A DNA stretch of 64,000 nt from Arachis hypogaea. Lineage: Eukaryota > Streptophyta > Magnoliopsida > Fabales > Fabaceae. The notes below the pieces were generated by a model. That model searched no databases. It saw nothing but the letters and a program-made list of their open reading frames with translations, and had not been told where the DNA came from. Shown piece after piece: positions 1 through 64,000 of the stretch; the first letter of the stretch is position 1, and each line of letters opens with the position of its first letter. The translations under genes and the position numbers were made by a program. Where the stretch lies: the NCBI RefSeq assembly GCF_003086295.3, contig NC_092054.1:16131878-16195877 (forward strand), written 5' to 3'.

Positions 1-353
1 CTTGCTCAAGCACAGAAGTTGAGTATCATGTCCTCACTGACACCACTGCTGAGGTTATCTCGGTTCGTTGGCTTCTCGAAGATCTGGGTGCTCCTCAGTC
101 GTTCCCTACTGATGTTTTTTGTGATAACCGCAGTGCTATTCAGATTGTCCATAATGATGTGTTTCATGAACGCACCAAACACATTGAGATTGATTGTCAC
201 TTTATTCGGCAACGTATCCTTATTGATGCTGTTCGTTTCATTGCTGTTGGAACACTGGATTAGACTACTGATATCTTCACGAAAGCTCATCACCCGATTC
301 GTTTCCGGATTTTGTTATCCAAACTCAAGCTGGTATTCTTAGCTCCCACTTGA
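1..353 (+). pseudogene. Ty1/copia polyprotein, 3' end (RNase H region)
   Basis: Read from base 3, this stretch encodes the C-terminal RNase H end of a copia polyprotein. Visible landmarks are a TEYHVLTDTTAEV-type segment, CDNRSAIQIV, the KHIEIDCHFIRQ segment and TDIFTKAH, all in the family's usual order. An in-frame TAG at 261-263 interrupts it just before TDIFTKAH, so the copy is dead. The frame ends at a TGA at 351-353, directly before a polypurine tract and an LTR. The rest of the element lies left of the window. Family assignment rests on recognised motifs only. Confidence 0.88.
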
Positions 354-366
354 GTTTGAGGGGAGA
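353..366 (+). other. Polypurine tract of the copia element
   Basis: The purine-rich stretch (gagtttgaggggaga) abuts the LTR start TGTTAGA. This is the plus-strand priming site expected at the 3' end of an LTR retrotransposon. Confidence 0.8.
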
Positions 367-569
367 TGTTAGAGAATCATTAGAATCATTTTAGATCAAT
401 TAGTACCGATTATATTTATATAGCATATCTGTATATTAATTGTAGGATTCTATACCTTTATTACTTTGATTCATCTAACACCTATAAATACCCCTTATAT
501 ATTGTACTTTTGATCATACTGAATAATACGCAAAAACACTTTCTTTAACTTAATCTCTTATTTCTAACA
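367..569 (+). repeat. 3' LTR of the copia element (203 bp)
   Basis: It starts TGTTAGA and ends TCTAACA, a perfect 7-bp terminal inverted repeat with the canonical TG..CA ends. It lies immediately after the polypurine tract. A TATA-like stretch (cctataaatacccc) around 481-495 would be the LTR promoter. The 5' LTR is outside the window. Confidence 0.88.
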
Positions 570-852
570 AACGGTATTATCAAATATAATGAAAATACAG
601 AAAAATTATATTAAAAATTACTCGAAGGTTGTCTCAATATCAATTGTAGAAACCATAATAAATGAAGATAATCTTTCTGTTGCTGAAACACATTAAGAAA
701 AAGTTTTCTTTAAGATCCATGATGCTTCCTACCACATCTTTCCTATTAACACATCTTCTCAGGATCCACCTCTTGATAATTTGGAGTCTGATCTTTTTTT
801 CCAAGGGATTTGATAATTAGGAAACACAGTAGAAAATAAACTAACAAAATAA
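570..852. other. Anonymous AT-rich DNA
   Basis: No credible ORF, TIR or RNA motif is visible. The first 5 bases (aacgg) would be the target duplication of the copia element, but the partner is outside the window. Confidence 0.4.
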
Positions 853-1075
853 ATCAACTTGGGTTGGTTGATTACCTGATTAGTTAGCTTACAGTTTAAA
901 TAAATGTTGAGAGTTCGAATTTTGCCTTATACATGTAGCAACTCATTGACCAGTAACAGATTTTTAAATAGAATTTAGATCCGCGATAAATTAGTCTTTT
1001 ATATATATATATACACCACGACAAAGTAGTCCTTAATCTACCGATTGAAAATGCAGGACACCAAAAATATATAGA
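853..1075 (+). mobile_element. tRNA-derived SINE, degenerate, with a (TA)n expansion inside
   Basis: An A-box-like segment (gattagttagcttac) is followed about 35 bp on by a B-box-like gagttcgaatttt. A conserved body then follows (cttatacatgtagcaa, attgaccagtaacag, agatccgcgat, aattagtc). The same body recurs at 16985-17120, which defines a dispersed family. A short (TA)n run splits the 3' part. The tail near 1060 ends caggacaccaaaaa. From recollection, this body resembles a common legume SINE. Confidence 0.65.
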
Positions 1076-1424
1076 CAACAATAAACTCATTTTGTTGTGA
1101 CATTAACTTATACAGTAAAAAAACCTGTTTTTTTGGGGTAAAATTCCAGGGCCTAAGCCCAAAAAAAACTCTTTTTGTTATGTAGCAATGTATGTATATC
1201 ATCATTGTCAACAAGCTCAAGTAGGGCAGGATTGTTGCTTCTCCACAAGAATTTTTGGGTTTATTCTCCGCCATATGATTTTAATAACATGTCCAGCCCA
1301 TGGTCTAATAATAATAAAAAAAAGTTTGCCATTAATGCATACTAATCTAATTTTGGCGACTCATCAATTCCTAAAACGTAATTTGATATTCCCATGAGCC
1401 AGCTTTGTAAATCATTAAACTTGG

Positions 1425-1494
1425 GTATGGATTCAACCACAAGCATGCAAAACTGGAAAGTATGGATTCAACCACAAGCATGCAAAACTGGAAA
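1425..1494. repeat. Perfect tandem duplication, 2 x 35 bp
   Basis: The segment beginning gtatggattcaaccacaag occurs at 1425-1459 and again, identical, at 1460-1494. Identity suggests a recent slippage or duplication event. Downstream (about 1500-1690) is an AT-rich stretch with the motif aagtgtgatctttta and a 'gtgggac aaaaaataaat' core, shared with the MITE at 16798-16972. Confidence 0.85.
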
Positions 1495-1689
1495 TAAATG
1501 TTCTCCATTTTTTTAACACTTGAAAAAATAAAGTGTGATCTTTTATCTTTAATTTTATAAGTGGGACAAAAAATAAATAAAAAATAATAATAAAAAATAA
1601 AATTAAATACTGAACACCATTCAATTTTTTTTTATTGAAGAGAATCCAATTTCCTTTTTGTTTCTCCATCTTAGACATCTTGTTCCGCC

Positions 1690-2036
1690 AACCCCTTAAA
1701 TATCACTTTATAGACACATACACCATTCGTTTTTGCAATAAGTGTTACCCTCGCTCGTCATATTCACCCTCTTTGACAATACGTTGGTATAAGAAAACAC
1801 CTCTTCATTCTATCATGAAAACTATCCCTTTTGAAAGCTAAAATTTAGGTAGAGATAAAGAAATGAACATGTACTTAACACGCTTTTTTCTTTTACATAA
1901 GATATCCTTTTTTTTTTTTTTACTATTATTATTATGCAAAGATCTATTTTTGTCTTGTAGTGAGATTTTATCTTTATTCAAAAGATTAATAATAGAGATA
2001 ACAAGAATTGAACTATAAAATATTTCGATATAGACT

Positions 2037-2085
<49 letters not shown>

Positions 2086-2594
2086 ATTCAACATTCTCAA
2101 CACTGGCTATAAGGCCGACCCTATCACATCCCATTGCGTCTTAAAAGAATGCAAATTCTAACGTTAAGGAGACTAAATTATTATAAATAATCTTAATGTC
2201 TTTTTCAAAATCTACAGTAGTGTTTTTAGCTAGCTTTAGCTTTTTTTATTATAATTAACTTATTAATATCTATAAAATTATTGTTTAAAAAATAAAAATA
2301 AATACATTTATAGTTTTATACTAAAACTACGTTCACGCATGAAGAAGTTGAAGATTTAGTTCCGCCTCTACTTAGTGCGTTTTTTTACTTAGTCGCAAAC
2401 AGTCCAAAATGAAAAATGTTGGAGTGATATTAGAATTTATTATTCTTAGTCATTATTTATTATCAATTTAATTTTTTTAGTTTAGTTTTTTTTAATTTAT
2501 TAATCAAATGACATATTTTTTTATATTTTTAAATATTACTGACTAATTGATGGTAAAAAAATAATGAATTCTGATGACTCTTTAGGGGTATGTC
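1690..2594. other. AT-rich intergenic DNA with a (TA)n microsatellite
   Basis: No gene is visible. It contains a pure TA dinucleotide run at about 2041-2082 and a short poly-T at about 1909-1921. Confidence 0.5.
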
Positions 2595-3182
2595 TAGGAC
2601 TGTACAAGGATCGGATCGGATATAGCCTATAATTCTATCCGATCCGCACTGCACTCATCGGATACGATATCCGCATTTTTTTCAAGTTGGATCCGATTCG
2701 ATCTTATCTACATACTTGCAGTATATTCGCATAATTCAAAAAAATTGTTTTAAGACGTTTTTTTACTCTAGAAAATCTATTTTTCACCTCTTTAAACCTA
2801 TTTATTCCTAAAATATTATCAATAAAAGTTATTTTGAATAACAAAAGAAAAATAATAACACAAGATCAAAATTTAATTATTCTAACTTAAAGTACAACAT
2901 AAAAAATTAAAAACAAGATATTATAAAATTCATAAAACAACACACTAAAATTCATATCACATTAGGATTTTGCTTTCTTAAACTATGTTATTTATATGAG
3001 ACGTGCGAATCTGCGGATCAAATCCGCGGATATCACTGCCAGATCCGCAATCTGATCCTATCATAGTGCGAATCGGATCCGATTTGATGGCTTTACGGAT
3101 CGGATAATATCCGTAAAATTCGGATCGAATGCGAATAATTACCGCAGATATGCGGATATTATCCGATTCATGTGCAGCTCTA
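2595..3182. mobile_element. hAT-like MITE with GGATCGGATCGGAT-rich ends
   Basis: The left end TAGGACTGTACAAGGATCGG is mirrored at the right end by TAGAGCTGCACATGAATCGG (reverse complement), an imperfect TIR with the TAGRG-TGTACA pattern typical of plant hAT MITEs. Both ends carry repeated 'ggatccgat/gcggatat' words around an AT-rich core with no ORF. The flanks share TATGTCTA but offset by a few bases, so no clean 8-bp target duplication can be claimed. It is related in ends to the element at 22489-23179. Confidence 0.65.
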
Positions 3183-3188
3183 GTACTA

Positions 3189-4363
3189 TGTCTAAAATGA
3201 ACACAATAATTATGTGCTTATTGGATGTGCCATATTTATATAGACCATTAAATTTTATTAGATGAAAATTAAAGGCTAATATAAAAGAAGAACATTGCTG
3301 GACTCTAATAAATACATAATATTCTAATACATAAACATATGTTTTAAATGACAATACTTTAATACACAAGACTTTAAATGGCAACAAAATCTTTTATTCT
3401 TAAATAATTAAATATAAAATATATAAATACAAAATATATGAATATTTTTTATTCATTAAGATTAATTATTATGTAAAAAATTTTTATAATACTAAAAAAT
3501 TATATTAAAATAATATTTTAAACTGTAACATAAAAATATAAAATAATTAAAAGTTTATTTTATATTACTTGACAAATAATTAAATTATTATATTTAAAAT
3601 TTATTAACTAGCTAATTTTATTAAAGATATTATTATATAATATAATTTTTCATCAAAATATTTTAAAATATAATTTATTTAAAGTATTTATATAATACAT
3701 AAAAATATTAATTTTTTATTTTTTAATTTTTTTAAAAAACAGAACATTTTAAATGCAAAAATATAAATATAAAATATATAAATACAAAAAATATAAATAT
3801 GTAATGAAAATGTTATAACATTTTCATGTATTATATATAATATTTTAAATAAATTATATTTTTAAAATATTTTGATAAAAAATTATATTATATAATAATA
3901 TCTTTAATAAAATTAGTTAGTTAATAAATTTTGAATATAATAATTTAATTATTTGTCAAGTAATATAAAATAAAATTTAATTATTTTATATTTTTATATT
4001 ACAATTTAAAATATTATTTTAATATAATTTTTTAATATTATAAAAGTTTTTACATAATAATTAATTTTAATAAATAAAGAATACTTATATATTTTGTATT
4101 TATATATTTTATATTTAATTATTTAAAAATAAAAAATTTTGTTGCGATTTAAAGTATTGTGTATTAAAGTATTATCATTTAAAATATTTATTTATGTACT
4201 AAAATATTCTGTGTTTATTAGAGTCTATCAATATTTTTTTTTATATTAACCTTTAATTTTTATTTAATAAAATCTAATTGTCTATATAAATATAACACAT
4301 CTAATAAACACATTTATAATACATCTAATAAACACATAATTATTGTGCTTGTTTTAGATATAT
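3189..4363. repeat. Long inverted repeat (foldback), arms about 520-550 bp
   Basis: The sequence from about 3189 to 3709 reappears inverted at about 3812-4363. Landmarks: tctaaaatgaacacaataat at the left edge versus attattgtgcttgttttaga at the right edge, and gactctaataaata at 3300 versus gtttattagagtct at about 4213-4227. The central 100 bp contains a smaller hairpin (gaaaatgttataacattttc). The arms are diverged but collinear. No ORF lies inside. It is either a long-TIR MULE/foldback element or an inverted duplication. I could not find a clear target duplication. Confidence 0.8.
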
Positions 4364-4725
4364 TCGTTCTCTAATATTTTTTCAACTGTAATTACGTCAA
4401 ATATATATTTTTAACTACTTTCGCTACGTTGATATTTTTCGATTATTTATTTATGGGAACATTTTAATTTTAACGTTCACATACTTGAGGGAAGTAGAAC
4501 CAAAAGCTTAAACCACGTGGTGATGACTTTTCCACGAAATAATTAATTAGCTAATTAAATTACACAACATTCCACCAAGTGACATAATGATGAGAATGAC
4601 TTATTATATTGATAGCTCTATATCAATAACGCCTTTGTTGGATGAATAACGTGGAAAACTAGAGTAATGCATATGAGCAGAGAGGCTCTCCATTATGTTG
4701 ACCTCGTTGGAGCCCAATGTCAACA
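4364..4725. other. AT-rich intergenic DNA
   Basis: Nothing coding or repetitive stands out here. Confidence 0.4.
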
Positions 4726-4733
4726 TGCATGGT

Positions 4734-5516
4734 CAGTGGCGGATTTACGGGGCTGAGGTGGTCATGGTCTCCCTTATTTTTTTTAAAAAATTATTATTAT
4801 TAGTTTATTATTATAAATTAAATATATTGTTGTATATTATACATTAAAAAAAATTTACATATTAATAATTTAATATGTATAAATTATAATATATATTATA
4901 ATATATCAGTAATAGCAATTAATAAATAAATTGTCAATGAGTAATAGCTCAAATGGCATAATCTTCTCATACTCAATTAAAAGGTTATGGGTTCGAATCA
5001 CCTATCTTTGGTATAAAAAAAATTAATAAATAAATTAAAAAATAATAAAAACATATAAATATATAAATAATTAAAAAGTTATTAAAAAATATAGATTTGA
5101 ATTAATGTAAAAAATAATAATTATAAAAAAAAATTTTATTTTGACTCTTTCTATGACAACAGTAATAACTGAATAAATTTTTTAAACAATAAAAATTATA
5201 AAAATAATACTTTAAAATAAGATGAAAGACGAATTTTTAACAGATTATATGATTGTATATGTTAAAAAAGAGAATGCTTTAAAATTTATTTCAGATGGTA
5301 AATTAATAATTTTAGTTATATGAAATATCGCAGAATAAATTCAAAAATACCAAAATCTGAAAGTAGATAGTCGAATGTTAATTGTTATATAATATAATTA
5401 TTAATTTTAACTTATATATTATAAATTATATTTTGTTGATTTTTTGTTATGTTATATTTTAATTTATTTTGTATTTAATTTGGCCCCTATTATAAAAATT
5501 TTTGGATCCGTGACTG
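4734..5516. mobile_element. hAT-like element, 783 bp, with 8-bp target duplication
   Basis: The ends are CAGTGGCGGAT at the left and CAGTCACGGAT at the right (reverse complement). The flanks are tgcatggt (4726-4733) and tggatggt (5517-5524), matching at 7 of 8 positions, which is the size expected for hAT. The interior is AT-rich with no ORF. A SINE is nested at 4933-5020. The right end is preceded by ggcccctattataaaa. Confidence 0.78.
4933..5020 (+). mobile_element. tRNA-derived SINE with perfect 16-bp target duplication
   Basis: The A box is tagctcaaatgg (4945-4956) and the B box gggttcgaatc (4989-4999), about 33 bp apart, the internal Pol III promoter layout of tRNA-type SINEs. The element ends in an A-rich tail (ggtataaaaaa). 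It is flanked on both sides by the identical 16-mer AATTAATAAATAAATT (4917-4932 and 5021-5036), a textbook L1-type target duplication. It is only 88 bp long, so it is a very short SINE or a 3'-truncated one. It is inserted inside the hAT-like element at 4734-5516. Confidence 0.88.
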
Positions 5517-5524
5517 TGGATGGT

Positions 5525-6269
5525 CACCGTCACGTCCCGCCTGCGGTGATGGCCACCATGACTATTTGGTGTGAGAGAGAACTTGAAAGGAAGGAAGGTG
5601 CGTGAAAATTTACCTCTACTTATTTTGATGTGAAGTTGATAATCTTTAACTGAAAATAAAGGTAAGTAGGTGTGTCTCTGGGACTTTCGTTCGGAAAGGA
5701 GAATAAGATTGGCGGAAAAAAATTGACTAATAAAAATTTTATTAAAACATTAAATTAAAACAAAAATAAATATTTGTAAAATATATTTTCATGTTTATTA
5801 TTTTAAACATTAAAATCCAATTTCTAGATTTATAATGAGAGAAAAAAAAGATGTGCTACCTCTTTATTTATAATAAAAGATTATACGAAAATATAGTACG
5901 TCCATTATTATTATTATTATTATAAATCTTTATCTTATCAAACGTTTCAAACTGTTCCTAGTCATCTTAAGATGACTTCATATTTTAACAAATAAAAATA
6001 AAATGACTAGGGGACAACCGGACAAGAACAACCCTCCTTATAAATGCACTTTGTCTCTGTTGCTAAAGTTACATTGTATTGTAGCTAGAAAACGACGATA
6101 ATTATTTATTCTTTTTAATTTTAATGGTAGTGAAGGGAAGAGATGGGTTGACTTGATCTAAAGTCATTAACAACTTCAGTTAACTTGTGTGGAGAAGTGA
6201 CCGATGGAAATATAATTTAGAGAAAAAAATAATTAAATTTTTTATTTTTTAATTTGAATATACGTAAAT
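5525..6269. other. Intergenic DNA
   Basis: AT-rich sequence with no supported gene. Short ORFs here have no recognisable features. Confidence 0.4.
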
Positions 6270-6432
6270 TTTTTAATTAATTAAAAATATAAAAATATTT
6301 TTTATTTTTTAAAATACGAGACATTTAAATTATTCCGTCCAAAATATATAAAGATAAATCGATTTTTCGAATAGACTTAAATATTTTGTATTTTAAAAAA
6401 TAAAAAAATTTTATATTTTTAATTAGTTAATA
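6270..6432. repeat. Inverted repeat / hairpin, arms about 55 bp
   Basis: taattaaaaatataaaaata...aaaatacgagacatttaaat on the left is mirrored by atttaaatattttgtatttt...tatttttaattagtta on the right, around a central spacer of about 55 bp. It is probably a small MITE; no target duplication was confirmed. Confidence 0.55.
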
Positions 6433-7091
6433 ATTTATATATTTTCGAGATAAAAAGTCATAAACTTATTTATCGTTTACTCAACAATTTATTATCTCCA
6501 GAAATTGTCCGAAGGTGATGAAATGATTGACGAATGAATTAGACACCATGCCAATGGTTTATCTCTAAGCACCTAACTTGAATGCTGATATTTGGCTTCA
6601 ATATTAAGCTACCAAACAAGTAGCAATTGACATGTTCTGTATCTAGTAAGATACAATATTTTCTAAAATATCTGAAATATAATTTTATTGCTTTCTCTTT
6701 TTTTCTTAGAAAAATATTTCACTTCATTAATATTGAAACAAATTCTATTTCGAAGCAAAATATTTGCCGCATGAACTCTTTTAAGTTTTACTTGTATTAT
6801 ACCCATCGCTACCAGATTCAGCTCTACATAATAGCCTCTCAAGTTTGATAAATTTCATTTTGAAACCATTAGTTTCAGAATTTTCACTCTCACCCCCCCA
6901 AAAGACCACCTCAAACCCAAGAATTTACCAATGTCAAAATATGTTCGTTAGGTCTCCAGAAAATGATCATTAATAAGTATATTGATGAAGCATTTTCTTA
7001 ACAAGTTCATTATTCATGTCAAGTTCAAAATGTAGTTATTGAAATCGTTGAAAAGGCGCCACAGAAAAAAGTAAATAAAAAATAATCATAT
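6433..7091. other. Intergenic DNA
   Basis: The open frame at 6627-6848 is AT-rich, has no domain signal and is most likely chance. I see no other feature. Confidence 0.4.
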
Positions 7092-7094
7092 TAA

Positions 7095-7455
7095 GGGTTT
7101 GTTTGGGTGAGCTTTTAAAAAAAAGATCTTTTTTCGAGTTAGTTTTTTTTAAAAGATCTTATAGAGAAGTAAAAGTAATTTTATGTTTGGATATCTCATG
7201 TAAAAATGTCTTTTTATCAATCAATTATGTTTGGATATAACAATATAAAAGTACTTTTTTGTTTATTTATTACATGAAAAACATCGTTTTTTAAGAAAAA
7301 ATATCTTTTAAAAAAAGATGTAAATTACAGTTTCTCAAAAAAAATTTTTTTTTATTTTACTAGTGCTTTTACTTTTACTACTAAAAATTTACCAAACATA
7401 TTAAAAAATAAAAAAAGATCTTTTTTTAACAAAATAATGGCATTCAAACATGCAC
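7095..7455. mobile_element. Tourist/Harbinger-like MITE, 361 bp
   Basis: The left end GGGTTTGTTTGGGTG and the reverse complement of the right end GTGCATGTTTGAATG share the TGTTTG core of PIF/Harbinger termini. TAA flanks both sides (7092-7094 and 7456-7458), fitting the 3-bp TWA target preference. Subterminal aaaaaagatcttttt palindromes occur near both ends. It has no coding capacity. Confidence 0.7.
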
Positions 7456-7588
7456 TAAGTGTATATTAAAATTAACTATTAATATAAAATATATATAAAA
7501 TATAAAATATATACTAAAAATAAATTAAATTATATATATTTATATATAAATATATAATAACTAATTTTAATAGTGATTTTAATGTATA
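7456..7588. mobile_element. Short AT-rich MITE ('gtgtatattaaaatta' family)
   Basis: Starts gtgtatattaaaattaac and ends with the inverted form attttaatgtata. The same family occurs at 60169-60309 in this window. It abuts the preceding MITE directly. Recalled as very abundant in peanut. Confidence 0.65.
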
Positions 7589-8218
7589 AATAATATTTTT
7601 AATAGAAAAAAAATTAGAGTTTGAAAATGAGACCATTAAAAATCTGGAAATAATCAAATAATTGATCGGGTTATTAATTATTATATAGTACATTGATCTC
7701 ACATTCTACTTATCGGAGATACCTAACATGATACCCACCGTTGTCTTATCCAAACCTACTAATAATTGGGAGTAATTTTCTAATTTTATTTTACGCTCTT
7801 TAATAATAAATTAATAATAACTACATATTTTAATTTTTTTTCTCGCCTAATTAATATTTTTGTTCTCATTTCTAATTCTCTCTTAAATAAATTCTATTAT
7901 AAATTCCACACCAATCAAGATATAACTTTTAATAATATTCAATTTTATATTTTTTTTCCCCCCAAATGTGTCTGCCTCTGCCATGTAGTACTCTCTATTC
8001 AAAAGAATGATTAGTATATGCCATCCAGTTGATTAAAGGACCTAATAAAATACTCACTTGCCCCTTTTGGCAGGTGATTTATGACAGCATTATTTTCTTA
8101 TCCCCGTCAAATAATAGTTCGTGTTATATATATGGTTATATAAAAAAAATGGGGAAAAAATGTTTGCCATGTGTGCAAGCAAGAGAGAGAAATAGAAGTG
8201 ATAATTATTATAAATAAA
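7589..8218. other. Intergenic DNA
   Basis: No supported feature; short AT-rich chance ORFs only. Confidence 0.4.
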
Positions 8219-8445
8219 GAGAGCTACTTAGATAAAGACATCTAAAACATCCTTTTTTAAAGATATTTTTTATTAATTAAAATTTAATATATATAATTAA
8301 TTAAATCGTATTATTTTTATCAAAATTAGGATAGACAAATTAATTTGACCAAAAAAATAGTGAATCAAATTTTAAATCGATCTAAATTAACATTATTTTT
8401 TATAAAAAATAACTATAATATCCTTATTATAGAAAATGACTAAAA

Positions 8446-8493
<48 letters not shown>

Positions 8494-8806
8494 TGAAAAC
8501 TCTAAATCTTAATCCTATGACGACAGAAAAGTAAAGGATTAGAATTTAGAATTCTCAAAATTAATATATATATTAGAAGTATTTTAGTTATTTTTTATAA
8601 TAAGGATATTGTAGTAATTTTTTATAAAAAATAATATTAGTTTAGATCAATTCAAAATTTGATTCATTATTTTTTCAGTTAAATTAATTTGTTTGGCCTA
8701 ATTTTGATAAAAATAACATAATTTAATCGGATTATATGTTAAATTTTAATTATTAAAAAACATCTTTAAAAAAAACGTTTTAGACGTCTTTACCTAAATG
8801 ACTCCC
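8219..8806. mobile_element. Long-TIR MITE (MULE-like), 588 bp
   Basis: GAGAGCTACTTAGATAAAGA at the left matches the reverse complement of the right end, GGGAGTCATTTAGGTAAAGA. The inverted similarity continues inward for most of each half (for example tagttattttttataataag at the right against cttattatagaaaatgacta at the left). A (TA)n run lies in the middle at about 8449-8485. The 9-bp flanks ataaataaa and atattaaaa match only partly. Confidence 0.75.
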
Positions 8807-9888
8807 ATATTAAAATTGATAAATTTAACTGATACCCTAATTAATTATCTAACAAAGTTATTATTATAATTAGGTGATTAGTATGTTCAAATAAAATAAA
8901 ATTAAAAAAATGTCCATGATTATTATATTAGTCGTTCGTTTATTTTTATATAAGACAAAAATGGGTATTTATGTCTTAAAGAAAAATGTGTAGATGTACT
9001 GTGCAGTTTCCACGAAATTATTGGTTCATTACATGGAAAGACATAAGCCCTTTCGATGTCAACCAAGACACAAAATTTTATATTCTAGGTTTAATTTTAA
9101 AAACAAGATAAGATATGATATTAAAAATATGGCATAAAGAGTAAAAATATAAAAATTAATATTTTTATATTTTGTTTGATAATAAATTAAATAATTATAA
9201 AAGTTTAATTTATTTTTATTTTGTTATTTAAAAAATTTAGAAAAAAATTAAAAATATAATAATAAAAAATATAATTAAAAAATTAATAAAAACAATGAAA
9301 AAAACAATAAAAAATAAATTGTATTTTTCGTTAGTCAATATCTTTTTTATTAGAATAGACATAAAATATACTAATTTAGTGTCTTTAGATATAATATTTC
9401 TATCCATGTCTAATCTATTAAATATGATTTTATATTTCTGTGTCTCTTTTTCAATGTCCTATCCTTATAAATAAATACAGTCATATAGATGGATCTCATA
9501 TTGACGGGATGACTAAATTTTGATTCTTGAATTTAATATAAATAGTTAAAAAAATAAATATAAAATATTCATATATATTTCTTGTTATTGTTGGATCAGT
9601 GTTTGTTTTTTGAAATATAAGTAGTTATATTGAATTTTGAATTTTTAAAAGTTATTTTTGTCAAATTTTTTATTTTTAAGAGTTAGATTTGTCCATACAT
9701 GCAAACTTGTTAGGCTATTTTTGTCAAAAAAAAATAGCAAACAAACACGAATTATTCGAACGTAAGATTTTACTTTCATTCCAATCCATCTCAACCCAAG
9801 GACTAAATTAAATCTTAATTCTATATTTTAAATGCTAGCAACATAATTATAAGAAACACAACATAAGTCCTATACTAATTGACAAAAT
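8807..9888. other. Intergenic DNA
   Basis: AT-rich, no gene or clear repeat structure seen. Confidence 0.4.
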
Positions 9889-10420
9889 TTATATTCTAAT
9901 TTCTCCTTTAATCTTTCCTATCTTTATAACTACTTTTATGTTAGATTCTTCAGGCAGCTCAGTTATAATTATAGTGTTGACAAAATCAGGTTCATTGTTT
10001 GTCGTAATCACAGATCTCGCCAAAGCCTCCCACCCACCTTCAATTCCCAAGTAAAATATTTGCAGTCTTGTCCCTTTAATATACGAATAACAAGAAGCAG
10101 TGAACATGTGCACAAAAACATGAAAAAAATTCTCCACTTTTAACAAAACTTTTATAATCGAATTTCACTTACTGCCCATCTTAGACAACGGATGAAGCTT
10201 CTTCCAGGGTTTGTCACGATACTAAACTCTAGCAATACTACTTTCATCCCCACAGTACACATCTCCCATCCAAATTTTTAGCCTTTTCCCCTTTGATCCA
10301 GCATTTTCAGAATTGCTGCAACTCGCCTTAGATGTTACTGGGTTTGTGATTCGGCGCCTAGACATTCCTCCAACTAGCTCCTTTAAAACAGTTTTCTCAA
10401 ATTTCGAAGTCTAGGGTTTC
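9889..10420 (-). pseudogene. Decayed small gene, possibly GRF-type zinc-finger TE-associated family
   Basis: Two antisense pieces are visible. An upstream piece starts MSRRRITNPVTSK at about 10364 and runs through ...WMGDVYCGDESS before an in-frame TAG; this resembles the start of the small plant proteins with a GRF-type zinc finger (R/S-rich start, then CxCG). A downstream 85-residue frame (10146-9889) contains GGWEALARSV and ends KIKGEIRI; I do not recognise it. The TTTCTT-rich + strand just beyond (10380-10460) would be its 5' leader. If real, it is broken by at least one stop and lacks the remaining zinc ligands. Identification is weak. Confidence 0.3.
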
Positions 10421-10789
10421 AAATCTTCGAATTTCAAATCTTCGAAGAACATACACACACTTAAGAAGAAGAAACACATAGGGTCATTATGATAAAATCA
10501 AGAGATAATGTCACGTTAGGATGTGCGTTACGCCAAGATGGAAGAGTACTTACTATGTGGGAAGCCAAACTAACGACGCATCACACAATTTGACGTTTGG
10601 TTAGAAAGGTCCAATAGAGTAAATCTTTCATGGTTATAAAGTTTATTTAAATCTTTTATGGTCAGTATTGTCAGGATCTCAATCTTTCATAATCAAAAAT
10701 GACTATTTACTCATATATATATAACTAGGATTGCTTATAAATATGAAACATAGAGAGATAAGAAAGAATAAAGTAACCAAGGTAATGAA

Positions 10790-10960
10790 AAACACTCATC
10801 TATTATATATTATTAATTTTACAACTAAAATGTGTCACATATCATTTTCTCATTACAATTAAATATTTTTCTCCAAAATTAATGATTTCTCTCCTCCTTT
10901 CTCTCCCTTTCTCTATCTTTCTCATTCCTTCACCTACTCTTCCTCTCTTATATATCATTC
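10790..10960 (-). repeat. Inverted copy of the purine-rich repeat found at 15560-16145
   Basis: Read on the minus strand it gives gagagaaatcattaattttg, then attgtaatgagaaa, then gtgacacattttagttgtaa. This matches three direct copies at 15560-16145. It lies directly left of the CACTA element at 10964, so that element is bracketed by inverted copies. Confidence 0.75.
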
Positions 10961-10963
10961 ATC

Positions 10964-13900
10964 ACAAGTAAAATGCTGAATACCGTCGAATTTACCGACA
11001 GTAACCATGTCGAATTTGTAAAGTTTTTTAATTATCGGTGGATTCTATTTTCTAACAGTAAATCTGCCGGTAATTTTTGGAAGAAAAATAAATTAAATTG
11101 ACGCGTCCTTTAATATTGGGTTTACCGTCGGATTTACTCAATTTAGTGAAACGATGCATTTTGGTGACCCGCAATAGTTTATCGTTGGAAAATTCTAACG
11201 GTAAATCTGACGGTAAAAGTAGCGTAAATTCAAATCACGAACCCCTTCCTTCTCATTCGAACCCTCACCAACATCACCACCACCCCTCTCTCTCGTATTC
11301 CAACTGCCGCCGCTGAGACCACTGCCGTCGCCACCCCCTTTCCGTCGCCATCAACTCCAACCGCCGACGCCTCCTTCTTTTCCTTCTTCCCTTCCCTCTC
11401 AGTGCCGCCACGGTCATTTCCTCCTTCTCCTTTCGCTCTTCTCAGTCCATAGCCTGTAGCTCCCTGCTCCGGCGGCTCACGACCACCACCTCTAGCACTG
11501 GCAATAACCTGGTGCCGTTGCCTTCCTCCCAGCTCCTTCTTTGTTGCTTTTTGCACCCTGCATTCAAAGTTTTTTTTGTACTTTTTTGTCAAATTCTGTT
11601 AGTTAGTTTTAGTTTATTAGATTGGTTTAATTAGTTTAGTTAGTTTAATTTTCTATTTTAGTGGATTTAAGTTGTTAGGATAGTTTAGTTTAGATTTATA
11701 GGTTCTGAATTGTTGCTGAAAGTGTCTAGAACTATTCTAAGTTTGCTAATTGAATTAATAGAGAAATTGCTGCTGAGTTTATTTGGTTAATTGTTTGATT
11801 GTGCTTATTTACTGTGTTAATTGCTGTTTTGTTATTTTGCTATTTTGAATTAATTAGACTGCTATCTAATGAATTTATGATCAATACTGCTGACTTTTTT
11901 TTTGGTATCATTGATATTGAATTTTGTGAATTAGTGTTGCACATATTACTTGTTAATGCTAAGTTATGTTGTTTATGACTTTGGATGCCAGATGTTTGTA
12001 AATATGCCTCAAAAAGTTTTTTATTAAAAATTTTGGTCAATCCCTTAAAATGATTGCTTGTTCTCCTCTTGTTTTGACTATTTGCATGGATAGAATTTGA
12101 TTTGTTTTTCCATTGACCGATGTTTTTGAATTTTGAATATTTGATATTCTTACCTAATATTGCAAGTTTGATATAATTTACCCTATGGAATTTGATTTGT
12201 TCAATTTTAGTTTAATTTAGTTTATATTTGATTAGAATTTTAATTTTAATTTTCAATTAGTTTCAAAGTTAGTTCAGTTTAGTTTTCTAATCTTAACGAA
12301 TTTAGTTTACAATTTTGAGTTCTTGAAGTGTTTAGAATTGTCTAATTGTGTTAATTGCTGCCTTGATGAATGTTTTATTGAGAAATTATTGCTGAGATTG
12401 ATTGATAATTTGATATTCACAAACATATCTACAGGTAGAGGTGTTGCGGATTAGGCTGCTGGTCGTGGTCGTAGCGGTGATCGGGGTAGAGGCAGGGTTT
12501 CTTTCAGTACCCCCAGGACTTCTGACTCCTCTCCCTCTACTCCGACCACCCCGGTAGAGCCACAGATTGCGGGTTTAGCAGACCAGCCGTTCATTATGGT
12601 CCTTAACCCTAACTATGTGCCTCCGTCTACGGCGACGATGCCGCCTCCTACCCTCAGTAGCCCGTATCCACGTCGACACCGCCTCCAGTGATGGATGCTG
12701 CGACCCCGGAGTCCAGCCATGGTAGTGAGCCAGCAACTGATGCCCCACCACCACCTCCCATTGTACAGTTGAAGATTGGCCCGATGGCGGCACAGGATAA
12801 GTATCAAGTTGATTCTTATGTATTTTCTATTTATGGTTATCACTGAAAGTGCCTGGAACATGATTTTAGTTTAGTGAATTTAGGTTTGAATGTTGGTTAG
12901 TGTTTTTAAGTTTCAATGATTATGGTTAACTTTGTTACTAAAAGTTTCTGATAATTGATTCATGTCTAGTGGATTTAGGTTTATTTGGTTGCCTGTTTAG
13001 TATTTTCTGTTTCAATGATTATGGTTGTTGATGAAAGTTCCTGAAAATAGATTTTTTTGTAGTAGATTTAGGTTGATTTGGTTGTCTGGCTTGTGTTTTT
13101 AAGTTTCAATGATTGCGATTAACTTTATGGATGAAAGTTTCTGATAATTAATTCCTATCTTGCGGATTTAGGTTTATTTGGTTGCCTGTTTAGTGTTTCC
13201 TGTTTCAATGATTATGGTTGTTACTGAAAGTTTCTGAAAATATATTCTTTTTTAGTGGATTTAGGTTGATTTGATTGGCTGGCTTGTGTTTTTAAGTTTC
13301 AATGATTGTGGTTAACTTTATTGATGAAAGTTCCTTCTAATTGATTCCCGTCTACTGGATTTAGGTTGATTCTTGTTTGTGGGTTGTTAGGTTTGCGCCG
13401 AACAACAATGCGTGTACTCACGAGATGACCAATGTTATCAAGCTTATGTACGACCATCCTTGACCCAATTACACGAAGATTTCCGCTGAGACCAAGGAGC
13501 GAGCAATGGTTTAAGAAATAGGCAGTAATTAATATTTTTTTATGTTCAAACTTTTTTAGCTAGTTTATATCTTCTATCTTGCTTAACTAATTTTAAAGTT
13601 TCTTTGTTGCAACTCCACATTAGGTGGGACGCTAAGCACGACTTTACCATTAGGAAGATATTTGACCATGGAATTAATGGGTCGGCTCCAGCAGATGCTG
13701 GATGATGTTCGTCAAGGGCAGGACCACCAGACGTAATGGCTCCGACCGGACATAAAGAAGTCTCTGTTATTTCATTGAGAGACCGATGAGGGGTTCTAAT
13801 ATTGACGTCTCACCAACAGAGCTAACAGAGTCTCGGCCAGGTCATCCAAGTATACTGGTAGCTCAGCGGCCTTCATGAAGGCGAAGGACATGCTGGTATA

Positions 13901-15054
13901 TAAAGTAACTTAAATTTTGTTAATAATTTAGTTATATTCTTCTGAATATCAATACTCAGCATCCTAATCATATTGATTCATGCAACATGTGTAGTCGATG
14001 TCGTTGGATCACGAGGCGACTTTGGTGGAGACGTTCAAGTACACCCACATGCTGAAGGAGAACAAAGAGACATTTGCGGATCAGCGGTCTCAGGACCATT
14101 ATGTAAGTAAACATACATCTAATTATCTTATGCTATAAAATTATTAGAGATTAACTGTATATTTGTCAGCGTACTAATCACAATAACTTATGTTAATTAC
14201 GCAAGAGTCATACACAAAGAGACTAGAGGTCGTGACTCAACAAGGTGGGGAGGACACCGCCGATGACTCTGCAGTTGTAGTCGTCGATTCTGATGCGGTT
14301 TGGCGCGAGACCACCTCAGCACTGTGCAAGAACCACGTATACAAGATAGGGTCATTCTTCGCCAGTAGCCTCCGCACATCCATATTGAGGCCGTCGTCAG
14401 GCTCCGTCACCAATCGAGCTGTCGAGCTCGAAAAAGGCGTGGATTTGAGGCTGTAGGTGCAAGAGCTCCAACGCAGCCATCAGCAGTAGGCTCAGGAGCT
14501 TAACGATTATCGGGAGAGGTATTAGGAGATCCTCAACCGTATGACGTCTACGGATGAGCTCAAGCTGTAGTGGAGGGAGTCGCTGGAGCGGATGCAGCGT
14601 ATGGAGGCTCAAATGGAGGTGCACCAGTCCCAGATATGCGCCGCTGGCATCGACCTTGCTAGTGGCAAACGGACATCACTGCCTTCTGCGCCGCCGACTC
14701 AGAACCACGAGACCAACGACGACAACAACTACCTACATTTATAGTTATTAGTTTTTCGTTTTATTATTTCATTGTATTTATTTGATGTACTTGACTTTTA
14801 ATTTATTTGCACATTGTATTATTTATTTTAAATAAAATTTTTTGATTATTTATGATTGGACCATTAATTGTATAAAAAAAATTTAATTTAAAATTAAAAT
14901 TGATCATTTATTTCAAATTTAAAAAAATAAAAAGTTAACATTATCGTCGGAATTATCATAAGAATAATCCGACAGTAATAATGTGCGAAACAATATTTTT
15001 TAGCGCCAACAATACGGTCAGAAGAATCCGCCGATAATGTAGAAGAGTTTATTT
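10964..15054 (+). mobile_element. CACTA (En/Spm-type) element A, degenerate
   Basis: The body from about 10975 is collinear with the 5' part of a second copy at 62360-64000: accgtcgaatttaccg-type subterminal repeats, a C-rich leader with 'ccaccaccac' blocks, then a T/A-rich intron-like segment, then the coding exons. The subterminal words (cggtaaatctgacggtaa, accgtcgga) recur in inverted form at 14940-15050 (atcgtcggaattatc, aatccgccgataat), as expected of CACTA subterminal repeats. The terminal CACTA itself is degenerate here (cacaagtaaaat). The 3' limit is approximate. Confidence 0.75.
12437..14744 (+). pseudogene. Transposase_24-type (plant En/Spm) protein, decayed
   Basis: Exon pieces match the plant CACTA-associated protein with a Transposase_24 domain. 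They start with a GRG/RGR-rich segment and a Pro/Ser/Thr-rich linker (12437-12690), followed by a central part around 13400-13910 (MTNVIKLMYDHP-like, then RWDAKHDFTIRKIFDHGING). Next come TTLVETFKYTHMLKENKETF (about 14016-14080) and SYTKRLEVVTQQ (14205 onward), then VWRETTSALCKNHVYKIGSF and a Glu/Gln/Arg-rich coiled coil, ending NDDNNYLHL and TAG at 14742-14744. In-frame stops (for example TAG in the first exon at about 12451, TGA after HRLQ near 12690, TAG after VDLRL at 14454) and frameshifts kill it. Internal introns separate the pieces. The accessory role of this protein in transposition is not well established. Confidence 0.72.
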
Positions 15055-16240
15055 TTTAGTTATTATTTTCATGTGAAAGAATTTAATTTTTTACTAAAAA
15101 TTAATGTTAACATTCATTATGTAAAACTTAAAAGAATTTAATATTTATACTTTTATATTTGATCAGCTGTTAAATCTGTTGTCCAAATAAAAATAATTAA
15201 AATTTTATATTTAATTTAAAAAATATTTTTTCTCTCTTTATATATAAAAATATAATTAGATATTAGTATAAAAAAATTTATATTAATAGTTATAGAATTC
15301 ACTCAATTTTTCTTGAAATAATTGAATGTTGATTCTAATTATTAATTACAATATTAGTATTCTCTCCAAATTATATGCAATAAATATTTGAAGATAGAAA
15401 GAAAAAATATAAATTAGAAGTATAAACAGTGTAAAATTGAAACTAAATGAAAAAAAATTAAAAAAATATGCATATAATAATAATATATTTTTTAATTGTA
15501 TTTAATTATAAATTTAATGTATTTTTTATATAAATATGAATTTATTTAAGAAAGAAAGATGAAGAAGGAAAGAGAGAGGTTATTAATTTTGGAGAAAAAA
15601 ATTTATTTTAATTGTAACGAAAGAATATATTTTCTGGCACATTTTGGTTTGTCAAATTAGTAAATTAAAATATAAATTATAAGTTATATATAGAATTGGA
15701 AGAGTAGAGAGAAATAGAGAAAGGGGAGAAATAGATAAGAAGATGGAGGAAGAAAGTTTATTAATTTTGGAAGAAAATATTTTATCTCAATTTTAATGAG
15801 AGAGCGTTATTATGTGCATATTTTGATTGTTAAATTAGTAATATAATATAATTAAATTTCAATTTTAATTTTAATTACAATTAAAGAATGTCATATGGCA
15901 TATTTTTATTGTTAATTTGTAATTAGTCATTAATAATAATATATAAGATAATAATAATATATAAGAGAGGTATAGTAAGTGAAGGAATAAGAGAGATAGA
16001 AAAAGAGAGAAAGAGAGAGAAAGAGAGAAGAAGAGAAAACTCATTAATTTTGGAAAAAAAAGGATTTGATTTCTATTGTAATGAGAAAGTAATATATATG
16101 TGACATATTTTAGTTGTAAAATTAGTAACATATATTATAGGATAGATTTTTTTAAGTTTTAGATAATGAATGTTAAAATTAATTTTTAATAAAAATTAAA
16201 CTCTTTCACATAAAAATAATAAATAAAAATTTATTATTTA
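15055..16240. repeat. Inverted-terminus element with three internal direct repeats
   Basis: About 80 bp at 15055-15135 (ttttcatgtgaaagaattta ... gttaacattcattatgtaaa) reappear inverted at 16160-16240. Between them are three diverged direct copies of a repeat made of a GA-rich run, cattaattttgg, attgtaatgag and gacatattttagttgt, at about 15560-15660, 15700-15850 and 15960-16145. A fourth, inverted copy is at 10790-10960. No ORF on the sense side. This could be one non-autonomous TIR element or a tandemly amplified fragment. Confidence 0.6.
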
Positions 16241-16797
16241 TTTTTTATTTATAGAAATCTTGATTTTTTTAGTCGACAAAAATTTTTATCTTCTACTACC
16301 TCTTCATAAAAATAGTTTAATTTTATAAATATTCTTTATCATAATCTATAATATTAGAATAAAATCAATACAATTTTAAAAAATTTATATTTTTGTAATA
16401 TTATATTTTATCAACAAAAACACTAGTTATTAATTCTAATGTTTGCCAAGCGAGTTGTGTTTCTTTGTAATTTCTTTCTAAGGGGGTTTAGATAATCTCT
16501 AAAGAAGGTAGCTTAGTCAGCATTATCTTGGACCAAAAAGTAACTAATAATAAGAGAAGACAACTATACATATAAAGATAGTACACCTTTGATGCATATA
16601 CGGTGAAGGTATCATTTATCTATTGCTTTCGCATATCGTCATGATGTATTTTATATGGTGTTTAACCAGTCAACCTTTTTTGTACCATTAACTTTTAGTC
16701 AATTTCTTGTCGCTCAAAGTCCAACCTTTCTTGTTTTCTGGTACTAATAATAAGTAATAACAAGATATTTTTCCGATAAGGTTAGATTAAGGTCAAT

Positions 16798-16972
16798 GTT
16801 TTTGGATTTGAATTTTCTAAAGTTTGAATTTTATTTTAGAGAGTAAAGTGTAATCTTTTATTATTGATTTCATAGGTGGGATCAAAAATAAATATAAAAA
16901 AAATTATTCAAGAATAAAAAAACACACTTTACTCTTTAAAGTGAAATTCAAACTTTAGAGAATCCAAATTCA
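16798..16972. mobile_element. Small MITE with about 45-bp TIRs
   Basis: The left end tggatttgaattttctaaag...agagagtaaagtg is mirrored at the right by cactttactctttaaag...ctttagagaatcca. The core carries the motif 'aggtgggatcaaaaataaat' (written in parts), shared with the degenerate sequence at 1500-1690. Confidence 0.7.
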
Positions 16973-16984
16973 TGTTTTTAATTT

Positions 16985-17120
16985 ACACCAAAACTCGATT
17001 TTCGTCTTATGCATGCAGCAATCTATTGACCAGTAGCAAACCTTTAAATAAAGCTCAAATTCGCGACGAGTTAATCTTGGTTTGTCAGATTAAAAGTTAC
17101 GGTAGACAAACAAAAAAAGG
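16985..17120 (+). mobile_element. 5'-truncated SINE, same family as 853-1075
   Basis: Contains cttatgcatgcagcaatcta, ttgaccagtagcaaacc, aattcgcgacgagttaatct and the 3' end acggtagacaaacaaaaaaa with an A-rich tail. The tRNA-related head is missing or unrecognisable. This copy shows the 3' part that is disrupted in the first copy. Confidence 0.62.
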
Positions 17121-18070
17121 TTAAGTTTACAAATGAACTTAAAGCCAAAGTCGCTAGCTAGTACATTGATAATAATGTTCGTACAGATAACTCCCATCCA
17201 ATTTGTGATGTACCCATTGTAGATAGCATTACACATAATAAGCTTAAGAGATAGAATTTTGTTCACTGTCTGGGGTAGAATTGGGCTTGCAGCATATGCT
17301 GGTGTCCCTTAGTGCCACTTCCCTCTTTCATGGTGAATATCATGGTGAGATAAGTGAATACCACCATCTTTCATGGTGAAAATTCTTCAGTAGGGATATT
17401 TTTTTTTCCAGTCCCTAGATATTTTTCTTTTGGGGTCTTCCTCCTTGGTGGATAGTGTACATTCAACACCAAACTTACATTTGGTCTTAGGAGGGATTGA
17501 ATGAATTCCATCCAAGGGAGGAGGCTTGAATGCTAAATCCTTTGTGCAAGTGCCTCCCTTGTCAGGGGGTAATGGAGGGTCAAGAACCTTGAACACCATC
17601 CAGTCCTTATGCAAGGTAATCCTTGTTTCTTATACCTCTTGGATTTCCAACTTCTCCATTACAGAGAGTGGCATGAAGTTTGTACTTGATCCTAGGTCAC
17701 ACAGATCCTTCTCAAAGGTCATGGTGCCTATGGTGCAAGGAATCAGGAAGAGTCCAAGATCTAGAAGCATCTGAGGTAGCTTTTGCTAAACCAAAGCATG
17801 GAGTTCTTTGGAAAGCAATGGAGGTTCTTCTTCCAGAGGCTTTGTACCAAATAACTTGGCATTCAACTTCATAAGAGCTCCTAGGTACCGAGCAACTTGC
17901 TCTTCCCTAGTGTCTTCATCCTCATCAGAGGATGAGTATTCATCAGAACTTAGGCACTGCAAGAGTGCATTTAAAGGAACCTCTATGATCTTTATGTGAG
18001 CCTTGGTTTCTTTTGGTTTTGGGATAGGGTTTTTTGAGTGGGAATTGAGCATTCAGAAGGTGTGCTTTTG

Positions 18071-18466
18071 CTGGTGTTCAACGCCAACTCTAATAGCTCT
18101 TTGGGCGTTGAACGCCCAGGCTGTGCACCCTTACTGGCATTAAACACCGGTCCCCTTGTCATTTTGGGCGTTGAACGCCCAGTAGGGATGTCCTTGCTGG
18201 CGTTTAACGCCAGCTTCCCTGGCTGTGTGGGCGTTGAACGCCTAGTGAAGGGTTCCTCACTGGCGTTCAGTGCCAGAGTTTCTGACTGTTTGGGCGTTGA
18301 ATGCCTAGCCAGTGCTTCCTGACTGGCGTTCAACGCTAATTCTGCTGCCAGGATGGGCGTTGAACTCCCAGTGAGGGCTTCCTCACTGGCGTTCAGCCCT
18401 AGGCTTGCTGCCAGATTGGGCGTTGAACACCCAGTGAGATCTTTCTCACTGGCGTTCAATGCCTTC
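18071..18466. repeat. 63-bp tandem repeat with two near-palindromes per unit
   Basis: TGGGCGTTGAACGCCCA-type cores start at 18102, 18165, 18228, 18291, 18354 and 18417, exactly 63 bp apart. Each is paired with a second near-palindrome of the form CTGGCGTTCAACGCCAG about 31 bp away. Both words are palindromic except for the central base. On the minus strand this encodes about seven copies of a 21-residue repeat of the form LALNASEEALTGRSTP plus 5 variable residues, inside the gag-pro frame. Confidence 0.93.
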
Positions 18467-19458
18467 CCAGTCTCTCTAGATTGGGCCTCTACCTCAGTGG
18501 AAGGTATCAGATTTAAACTTAAGTCAAGATCATACAGGGCTTTGTCAAAAAATGGTCTTTCCAGTAGTCCATAGGGTCTGAAAGCTCCCTGGATCTGGCA
18601 TCTTCCTTGGCAGCTCATTCTGAATTAGGATACTGTACTTCTTAGTAAATACCTCTATTTCATCTCTCCTTAGATCCTTATTTTCAAAAGGAATGTCTTT
18701 TAGACAGGCCGTATAAGGGGTCCTTTTTTCCAATACCTTTGCAGCAGAGATATTGACTTGTAGCTCCTTAAGGGCTGCTGGGAAATGAGCCAACTGCTCA
18801 TCTGCCGGTTCTTTTTGCATGCCTAGGAAAGATGGCTTTTGAGGCTCTTTCACCTCTGCAAGGGCATGCTCTGTGGGAGTTACAGGCTCCTCTTGCACAC
18901 CCAGAGAAGATTCAACTCGAGGTTCCTTCTCCTCTGTAGAAGTGTGTTCAATGGCATTCTCAGTATCCTTCTGGTCCGTGATTGCCTTAAGTCCCCCAGT
19001 AGCATGCTTCTGAGGTTCGACCTCCTTGGTACTAATGAGGGCAAACACTCTTCTCTTGGATTCACTTCTGTGGCTCTGAGAAGAGTGTTAGGGTGTCTTT
19101 GCAATTTCTGAGGAAGGTTCCTCTGAATGGCTGCATTGCACTTGTTAGTAAGAGCTACTGTCTCTACTTCCCTCCAATCCTTCTTATGACTCAAAATGTC
19201 CTTCATGAACTTAGCATAAGAAGGTATCTGTTCAAGAGCCTCTTTAAAAGGGATCTTGATCTCTAATGTTCTGAGATAATCCGCAAAGCGGGTAAACTGT
19301 TTATTTTTTTCCCTCTTGACAGAGTCTCTGAGAAAATATCATCTTAGCCTTATACTCATGAATCTTGGTTGATGAAGGCTGAATGCGGTGTGTGTTGGAA
19401 GGGGTGTTACTAGCTTGCTTAGGAGGGTTGTTATCAGTATGTAACTAGCCTCCTTTGC

Positions 19459-19606
19459 TTGGGCGTTCAACGCCCATATTGCTGTCCCCTTCCTGGCATT
19501 CAATGCCAGGGACACTGCCCCATTGTGGGCGTTTGAACGCCCAGTCTCTGCCCTTTCCTGGCGTTCAACACTAGGAGTGATACCTCCCTGGGCGTTTGAA
19601 CGACCA
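19459..19606. repeat. Second cluster of the GGCGTTNAACGCC palindromes
   Basis: Five further copies of the same palindromic core occur (tgggcgttcaacgccca, ctggcattcaatgccag, tgggcgtttgaacgccca, ctggcgttcaacactag, tgggcgtttgaacgacca). They are read in other frames than in the first cluster, giving WALNAQ, SVERQ and GRSNAQ on the minus strand. Some copies have one extra central T. Confidence 0.85.
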
Positions 19607-20615
19607 GAGTTATCTTGTGCAGAGACCTGGTTATCCTCTGCCAGTTGTTCTTTTTCTAACCTCGTATTGTTCTGAGGTTGGGTATTCAAGGTTTTTTCAC
19701 TCCTTAGTTAAATGGCCTGGTATTCATTTGTTATCTGCTTAGATAACTGCTGCCTTGTTTGACTCAGCTGTGCTTGTACAATCCTGTTAGAAGCCTGAGT
19801 TTTTCGCAAAGCCTCTTGCAATTCTAGTAGTTGCTGGGCAAGGGCGTGCAGTTGCTGAGTCAATGGGTCATCCTGTTCATGAGGGTTAGGTTCAGTAGAT
19901 ACTGCCTTAACCTTTCCTTTTATAGAAGTCTCAGCAGATGAGTACAGATGTTGATTGATGGCAACTGTCTCAATAAACTCTTGAGCTTCTTCAATGGTCT
20001 TTCTCATGTGTGTGGAACCACCAGCAGAGTGGTCCAAAGACATTCTAGCCATGCCTGAAAGTCCATAATAGAAGATGTCTAACTGTACCCATTCTGAAAA
20101 TATTTTAGTGGGACATTTTCTTAGCATCCTTCTATATCTCTCCTAGGCATCATAAAGAGATTCATTATCTCCTTATCTGAAGCCTTGGATGTCCAGTCTC
20201 AACTGGGTCATCTTTCTTGGGAGAAAGTATTGATTTAAAAACTTGTCTACTAATTATTTCCAAGTTTTCCAGCTAGCTTTAAGCTGGTTATCCAACCACC
20301 TCTTTGCTTGGTCCTTTACAGCAAAAGAAAAAAGTAATAATCTGTAAACATCTTGGTCTACTCTCTCATTGTGTACTCTGTCAGTAATCTTCAAAAAATC
20401 TGTCAAGAATTCTATAGGTTCTTCCTGAGGAAGCCAGAATACTGGTAGTTTTGCTATACTAGAGTAATAAGTTGAGGGTTGAGTTCAAAGCTACTTGCTC
20501 TGATGTGAGGTAAGCTAATACTTCTTCCACAGAAGTCAGCAGTGGGATTTGTAAAAGATTCCAGAGTTCTTCTGAACTCTTCATTCCCATTTGGGTTCAT
20601 GATGAGGAAAGGTAG

Positions 20616-22069
20616 AAGAAGAGAAAGAAGGATGAATATAGAAGGAATAGACGAAGAGAAGATGAACAAGAATTAAAATATTTTGTTTTTATTTTATTTA
20701 TTTATTAATTTTGAAAATTAAAGTTAATTAATTAAAAATTCATTATTCAAATTCGAAAAAGAAGAGAGAGAAAGAGAAGAAGAATTTTCAAAAATAGAAG
20801 AGAGAGAAATTAATTAAGAAGTTTTGAAAAAGAAGAGAGAAGATAAGTAACTAATTGAAAAAAGATTTGAATTTAAGATTTAAAATTTGAAAATTAAATT
20901 TTGAAATTTTGAAATTTGAAATTTAAATTTGAATTTTAAACTTTGAATTTGAAATTTTTAAAATTTAAAATTTGAAATTTTGAATTTTAAAAAAGTCAAT
21001 AGGATAAGATTTGAAATTTGATTTTGAAAAAGATTTAATTTTAAAATTTGAAATTTGAAATGTGAAATTTAATTTTTAAATTTTAAAATTTTGAATTTTT
21101 GAAATTGAAACAAGATAACATAAAAATTTGAAAAAGATTTGAATTTGAAAATGTTTGATTTTTTAAAATTTAAAATTTAAATTTTGAAATTGAATTTTAA
21201 AATTTGAAATAAGATAAGATATGCTTTTTGAAATTTGAATTTGAGATAAGAAAAGATAAGATTTTGAAAAAGATATGATTTTTGAAAAAGATATGATTTT
21301 GAAAAAAAATTTAAAGCTAAGATAAGATAAGATAAAAATTTAAAATTGAAATATGAATTTTTAATTAAAAATTTCGAAAATTAATAAAAAAAATAAAGAT
21401 AGAAAAGATATTTTTTTTATTTTTGAATTTAATGAGGAGAGAGAAAAACAAGTAAAAGACACAAAACTTAAAATTTTTAGATCTAATTACTCGTAGTGTG
21501 CGAAAATTGGAGGAAAAAACACAAAGGAACACCAAACTTAAAAATTTTAAGATCAAAACACAAGGAAAAACAAGAACACTTTGAACATTGACAAGAACAC
21601 CAAGAACAAGACTCAAAAAATTTAAAGAATACAAGAACATGTAAAGAACACCAAACTTAAAATTTTTAGAAAAACTAAACACAAATTTTCAAAAATTTAA
21701 AGAAAAACAATAAGAAAACACCAAACTTAGAAATTTGACGCAAGATTTAACCAAAGAAAATATTTTTGAAAATTTTTTTGAAAGAAAGACTTATAGAAAA
21801 AAAATTAATCAGGAACAAACACAAAAGACTCAAACCAATAACAAAGATCAAATAAAGAAAGCTAAGGATGATTGAAAATAAACTATTTGAAAAAGGTATT
21901 TGAAGAAGTTTTAAAATTTTTGTAATTGAAAGACAGAAAATATAAAAGACTCAAACCAAGAACAAAAATTAAACAAAGAAGAGAAAAATATCTTTGAGAA
22001 AAATTTTAATTTTTCGAAAAAGAAGAAGAAGAAAATAAAAATAAAAGACTAAACAAAGTAAAATAAATT
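20616..22069 (-). other. AT-rich 5' leader of the gag-pro element
   Basis: Between the gag start and the primer-binding-site region lies about 1.4 kb of low-complexity DNA, full of iterated 'gaaatttgaaattt' and 'gaaaaagatatgattttt' words and 'acaccaaacttaaaattttt' repeats. ORFs here are artefacts of that composition. Long leaders of this kind are usual in this group of elements. Confidence 0.6.
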
Positions 22070-22189
22070 ACCTGATCGAGGGAGCAAGACAATCTGTCAG
22101 TTTGTTCAAACTCTAAGTTTTTGGCGCTGTCTAGGGGAATTGTTCGAGTTTGAACAAACTGATAGATTATCTTGCTCCCTAGATCAGGT
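22070..22189. repeat. 44-bp-arm hairpin carrying a retrotransposon primer-binding site in its loop
   Basis: The left arm 22070-22113 and right arm 22146-22189 are inverted copies (acctgatc...ggagcaagac / gtttgaacaaactga), with 3 mismatches in 44. The 32-nt loop contains tggcgctgtctagggga (22122-22138), which resembles the PBS of Athila/Tat-type gypsy elements. The loop and right arm point along +, while the element to the left runs along -, so part of the leader is inverted. Confidence 0.85.
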
Positions 22190-22300
22190 AATCTATAAGC
22201 TAATAGGTCTCTCATCTTATAAACTCCCCACTTTTTCTTACTTTTTTTGATGTGGGACTAACTTCGTACACTACTCACATTTACAACATTAACAGACCTA
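22190..22300 (-). repeat. LTR fragment next to the hairpin
   Basis: On the minus strand it starts TGTTAATGTTG, continues gtacgaagttagtcccacat and runs on to gagagacctattagctt. 'Agtcccacat' near the start is common in legume LTRs. Only about 110 bp remain before the hairpin. Confidence 0.55.
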
Positions 22301-22488
22301 TATCACATTAGTTTCAAGTATTCTCTCGAAACACATATTAAAGCATCTTAAACTATTACATTTTAATTTATTTTATCCAACTATCTATGACTATAAGTCT
22401 AAGTAGTAAATGATATGCCTTTCCTTTTATGGTTGTTGATGATTACTCAAGATACAAGAATTATTTTCTTGATTTCTAAGGATGAGAC

Positions 22489-23179
22489 TAGGGGTGTACA
22501 TGGTCCAGCTCGATCCGAAGACTCGGTCCGGCATCAAACATTTTAGGAACTAATTTAGTGTGATTTTATTGGGTCTAGAATCGGGTAAGGGTCTCAAAAA
22601 TAGATCCGGTCATTATTTCGGGTCGGGTCCGGGCCATAACTCGGGTTACCCGAACTCGGCCCGGTGGCCCGGTCATCATACACAATTAATATTTTGTGTT
22701 ATTAGTGATGGATGATGGCTATTCTTATGTGGAATTTAAATATTGTAAACCTTAATATTTTGTGTTATTAGTCATTATAAGATTATAAGCTAATGTTTTA
22801 TATTTAAAATGCATAAGACTTTAGACTAATGCATAATATTGTGTTATTTGTATTGATTTAAATATTTGGTGTTATTAGACAATATTAGTATTGATTATGG
22901 TTATGCTTTAATTTTAGAGAATGGATGGTTCTTGTTATATTTTTTTAAGTGAATTTTACTATGTGAATTATGAAATAATAGTTAGAGATTAGGCGATTTT
23001 TACATGTTAAAGATCCGGTTTTTACCCAGTTTTTTATTCGGTTTTCACCCGGCCCGAAGATGCGTAGATTTCATCAGGTCTAGGATCGGGTTAAGGTCTA
23101 AAAATTAAGTCCGATCTATATTTCAGGTCGGGTCTGAGTTAAGTCAAACCCAGTGTGGCCCGGCCCATGTAGACCCCTA
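22489..23179. mobile_element. hAT MITE, 691 bp, intact ends
   Basis: The TIR is TAGGGGTGTACATGG on the left and TAGGGGTCTACATGG (reverse complement) on the right. It is flanked by a perfect 8-bp target duplication, GATGAGAC, at 22481-22488 and 23180-23187. The interior has ggtccgg/cccggcc-rich subterminal segments and an AT-rich core without an ORF. Confidence 0.93.
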
Positions 23180-23772
23180 GATGAGACTTTTAGACAATGC
23201 TAAATATGCTAAGTTTTCTTTTAAGAGAATCTTACCATCTTAACCATAAAATCTGATTATGATGGTGAGTTTGTAAATATAGATTTTGAAATATTTTATA
23301 AAAGAAAATACATAGCACAAACTAGCTAAGTTTGATATGAAATCTGACGCTTTTTAATTTACATATGGAGCCAAGGATGGTGTAGAACTCTGATATGGGG
23401 GTGGGAAGTGCTTCACAAAATTGTGGTGTCAGGGACGAATAACTCGGACCCTCCGAGTTCCACACACAAAACGCACGGTCCGAGTAGCGTGCATTTGGCT
23501 CCGTGAAGGCTGCAACTCGGAGCCTCCGAGAACGTCCCAGGTCACGGACCGTCCGATTTCTCTTCAACCTATCGCACGGTCCGAGTTGTTCCAAAAGTTG
23601 ACACGCGTCGCGCTCATGCTTTACCCCGAACGGTGTCCCCTGAAACCAACAAAGACCCCTCAACCCTCTCTCTCTCCATCCGAATTCAATTCAGTCTCTC
23701 TCACATTTCGCTCTCAGGGTCATCTTCTTCTCCCTTTCTCTGGTTGCTTTGCATGGTGGAGGAGAAACAATC

Positions 23773-26700
23773 ATGCCAAAAAAATAAAGAGATGTTGATC
23801 GATCTGAGCTTCACATTATTCATTATCTTAATGATCCTGATTATGTAAGTTTTTTTTAAAATTTTTTTAAATTTTATTAATTTATTATGTTTATACTTAT
23901 TAATATTAAAAATTTAATTATTATGGTTGTTGTGAATAATACAATTAAAAAATATAGATAGAATGATTATTACTAATTTTTCAATATTTGTTAGATTTTT
24001 CAAAAAATTTTTTACAGATTTTTAATTATAGATATTATTACAGTGAAATTCGTTATTATTATTGTGGTCTGAAGACTTCCGAATGTAATAAAAAAAGATA
24101 ACTAAACAGGGAATGGTTACTTATTAATTAAGTGTAGAATGTAATTTTTTTTTAATTTATAATTAATTTTGAGTATAATTATGTGGGAGGAACGAACGCT
24201 AATATTTAAATGTTTTTTTAAACAATTAATTATAACTGTTACTGATGGAGAAGTTGATGTTAATGTTATTGTTATTGTGAGATAGTGTTAATGTTGAATG
24301 AGTAGTATGATTATTCTAATTAAGGCATGTTAGATTTTTTTATTATGAGAATATATAAATTTTCTTAATTGTCGTAATTATTATTAGCAAGTTAATTATT
24401 ACCATTGTTAGAATATGAGTTCCAACCAAGTTTGATCCGCTTGCTAGTTTCCTGATCCCGGGAGAGGCAGGGGGAGGTCTTTGTCATGATCCCATAAATG
24501 TACTACAGGCTCCCCGCTATGGTATGGTTCCATCGAATATCGAATAAGGTAACTTAAAATCCTCTGCGGTCTATGGTCTTTCCGTTTATGTCCAGTTGCT
24601 GTGATGGCATATACTGGTTGTTAATATTTTTTATTGTTGAGGGAAAAATGTTTAACAAATGAGTCATTAATATTAAAATTAATTCTAGATATTGTAACAA
24701 TATGGTTGAGAATTTTGATTAGCAATATATGTATTAGTAATGTTTTTTATTTGCAGTTGTGAATAGAATTTTAAGGATTAATTAAATAATTTTAGAAGTT
24801 AGAATAATTAGTTATATAAGGATTCAGTAAAATGATTGATGATGGTAGGTTAGTAATTGTTGTTGTTTATCTGACTAGTAATTTGTTATTTTTTTTGTAG
24901 AAATTAAGAATGTTGACATGTAACCATCCAGTTTCTCCGGATCGGTACAACAATAGGGTAGAGGAGCATCTACGAGTTACCGGTTTCTATCATGTATCTC
25001 AGATTGGGATAGTGCAGTGTTAAAAAGCATTGGTAAATGCTCTAATCGAACGTTGGCACCCGGACACACATACGTTTCACTTTCCCATTGGTGAATGTTC
25101 CGTGACTCTTGAAGATGTGGCTCTAATTCTTGGTCTTCCCACAGATGGTCTTCCAGTTACAGGAATGACAATGAGTAGTTTTGAAGCCATGGAGGCGGAG
25201 TGTTTGCTTCAATTTGGCGTTGCACCGCGTAAGGAGGACTGTAGATCTAGCTGCATCAAACTGACCTGGCTGCGGAATCTAAAAGAGAATTTAGAATTGA
25301 CCGATGAAATCAGTATACAAAGGTATGTGAGGTGCCACATTATGTTGCTGATTGGGACGATATTGTTTGGGGATAAGTCTAGGGCAGGCGTGCACTGGAT
25401 GTTTCTACCCTTGCTTCGTGATTTTGTCAATATTGGACAGTATAGCTGGGGATCGGCATGCCTAGCACACCTTTACAGGGCCCTATGTAGGGCATCTCGC
25501 TATAACTGTAAGGAAATAGATGGACCACTAACACTTCTGCTCGGTTGGGCTTGGATCCGACTGCCGTATCTATCACCGCTTCCTAGAGAATCCCGCAGCT
25601 TTCCACTAGCAAATAGGTAATATTATGTTACAATGTACCCGTTTCTTGATATTTAAGATTCAGTTGAGCTAATTGAAAATATCATATTAGGTGGCGTAAC
25701 TGGGAGTGTGGTGACCGACGATATAGATATCTGAAGCTAGCTCACTTTAGGAAGGCCTTTGATGAACTTCAGGAAGGCCAGGTGCGTTTTGATTAAAGAA
25801 GTATTACTTTTGGGTTTAGGGTCTTCGACAAAACTATGATGCATTGTTATTGTTATTTGAATTGTGGGTTCTAATCATGAGTTTCCCTTATTTTTCCAGT
25901 TTGTCTGGGTTGCTTATGCTGTAGATCGTGTGGATCCGAACATAATTTATCCTGAAATCTACATGCAATCGGTTGTATGGAGCGCTACAGTTCCGTTGGT
26001 GTCCTTTGAATGTATCGAGTGGCATGCCACCGATAGGGTCAGGCGCCAGTTCGGTTTCGTTCAGGGAGTACCTACTCAGGAGCAGAACCTGGATAAGGCG
26101 CATGGGGAGGTACTGACTGGTCCGAAGAATCTTAACTGGGCCACAGCACCGAGTCATTCAATTTGGGTGATGCATTGGATAAACAGGTATCACTACGTTC
26201 TTTCTGAGCTTTCCATCCCTTCACAGCATCCATTGGATACTTACATGAACTGGTACCGAACAAAATTTGGGAACCGCTTAGCATTGTCAAATCTTGTGGG
26301 TGAAGAGGATGCGGGTAATGAGGATATGGATTAGGGTAATCAGGATACCGATGAGGGTAGTCAAGATATGGATGAGGACAATGAAGAATAGGAGCCACAT
26401 ATATCACCTCCAATTCCGCTTCCACAAGAACAACCTCAGCCCTCAAACCAGTTTGTACCTCATACACAGTTCACCCCATCATTTCCAATGCAGCAACAAT
26501 ATTGGAGTATGTCACAGTTTGAAACAGGCGAAGGAGGTTCTTTTAGCCAGTTCTTTCAGCCTGAGTTCATGCCAGGCAGGTATTCGTTGGATGCGAGGTA
26601 TCCAGGCCATACCTCATCCGTTGCTTCCGAGGGGTTCGTATCTGTTGATGACTCTAGTAGGAGTGAGGGTGGACGAGGTGTTCTCAATAGTCAAAATCCT

Positions 26701-27170
26701 AACCGTCTTAACATGGGACTCATTGAGGAAGACACTAACACACTCGAACAAGAAACCGATGCTTATCTAGTAGACGACCCGGATGACGAGGGCGATGGTG
26801 AGGATGATGAAATTGAAGAGTTCGATGAGGATGAAGAATCTCGTAACGATGGTATTATGTTAACTATTTTGCTTTACATATACGATAAGTTATTTTTTTT
26901 GTTCTCATACATGGCATCTTTGACTTGGTTATCCTTCTTGATTTGTGGTATCTATGTTGGTATTGAATATGTAATGTGCTGCATATACTTGTTTATTCAA
27001 AATTGTATACAGGTCAGGTGGACAGTCCGGAGGACAACGTCAAAGGTTACAATCTGAGGATTGATCCGCCACGTCGGAGTGCTAATCGCTTCACTCCTTC
27101 TGTCTTCAAAAAAGCGGCCAAGAAATGCAAGAACTTTGTCAATGATGTAAAGTGGGCAATGAGAAAGTAG
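23773..27170 (+). pseudogene. Plant mobile domain (PMD, MAIN-like) protein, broken by stops
   Basis: This encodes a protein of the plant mobile domain family (PF10536), often annotated as 'serine/threonine-protein phosphatase 7 long form homolog'. Host members (MAIN, MAIL1) act in the nucleus in genome maintenance and TE silencing. Exons with good GT/AG borders: 23773-23844, 24901-25616, 25691-25781, 25900-26851 and 27013-27170. Key segments: MLTCNHPVSPDRYNNR, LIERWHPDTHTFHFPIGECS, LEDVALILGLPTDGLPV, YSWGSACLAHLYRALC, RWRNWECGDRRYRYL, FVWVAYAVDRVDPNIIYPEI, SFECIEWHATDRVRRQFG, an acidic tail and C-terminal NLRIDPPRRSANRFTPSVFK. In-frame stops: TAA 23785-23787, TAA 25021-25023 (where Gln is expected), TAG 26332-26334 and TAG 26389-26391. 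Otherwise the frame is well kept, suggesting recent death. Confidence 0.85.
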
Positions 27171-27264
27171 TTGTGGAGTTATGTTTAGGGTAATTTGTAT
27201 GTGTTGGACTTTGTATTGAGTAATTTGTATCACCTAGTTGTAATGAACTTTTTGATGTATTAAC

Positions 27265-29210
27265 CAGTTCGGTGACCAAGCTCCGTTACTGCGTTCCACA
27301 GCTGCATTGATGGACTCGTGCCTGTCGGATATTAGACCGACACCATCCCGAGTTACAACATGTTGATGCAGGTTACTAAGGAAAAAATGTCATGCATCAG
27401 AAGTCTCTCCCTCCACAATAGCAAACGCAATTGGGACGATATTGTTGTTGCCATCCTGTGAAACTGCCACAAGCAGACAACCCTTATACTTTCCGTACAA
27501 GTGAGTCCCATCCACCTGGACAATTGGCTTACAATGTCTGAATGCCCTAATACAAGGGTAATAACTCCAAAATACACGATGCAGTACCCAAATATCACCC
27601 ACCAAGTTATCGCCTTGATATGCAGGCATAGTCTCAAAATGGACAACAGCAGATGGCTCCTTGTGACACATGGCCTCAAACCATATAGGCAACGCCTCAT
27701 AAGAGGCTTTCCAACCTCCAAATATTTTTTCTACTGCCCTTTGCTTAGCCAACCATGCTTTCTGGTAGCTCACGGTGTAGTTGAACTTCGATTGCACTTC
27801 TGCTATAACCGATTTTACCTTTAAGGAGGGGTCAGCCTCAACCAGTGGCTTTATTGCTTCTGCAATTGTGATAGAATCCAGTTTCGAATGATCCTGTGAA
27901 ATGGTGGCTCTGGTACAGGTGTGACTACCATTATACCTCCTTATAACCCAACAGTACTTCCTGCTGATCAAGCTAACCCTGATAACCCAATCACACCCTG
28001 ACCCATACTGTGTACACTTGGCATAAAATGTCAACGGCTCAGACTCATACACCCGGTAGTCTACGCTTCGTCGTATCGTATACTCTTTTACCGCCTTAAT
28101 AACAGCTTCTCTGGAACTGAACTCCATACCAATGGCAAATTCACCATTTGCGACAATAGGAACTTCTGCTGCGACAGCCACCATTGGAAAAAAATTTCAT
28201 TAATACACAGGTATTTCAAAACCGATTCTAAAGGTAAATCAAATTTCACTGCATCCAGTATGCTATAACTCCAGACTTTGCAACATGTTATTATGTCACT
28301 CTAAACAAAATAAGAACATAAGCAGCAAATGTAAAAACTAGAGCGGACCGGCCGATTCGATCGGCAAACCAAACAAACCGGACCGGTCCGGTCCGATTCA
28401 CAGAGTTTGAACCGTACAACGGATGGAACCTGTGCAAATAATAATGTCCACAAACTCACGCATTTTGTAATAACCATATTATAGAGAAATTTAATATTAT
28501 TTTCTAATAAATACTAGTAGTATATAACAGTTAAAAAAGTAAATTTTCTATTAGTGGTAAATATTGTAATAACCCGGTTCGATCGTGACAACCACTACAT
28601 TCAACGCATGATTAATTAATGGTAAATAAAAAGTAAATTATTCATAACTCAATCAATGTCTAACTAAAAAAATCCTAATACCACGATTACGTTACCTGCA
28701 GTCATATATTCCGGATATTCCGGAACATGCATGGCTTCCAAGTCCAACACTCGCATGAATGATGGCTCCTCAAACGGCACTTCGTTTGCGAGTGCATTTG
28801 CCACTTCTGTCACATCTGGGGCCATGGTTCCGTCACCTTGATCTTCATCTCCATATGGACCAACAAATTCGTAGTTGCTTTCGAACTCTTCTTCACTGTC
28901 ACTGTTATAATCTTCCTGTAGAATATTCCGGTCAGCCTCAGATTGTTCAAACTCAACATACAACTCGATAAACGAGATCTGAGACCGGTTTTTAATATAC
29001 ATTGAAAACATCTCCTGCATGCTCGCTTCGTCCGTCACATATTTGGTTTGATACTGGATGAATCCACCAAATACTGGTATGGGATATCTGTATAGGATAC
29101 AGGATATCTTTCTTGCCCGCTCAGAATTAATCTTTTCACAAATTACACCTTTGAGTTCTTCAAATGAGATAATAAAAGGAATAACAAGATCTAGTGGGTT
29201 TTTACAAATA
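27265..29210 (-). pseudogene. MULE (MuDR-type) transposase, truncated
   Basis: This is the transposase of the same element. Exon 1 (about 29210-28696, donor GT at 28695) encodes an N-terminal region with FEELKGVICEKI, YRYPIPVFGGFIQYQTKYV, SMQEMFSMYIKNRSQISFIE, then an acidic stretch and ANALANEVPFEEPSFMR. Exon 2 (from about 28184) carries the MuDR-type DNA-binding region (GMEFSSREAVIKAVKEYTIR, then CTQYGSGCDWVIRVS with its Cys/His residues). The start of the MULE catalytic domain follows: VQVDGTHLYGKYKGCLLVAV holds the first Asp and LISDRHESI the second. A TGA at 27392-27390 replaces the Trp expected after SDA. The gene stops matching after ERSNGAWSP (about 27285), so the catalytic Glu, the C-terminal half and the SWIM zinc finger are deleted. 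The element could not move itself. Confidence 0.87.
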
Positions 29211-29929
29211 AATTTTACTCATTCACTCGTTTGTAACAAAATCTGACCAAAATAGTATATTTTTAGTAATACTCTGTCACTCATTTTTTTTCACTCAACA
29301 AAAAATAAGCATAAGCTTAGCCTTAGCAACTAGACTTTCAAAATCAAAACTGAAAAACCCAGATAGAAGAAGAGAGGAAGCAGCCGTTCAACAAGGAAGA
29401 AGACGGAACTAAGCTCCCAGCAGTTCACTTCACTCTTTTATATCAGTATCCTTAACCAATTCGGACCCTTCGACTAGGTTAAAACTGAACCAAAAAAAAA
29501 AAAGGATACGAACTTGGACCATCCGAGTTCCTCTAAGCCCTTCCACAAAATAGAGGGTCCGAGTTCAATGTGCCTCAACTCAAACTCTCATATACGAACT
29601 CGGACCGTGCGATATGCATCAAAATTACCTACTAAAGAAAACGTAGGGTACAATTTCAACAACCCAAAATTTTTCCCCTCCATTGCAAATCGGACCGTGC
29701 GATTTGTTATTCAAAAATTAAATCCAAAGAACTCGCACGGTCCGAGTTCCTCTATATCACACTGACAACAAAACTGTCCCACATATTTGTCCAGTCCCCC
29801 ATAATTCCATATTGACGCATAGCACACGCATGACCTCCATTTCCATAAAATTGAGCCGAAATCTGACGATAGTGTGCTTTTAGGATATTCTAAAGTTTTC
29901 AAAGTTTGTAGAGTTTTCAATATGAGGAT

Positions 29930-30420
29930 ACTGTGTTAAGGAGATCAAAGAGCCTCGAAGATCCACGTTGGGTCAAGGCCACTGAATACACACTTGAATA
30001 GTTTGAAAAGATTTATGTTTCTAAGCTTGTCTTTGTAGCATCTTAGAATATCACATTATACAAAATAGATGTAAAATCAACCTTTTTTTAATGGCTTCAT
30101 TGCTGATGAGATATATATAAGACGACCACCTAGGTTTGATTAGAAGAAGTGTCCAAATCATGTTCGGAGCCTAATTATTAACCAAAATTTCGTATGGTCT
30201 TAAACAAATTTCAAGAGCTTAATGTGATCGTCTAAACTTCTTTTTAACTCTGAATGGTTTTAAAAGAGGTATTCACGATACTATTTTTTTCATTCACTCT
30301 ACATCGAAACGATGAATTGTTGTTAATTGTCCATAACTCTCTCTATATTTATATGTTGATGATACTATCTTTAGAGCAACTTAGATCTCACTTTACAAGC
30401 ATTTAGTTTTTTTTTTTTCT
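29930..30420 (+). pseudogene. Ty1/copia reverse transcriptase fragment
   Basis: Frameshifted pieces follow copia RT order: EEPRRSTWVKATEYTLE, YKIDVKSTF, NGFIADEIYIRRPPRFD (about 30090-30140), SYGLKQISRA, then YVDDTIF (about 30354-30374), which is the RT active-site motif. Stops and frameshifts are frequent. No LTR is found next to it. Confidence 0.75.
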
Positions 30421-30467
30421 AACGAAAAGTGAGTTTAAAATAAACGTAATAGACATGTTTAAAATTA

Positions 30468-30606
30468 GGTGAAAACTCAAGTGCAGTTGACTTCACGTGA
30501 AATTGATAGTTGAGAGTTATTAAATAAAAATTTAATCAAATCAGTTAAATCATGTAACAACTCTCAATTATCAATTTCACGTGAAGTTGATACTTAAATT
30601 TCCACC
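30468..30606. mobile_element. MULE-type MITE, 139 bp, perfect 9-bp target duplication
   Basis: The ends are GGTGAAAACTCAAG and GGTGGAAATTTAAG (reverse complement). An internal palindrome (cttcacgtgaaattgatag...aattatcaatttcacgtgaag) makes the whole unit foldable. The identical 9-mer TTAAAATTA flanks it at 30459-30467 and 30607-30615. The size and 9-bp duplication fit Mutator-derived MITEs, and from recollection it resembles an abundant peanut MITE. Confidence 0.93.
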
Positions 30607-30615
30607 TTAAAATTA

Positions 30616-31507
30616 TCACAATAAAATCTACTGAACATAAATAATTGAAATTTTGATTTCAACGAAGCACGCAGTATTAGCATAAAAATTGTATAGCCCT
30701 CAAAACAATGCATAAACAAACATCTTTGCGATAATTTGAATGATTCAAATCTGTAAGAGTGCATGGCATGACTAGAAGGGAAAGAGTTAGTTAATATAGT
30801 TAACTGGCGATGAATAGATAATACATATATAAAGTCTCTGCATCATGTACACTAACACACAAGAATTTATTACTTGATTTTACAGCAACAATAACATTGA
30901 ATCTTCTTTCTTTCTCTCTCCGAGTTTCTTTAAAACTCTTAGAATATGCAATTCAATTTTCAGAACCTTCACTGAAATAACCAATAGAATATACCTTTAT
31001 GGTCCTCACTGCCTTTCAATACATATCGTTTTCCCTTCAAATATAATTCAGTCAATAAGTCTAAGTGAAGAAAGTTTCAATTTTTTAATGCTTTTAACGA
31101 AATAGCATAGCTCTCGCTGGAATGAGGACGAAAATTCTAAGCAATAAAAAAGAAAAATAAAAAAAATAAATGAATAAATAAATAATGGTTGTTTAGCTCA
31201 CGGAAATAAAGAAATTGAAGTCTACGTAGACTTCAACATTATTAATATACGTTCTGCAATTATTACAATATGCGTAGGAAACTTCCAAACAATTTAATGA
31301 ATATTTAATAGTAATTTTATACAGTATAATGATTAGAGCGTGCTTGACTAATGAGTCGCTAAAAGCTAATTAAGGGGCTTTGGTGATTGTATCCCTAACC
31401 CTAGGAACAGGATTAGATAGATAAATCTGGATTGAAAGTGAAAACAGAACATAATAATAATAATTTAAACGTTTTCCCAAACCAATTATTGGCTAAAGGA
31501 GTTTGAG
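30616..31507. other. Intergenic DNA
   Basis: No ORF or repeat with support; mixed AT-rich sequence. Confidence 0.4.
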
Positions 31508-31771
31508 TTTTACATACATGTCTTTGTTTAAATGTCCTAAATTCTTTTTAATATATAATTCAACGCACTTGTTGCCTTTAAGATAATTTTCATTTTGATT
31601 ATCTAAGATATTTAGAAGGGTGATACTGCTCAAGAAAGTTAATTTGGGAGCAAAATCTTAGTTTACTACGTACTCGGAAAAAGACAGTGGGGTATGCAAT
31701 TTGAGTGTCCACTGTCTATGACGTTGCCAACACAACTTACAATTTTTAAATTTCCACAAGAGTTTCTGGGT

Positions 31772-32843
31772 CAACATTTTGGGTATATGGCCACGATTTT
31801 TTTTTATTACGGTCTATGGCTACGATTTTTTTGGTCACGGTAAAAAACCGTAATTATAGATCCTCTATGGTCACAGTTTTTTACTGTGACAAAAAAAAAG
31901 CTATGGTCACGGATTTTGGAAAAAAAGTGACCATAGAATACTTATGATTACGGTTTTTTAAAAAAGGATGGCCTAAAGGGGTCTATGGTAATCGTTTTTT
32001 ACAGTGACCAAAAAAGGTCTATGGTCACAGTTTTTCAAAAAAGGATGACCTAAAAGGGTCTATGGCCACGGTTTTGGGGGGTGACCTAAAAGGGTCTATG
32101 GTCACGGTTTTGGGGGTGACCTAAAGAGGTCTATAGTCACAGTTTTTTACAGTGACAAAAAAGGGGTCTATGGTCATGGTTTTTCAAAAAAAGGTGACCT
32201 AAAACGGTCTATGGTCACGATTTTAGGGGGTGACTTAAAAGGGTCTATGGTCTCGGGTTTGAGAGTGACCTAAAGGAATCTATGGTAACGGTTTTGGGGG
32301 TAACCTAAAGGAGTCTGTAGTCACGGTTTTAGGGGTGACCTAAAGGGGTCTATGGTCACGGGTTTTCGAAAGGGTGACCTAAAAAGGTCTATGGTCACGG
32401 TTTTGGGGGGTGATCTAAAAGGGTCTATGGTCACGATTTTGGGAGGTGGCCTAAAGAGGTCTACGATCACAGTTTTTGGGGGTGTGACCTAAAAGGGTCT
32501 ATGGTCACGATTTTTTGAAAGGATGACCTAAAAGGGTCTACGATCACGGTTTTAAGGTGGGATGACCATAGATAAGGCTATGGTCACGGTTTTAAGGAGG
32601 AGTGACCATAGAGTCTATGATCACGGTAAAAAAACGTGGTCTAAAATGTCAGAATTTAAAAAATGAAACCGTGACCATAGATAAAAAAAGCTGTGACTAT
32701 AGATCTATAGCCACGAAAGAATAAGTCACAATAAAAAACCGTGACTATAATTCCAAAACCGTGACCATAGATCTATAGTCACCCTTTTTATTAGCTATAG
32801 TTACGATTTTTTACCATGACCATAAGCCCTTTTTTTTGTAGTG
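31772..32843. mobile_element. CACTA-type element remnant made of subterminal repeats
   Basis: About 1 kb of diverged tandem copies of a 35-50 bp word around ctatggtcacggttttgggg and tgacctaaaaggg. The right 150 bp carry the inverted form (ccgtgaccatagat). The right end is ttttttttgtagtg, the reverse complement of CACTACAAAAAA. The left end (caacattttgggtatatggc) is degenerate. It has no coding sequence. The duplicate copy of the flanks at 35740 shows the site without the insertion. Confidence 0.75.
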
Positions 32844-33319
32844 ATATGCTGGTTGAGTATCTTATATATAGGCAATTTATATATTAACCATATTAGAATT
32901 TAGAGAAGTCCTCATTTTTTATTTAAAAATAAACTACTATAATGTATATATTGCTAAGTTTACATACATGTCTTTGTTTAAATGTCCTAAATTCTTTTTA
33001 ATAATCAACATATTTGTTGCCTCTATGATACTGTTGATTTTGATTATCTTATTTTATTTAATAGCTACTTTCACAGCCACTCACGATTTTAGTTATTTTA
33101 TTACTAGCTAGTTACAATTACCGTTTTTTTCAATGTGACGATGATCGTCCTCGATTTGTATTTGTCACAAACCAAAGTGAAGTTCTTACGAAGTTCTTTT
33201 TCCTGTATATCAGATATTTTAGAGACAATTTCATAAATGATTTGGAAAACATTAGCGAGTAAAACGATTTAACTATGATTTGCAAGTATAGATTATTATA
33301 TTAAAATAGGTGACGCAGG

Positions 33320-33737
33320 TGATGGGAATAAGACACCATTCCTCCTTGAGAAAACACCTTTAACAGAGAAATAAAATAAACACAATCACAACACAAGAAT
33401 TTAACGTGAAAACTTCAATTATCGGAAAAAAAAACCACGGCCGTTGTCAAATGACAACCAGAGATATCACTATGTGAAAATTGTTACAACATATAGACTT
33501 CTTTCTCTCTAACACCGACACCCCAGTACACCCACACTCTCTCAAAGCAAATCTCTAACTACACCTCACAACACTCTCTAATCAAAGAGTACAGAGGAAA
33601 AGAAAAATCAGATACAAGCTTAAAGTGTTTCTGACTGGTGCAAAAACAAATGGAGAACTTAGCCTCATATTTATAGCCTAGGCCCACTCCATTTGCTATC
33701 CTAAGCAATGTGGGACTAATTCAACCAAATCCTAACA
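33320..33737 (-). repeat. Left LTR (3' LTR on the minus strand), 418 bp
   Basis: Near-identical to 34574-34994; differences are scattered substitutions and short indels (for example ggcccactcc versus ggtcacccactcc). Contains agtcccacattgctt near its minus-strand start. Confidence 0.92.
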
Positions 33738-34560
33738 ATCTCCACCTTGATTGAAATAGTCACACATCTTCAGCTTCCATTGTCAACACCGACAATTCTT
33801 TGCTGCCATTGTCTATACCGACAATCATAGTTTAGAGAACTATCATACTCCACCATGAAAGTATACTCACTTGGAATTAGACCACTCCAAGCATTTCACC
33901 TTGGTACAGATCGAAACCTTGCTGAAAATTCATGGTGCAACTTCCAAATTGGCTTTTCCTGGAAGTTCTTCAGCCATCGACCTAACTCCTCCACATACCT
34001 TGCATCTCAACGCCAACCAATGCCCGTGTGTAATTGTGGACCCGATTGCCACAACTTATCCTTATCCATGGCAGTGCGGTAATACCATAAGGATATTTCT
34101 TGTCTTCTAGAGAACATCATCTTCTCTCATAGAGAGAGCAACCAGAGATCTTCTCCTTCAACGCCTTGTGCAAACCTGATTGTATCAACACATCCTTGAC
34201 TTGTATTTGCCACAAGCCAAAATTGATTCTTCCATCAAATTTCTCTATTTCAAGCTTCACAGCACTTGAATATCCTGACATTGTTGCAACCGTATACTGG
34301 AATAGTATAACTTAACTGTGCACTAGGAAGGGTCCCCAGGAAAGAGAGGTGGGTCACAATGGACACACTTAAATACCAAGTCTTTCCTTAGTCAGAACCT
34401 TTCCAAACATCACTCTCACAGTGTCACACTGCCTTCCAGCAACAATAACAGCAACCAAAGATCAACCTCAAGCCACAGGACAAAATTCTTTTCTGATGTG
34501 GAAGGTCAGACTAGGCTGCAACCACAGAGCATACTAAGAATAAATCCCACCGAACCGAAA

Positions 34561-34571
34561 CTCTAATACCA
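34561..34571 (-). other. Primer-binding site of the small copia-like element
   Basis: The minus strand reads TGGTATTAGAG, the usual copia initiator-Met PBS with one T-for-C change, two bases inside the LTR. Confidence 0.8.
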
Positions 34572-34573
34572 CT

Positions 34574-34994
34574 TGTTGGGAATAAGACACCATTCTCCCT
34601 TGAGAAAACACCTTTGACAGAGAAATAAAATAGACACAATCACAACACAAGAATTTAACGTGGAAACTCCAATTACCGGAGAAAAAATCACGGCCGTTAT
34701 CAAATGACAACCAGAGAATATCACTATGTGAAAATTGTTACAACACATAGACTTCTTTCTCTCTAATACCGGCACCCCAGTACACCCACACTCTCTCAAA
34801 GCAAATATCTAACTACACCTCACAACACTCTCTAATCAAAGAGTACAGAGGAAAAGAAAAATCAGATACAAGCTTAAAGTGTTTCTGACTGGTACAAAAA
34901 CAAATGGAGAACTTAGTCTCATATTTATAGCCTAGGTCACCCACTCCATTTGCTATCCTAAGCAATGTGGGACTAATTCAACCAAATCCTAACA
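34574..34994 (-). repeat. Right LTR (5' LTR on the minus strand), 421 bp
   Basis: Begins TGTTGGGAATAAG and ends ATCCTAACA on the + strand, so it has canonical TG..CA ends. Followed by the target duplication GCAGG. Confidence 0.93.
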
Positions 34995-35009
34995 GCAGGA
35001 GCAAGTAGG

Positions 35010-35350
35010 GTTAGTAGGTTAATTATATTAATTAATTGTAATAAGGAAATACAAGCTTCATATTGTTTAGGATAGTGAATTTTGTGTTATGAATTAGTCC
35101 CACATCGTTCAAGTTATGAAGGCTTTTTTTTTCTTTCACTTGTATAAATAACTCATGTACCTTTTATTTATGAAATAGAAGTTGAAGTTGATTTTTGAAT
35201 TTGAAATAAGTTGTGTGCTTATTTTTCTCTATGCTCTTTGAGAGTAAGAGGTGTATCTTTAGCTTAGCCAACCAAGATGGGTTCTTGGCTATTTTTACCA
35301 TAGTGGGGTTGTTAATCTCGCCAAAATTAGTGACACAAACAACGTCCCGG
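35010..35350 (+). repeat. Possible solo LTR or LTR remnant
   Basis: Contains agtcccacatcgttc, a TATA-like gtataaataac about 55 bp later and a polyadenylation-like tttatgaaatagaag, an arrangement seen in plant LTR promoters. Exact ends and a target duplication were not found. A (TA)n run follows at about 35357-35376. Confidence 0.35.
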
Positions 35351-35815
35351 CATCAATATATATATATATATATATAAAATTTGAATTCTACTCAAACATT
35401 TGTTTTTTGAAAAAAGTATAGAGGACCAGTATTTATATTAAAATTTGGCCAATATTTAACTAATAAAAAAAAGTGAATAATCTCATATTATTAGATGTAA
35501 TCTTATACTATTAAAAATACTAATAATAACTAATTAATGACTATAAATTACAAAATCTACTCATTCTAACTTCTAACACTTCTCTTAATTAAAATTTTCT
35601 ACATTTAATTTGGGAGCAAAATCTTAGTGTATTACGTACTCTGAAAAAGACAGTAGAGCATGCAATTTGAGTGTCCACACTGTTATGACGTTGCCAACAC
35701 AAACTTGCAATTTTTTAAATTTCCACAAGAGTTTCTGGGTAGTTTGCTTGTTGAGTATCTTAATAGGCAATTATTAACCATATTAGAATTTAGAAAAGTT
35801 CGAATTTTTTTAATT

Positions 35816-36949
35816 AAAAAAAAACTATCATGTAATATTTCTAAGATTTTTTTTCTTATTCATTCTGTGTGTTCATTCTCTCTGTGTGTTTTTTTTAACA
35901 CTTATAACTAAATCTTTCTTTAAACCAAAGCTTCTAATTTGGTTATTGAATAATTAATAGAGAATGGATAACCACTCATATTTTGATAAAATCACTTTTT
36001 TTTTTATAAATTTATGTTAGTATACAATTAAAAAAAGAGTTTAATTTTGATACATTGATAGTATAAAACGTTTTACAAAGTCGTGTAATCACAACTGTTC
36101 TCTTTAGTAACTATTCATGTGATCAATATAAAAAATAGTTATTTTTGCTAATGTATGGCTATGTTATTAGATACACATATAAAAGAATTTTATACTAACA
36201 GTGTATCAAAAATAAATTCTTAAAAAATTTATACGAAAAATATATTAATAAAAATGACAATATTATCTCAAATGGCAACTGTGGCACTTTCTTGCCGCCG
36301 TCATCTCGTTCCCTTCTCCGGCATAGCCCTTTCTATCATCAACGTTGCACCCATAATTGTTAAGGATATATACCATGTATGTATGCACTAATAAACTATT
36401 TTACAAAGGCATGTATTTTAATATTTAGAAAATCAAATTAGTAATTAAAATGTATATGTATTTATATTCACCCACCTATTTCAGACAATACGCCCCCAAA
36501 TCTCTTTAGTATTAGATCGAAAACACCATAGAGCCCAACCCTATTAAACAACTATTTACATTTAGACAATTAATTAAAAGAAGGAGATACATACATTCTT
36601 TTATATATAGAATATATATTTCTCTCTTTTTCAGCTGATAGTTTTAGAGCTATTAACTTATACCGTAATCCAAGTATTTCTATTAATAGATGAAGTGTGA
36701 GATAACATGCATTAATTTGATGCTTTCATCAATATTTAAAAGGTTTGTGCATATATAGAAAATAAAATGAAAACTCAAAACATCTTTAAATTCAATATTC
36801 TTATAATGTAACTTATATGATGAATAAATCTAGTAAATAATAAAAATTAATAAATAATCAACTAATACAAATTATTTTAGATTTATATTTTAAAGATATA
36901 AAATTTTAGTTAATAGTCAAATTAATTTCTAGAAGATGGTTCGTTCTTC
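35816..36949. other. AT-rich intergenic DNA with a small GC-richer ORF
   Basis: Mostly AT-rich. An island at 36272-36391 encodes a 39-residue frame starting MATVALSCRRHLVPFSG. It has no recognised domain and no intron or promoter evidence, so it is not called as a gene. Confidence 0.35.
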
Positions 36950-37380
36950 AAATTTATCGTTGAACGATTATCAATCAAATTAGTCATTCAAAGATTATAA
37001 ATTAATTATTTTCGTCCTTTAATCACTCAATTAATAATTTTCGATAACGATTGATGACATGAAACATCAATTTATATCATACATGACAGTTTGAATATCT
37101 AATTATACACTAAATAAATATATTTATAAAAAATTATCAATTTAGTATCGTTAGGTTATATTAGAATTATGGTTTACGTAATTAAAAAAATAGACTAAAT
37201 TCATAGATTTTTATAAACATATTTGTTCAGCATCCAATTAGACACGTTAGATATTATGTAAGTTAACATTTTATATCATCAAACGTTAACAGAAATCATT
37301 AATTGAGTGATGGAAAGACAAAAATAATTAATTTATAAAATTTGAAAAACTAATATAATCACTAAAATGTTTTAAGAAAA
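36950..37380. mobile_element. Foldback MITE with about 100-bp inverted arms
   Basis: The left arm (ttataaattaattattttcg, ttaatcactcaattaataat, aacgattgatga) is mirrored at about 37265-37370 (catcaaacgtt, attaattgagtgatgga, aataattaatttataa). The spacer carries cagcatccaattagacacgt. Target duplication not resolved. Confidence 0.65.
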
Positions 37381-37684
37381 AATTCAGAGATACTAATTCC
37401 ACCATTAATTTATTTTTTATTAACTAATTTTCGTCTAATTTTTTATAGTAATTCCTAAAATTCATGTGGTCGGTGCATCAATTTAGATTGATTCTTAAAG
37501 TTTTAATTGCATTATTATGGTGTTCGAAATTGTTGTTCCGACACCTTTTGGACCTATTTTTAGCAAGAGGTTGCCCCTTGTAAATTTTAAAAACATATGT
37601 GAATTTGTGGTTTTTCTTGAAATTAACAAAAAGTCAAGGGGCAAAGTTGTAACCCAATTATGATTAATTAATAATTAGCTTCCC

Positions 37685-37697
37685 CATATAATATAAA
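37685..37697 (+). promoter_or_regulatory. TATA-like box of the DUF761 gene
   Basis: The sequence atataatataaaa lies about 85-95 bp before the chosen start codon, and transcription starting near 37715-37730 would place the (TC)n run in the 5' UTR. Inferred from sequence only. Confidence 0.5.
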
Positions 37698-37733
37698 ACT
37701 ACCATCACATGAGCAACACAAAGCACTCGCAAG

Positions 37734-37737
<4 letters not shown>

Positions 37738-37770
<33 letters not shown>
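37738..37770 (+). repeat. (TC)n microsatellite in the 5' leader
   Basis: An uninterrupted TC run 10 bp before the start codon. Pyrimidine-rich TC leaders are common in plant core promoters and 5' UTRs. A longer frame reading through this run (from 37709) would encode poly Ser-Leu and is judged untranslated. Confidence 0.9.
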
Positions 37771-37773
<3 letters not shown>

Positions 37774-37780
37774 AACAAAA

Positions 37781-38380
37781 ATGTTGAGTCCTCTCCAAAT
37801 GTTCTCAAAATCATCATCAACTTCTTCTTCTTCTTCTCCTTCATCAGCTTTGAGTTCTACCAATAAGCTCAAGAACCTTATCCAAACCCTCGTACTCTCC
37901 CACATGTGCAGGCTCATACGTTCTCTCTCCAAATTCAAAGCCATAATCCTCAACATCATTAACAACAACTACGATTCAACCATTGATTTCCCTCATCACC
38001 ACTATTCTAGAAAGACCAATAGGATTATTCTGGGTTCTTTCAGGCTCCACTATAATTGGTGCTCCTCAAAATCCTCTACTGCTACTCATCACGTTCTTCC
38101 AGTGCTCCCAACAAACAAATGGAACACCGTGCTCCCTTCCGAGAAGCAGCAACAACAAGAGGTTGTTGGTGAGAATTTCCATGACCTAGACCTTGCAGGG
38201 TACTTGCAGTGGCTTGAGGAGAAGCCTCATCATGGCGGGGAAGAAGATCAGAGTTCCAAAGAGATTAACGAGATTGATTTGATGGCTGAAATGTTCATTG
38301 CCAATTGCCATGAGAAGTTCAGGTTGGAAAAGCAAGAATCTGATAGAAGGTTCCAAGAAATGTTGGCTAGAGGATTGTGA
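37781..38380 (+). CDS. DUF761 family protein (cotton-fibre-expressed-like)
   Basis: This is a single-exon frame of 199 residues, the only apparently intact host gene in the window. Residues 10-26 are Ser-rich. A hydrophobic/basic segment follows (KLKNLIQTLVLSHMCRLIRS, then SKFKAIILNII). The C-terminal 40 residues hold the DUF761 motif EIDLMAEMFIANCHEKF followed by RRFQEMLARGL, where this family normally ends. An upstream in-frame ATG at 37709 would add 24 residues read through the TC repeat, so I chose the start at 37781 (MLSPLQMF). The family is plant-specific, small and of unknown biochemical function; members are linked to growth and stress responses. A TATA-like box and TC-rich leader lie just upstream. 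No close neighbour genes exist. Family call is from the C-terminal motif; no function is inferred beyond that. Confidence 0.88.
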   Translation: MLSPLQMFSKSSSTSSSSSPSSALSSTNKLKNLIQTLVLSHMCRLIRSLSKFKAIILNIINNNYDSTIDFPHHHYSRKTNRIILGSFRLHYNWCSSKSSTATHHVLPVLPTNKWNTVLPSEKQQQQEVVGENFHDLDLAGYLQWLEEKPHHGGEEDQSSKEINEIDLMAEMFIANCHEKFRLEKQESDRRFQEMLARGL

Positions 38381-41300
38381 CAAGATTGAAGCCAATAATA
38401 ATGGTGTCTTTGGATGCTAATTTTCCACTACAACCGAAGTTGGTACATACCAAAGGTCTAATGCAGTTATCTTTATACGAATTTGATAGTTGAATTATTT
38501 AACAATTCTTAACTATTAACTATATTTAAAGAAAACTGCATTGAGTTTTTAGGCATCTGATATTATTGTTGATACATAATTTGGACCGTCATTACTTGTA
38601 TGTTTTTTCTTTCAAGTTTGCATTCCAAACAACTGCACTGCAACCACAATTCAGTTACTACTTGTTAATTATTATATCCACTACTACTACTGTATGTGGT
38701 GTGTGTAACTTGAGGGTTTGTTTAGGGCGTAGGTTTTTATTTTGTAGTTCAAATTAAGTTTCTTCTTTCTGTTAAAAAATTATGATACAGATACGAGTCT
38801 TAACAGCTTGTATTTAAGACAATAAATAAGTTTTATGGCTGGTAAGACTCGTGTTAGAGATATATATATGAGGTGTTAGAAGTGTATAGTACTATGTATA
38901 AATTTATTTTCTTCTCTTTAATTTGTTGTATGCATTAGAAAGATGAAGAGGCTGGAGAGGGAATTTAAGGGGTGATTCAAGAAACATCAAGCACAATATA
39001 ATAATTCTTCTATGGCTATGGTGTATGTTTTTACCATGCAGCTTCAGGCAATGTTTAATTGTTTATACGGAATTACTCTCTCTCTCTCTCTCTCCACTTG
39101 ATGTTTTAGACTTTTGGATCTGTGAACAATTTTACCAGATTATTAGCTGATATTTATTGTTTTCTTAAGTTCTAACATTATATATATATATATATATTTT
39201 TTATCAACTTGAATCAATGTTTAATGAGTGGTGAGTTTATTTGTTCGTTTAATTAAGTGTATCAAATATTTGTCAAATTTTTAAATAAATTTTAGATTTA
39301 TAATACACTAGTACTAAATTTCTTGAATTAAAAAAATCATGAAAAACATAATAAATAAAATTTAAATTGATAAAAAATGTAAGATAATTATTATAATTTT
39401 AATAATAATATCTGCTTAATAAAGTAATATTACAAAAATAGAACGTTGTACAAATTAGTATCACTTCCCAAAATGAAAAATTGTATAAAGTAGTTCTAGT
39501 GGTTCGTACTTAAAAATTAGGCTAAATTAGGAATTATTTGCATAGATGCATATGCATATAAAATTATAAATAGAAAAAGGATGGATATGATTAAATTACG
39601 GAGAAGTTTGAGAAGCAAAAACCTTGTAACTTTGTACGGCGCCATGTCGTCTGGGATCTGAAATATCGTTCTAAATAAGTGGACAATAACTTCCTTATCC
39701 AAATATAATTAAAGCGAATTTTGGCGCTACTTGTTTTGTTTGTTTCTATATGCTAGGGTTGTGGCCAAAAAGGAACGAGAAAGTGATCTAATGATGCCAA
39801 ATTAGTATGTTATAAGTTGTTAGCACTTGGTATATTTAAACATTGATTTACTAGGCTGCCCCTAGGTTTGTGTTTGGCATGTTTTGTGCCTACGTTCTAC
39901 CACTAATATTTGAAAAAAAAATTTATAAATGGTCTGTTGAGAATTATTTCAAAAGATAATGAGATTTTTAATAAAAAAAATATCTTTTTTTATTTTTAAT
40001 TTTTATTTTTACGAGATTAATTAATCTTTTTATTAATATTTTTTATTGTTATTAATGGAATAAGACAACATAACATGTTTAACTGTTGATTTATCCATTA
40101 AAAATTAATTAGGATTAACAAATTTTTTGTTGTAGGGAGTTTCGTTATCTTTTAAAGATAATTATTAAGGTCGTTTAGTTTTTATTTTTATTTTTCTATT
40201 ACCTTTTTTAAATACATTAGCTAAATTTACTGTATAAAACTAGAAAATATTAGTAATTTTTAAACTATTTTTACAAATAAAAATTAAATAGATGATATAT
40301 TAATGATTAACATGTCACATAAATATATTTTAAAGAGATATCATTGATAGAGGGACTAATCAATCCCACAAAATTAAATATCAAGAGTCGAAAATGGTAT
40401 TTTTTTTTTGTTTAGGAGCTTCGTAATCCTTCAAAAAAAAAATAGTAGGGGCTGGATTTTCTTCACTCCTAATATTTTATTGAAATTCGTTAAATAATTA
40501 ACACTTAATCAATTAATTATTAATCAATTTGTTATCAATTGATAATTTTGATTTTTTAAATTATTATTAATTAATAATTATTTAAATTTTATTTTTTTAA
40601 ATATAAAATTAATAATTATAATTATTTAAAATTAAATTATTATAAATTATTTACATATACTTTTTTTATTTTATTTTATGGGAGCTTATAAGCTGAGAAA
40701 ATTCATGTTTCTCTTTTTTTATTTTTTTAGATTTAATTATAAAAAAAGTTCTAGAAGTATTAATTAAGATAAAAAGAAAATTTTTTATTTTTTAATATAT
40801 TTAATATATAAAAAATAAAAAATATAATTAATTTACATTTTTATTATAACTTTTTATTTGTGCTATTAGAATCTCCTAAAGGCACTTAGCTTGTTAACAA
40901 AATCTTATTTTTGATTTTTTCTTTGTCATGAAATTTTAAGACCTTGTTTGTTTTATATTTTTATTTTCTATCTTTATTTTTAATATTTTCTATTTTTAGG
41001 CTTCATTATTTCTTTTTTTCACAAAATTTTAAAATAGAAACTTTTTCTTAAACTAAACAAAACCTGAATTTCTGGAAGAATAAAAAAAATGCATATGGTT
41101 GAGATTGGTTTTGTACAAATAGCATAATACTTTATTTATGGGAATACCATGCATGTTGACTAATTAAACTTATATTTATTAATATTATACACTAATAATG
41201 AGAAATAAAGCTGGTACAAAATAAAAAGTTTATCAAATAAACAAAATTAATCTTAATTATACATTATATTTTTTTACTAAAAGAAAAATATGTGAAAGCA

Positions 41301-41734
41301 AACAAAAATGTGTGTTTGAGATTAGTTTTGTTTATTTGACGAACCTTAGCTTTGGCTTACCACAATTAATTAACACAACCTATTGTTTATGATTCTGATT
41401 CCGAATTGCAAAAATATCTTTCAAAAAGATCATTCGTTAGCAATAATATAAATCATAAAAGACGAAATATTTGTCCAACATATAAATTTAACTCCATGTC
41501 ATAGTTCATCCTTGTTATTAGACTCCATTTTATTTGTGAAATTAATTATGTGTAACAATGTATGCAGTTTCCTCCATAGAAAATGGATTTCAGTAGGTGG
41601 AGTTTAATTATTTTTTGATAATATACCATAGATTGAGTGTAATATTATATATTATAATAGGATAAACTACTAATTTAGTCCTCAATAAATTAAATTGACG
41701 TCAATTAAAATATTTTCAAAGTACATCTTTTAAG
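38381..41734. other. 3' flank of the DUF761 gene and AT-rich intergenic DNA
   Basis: The first few hundred bases probably include the 3' UTR, but no poly(A) site can be fixed. Microsatellites: (CT)n at about 39077-39095 and (TA)n at about 39179-39197. The rest is low-complexity AT-rich DNA with no supported gene. Confidence 0.5.
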
Positions 41735-41872
41735 AAAGCTTTTAAATATATCAGTATACCACTATTTCAATAAATTTAAATCGTTGATTTTAATTATATA
41801 TATTTTTTATAATTAAAATTAACGATTAAATATTACTAAAATAATAGTGTAGTAGTATACTTAAAAATTTTT
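41735..41872. repeat. Small palindromic MITE-like element
   Basis: The left half (agcttttaaatatatcagta, ccactattt, aatcgttgattttaatta) is mirrored by the right half (taattaaaattaacgatta, aaataatagtgtagtagtat, acttaaaaat). Together they form a near-complete hairpin of about 135 bp. Confidence 0.65.
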
Positions 41873-42837
41873 CCTTTTTTTAAGTACCTAGTGCTTAATT
41901 TGCATAATTCTTTTGTGGTAAAATTATCAGCAACATCTTAGTATTTCGCTAGTTAAGTTGATAATTTTCTCAATTATTTTTCAATTATAATTATTAACTC
42001 TGGCCAAACAGCCTTAGCTGCTTGCAGAGTGTGGTTTTTCCGTTTTTGTATAATAATTAGACTATTAAATGATATAAAAGATATAATCAAAGTGTTGACA
42101 TTGGACTCAATGGACACTGGTTCACCTGCTCCAACCCCGCTTGGTTTAAGTGGTTTTTATAATTGAATTTATATCTTGAATTGAAGACCGAACTAACACT
42201 TGATGAATTTTTATTTTTTTTAATAAGAGGATAAAAGAAAGGGAAACTGTTGAAAGTTACTAAATGTGCATTATTCTTTACACTCACCAGAACAAAAAAT
42301 ATTTTATCGTAACAGTGACTCAGATAAGAATAATATTGTTTAAATATAAAATCATGACCCCTACCAGACATACAGCAGTATATTCACTCTCATCACACCC
42401 ACTACCAGACAGCTATACACATGTTATTAGTATGATAGATCCAACATGTAGTACTTTATTTTGAATCCAAAATCTAAGTTACAAGTAAAGTAATTATCTA
42501 ACTAATTATATTCATTCAGTAAGATTTTCTCGGATATTTTGAAAAGAACTAGAGAAGTGCTTGTTCAATGATTTTTCTTGCCTTACCTTGATTGGGTGTC
42601 GCTCATGACTTGACTGCAATGTTAAAAAAAAAAAAGCTTATGGCTTTATTTCTTTTAAAATAAATCAAGTTTGAATGCAGGTGTATGTGGTTGGGAGAAT
42701 TATAAATAATTTATGAGAATTTTAAGATAGGATATGATATTTTTATGTTTGGTTCAAAATTTGAAAAACTATTTTTAAGTAAGTTTGATTTTAGGAAATT
42801 AAAATACTATTATTTCAATTCTCACCTTCTCCTTGGA
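41873..42837. other. Intergenic DNA
   Basis: No gene or repeat structure that I can support. Confidence 0.4.
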
Positions 42838-42846
42838 TATATTTAA

Positions 42847-43154
42847 GGTTTAATTACTCTGTTGGTTCCTATAGTTTTGCAAAATTTTCAATTAGGTCCC
42901 TATACTTTTTTTCTTTTTAATTGAGTCCTTGTACCAATTTTTTTTAATTGGATCCCTACACTTTTTTTTTTTTTTATTTAGGTCCCTATACCAATTCTTT
43001 TTTTTAGTTGGGTCCCTATAAAATTAAGCCAATTACTGCTAAGAGGGACTTAATTAAAAAAAAATTTAGTGCAGGGATCTAATTAAAAAGAAAAAGTATA
43101 GAGATTTAATTGAAAATTTCACGAAACTATAGGGACCAACAGAGTAATTAAACC
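42847..43154. mobile_element. MULE-type MITE, 308 bp, perfect 9-bp target duplication
   Basis: The ends GGTTTAATTACTCTGTTGGT and GGTTTAATTACTCTGTTGGT (reverse complement of the right end) agree over 20 bases, and inverted similarity extends inward through caattaggtccctatac-type words. It is flanked by TATATTTAA at 42838-42846 and 43155-43163. It has no coding capacity. From recollection it belongs to a very common legume repeat. Confidence 0.94.
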
Positions 43155-43246
43155 TATATTTAATTCCCATGGAAATAGAATCTAAATAACAAAGTAATAC
43201 TTGAACCACACACACATCCTTAGGATAAGAAAAGGATAAAAAAAAT

Positions 43247-43584
43247 TGTTACGAACCAGCTCCCAACTTAGACTTAAGACGATGACGAGTCGAAGAATGC
43301 TCTTTTATTAGGAGTATTTAGATTCTCTTATGATTTTCTTTCGAACACTATAAATAAATAGCTCAACATAGGTCTAAAGTATGTATTATTTAATCCTAAT
43401 TTTTATATCTCTTGAATCAATACTGATTTGAGTGTCAAAATTCTTTATTGGTAAACTCCTCCGTATGTCATTGTTAGGTCATAGGATCACCTCCAACTAA
43501 AAATCTGCCATTCTATCTTCTCCTTCTAACCAACTTAGCTTCTGACCAACTTAGCTGATGATTCAAGTTATATCTTCCAAAACA
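43247..43584 (+). repeat. 5' LTR of a gypsy-type element
   Basis: Starts TGTTACGAACC and ends near aaaaca. It contains a TATA box (ctataaataaata, about 43348-43360). It is followed by tggcacc at 43586, a degenerate form of the TGGCGCC PBS of gypsy elements, and then by a leader and gag. No matching 3' LTR is seen in the window. Confidence 0.7.
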
Positions 43585-43585
43585 T

Positions 43586-44210
43586 TGGCACCATATTTAA
43601 AAATTTTCACTCAACAACAATCTTAAAAAACTACCTCTAGATGCACTACTTACAACAAATTTTTCTATTTATTTTTCTAATATTTTTTCTCTTTCTTCTT
43701 TTCTTTTTCTTTTGAGATGTGGTTTACGACCCCACCAATCTTTTCTCGGAGAACACAGGATGATTTGATGGCCATCTTCAACACCAAAACTTTAAATATC
43801 TGGTCATTTCAGAAGCAACTAATGAAAGCCCTCAACAGCAAGAACATACTCTCCTGAAATAAATCATTAGTCAAGACGACAAATTATGTGGTTTAGAAAA
43901 AAATTATCCTCCAATAGAATCCTCAAAATCAACAAGATTTCCAAATCTAAGATGAGGTCATGCAAATAGCGGAAGACCTGGCCGAAAAGGAAGTGCGAAT
44001 CCTTGTAGATATCAAGTGCAGTGAGTGCAAGTGCCAAAAAAATTAAAACTCAGACTAAAACACAAACAATGGGAATAACGAGCTCTCTCACTATCAAATA
44101 GCCACAGAGATCTCGAAACACTCTTACTCTAAGACAGAAGCTGTTGAGCTCCCAACAAAACAACCCAAGGCTTCACAGGTAGGGGCAGGGGTTGAAATTC
44201 TTACCTGTTT
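43586..44210 (+). pseudogene. PBS, leader and N-terminal gag of the array-bearing gypsy element
   Basis: After the degenerate PBS comes an A/T-rich leader and then broken frames such as FTTPPIFSRRTQDDLM (about 43725-43770), AEDLAEKEVRILVDIK (about 43970-44020) and an SKTEAVELPTKQPKASQ stretch (about 44125-44180), which resemble the poorly conserved N-terminal part of gypsy gag. It runs into the first tandem unit at 44211 without a gap. Confidence 0.55.
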
Positions 44211-44943
44211 TTTGCAGAGATCCTCAACAAAGAAATTCCAAAAAAATTTTTCATTCTACGATTGACCCACAATACTATATGAATGCTTCTAAAAATTGAA
44301 TGGTCCTCTAAGAAGTCTCAAATATCCAAAACGTATTTCAGCTCATATTTCATTATGTAAAAATTAGAAGAATCTTCGAGACGCTTCCTGAACAGTTTAA
44401 ACACATAATATACTCAAGTAGTGCTCATGGCTCTAGTAAAAGAGTTGAGAGAAGATAAGTCCTTTTAGAAAAACCTCACTAAGAACATCATCATACCATG
44501 AGAGAGATCCAAGATTTTGTGCATAACTACTTGCATCAAGAAAAGGGTTAAAAAGTAATAAAGTTCAACCACTATCGTTGAAAATACCCCCAAAAATTCT
44601 ATTCTACGGACGACCAATTGAAGCACAACTAGAGCTCCATTAAAGACAACTAGAACACCACCTTGTTTACGACTTTAAACATCTAATTGGCTTAACTGTA
44701 CTACGAGATATGCCAGCCATAAGGATGAATCATAAATTTCTGCTATTTGCATTCCACAACCTTCTAGAAAAAAAGATTCAGTTGCAGATGCCACCAAGCT
44801 AACAAACATGACACAAAGATACAAAGACTTTTACAATAAAGTCGAGTTGGGACTTAAGAAGAAAACTTTTAGAAATATATGGCCAAGTGAAACAAGAGAA
44901 GCGAATCTAAAATGAGCACAAAAGAAAAATATGCTATCCATTC
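44211..44943 (+). repeat. Array unit 1 (type-1-like start, type-3-like end)
   Basis: 733 bp. It lacks the aatctaagacttttagtct segment present in later units. Its late marker is acaataaagtcgagttggga (type 3). Confidence 0.85.
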
Positions 44944-47196
44944 TTTGTCGAGATCCTTAATAAAGAAATTTAAAAAAAGTTTTTCATCCTACGATTGACC
45001 CACAACACCATCGGGATACTTTTAAAAATTGAATTGTCCCTAAGAAGTCTCAAATATCCAAAACGTGCCTCAGCTCATATTTCATTATGTAAAAATTAGA
45101 AGAATCTTCAAGACGCTACCTGAACAGTTTAAACACATAATATACTCAAATCTAAGACTTTTAGTCTCAAGTAGTGCTCATGGCTCTAGTAAAAGAGTTG
45201 AGAGAAGACAAGTCCTTTTAGAATAGCCTCACTAAAAACATCATCATACCTTGAGAGAGATCCAAGATTTTGTGCATAATTACTTGCATCAAGAAAAGAG
45301 TTAAAAAGCGATAAAGTGCAACCACTATCATCGAAAACACCCCCAAAAATTACATTCTACGGATGACCAATTGAAGTACAACTAGAACTCCATCAAAGAC
45401 AACAAGAACACCTTGTTTACGGCTTTAAATATCTAATTGGTTTAACTATACTACGAGATATCTCAGGCATAGGGATGAATCCTAAATCCCTACTCTTTGC
45501 ATTACATAACATTCAAGAAAAAAATATTTAGTTGCAGATGCCACCAAGCTAGCAAACATGACACAAAGATACAAAGACTTTTACAATAGGGTCGAGTTGG
45601 GGCTTAAGAACAAAAACTTTTAGAAATATATGGCCAGGCAAAACAGGAGAAGCGAATCTAAAAGGAGTAAAAAAGAAAAATATGCTACTAATTCTTTGCA
45701 GAGATCCTCAACAAAGAAATTTCAAAAAGATTTTTCATCCTACTATTGACCCACAACACCACCTGGATACTTTTAAAAATTGAATGGTCCTTTAAGGAGT
45801 CTTAAATATCCAAAACGTGCCTCAGCTCATATTTCATTATGTAAAAGTTAGAAGAATCTTCGAGAGGCTCCCTGAACAGTTTAAACACATTATATACTCA
45901 AATCTTAGACTTTTAGTCCTAAGTAGTGCTCATGCTCTAGTAAAAGGTTTGAGAGAAGACAAGACCTTTTAAAAAAGCCTCACTAAGAACATCATCATAC
46001 CATGAGAGAGGTCCAAGATTTTGTGCATAACTACTTGCATCAAGAAAAAGGTTAGAAAGCGATAAGGTCGATCCACTGTCGTTGAAAATACCCGCAAAAA
46101 TTCCATTCTACGGATGACCAATTGAAGCACAACTAGAGCTCCATCAAAGACAACTAGAAAACCTCGTTTACGACTTTAAATGTCTAATTGGCTTAACTGT
46201 ACTACGAGATATATCAGGCATATGGATGAATGCTAAATCCCTGCTCCTTACATTCGACAACGTTCTAGAAAAAAAGATTCAGTTACAGATGTCACCTATC
46301 TAACAAACATGATACAAAGATACAAAGACTTTTAAAATAGGGTCGAGTTTGACTCAAGAACAAAAACTTGTAGAAATAAAAAGCCAAGTGAAACAGGAGA
46401 AGCGAATCTAAAAGAAGCAAAAAAGAAAAATATGCTACTCGTTCTTTGCAGAGATCCTCAACAAAGAAATTCTAAAAAGGTTTTCCATCCTATGATTGAC
46501 CCACAACACCACTTGGATGTTTTTAAAAATGGAAATGTCCTCTAAGGAGTCTCAAATATTCAAAACATGCATCAGCTCATATTTCATTATGTAAAAGATA
46601 GAAGAATCTTCGAGTGGCTAACTAAACAGTTTAAACACATAATATACTCAAATCTAAGACTTTTAGTCACAAACAGTGCTCATGGCACTAGTAAAAGGGT
46701 TGAAAAAAGATAATCCCTTTTAGAAAAGCCTCACTAAGAACATCATCGTACCATGAGAGAGATCCAAGATTTTGCGCATAACTACTTGCATCAAGAAAAG
46801 GGTTAAAAAGCGATAAAGTCCAACCACTATTGTCGAAAATACTCCCAAAAGTTCCATTTTACGGATGACCAATTGAAGCACAACTAGAGCTCTATCAAAG
46901 ACAACTAGAACACCTCGTTTACGGCTTTAAACATCTAATTGGCTTAACTGTACTACGAGATATGACAGGCATAAGGATGAATCCTAAATTCCTGCTATTT
47001 GCATTCCACAATCTTCTAGAAAAAAAGATTCAGTTGCATATGCCACCAAGCTAACAAACATAACACAAAGATACAAAGACTTTTGCAATAAAGTCGAGTT
47101 GGGACTTAAGAAGAAAAACATTTAGAAATATATGGCCAAGTGAAATAATAGAAGCGAATCTAAAATAAGCACAAAAGAAAAATATGCTATCACTTC
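44944..47196 (+). repeat. Higher-order block 1: units 2-4 (types 1-2-3)
   Basis: Type 1 (44944): gaattgtccctaagaagtc, 'agtctcaagtagtg', 'ggtcgagttggggctt'. Type 2 (45695): gaatggtcctttaaggagtc, 'catgctctagtaaaaggttt', 'cgagtttgactcaag'. Type 3 (46445): ggaaatgtcctctaaggag, 'agtcacaaacagtg', 'aaagtcgagttgggactt'. The three-unit order defines a repeat of about 2.25 kb. Confidence 0.88.
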
Positions 47197-48698
47197 TTTG
47201 TTGAGATCCTTAACAAAGAAATTTAAAAAAGATTTTCCATCCTACGATTGACCCACAACGCCACTTGAATACTTTTAAAAATTGAATTGTCCCTAATAAG
47301 TCTCAAATATCCAAAACGTGTTTCAGCTCATATTTCATTATGTAAAAGTTAGAAGAATCTTTGAGACGCTTCCTGAACAGTTTAAACACATAATATACTC
47401 AAATATAAGACTTTTAGTCTCAAGTAGTGCTCATGGCTCTATTAAAAAAGTTGAGAGAAGTCAAGTCCTTTTAGAAAAGCCTCACTAAAAACATCATCAT
47501 ACCATGAGAGAGATCCAAGATTTTATGCATAATTACTTGCATCAAGAAAAAAGTTAAAAAGCGATAAAGTCCAACCACTATCGTCGAAAATACTCCCCAA
47601 AAATTCCATTCTACAGATGACCAATTGAAGCACAACTAGAGCTCCATCAAAGACAATAAGAACACCTCGTTTATGGCTTTAAATGTCTAATTGGTTTAAC
47701 TATACTACGAGATATCTCAGGCATAAGGATGAATCATAAATTCCTGCTCTTTGCATTCCATAACATTCAAGGAAAAAAATTTAGTTGCAAATGCCACCAA
47801 ACTAACAAACATGACAAAAAGATATAAAGACTTTTACAATAGGGTCGAGTTGGGGCTTAAGAACAAAAACTTGTAGAAATATATGGCCAGGCGAAATAGG
47901 AGAAGCAAATCTAAAAGGAGCAAAAAAGAAAAATATGCTACTCGTTCTTTGCAGAGATCCTCAACAAAGAAATTCCAAAAAGGTTTTTCATCCTACGATT
48001 GACCCACAACACCACCTAGATACTTTTAAAAATTGAGTGGTCCTTTAAGGAGTCTCAAATATCCAAAACGTGCCTCAGCTCATATTTCATTATGTAAAAG
48101 TTAGAAGAATCTTTGAGAGGTTACCTGAACAGTTTAAACACGTAATATACTCAAATCTAAGACTTTTAGTCCCAAGTAGTGGTCATGCTCTAGTAAAAGG
48201 TTTGAGAGAAGACAAGACCTTTTAGAAAAGCCTCACTAAGAACATAATCATACCATGAGAGAGGTCCAAGATTTTGTGCATAACTACTTGCATCAAGAAA
48301 AAGGTTAAAAAGTGATAAATTCCAACCACTATCGTCGAAAATACCCCCAAAAGTTCTATTCTACAGATGACCAATTGAAGCAAAACTAGAGCTCCATCAA
48401 AGACAACTAGAACACCTCGTTTACGGCTTTAAACATCTAATTTACTTAACTGTACTACGAGATATGCCAGGCATAAGGATGAACCCTAAATTCATGCTAT
48501 TTGCATTCCACAACCTTCTAGAAAAAAAGATTCAGTTGCAGATGCCACCAAGCTAACAAACATGACACAAAGATACAAAGACTTTTGCAATAAAGTCGAG
48601 TTGGGACTTAAGAAGAAAAATGTTTAGAAATATATGGCCAAGTGAAACAATAGAAGCGAATCTAAAATGAGCACAAAAGAAAAATATGCTATCAGTTG
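47197..48698 (+). repeat. Higher-order block 2: unit 5 (type 1) and recombinant unit 6
   Basis: Unit 6 (47948-48698) begins with the type 2 markers (gtggtcctttaaggagtc, tcatgctctagtaaaaggtt) but ends with the type 3 marker (aaagtcgagttgggactt). It therefore looks like a 2/3 recombinant, and one unit is missing from the 1-2-3 order. Confidence 0.85.
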
Positions 48699-50967
48699 TT
48701 TGTTGAGATCCTTAACAAAGAAATTTAAAAAAGGTTTTTCATCCTACGATTGACCCACAACACCACCTGGATACTTTTAAAAATTGAATTGTCCCTAAGA
48801 AGTCTCAAATATCCAAAACGTGTTTCACCTCATCTTTCATTATGTAAAAGTTAGAAGAATCTTCGAGACGTTTCCTGAACAGTTTAAACACATAATATAC
48901 TCAAATATAAGACTTTTAGTCTCAAGTAGTGCTCATGGCTCTATTAAAAAATTTGAGAGAAGTCAAGTCCTTCTAGAAAAGCCTCACTAAAAACATCATC
49001 ATACCATGAGAGAGATCCAAGATTTTATGCATAACTACTTGCATCAAGGAAAGAGTTAAAAAACGATAAAGTCCAACCACTATCGTCGAAAATCCCCCCC
49101 AAAAATTCCATTCTACGGATGACCAATTGAAGCACAAATAGAGCTCCATCAAAGACAATAAGAACACCTTGTTTACGGCTTTAAATGTCTAATTGGTTTA
49201 ACTATACTACGAGATATCTCAGGCATAGGGATGAATCCTAAATCCATCTCTTTGCATTCCATAACATTCAAGGAAAAAAAATTTAGTTGCAGATGCCACT
49301 AAGCTAACAAACATGACAAAAAGATACAAAGACTTTTACAATAGGGTCGAGTTGGGGCTTAAGAACAAAAACTTTTAGAAATATATGGCCAGGCAAAATA
49401 GGAGAAGCGAATCTAAAAGGAGCAAAAAAGAAAAATATGCTACTCGTTCTTTGCAAAAGAAAAATATGCTACTCGTTCTTTGCAGAGATCCTCAACAAAG
49501 AAATTCCAAAAAGGTTTTTCATCCTACGATTGACCCACAACACCACCTGGATACTTTTAAAAATTGAATGGTCCTTTAAGGAGTCTCAAATATCCAAAAC
49601 GTGCCTCAGCTCATATTTCATTATGTAAAAGTTAGAAGAATCTTCGAGAGGCTATCTAAATAGTTTAAACACATAAAATACTTAAATCTAAGACTTTTAG
49701 TCCCAAGTAGTGCTCATGATCTAGTAAAAGGTTTGAGAGAAGACAAGATCTTTTAGAAAAGCCTCACTAAGAACATAATCATACCATGAGAGAGGTCCAA
49801 GATTTTGTGCATAACTACTTGCATCAAGAAAAATGTTAGAAAGCGATAAGGTCGAACCACTGTCGTCGAAAATACTCCCAAAAATTCCATTCTACGGATG
49901 ACCAATTGAAGCACAACTAGAGCTCCATCAAAGACAACTAGAACACCTCGTTTACGACTTTAAATGTCTAATTGGCTTAACTGTACTACGAGATATGATA
50001 GGTATAGGGATGAATTCTAAATTTCTGCTCCTTACATTTCTCAACGTTCTAGAAAAAAAAATTCAATTGCAAATGTCACCTAGCTAACAAACATGAAACA
50101 AAGATACAAAGACTTTTACAATCGGGTCGAGTTTGGACTGAAGAACAAAAACTTGTTGAAATAAATAGCCAAGCAAATCTAAAAGAAGCAAAAAAGAAAA
50201 ATATGCTACTCTTTCTTTGCAGAGATCCTCAACAAAGAAATTCTAAAAAGGTTTTCTATCCTACGATTGACCCACAATACCACTTGGATGCTTTTAAAAA
50301 TGGAAATGTTCTCTAAGTAGTCTAAAATATCCAAAACGTGCCTCAGCTCATATTTCATTATGTAAAAGATAGAAGAATCTTCGAGTGGTTAACTAAACAA
50401 TCTAAACACATAATATACTCAAATCTAAGACTTTTAGTCATAAACAGTGCTCATAGCTCTAGTAAAAGGGTTGAAAGAAGATAATCCTTTTTGGAAAAGC
50501 CTCACTAAGAACATCATCATACCATGAGAGAGATCCAAGATTTTGTGCATAGCTACTTGCATCAAGAAAAGGGTTAAAAAGCAATAAATTTCAACCACTA
50601 TCGTCGAAAATACTCTCAAAAGTTTCATTTTACGGATGACCAATTGAAGCACAACTAGAGCTCCATCAAAGACAACTAGAACACCTCGTTTACGGCTTTA
50701 AACATCTAATTGGCTTAACTGTACTACGAGATATTCCAATCATAAGGATGAATCCTAAATTCTTGCTATTTGCATTCCACAACTTTCTAGAAAAAAAGAT
50801 TCAGTTGCAGATGCCACCAAGCTAACAAATATGACACAAAAATACAAAGACTTTTACAATAAAGTCGAGTTGGGACTTAAGAAGAAAAACTTTTAGAAAT
50901 ATATGGCCAAGTGAAACAAGAGAAGCGAATCTAAAATGAGCAAAAAAGAAAAATATACTATCCGTTC
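48699..50967 (+). repeat. Higher-order block 3: units 7-9 (types 1-2-3)
   Basis: The full 1-2-3 order is present. Unit 7 is 780 bp because of a perfect 29-bp tandem duplication (49426-49454 and 49455-49483) at its end. Confidence 0.88.
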
Positions 50968-53018
50968 TTTCTTGAGATCCTTAACAAAGAAATTTTAAAA
51001 AGGTTTTTCATCCTACGATTGACCCACAACACCACCTGGATACTTTTAAAAATTGAATTATTCCTAAGAAGTCTCAAATATCTAAAACATGCCTCGGCTA
51101 ATATTTCATTATGTAAAAGTTTAAAGAATCTTCGAGACGCTACCTGAACAGTTTAAACACATAATATACTCAAATCTAAGACTTTTAGTCTCAAGTAGTG
51201 CTCATGGCTATAGTAAAAGAGTTGAGAGAATCCCTTGTTTATGGCTTTAAATGTCTAATTGGTTTAACTATACTACGAGATATCTCAAGTATAGGGATGA
51301 ATCCTAAATCCATGCTCTTTGCATTCCATAACATTCAAGGAAAAAGATTTAGTTGCAGATGTCACCAAACTAACAAACATGACACAAAGATACAAAGACT
51401 TTTACAATAGGGTCGAGTTGGGGCTTAAGAACAAAAACTTTTAGAAATATATGGCCAGGCGAAACAGGAGAAGCGAATCTAAAAGGAGCAAAAAAGAAAA
51501 ATATGCTACTCGTTCTTTGCAGAGATCCTCAACAAAAAAATTCCAAAAAAGTTTTTCATCCTACGATTGACCCACAACACCACCTGGATACTTTTAAAAA
51601 TTGAATGGTCCTTTAAGGAGTCTCAAATATCCAAAACGTGCCTCAGCTCATATTTTATTATGTAAAAGTTAGAAGAATCTTTGAGAGGCTACCTGAACAG
51701 TTTAAACACATAATATACTCAAATCTAAGACTTTTAGTCCCAAGTAGTGCTCATGCTCTAGTAAAAGGTTTAAGAGAAGACAAGACCTTTTAGAAAAGCC
51801 TCACTAAGAACATCATCATACCATGAGAGAGGTCCAAGATTTTGTGCATAACTACTTGTATCAAGAAAAAGGTTAGAAAGCGATAAGGTCGAACCAAGGT
51901 CGTCGAAAATACCCCCAAAAATTCTATTTTACAGATGACCAATTGAAGCACAACTAGAGTTCCATCAAAGACAACTAGAACACCTCGTTTATGACTTTAA
52001 ATGTCTAATTGGCTTAACTGTACTACGAGATATGATAGGCATAGGGATGAATGCTAAATCCCTGCTCCTTACATTCCACAACGTTCTAAAAAAAAAGATT
52101 CAGTTGTAGATGTCACCTAGCTAACAAACATGATACAAAGATACAAAGACTTTTACAATAGGATCGAGTTTGGACTCAAGAACAAAAACTTGTAGAAATA
52201 AATAGCCAAGCGAAACAGGAGAAGCGAATCTAAAAGAAGCAAAAAAGAAAAATATGCTACTCGTTCTTTGCAGAGATCCTCAACAAAGAAATTCTAAAAA
52301 GGTTTTCCATCCTACGATTGACCCACAACACCACTTGGATGCTTTTAAAAATGGAAATTTTCTCTAAGGAGTCTCAAATATCCAAAACGTGTCTCAGCTC
52401 ATATTTCATTATGTAAAAGATAGAAGAATCTTCGAATGGCTAACTAAACAGTTTAAACACATAATATACTCAAATCTAAAACTTTTAGTCACAAACAGTG
52501 CTCATGGCTCTAGTAAAAGGGTTGAAAGAAGATAATCCCTCTTAAAAAAGACTCACTAAAAACATCATCATACCATGAGAGAGATCCAAGATTTTGTGCA
52601 TAACTACTTGCATCAAGAAAAGGGTTAAAAAGCGATAAAGTCCAACCACTATTGTCGAAAATGCCCCCAAAATTTTTTTTCTACGGATGACCAATTGAAG
52701 CACAACTAGAGCTCCATCAAAGACAACTAGAACACCTCGTTTACGGCTTTAAATGTCTAATTGGCTTAACTATTGTACGAGATATGTCAGCTATAGGGAT
52801 GAATCCTAAATTCCTGCTCTTTACATTCCACAACATTCTAGGAAAAAATATTAAGGTAAAGATGCCACGAAGGTAACAAATATGACACAAAGATATAAAG
52901 ACTTTTACAATAGGGACAAGTTGAGGCTTAGGAACAAAAACTTTTAAAAATGTATGGCCAAGCAAAATAGGAGAAGTGAATCTAAAAGGAGTACAAAAGA
53001 AAAATATGTTACTCGTTC
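50968..53018 (+). repeat. Higher-order block 4: units 10-12, unit 10 with a ~200-bp deletion
   Basis: Unit 10 (548 bp) jumps at about 51229 from 'agagttgagagaa' to 'tcccttgtttatggc', losing about 200 bp but keeping type 1 markers on both sides. Unit 11 is type 2. Unit 12 begins as type 3 (ggaaattttctctaaggag, agtcacaaacagtg) but ends in a diverged form (aggctta). Confidence 0.88.
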
Positions 53019-55364
53019 TTTGCAGAGATCCTCAACAAAGAAATTCCAAAAAGGTTTTTCATCCTACAATCGACCTACAACACCACCTGGATACTTTTAA
53101 AATTTAATGATCCTTTAAGGAATCTCAAATATCCAACACGTGCCTCAGCTCATATTTCATTATGTAAAAGTTAGAAGAATCTTCGAGAGGGTACCTGAAT
53201 AGTTTAAACACATGCTATACTCAAATCTAAGACTTTTAGTTCCAAGTAGTGCTCATGGTTCTAGTAAAAGGGTTGAGAGAAGACAAGCTCTTTTAAAAAA
53301 GTCTCACTCAGAACGTCATCATACCATGAGAGAGATCCAAGTTTTTGTGCATAACTACTTGTACAAAAAAATGTGTTAAAAAGCAATAAAGTTCAACCAC
53401 TGTCGTCGAAAATATCCCCAAAAATTTCATTTTACGGATGACCAATTGAAGCACAATTAGAGCTCAATCAAAGACAACTAGAATACCTCGTTTACGACTT
53501 TAAACATGTAATTTTTTTAGCTGTACTACAAGATATCCCAGGCATAGGGATGAATCCTAAATCCTGCTCTTTGCATTCCACAACCTTCTAGAAAAAAAGA
53601 TTCAGTTGCAGATGCTACCAAGCTAACAAATATGACACAAAGATACAAAGACTTTTACAATAGGATCGAGATGGGACTTAAGAACAAAAACTTTTAGAAA
53701 TATATGTCTAAGGAAAACAGGAGAAGCGAATCTAAAACTAGCACAAAAGAAAATATGCTACCCGTTCTTTGCAGAGATCCTCAACAAAGAAATTTCAGAA
53801 AGGTATTCCATCATTTGATTGATCCACGACACCACCTCATTGCTTTTAAAAATTGGATGGTCCTCTAAAGAGTCTCAAATATCCAAAACGTGCCTCAGCT
53901 CATATTTCATTATGTAAAAGTTAGAAGAATCTTCGAGAGGCTACATGAACAGTTTAAACACATAATATACTCAAATCTAAGACTTTTAGTCCCAAGTAGT
54001 GCTCATGGCTCTAGTAAAAGGGTTGAGAGAAGACAAGCCATTTTAGAAAAGCCTCACTAAAAACATCATCATACCATGAGAGAGATCCAAGATTTTGTGT
54101 ATAACTACTTGCATCAAGAAAATGGTTAAAAAGCGATAAAGTCCAACCACTATCATCGACAATACCCCCGAAAATTTCATTTTACGGATGACCAATTGAA
54201 GTATAACTAAAGCTCCAACCAATATAACTAGAACACCTCGTTTACGACTTTAAATGTCTAATTGGCTTAACTGTACTACAAGATATGCCAAGCATAGGAA
54301 TGAATCCTATATCCCTGCTCTTTGCTTTCCACAACGTTCTAGGAAAAAAGATTCAGTTGCAGATGCCACCAAACTAACAAACATGACACAAAGATACGAA
54401 GACTTTTACAATAGGGTCGAGTTGGGACTTAAGAACAAAAGCTTTTAGAAATATATGCCCAAGCGAAATAGGAGAAGCGAATCTAAAAGGAGCACAAACG
54501 AAATTATGCTATCCGTTCTTTGCAGAGATCCTCAACAAGGAAATTTCAAAAAAGTTTTCTATTTTATGATTGACCCACAACACCATCTGGATGCTTTTAA
54601 AAATTGAATGGTCCTCTAAGGCGTCTCAAATATCCAAAACGTGTCTCAGCTCATATTTCAATATGTAAAAGTTAGAAAAACCTTCGAGAGGCTACCTGAA
54701 TAGTTTAAACACATAATATACTCAAATCTAAGACTTTTAGTCCCAAGTAATACTCATGGCTCTAGTAAAAGGGTTGAGAGAAGACAAGCCCTTTTGAAAA
54801 GGCCTCACTAAAAACATCATCATACCATGAGAGAGATCCAAAATTTTGTGCATAACTACTTGCATCAAGAAAAGGATTAAAAAGCGATAAAGTTCAACCA
54901 CTATCGTCGACAATACCCCCGAAAATTCCATTTTACGGATGACCAATTGAAGCACAACTAGAGCTCCAACCAATACAACTAGAAGACCTCGTTTACGGCT
55001 TTAAATGTCTAATTGGCTTAACTATACTACGAGATATACCAGGTATAGGGATGAATCCTAAATCCCTGCTCTTTGCATTCCACAACGTTCTAGGAAAAAA
55101 GATTCAGTTACAGATGCTACCAAGCTAACAAACATGACACAAAGATACAGAAACTTCTACAATAGGGTCGAGTTGGGGCTTAAGAACAAAATTTTTTTGA
55201 AATATATGGCCAAGTGAAACAGGAGAAGCGAATCTAAAAGGAGCATAAAAGAAAAATATGCTACTCGTTCTTTGCAGAGATCCTCAACAAAGAAATTTCA
55301 AAAAGGTTTTTCATTCTATGATTGACCCGCAACACCACCTGAATGCTTTTAAAAATTGAATAGC
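53019..55364 (+). repeat. Array tail: units 13-15 and a partial unit 16, not in the trimer pattern
   Basis: These units share features with each other ('gaaagttagaa', 'agggttgagagaagacaagc', 'gacaatacccccg' in 14 and 15) rather than with types 1-3. Unit 16 stops after 94 bp, at ttaaaaattgaat, where unique sequence begins. Confidence 0.85.
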
Positions 55365-55445
55365 TGATCATTTCGACTACGATTTAGCCAACAATGCCAT
55401 CATAGGGAGATCAACCCTCAATAAAATATGTGCAACAAGGCAACA
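55365..55445 (+). pseudogene. Gypsy protease/pre-RT fragment after the array
   Basis: The frame reads DHFDYDLANNAIIGRSTLNK, which resembles the 'YNAILGRP.LN' segment at the end of the gypsy protease domain. Together with the LTR and gag start at 43.2-44.2 kb, this shows that the array sits inside a gypsy element. The rest of pol is missing. Confidence 0.7.
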
Positions 55446-56500
55446 TTGTTTAGTGTCCATGGACATGGATACGATAGCACATATCTACCGTTTATTTAAT
55501 AGGATACAAATTTTTTTATGGACAAGTTGGAACACAAGTATAGCTAAAATATGTGTCTTCAGTATCTCTTCTTTATCCTGAAACACTAAGATACAATTTT
55601 TTTTGTCCCTTCTTTTATCATTAAATTTCGATTTTGTCCTTATGGTAACCCTAATCCTAATCACCTTATTCCCTTTCACCGTTTCTTTTCGCTGATCTGT
55701 TTCTCCTTCCATTGTCACCTTCCTCCTTCCTCCTTCTTCTTTCCTTCATCTGCCTTACCCACTGTAACCCTCCTTTACACGTCACGCCACCGTCCTCCTT
55801 TCTTCTTCTTCCTCTTCTCTAATTCTTCCTTCCTCCCCTTCCTCCTATTTCATCCCCTCCCAGTTCATCACTTTCAAAGTCTCATCTCTTTCATTTCTCA
55901 TTCTTCCAAATCAAGATCATCTGTCACAGTCATGTTGTTGTCATCGCTATTCACCGTCTTGTCTGCCACCGTTCCTAGATCTGCCATTGCATATGCTTCA
56001 AGTCACGTTTGTCATCGTTTTTAGTATCTCTAACTTACAGATTTATTTTTCTCCATTTTTTTCTTTAAATTTGCCTCTCTCTCATGCAATTATCTTCTTC
56101 TACCTGTCTTCCATGCAATCTATCTTTTTTATTTGAGTTCTTTGCTGTTTTTTAATTGTATATTTAATTTTTTCATTTATTTGAATTTTAATTAATGTTT
56201 ATTAGATCTGCTGATGTTTTGTCTAATTAAATTTGTTGATTAATTTAAAAGTTATAAATAGTAATAGAGAAGTGGTGTTAGTGATAATACAGAAGAAGTG
56301 ATAGTAATAATGATGGTAATTTTTTTATGATAAAAATAATATTAAGGACAATATTAACCTTTATAATTTATTATTCTATTTTATATATAATTACTAAATA
56401 AACTAAAAAAATTATGTCTCATTATATTTATGTCTTCAATATTTATATTTTTTTTGTCTCTATCTTAATTCATGCATCAATCGAATGCAATCTAACTGCC
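55446..56500. other. Unclassified TE-like segment with a pyrimidine-rich core
   Basis: Begins agtgtccatggacatggata, then a T/C-rich block with 'cttcctccttcctcc' words (55640-55960), then an AT-rich tail with atgtcttcaatatt. It cuts off the gypsy element abruptly, as an insertion would. I do not recognise the family; frames in it are low-complexity. Confidence 0.35.
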
Positions 56501-57799
56501 ACATTCCTACTACTCATCACTATGAAATTCATCACTGATTAGGAATCTATGGGCGTCATAAAAAGGGACAAAGTTATGGGAGGAAAGTGTCACAACACCA
56601 TCTTAAATGACAACAAATATAATTTAGAAATTTATTTAATTTTTATCTACAAGTTTGTTTAAGTGTTCTTAACACTTTAGCATTTATTTCTTATTTTGAA
56701 TTCTTTACGTTTGAATTAATTTTTAAATTGGAACTAATATAAGATGTAAATTCACTAAGTTACAATGTATAACAATCCCAATTCAAAAATGAAAAATATT
56801 TGATAACCAAAAAAATTTAATTAAAATCAATTAAAATTTATTTTATTTAACATTTATTAATTATTATAATAATTAATAAATATTAAATAAAATAAATTCT
56901 GACTTTTTTTTTTAATTTTTCTAGCATTACCGTTAAGAAATCAATTTGTTATGTTTTCTGTCCAGGTCAGCCGCGAATGTGAAATTTCTAACCTTATCTC
57001 ACTAATACAACATTCAGAAGACAATTTCTTTGAATACATTGTACATGTATCAAATTCATATTAATAATTAAACTGATCTTTTTTAACTCAATGATTAAGC
57101 TCAATTTGTTTTGTATATATGTAGTAAAATAAATGGTGAAAAGATTCCTTTTTTCCTTCTGCTGGAACTCTTGATAATTAGACACATATATATTCAATTC
57201 ACAATTGTTTTCCAAAAAAGTAATTAATTGATATTATGTGAGTAGATTGGGAGTAAAGAATGATCATTGGTCAATGGTGGGTCTTCATGTCTGATTATTG
57301 ACATTGGATCTTGAAAACATGTGAGTATGTTCTAATAAAACAAATGAAAAACTATTTGGAAGATATAGCGGAAATAGAAGAGTACAAATTTATTTCTTGT
57401 TTTGCCATGTGTGTCGGACACTATTATATTATGGTAATAGACCAATTAATTTAGATTAATAATTTTGATAATGAAATATATATGAAAGAATCTCACATCA
57501 AGCTAATGTGCATGATTGGACATATAGTATCTATATACAAATTAAACTTTATTAAGGAATCTCAAATTTTGAATAATCTTTCGAGTTAGCTACTAGCATA
57601 TAAGCTTCGATCGATTTGTTAACAGTTTAATAAACCGAATTAATTATGAGGCGAACTTATTTAAGCCAAGAATCCAATAATAAGCTTATTTTCAATGAGC
57701 CAGTTTAATCATTTATCATAGTTGACTCATTACTTTATGAACTAACTCAACAACAACTATAATATGTTTATATATAGTATTATTGCATTGTTTTGATCC
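56501..57799. other. Intergenic DNA
   Basis: No supported gene or repeat. Low-complexity AT-rich sequence. Confidence 0.4.
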
Positions 57800-58205
57800 C
57801 TATTATTTATTTAGACTAAGTTTTTATTTCATCTTTAACGTTTGAAGCATTATAATTTTATTTTAAATATTTTATTTTATCATATTTTAATTTTTTAGTC
57901 AAAATTAAAATTTTTTTTTTTAAATATTTTTTCTTCTATTGTTATCTTTTGTTTCTCTTTGTCACTTTTGCTCTTAAATCATGACAACAATCACTGTGAC
58001 CACTATAATTACGATTTTTATCCTTATCTAAAAAAAAAAAAAAATCATGATTGAGAGAAAGGGTATTTTTAAAAAAAAAAATTTAATTTTGACCAAAAAA
58101 TTAAAATAGAACAAAATAAAATATTTGAAATAAAAATAATAAGACATTTCAAATGTTAAAAGCCTTAATCCAAACGTTAAAGATTAAATTTGTACTTTAT
58201 CCGAT
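57800..58205. mobile_element. Foldback MITE with about 130-bp inverted arms
   Basis: The left arm (atctttaacgtttgaagcat, attttattttaaatatttta, aattttttagtcaaaatta) is mirrored by the right arm (taattttgaccaaaaaatta, aaaatatttgaaataaaa, aacgttaaagatta). The spacer includes tcatgacaacaatcactgtg. Confidence 0.75.
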
Positions 58206-58336
58206 CCTATTACATTATTATGTACTTTTTTAATATAAATTATATTATAAATAAATTGTAGTTTTTAGATATTAAATTTAAATTAAATAAGATAATTCAT
58301 ACATTCAAGTGCCCTAAATTTTAAGAAACCAAATTG

Positions 58337-58338
<2 letters not shown>

Positions 58339-58386
<48 letters not shown>
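58339..58386. repeat. (TA)n microsatellite
   Basis: An uninterrupted TA run of about 24 repeats, followed by a poly-T run at about 58425-58440. Confidence 0.9.
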
Positions 58387-58389
<3 letters not shown>

Positions 58390-58448
58390 AATTCAACTCT
58401 ACTCACTTTCATACCTAATTACGTTTTTTTTTTTTTTTTTGAATATTG

Positions 58449-58560
58449 GAAATATCATAACAAACATGACACTCCTTAGTCCTAACACCAATTTCACTTA
58501 ATTAGAAATATCATAATAAACATGACACTCCTTAGTCCTAACACCGATTTCACTTAATTA
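58449..58560. repeat. Tandem duplication, 2 x 56 bp
   Basis: The unit starting gaaatatcataacaaacatg is followed by a near-identical copy beginning at 58505. Differences are single bases (for example caccaat versus caccgat). Confidence 0.85.
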
Positions 58561-58779
58561 TTCTTTATATTTTATTTTTTATTTCTCACACCTAGTTAAT
58601 TTTACTTAATTGAGTAGAATTAGATACTCAAAATAGACCAGTCAAGATAATTTTTTGCAAGTACATGGTTCTTATTAGGAATAATAACAGTAAAAGAAAA
58701 TGGGAATGCATCAATTTGATGCCTATTTATGTTTATATTATCCCTTTATTCCACAACTTCCGTAGCTACTTTATTAGAG

Positions 58780-59109
58780 GGGAAAGTATGAGGAGCCAAT
58801 GGAATATTTATACAATGTGTATAATGGAGGTTTAGGGAGTATTAGAGATATAATTATTAATGTTATCTTTTTCCATCAGTTGAAGTTTTTGGGATGAGTG
58901 GTATCATGACATGGTATTAGAGCGCTAGATCCGAAAGGTCAAGAGTTCGATCCTTGGTGAACCACAAAATTTGTTTAACATTTTGGGAAGATGTTAATTA
59001 TCGCTAGTACTCGGATGGTTATTCTAGATAGTATGGGGATGTTCATTTTGTAATTCAATAGCCCATTGTACACATTGTACAAATAATCCATTGTCTCCCT
59101 AGCGGGATC
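58780..59109. mobile_element. MITE of about 330 bp with Pol III-like internal boxes
   Basis: Inverted ends (gaggagccaatgga, tttatacaatgtgtataatg versus the reverse complement of cattgtacacattgtacaaa, ccattgtctccc) define a TIR of about 55 bp. The direct repeat ctttattagag flanks it (58769-58779 and 59110-59120), consistent with a 9-11 bp MULE-like target duplication. Inside, tggtattagagcgc (58915 onward) and gagttcgatcc (about 58944) resemble A and B boxes, and the first also resembles a copia primer-binding site. Confidence 0.75.
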
Positions 59110-59120
59110 CTTTATTAGAG

Positions 59121-59348
59121 TGAAGGAGAGAGATACTTTTATAGAGAATAGAATTAGGTTCTGCTGGTCTGATCTCCTTGTTACATAATAAACAATGGAC
59201 AATAATGTTGGTAGATAATGAATGAATATATAGGATTAGAAAGTTAGTTAGCACCGCTGGCAAAGGAGGAAAGTTACATGCCAATTGTCAACAACGAATT
59301 TGTTAGTATAAGAAAGTTATTGTGTAGTGTGGGAAGTTGGTTGTTCTA
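59121..59348. other. Intergenic DNA
   Basis: Nothing supported. Confidence 0.3.
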
Positions 59349-59351
59349 TTA

Positions 59352-59733
59352 GGTAGTGTTTGGTGGAGAGACAGAGACAGAAAGACTGAAACTGAGAGAT
59401 AGAGACTAAGAGACGGAGATTGAAATAAATTTTAATATTCTGTTTGAGACAGAAATTGAAACAAGAATGAAATTCTAATTTAATTTGCACATAAGGTAAA
59501 ATTGGAATTAATTAATTGGAATGAAGGTATTTTAGGTATAAAATGTTATTAAAGTTTCAGTTTCCATTTCTAAAAATTTTAGTCCTTTATGTCCCTACTT
59601 TTTGGAGGTACTGAAATACTGAAATTTAGGGAACAGAGAAAAAAAATTTTAGTACCAACCTCTAAACTAACAAATATGATACTGAGTCTCAGTTTTTCAG
59701 TCTCTGTCTCAATATCTCAAAACAAACGCTATC
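59352..59733. mobile_element. Tourist/Harbinger-like MITE, 382 bp
   Basis: The ends GGTAGTGTTTGGTGGAGAGA and GATAGCGTTTGTTTTGAGAT (reverse complement of the right end) show the TGTTTG pattern of PIF/Harbinger termini. TTA flanks both sides (59349-59351 and 59734-59736). Subterminal 'gagacagagac/gtctctgtctc' words are shared in inverted form. No ORF. Confidence 0.82.
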
Positions 59734-59809
59734 TTAGTGAGGTTAAGTTAACATGCATGTATATAATCTAAGCTTGTACTACAAGCAAACTTCGAAAGAT
59801 AGTGAAAAA

Positions 59810-60700
59810 TAAGGTAAGATTGGTGATTTAAGGGTATGATAAAAAAAAATTGACTATGAAAAATTTTTTGCTTTAGTAGAAAATTTGAAATAATTCTTAG
59901 AATCTTATTAGACTTCGTTTCTAAAAAGCTATGTGTGAGATAGTCACTTGGATTTGAGGGTAAGAAGCATTCATATCATTTTCTGAAATTAAAGAAAGCT
60001 TTGTCGTTTGTATGATTGTAAAAAAATTTTAAGAGTTTGGTGTGATCGGTTTAGCTCCTAGTTAACTTAGAATGGCTTCAGGAGAGACATTTATGGCTCT
60101 ACTAATTTTACACTACATGGTAGCAATGAGGTGTTTCATTGTTTCTATATATACTTATACAATCATATTAGGTGTATATTAAAATTAATCACTAAAATTT
60201 ATTATTAGTATAAAATATATATTAAATATAAAATATAAATTGAAAATGAATTAAAAAATACATATATTTATATACAAATACATAATAATGACTAATTTTA
60301 ATGTATAAATAGTATTTTTGATGCTGATAATATCATCTTTGAAATAAATAAATATCACTTTACATTGTAAACACTTTAAAGATTTTCTGAAAAGTAAGGT
60401 TGAGACAAACATGATGGAAGGACTTAGGTTTTTTTCTTAGACTTTATATCAAGTTATTTACAAATTAAAAAAAGGCATCCACATTCATCAATCTAAGTAG
60501 TATAAAGAACTTTTTTAAAAAATTCTAATTTCAGATACTAAGTCAATAATAACTTCCACAAGCAATCTTTTCAAATCTTAAATGTTAATGAAGATGGAGA
60601 AAATGTTTTTGAAATTGTTTACAAATGAATGATTGAATCAACCATATTATTGCTTACTAATTTTACAAGTGATAATGGCAGGTCTGTTCATTGAAATTTT
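59810..60700 (+). pseudogene. Ty1/copia reverse transcriptase remnant, interrupted by a MITE
   Basis: Heavily frameshifted pieces follow copia order: KGYDKKK (QKEGIDY region), an FLKLKKAL-like piece at about 59978-60005 (HVFKLKKALYGL region), NGF..RDI, then after a 140-bp MITE the DADNIIF piece at about 60318-60340 (YVDD active-site region). FFLGLYIKLF and IHIHQSKYYKELFKKF (about 60433-60520) and a terminal piece to about 60690 follow. No LTR found. Confidence 0.65.
60169..60309. mobile_element. Short AT-rich MITE inside the copia remnant
   Basis: Starts ggtgtatattaaaattaatc and ends gactaattttaatgtata; same family as 7456-7588. It lies between the upstream RT pieces and the DADNIIF piece, so it inserted into the RT gene. 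Confidence 0.75.
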
Positions 60701-62359
60701 TTTTATGTTTGTAGGGAGAGTTCAAAAACTCTTATGATTGTTAATGTGTGTTTAATATTTTTAAATGTATCTGAAATTTTATCATCTCTCAAAATACTGT
60801 TAAATCTTGAGATCAGAAAATGATGTATTAAGTCTTGAGAAAGTAAATACAATAAAAAAATCCGTTTAAATTTCTCTAACAAAACTCAAAATGCTGTATT
60901 AAGTCTTAAAAAAATAAATATAATAAAAAAGTGAAGAGACATCGTAAGTTTTCACTGTTTCATCTTGAAAAATGATCATAAATTCTATTCTAATATTCTT
61001 TAATCAATAATGGCTATTTATCAGGGACATATTATCACAATAACTATGATATATTAATTCAGATTGAACTTTATGTGGATCGAACCATTGTGGTGTATTG
61101 TATTACATGATATAAATTGAAGTTTTAATCATTACGTAAACCTCATTTCAATCACTATATTATTATACATTCTATCTTTCTTATTTGAATCGCATATGAC
61201 ATTTAACTTGAATTTATACCTAGGTTGTTTATACATATATAATAAGTAGTACTTATTCATTAGTTGATCTTTAATTTGAATTGCTTTCTATTATAAATTA
61301 TTATATTTTGATTTAGTATTTGATATTAGAGCTTATTAGTTTATTTTATTGTAATTTTTATCGTTATTATTAGAAGAAAAAGAATGAATTCTACTAAAGA
61401 TAAGTGTAAAAAGACTAGATTAAGAAAAAAAATTAATATTACTATTAAAAAGAGGACAACAAAAAAAATTTATAACTTTCAAATTGATAAAAGGAATATA
61501 AAAAATTTAGAGAAAAGAAAAGTGTTAGCTAATATGACTAATAGATAATCAAAAAAGAAAAAAGATTTTTATTGGTATTAATGAGAACTCAAGAAAAAAT
61601 TGCAAGAATAGAGAATTTATTGCAAGTACTTCATACCTACTAGAACCTATGTTGACTGATGAGTTTGAAAGACTAGATTTTAGAGAAATATCTTTTAATC
61701 CAAATGCATTTCAATGTGGAGTCTCTACTGGTCAAGTTTATTTAAACACAAAGAAATCTATGACACATTCAAGTTGTCATTTATCTTTTGAATGATATGT
61801 GATCAATGAGAAAAAGTTATTTTCTTAATATTTTCAATTTGATATTTTAGAAGATGAATTAGTTTCTGTTAGAGTTGATTATGATTTCAACTACGATGAT
61901 ATTTTTAGTGAGTTTACTATGATAAATTAAAAAATTTTAATGTTATTACTACTATTACTCATTCTTTGAGTTAGTTTAGTATTTAACTTTTCTATTTAAT
62001 ATGCAAGCAGCTTCTCAAAAATTTTACTCTCTAAACGTTAGTTTATATAAAAGTAACGCTGATTTTTAAGAAGGTACTATTATACTATGTTTTTATTATA
62101 TTATTCACGTATATTCATTTTGTCAATTGCTTTTATATATATTTTATTTTAAAGTTAAATTTATTTAATTGAGAAATATTATATTTGATATGATAGAGGT
62201 AATGACCACCAAGAAAATAACTTTCAATTTACATACCCAAGTAAAAAGTTACTTTTTATATATAAATGTTCTTTTTTTATATTGTATATAATAAAAAAAA
62301 TTATCATATAATGTAAATTATTTTGATTTTGATGATCCAATTTTAATTTTTTAAGAGTG
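60701..62359. other. Intergenic DNA with unassigned short frames
   Basis: AT-rich. Around 61610-61790 a short frame (DFREISFNPNAFQCGV) is less AT-rich than its surroundings but I do not recognise it and it is closed by stops. Confidence 0.35.
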
Positions 62360-64000
62360 TTACTACAAAAAAATATTGAGTATCATCAAATTTACCGTCG
62401 CAGGGTAGTGGCAGATTTACCGGCGTAACGACGTCGAATTCATAAGGTTAACTAATTACCGATGGATTCTGCTTTTCGACGGTAAATCTGACGGTAATAT
62501 TTGAAGGAAAAATAAATTAAATTGGCACGTCCTTCATCGTCGGAAAAATCTGAAGATAACTTCAATTAGTAAATGCTACGTTTTGGTATTCCGCAATGGA
62601 TTACCGTCGGAAATTTCGACGGTAAATTTGAATCACAAACCCTCTTCCCCCTAATTTGAAACCATCACCACCATCCCTCTCTCTCTCTGCTTCCAGTGTT
62701 GCCGCCACCACCACCTACCGCCACGACCAAGACCACCACCGTCGGCACCCCCTCTCGGTCGCTCTCAACCCACCATCGACCCCTCCTTCTTCTCCTTCTT
62801 CCCCATCCCCTCTCTGTCTCCTTCCAGTATCACTGTGACCACCATCTGCCACCAGCGCTGAGACTACCACTATCGGCACCCCCTCTCCGTTGCCATCAAC
62901 CCACCGCCGACCCCTCCTTCTTCTCCTTCTTTCCCTCTGCTCCTCTCTCCTCGTGCTGTCAAACGACTCTCGCCCCTGTCATCATTGCGCCGACGCTGCC
63001 TAGCCTTCGGTGAGTTCACCATCCTTCAGCGATCGCCCTTCCACCACCTATAGGCTATAGCTTCGGCGACCACCATTCCGTCGTTCTGCATTCCAGGTTT
63101 TTTTTAACTCTGTTTCTCTTTCTTCTTCAAAATCTATTTTGGTTAGGTTGTTTCATTATTCTAATTTTAGTTAGTTAATTTAGTTAGAGTTATTTTTTTA
63201 TTTTAGTAAATTTTAGGTGGTTAGAGTAGGTTAGTTTTAGGATTATTAATTTGTATTATATTAGTGAAAGTGTTGAAAATTGACTGAATTGATGGATAAT
63301 GCTCCTGATTTTGTGTTGAATATGCTGAAATTGTGGGAATTGATGTTAAAAGACTATTTATTTTGTTGAACAATTACTGAAATTTGGTTGAATAGTATTG
63401 ACTTGAAGAAGAGGCTGACAACTGTTACTTAGTTGCATTGATTGTGCATCTTTGATGTATGTGCTTGCCAAGTGTTCGTTTATATCCCTCTATGTATATT
63501 GTCCATTTTAAATTGTATGTTGTAGCTACCATGTGATTTAGGATGTTTGATTTTTGCTTGGGATAGTTAATTAAATCTATTTGTGATATAGGATTGCAAT
63601 GTGTTGGATATTATTTACTAATTAAGTTTTGTGTATGTATGTTGTGTGTAACTGCCAAGTTGCTTGATTGAAGTATTTTCCACACTTAGTATCTGATTTA
63701 GATCCAATAATGCACATTATGATTGATATGGTTGTATTCTAAGATAGTTGCTATTCAGATCATCAAATGTTGAACATAATATTGTAGCATTAGTTATAGG
63801 AATTACCTAGGTATTGTTATAATTTATTGTTGATTTGTTGTGCTGAATTTCTGTTAATTGGTATGTTGTTTACAAACATTACGACAAGTAGAGGTGCTAC
63901 GGATCAGGCTGTTGGTCGTGGTCATAGCCGTGGTCAGGGAAAAGGGAGGGTTTCTTCTGGTGCCCCCGGAACTTCTGGATCCTCTCCCTCTACTCCGACC
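62360..64000 (+). mobile_element. CACTA element B, 5' part, runs off the window
   Basis: The end ttactacaaaaaaatattga is a degenerate CACTACAAAAA terminus. Subterminal cggtaaatctgacggtaa and accgtcggaaatttcgacgg words follow, then a C-rich leader (62640-63090), an intron-like T-rich stretch and a coding exon. It is collinear with element A at 10964-15054. Confidence 0.8.
63892..64000 (+). CDS. Transposase_24-type protein, first coding exon (partial)
   Basis: The frame reads SRGATDQAVGRGHSRGQGKG followed by RVSSGAPGTSGSSPSTPT, open to the window end. It matches the same exon in element A, where a TAG replaces the Gln of the ADQA segment; this copy keeps Gln, so it may be less decayed. The protein continues outside the window. 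Confidence 0.6.

Follow-up and report, generated by a model that had tools for sequence, protein, structure and literature searches.

An old 11-kb tandem array with an ordered trimeric core and a possible retrotransposon gag origin in Arachis hypogaea

How does the higher-order arrangement of a tandem repeat begin? The beginnings of higher-order repeats (HORs) are usually hidden in very large arrays. A stretch of 64,000 nucleotides from Arachis hypogaea (contig NC_092054.1, positions 16,131,878 to 16,195,877), hereafter the window, in which all positions below are counted, contains an array of only 16 units with both the core and the edges fully visible, so its steps are legible unit by unit. 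The best explanation of this array, to which we give a probability of roughly 0.58, is that a decayed segment, most likely of a Ty3/gypsy gag, was tandemly duplicated in or beside a dead copy of its parent element, after which a trimer of units was copied as a block and the process stalled.

The tandem array and its three unit types

The array is made up of a 751-bp unit repeated head to tail on the forward strand at 44207-55360, with 14 units (U01-U14) and one partial unit at either end (U00 and U15), as defined by blastn and unit cutting. This agrees with the about 15 tandem copies of ~751 bp described in an earlier note on this DNA. When the unit at 46001-46800 was used as the blastn query against the window, 16 tandem matches including the query itself were obtained at 44207-55360, and no further copy was found elsewhere in the 64-kb window at an E-value of 1e-5. 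Among shifts of 200-5999 bp tested over 43-57 kb, the top self-match was 751 bp, followed by 5821 bp. TRF missed the array because its run covered periods up to 500 only.

According to pairwise identity and the tree, the eleven consecutive units U01-U11 fall into three types, namely A (U01, U04, U06 and U09), B (U02, U05, U07 and U10) and C (U03, U08 and U11), which follow one another as ABC-AB-ABC-ABC. The first trimer (44497-46751, +) consists of U01, U02 and U03, starting at 44497, 45249 and 46001. The second (46752-48253, +) is incomplete, with U04 (from 46752) and U05 (from 47503) and no C unit. The third (48254-50522, +) contains U06, U07 and U08, starting at 48254, 49005 and 49785, and the fourth (50523-52573, +) contains U09, U10 and U11, starting at 50523, 51230 and 51822. 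The trimeric order proposed in the earlier note thus holds, its units 2-4, 5-6, 7-9 and 10-12 being our U01-U03, U04-U05, U06-U08 and U09-U11. Unit-specific indels are scattered across the array. U07 carries a 29-bp tandem duplication (49426-49484) and U08 a 14-bp gap, while a shared deletion at the U09/U10 boundary has removed about 200 bp and cut both units.

Within types, the mean identity was 94.05% (range 92.5-95.8%, 15 pairs), as compared with 87.8% between types (85.8-89.6%, 40 pairs), and the two ranges showed zero overlap across U01-U11. Forty alignment columns, a count that leaves out the missing start of U10, were fixed within types and differed between them. As these columns are spread along the unit, the linked diagnostic variants reported earlier were confirmed as well.

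The order was also evident from identity as a function of distance. Over U01-U11 the mean identity was 88.0% at lag 1, 89.2% at lag 2, 91.4% at lag 3, 88.1% at lag 4, 92.6% at lag 5 and 94.2% at lag 8 (3 pairs). Units three apart were therefore on average more alike than neighbours, as the earlier note had expected, but lag 3 was not the highest value. Because U05 is followed by U06 with no C unit in between, same-type units also stand 2, 5 and 8 apart, and hence lags 5 and 8 exceed lag 3. The observed difference between lag 3 and lag 1 was reached in 196 of 20000 shuffles of the unit order for U01-U11, and in 64 of 20000 for U01-U14. With the types fixed, 17 of the 11550 possible orders broke the A>B>C cycle no more than once, or 34 of 11550, by symmetry, if either direction of the cycle is counted. 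It should be pointed out that the types were taken from the same identity matrix, so these counts test the order and not the existence of the types.

In the IQ-TREE analysis, B (support 100/99) and C (100/100) formed strongly supported clades and A (93/91) a moderately supported one. The forks within types, from which the order of the block copies would be read, were partly poorly resolved. The array thus shows the properties by which HORs are recognised: monomer types recur in a repeated order, same-type monomers are closer to each other than to their neighbours, and monomers cluster by type. In an active alpha satellite HOR, however, multimer copies are nearly identical through recent homogenisation, and no such near-identity was found here, with only 92.5-95.8% within types. 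Hence the array is HOR-like and old, and not an active HOR array.

The units at the edges behave differently, a feature absent from the earlier note. U00 (44207-44496, +), a partial unit lacking about 21 bp, and U12-U15 (52574-55360, +; U15 partial) fit none of the three types, with U12 joining B loosely in the tree (86/81). Of the 86 sites at which the majority of one type stands apart from both others, 74 showed on balance the common state in the edge units and 8 the state of the departing type, with 4 ties. Untyped edges are to be expected if unequal exchange acted in the core, and they fit an older array of single units whose trimer was later copied in the core.

The source of the unit and its flanks

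The broken reading frames mentioned in the earlier note were borne out, since most stop codons are common to nearly all units. Of the 38 stops in the three consensus frames, 29 were absent from at most one of the 13-15 units scored per site, and in the presumed gag frame this held for 7 of 10 stops. If the unit was ever read in that frame, an already broken sequence was therefore amplified. The array has no coding role.

By its motifs, the frame running from 'DPQHHLDTFKN' to 'MREIQDFVHNYLHQE' and 'FTALNV' has the look of what we take to be Ty3/gypsy gag, and Ty3/gypsy gag is the likeliest, though unproven, source of the unit. Database searches returned no match to it. No gag family was found in Pfam at E up to 10 with 17 proteins from the array and flanks, comprising four consensus pieces, five frames with X at the stops (two of them flank frames), two cross-frame joins with X, and six units with the stops read as residues. 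Five Pfam families came up in the six-unit scan, each in one of the six members and with a best E of 0.011, and were taken as chance. Protein database searches gave no homologue at E up to 10 (7, 1337 and 17 candidates per search), and a PDB profile search gave no match. With four stretches of the gag frame as tblastn queries, the best E in the rest of the window was 2.2, and a literature search for a seven-letter gag motif found nothing. AlphaFold modelled the read-through frame as helices only, at a mean pLDDT of 41.7; fold matches from a model of this kind are meaningless, and it is unusable for identification. Likewise, no Rfam family was detected in 43000-56500, and ARAGORN returned nothing over the whole window. 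The missing gag match among the 17 proteins weakens the gag assignment of the earlier note without refuting it, given that the query is badly decayed, that the search had no known plant gag as a positive control, and that the protein database may be poor in plants.

Period-3 evidence for a coding origin of the unit was mixed. The power of the whole consensus was 3.02, a value matched by none of 2000 base shuffles and by one in 2000 simulations under a first-order Markov model, which averaged 0.68. Among 197 other segments of the window, 10 reached at least 3.02, and 6 of these 10 overlap listed reading frames. The values of 13 single units ranged from 1.0 to 2.7. When only the stretch carrying the presumed gag frame was taken (consensus 531-752 then 1-230), the power was 1.52, which 5.7% of 2000 shuffles also reached.

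The flanks were inspected by eye for remains of a parent element. Upstream of the array, a putative 5' LTR-like stretch (43247-43586, +) contains a TATA-like box near 43350 and has a TGG resembling a primer-binding site right behind it, at 43587 (+); the remaining left flank (43587-44206, +) may hold a leader and an N-terminal remnant of gag. The right flank (55361-55500, +) contains a frame, 'FDYDLANNAIIGRSTLNKI' / 'NAIIGRSTLNKI', whose motif resembles the last part of a Ty3/gypsy protease. The right flank gave no match in Pfam or the protein database, and the left flank none in Pfam. Nor did the window contain a second copy of the LTR-like stretch (43200-43700) or of either flank, or an LTR pair close around the array. 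The only direct repeats on either side of the array are separated by about 51 kb (10990-11403 with 62415-62817, 67%; 12416-12547 with 63869-64000, 82%). That they are the LTRs of the array is improbable; they resemble a pair of copies of some other dispersed repeat, running into the window end. That the array is still inside its parent element, as the earlier note had it, is therefore unproven, the two LTRs of such an element being absent from the window; a truncated parent element is possible. The left flank and the end of the unit share 10 of 15 bases, a likeness reached by 0.15% of 44000 window 15-mers and rejected as too weak for a breakpoint homology.

These observations bear on the most serious rival explanation, according to which the array is a single small, old locus belonging to a larger satellite family with its main arrays in other places, and the likeness of the unit to gag is distant or due to chance. 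The lack of a gag match in any search, the weak period-3 signal of the presumed gag frame and a between-type distance of about 13%, which suggests a long history, all speak for such a family. On the other hand, the period-3 signal of the whole consensus and the element-like flank motifs, which by eye stand in the expected order, speak against it, and the verified repeat unit that a paper on complete peanut genomes mentions as serving to find such regions is one of 116 bp, not 751 bp (PMC13175896). We regard this explanation as unlikely, and a decayed gag segment amplified at the locus itself as the better one.

Related repeats and the centromere question

The earlier note had treated higher-order repeats as the hallmark of centromeric satellites. 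This is overstated: what marks a centromeric satellite is abundance at centromeres or binding by CENH3, and a higher-order structure does not by itself point to a centromere; any old tandem array may acquire one by unequal exchange. Among plant and animal HORs, a fixed order of monomer types and trees that cluster by type were clear in 76 of the 171 species with Sanger data (PMC4053949). The HORs treated there are candidate centromere repeats, whereas the present array is small.

Retrotransposon-derived arrays, gag pieces included, are already in print, and the present array is a clear small example of that kind. In two papers, the rye satellite E3900 and a Cereba-related 250-bp repeat of wheat, Aegilops and rye are described as similar to an LTR retrotransposon gag frame (PMC9659126, PMC3648361). 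Likeness to gag would be the common feature with our unit, for which a gag origin is presumed from motifs. PMC3648361 calls the 250-bp repeat centromeric; here one 11-kb locus with trimeric order is known. The same source covers maize CRM1TR and CRM4TR, tandemly arrayed derivatives of Ty3/gypsy elements that occur at few loci, for which illegitimate recombination and gene conversion were proposed, and a legend in its supplement mentions higher-order similarity between alternating internal repeat units (PMC3648361). According to that text, CRM1TR and CRM4TR arose from around the LTR-UTR junction, not from gag as presumed here.

A legume case is provided by the FabTR satellites of Lathyrus sativus, which are tandem repeats of Ty3/gypsy Ogre elements, some of them expanded into longer arrays (PMC7004042). 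Their source is the 3' UTR, and for the nine Ogre-derived repeats the monomer is reported as the longest period detected, so that no higher-order period occurs there, unlike in the present array (PMC7004042). By analogy with the 3' UTR arrays of Ogre, our array might already have been inside a retrotransposon while the element was active and have spread with it, as is known for nine Lathyrus satellites (PMC7004042). The Lathyrus arrays, however, lie downstream of gag-pol, while the unit here would lie within gag, and 7 of the 10 gag-frame stops are each missing from at most one unit, so that it is hard to see a working element carrying the array as its gag. An origin in an active element is thus quite improbable, and amplification in or beside a dead copy is preferred.

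Age and course of the array, and other features of the window

The most alike pair of units was 95.8% identical, i.e. 4.2% different. The mean K2P distance was 0.0625 for pairs of the same type, with a minimum of 0.0439, and 0.135 for pairs of different types. With substitution rates of 8.12e-9 and 1.3e-8 per site and year, these values correspond to means of 2.4-3.8 million years within types and 5.2-8.3 million years between types, and to 1.7-2.7 million years for the closest pair. C>T and G>A accounted for 348 of 702 changes from the consensus, and since they make up half of all changes, the computed ages may be too old. C>T changes were more frequent at CG (25/191) and CHG (24/153) than at CHH (138/1762), an excess that follows the pattern of methylated plant DNA and suggests that the array has been methylated. 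As none of the unit pairs is recent either way, the array looks stalled and decaying, and the view of a satellite at birth put forward in the earlier note is unsupported. An assembly artefact can hardly account for the array, because an assembly error would scarcely produce or merge units that differ by more than 4% even in the closest pair, and because the unit-specific indels are spread over the array.

We consider the following course the most likely. A decayed coding segment would have been duplicated in tandem inside or beside a dead LTR retrotransposon copy, and the units would then have diverged from one another. Three adjoining diverged units, A, B and C, may next have been copied several times as one block, by out-of-register unequal exchange or by conversion, with one copy of the trimer losing its C unit. 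Exchange was probably rare at the edges, where the units would have kept the older untyped sequence. Finally, turnover would have stopped, to be followed by deletions and decay, much of it presumably by C-to-T change as in methylated plant repeats. Of this course, the tandem state, the types, the missing C, the deletions and the decay can be seen in the sequence itself, whereas the exchange and the element it started from are inferred.

A bolder claim is that a dead retrotransposon copy turned its own broken gag segment, in place and without a centromere, into a full satellite architecture with an ordered trimer core and ancestral-like untyped edges, and hence that the locus is a self-contained record of the origin of an HOR. 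We put this forward tentatively, as a possibility with the odds against it. Should the unit occur nowhere else, it would show that a small array is enough for higher-order order to arise, irrespective of where on a chromosome the array lies.

Several other features were observed in the window. The two diverged direct repeat copies mentioned above, about 51 kb apart, extend over 10990-12547 and 62415-64000, the latter reaching the window end. An imperfect 1.1-kb palindrome at 3212-4313, 87% identical to its own reverse complement, may be a MITE or a foldback element. At 18068-18463, a 63-bp tandem repeat with palindromes of the 'GGGCGTTGAACGCCC' type lies within a minus-strand open frame, and an array of a ~36-bp unit (15.8 copies by TRF, with further periods of 77 and 149) occupies 31953-32627. 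Direct repeats of about 420 bp at 33320-33737 and 34574-34994, with 94.8% identity and a spacing of about 0.8 kb, may represent the LTR pair of a short element. Frames with a plant mobile domain (PF10536, E 4.2e-47 and 7.8e-12), which support a flowering plant as the source, are located at 25024-26334 on the forward strand, and near them, on the opposite strand, a MuDR/MULE transposase fragment lies at 27390-28196.
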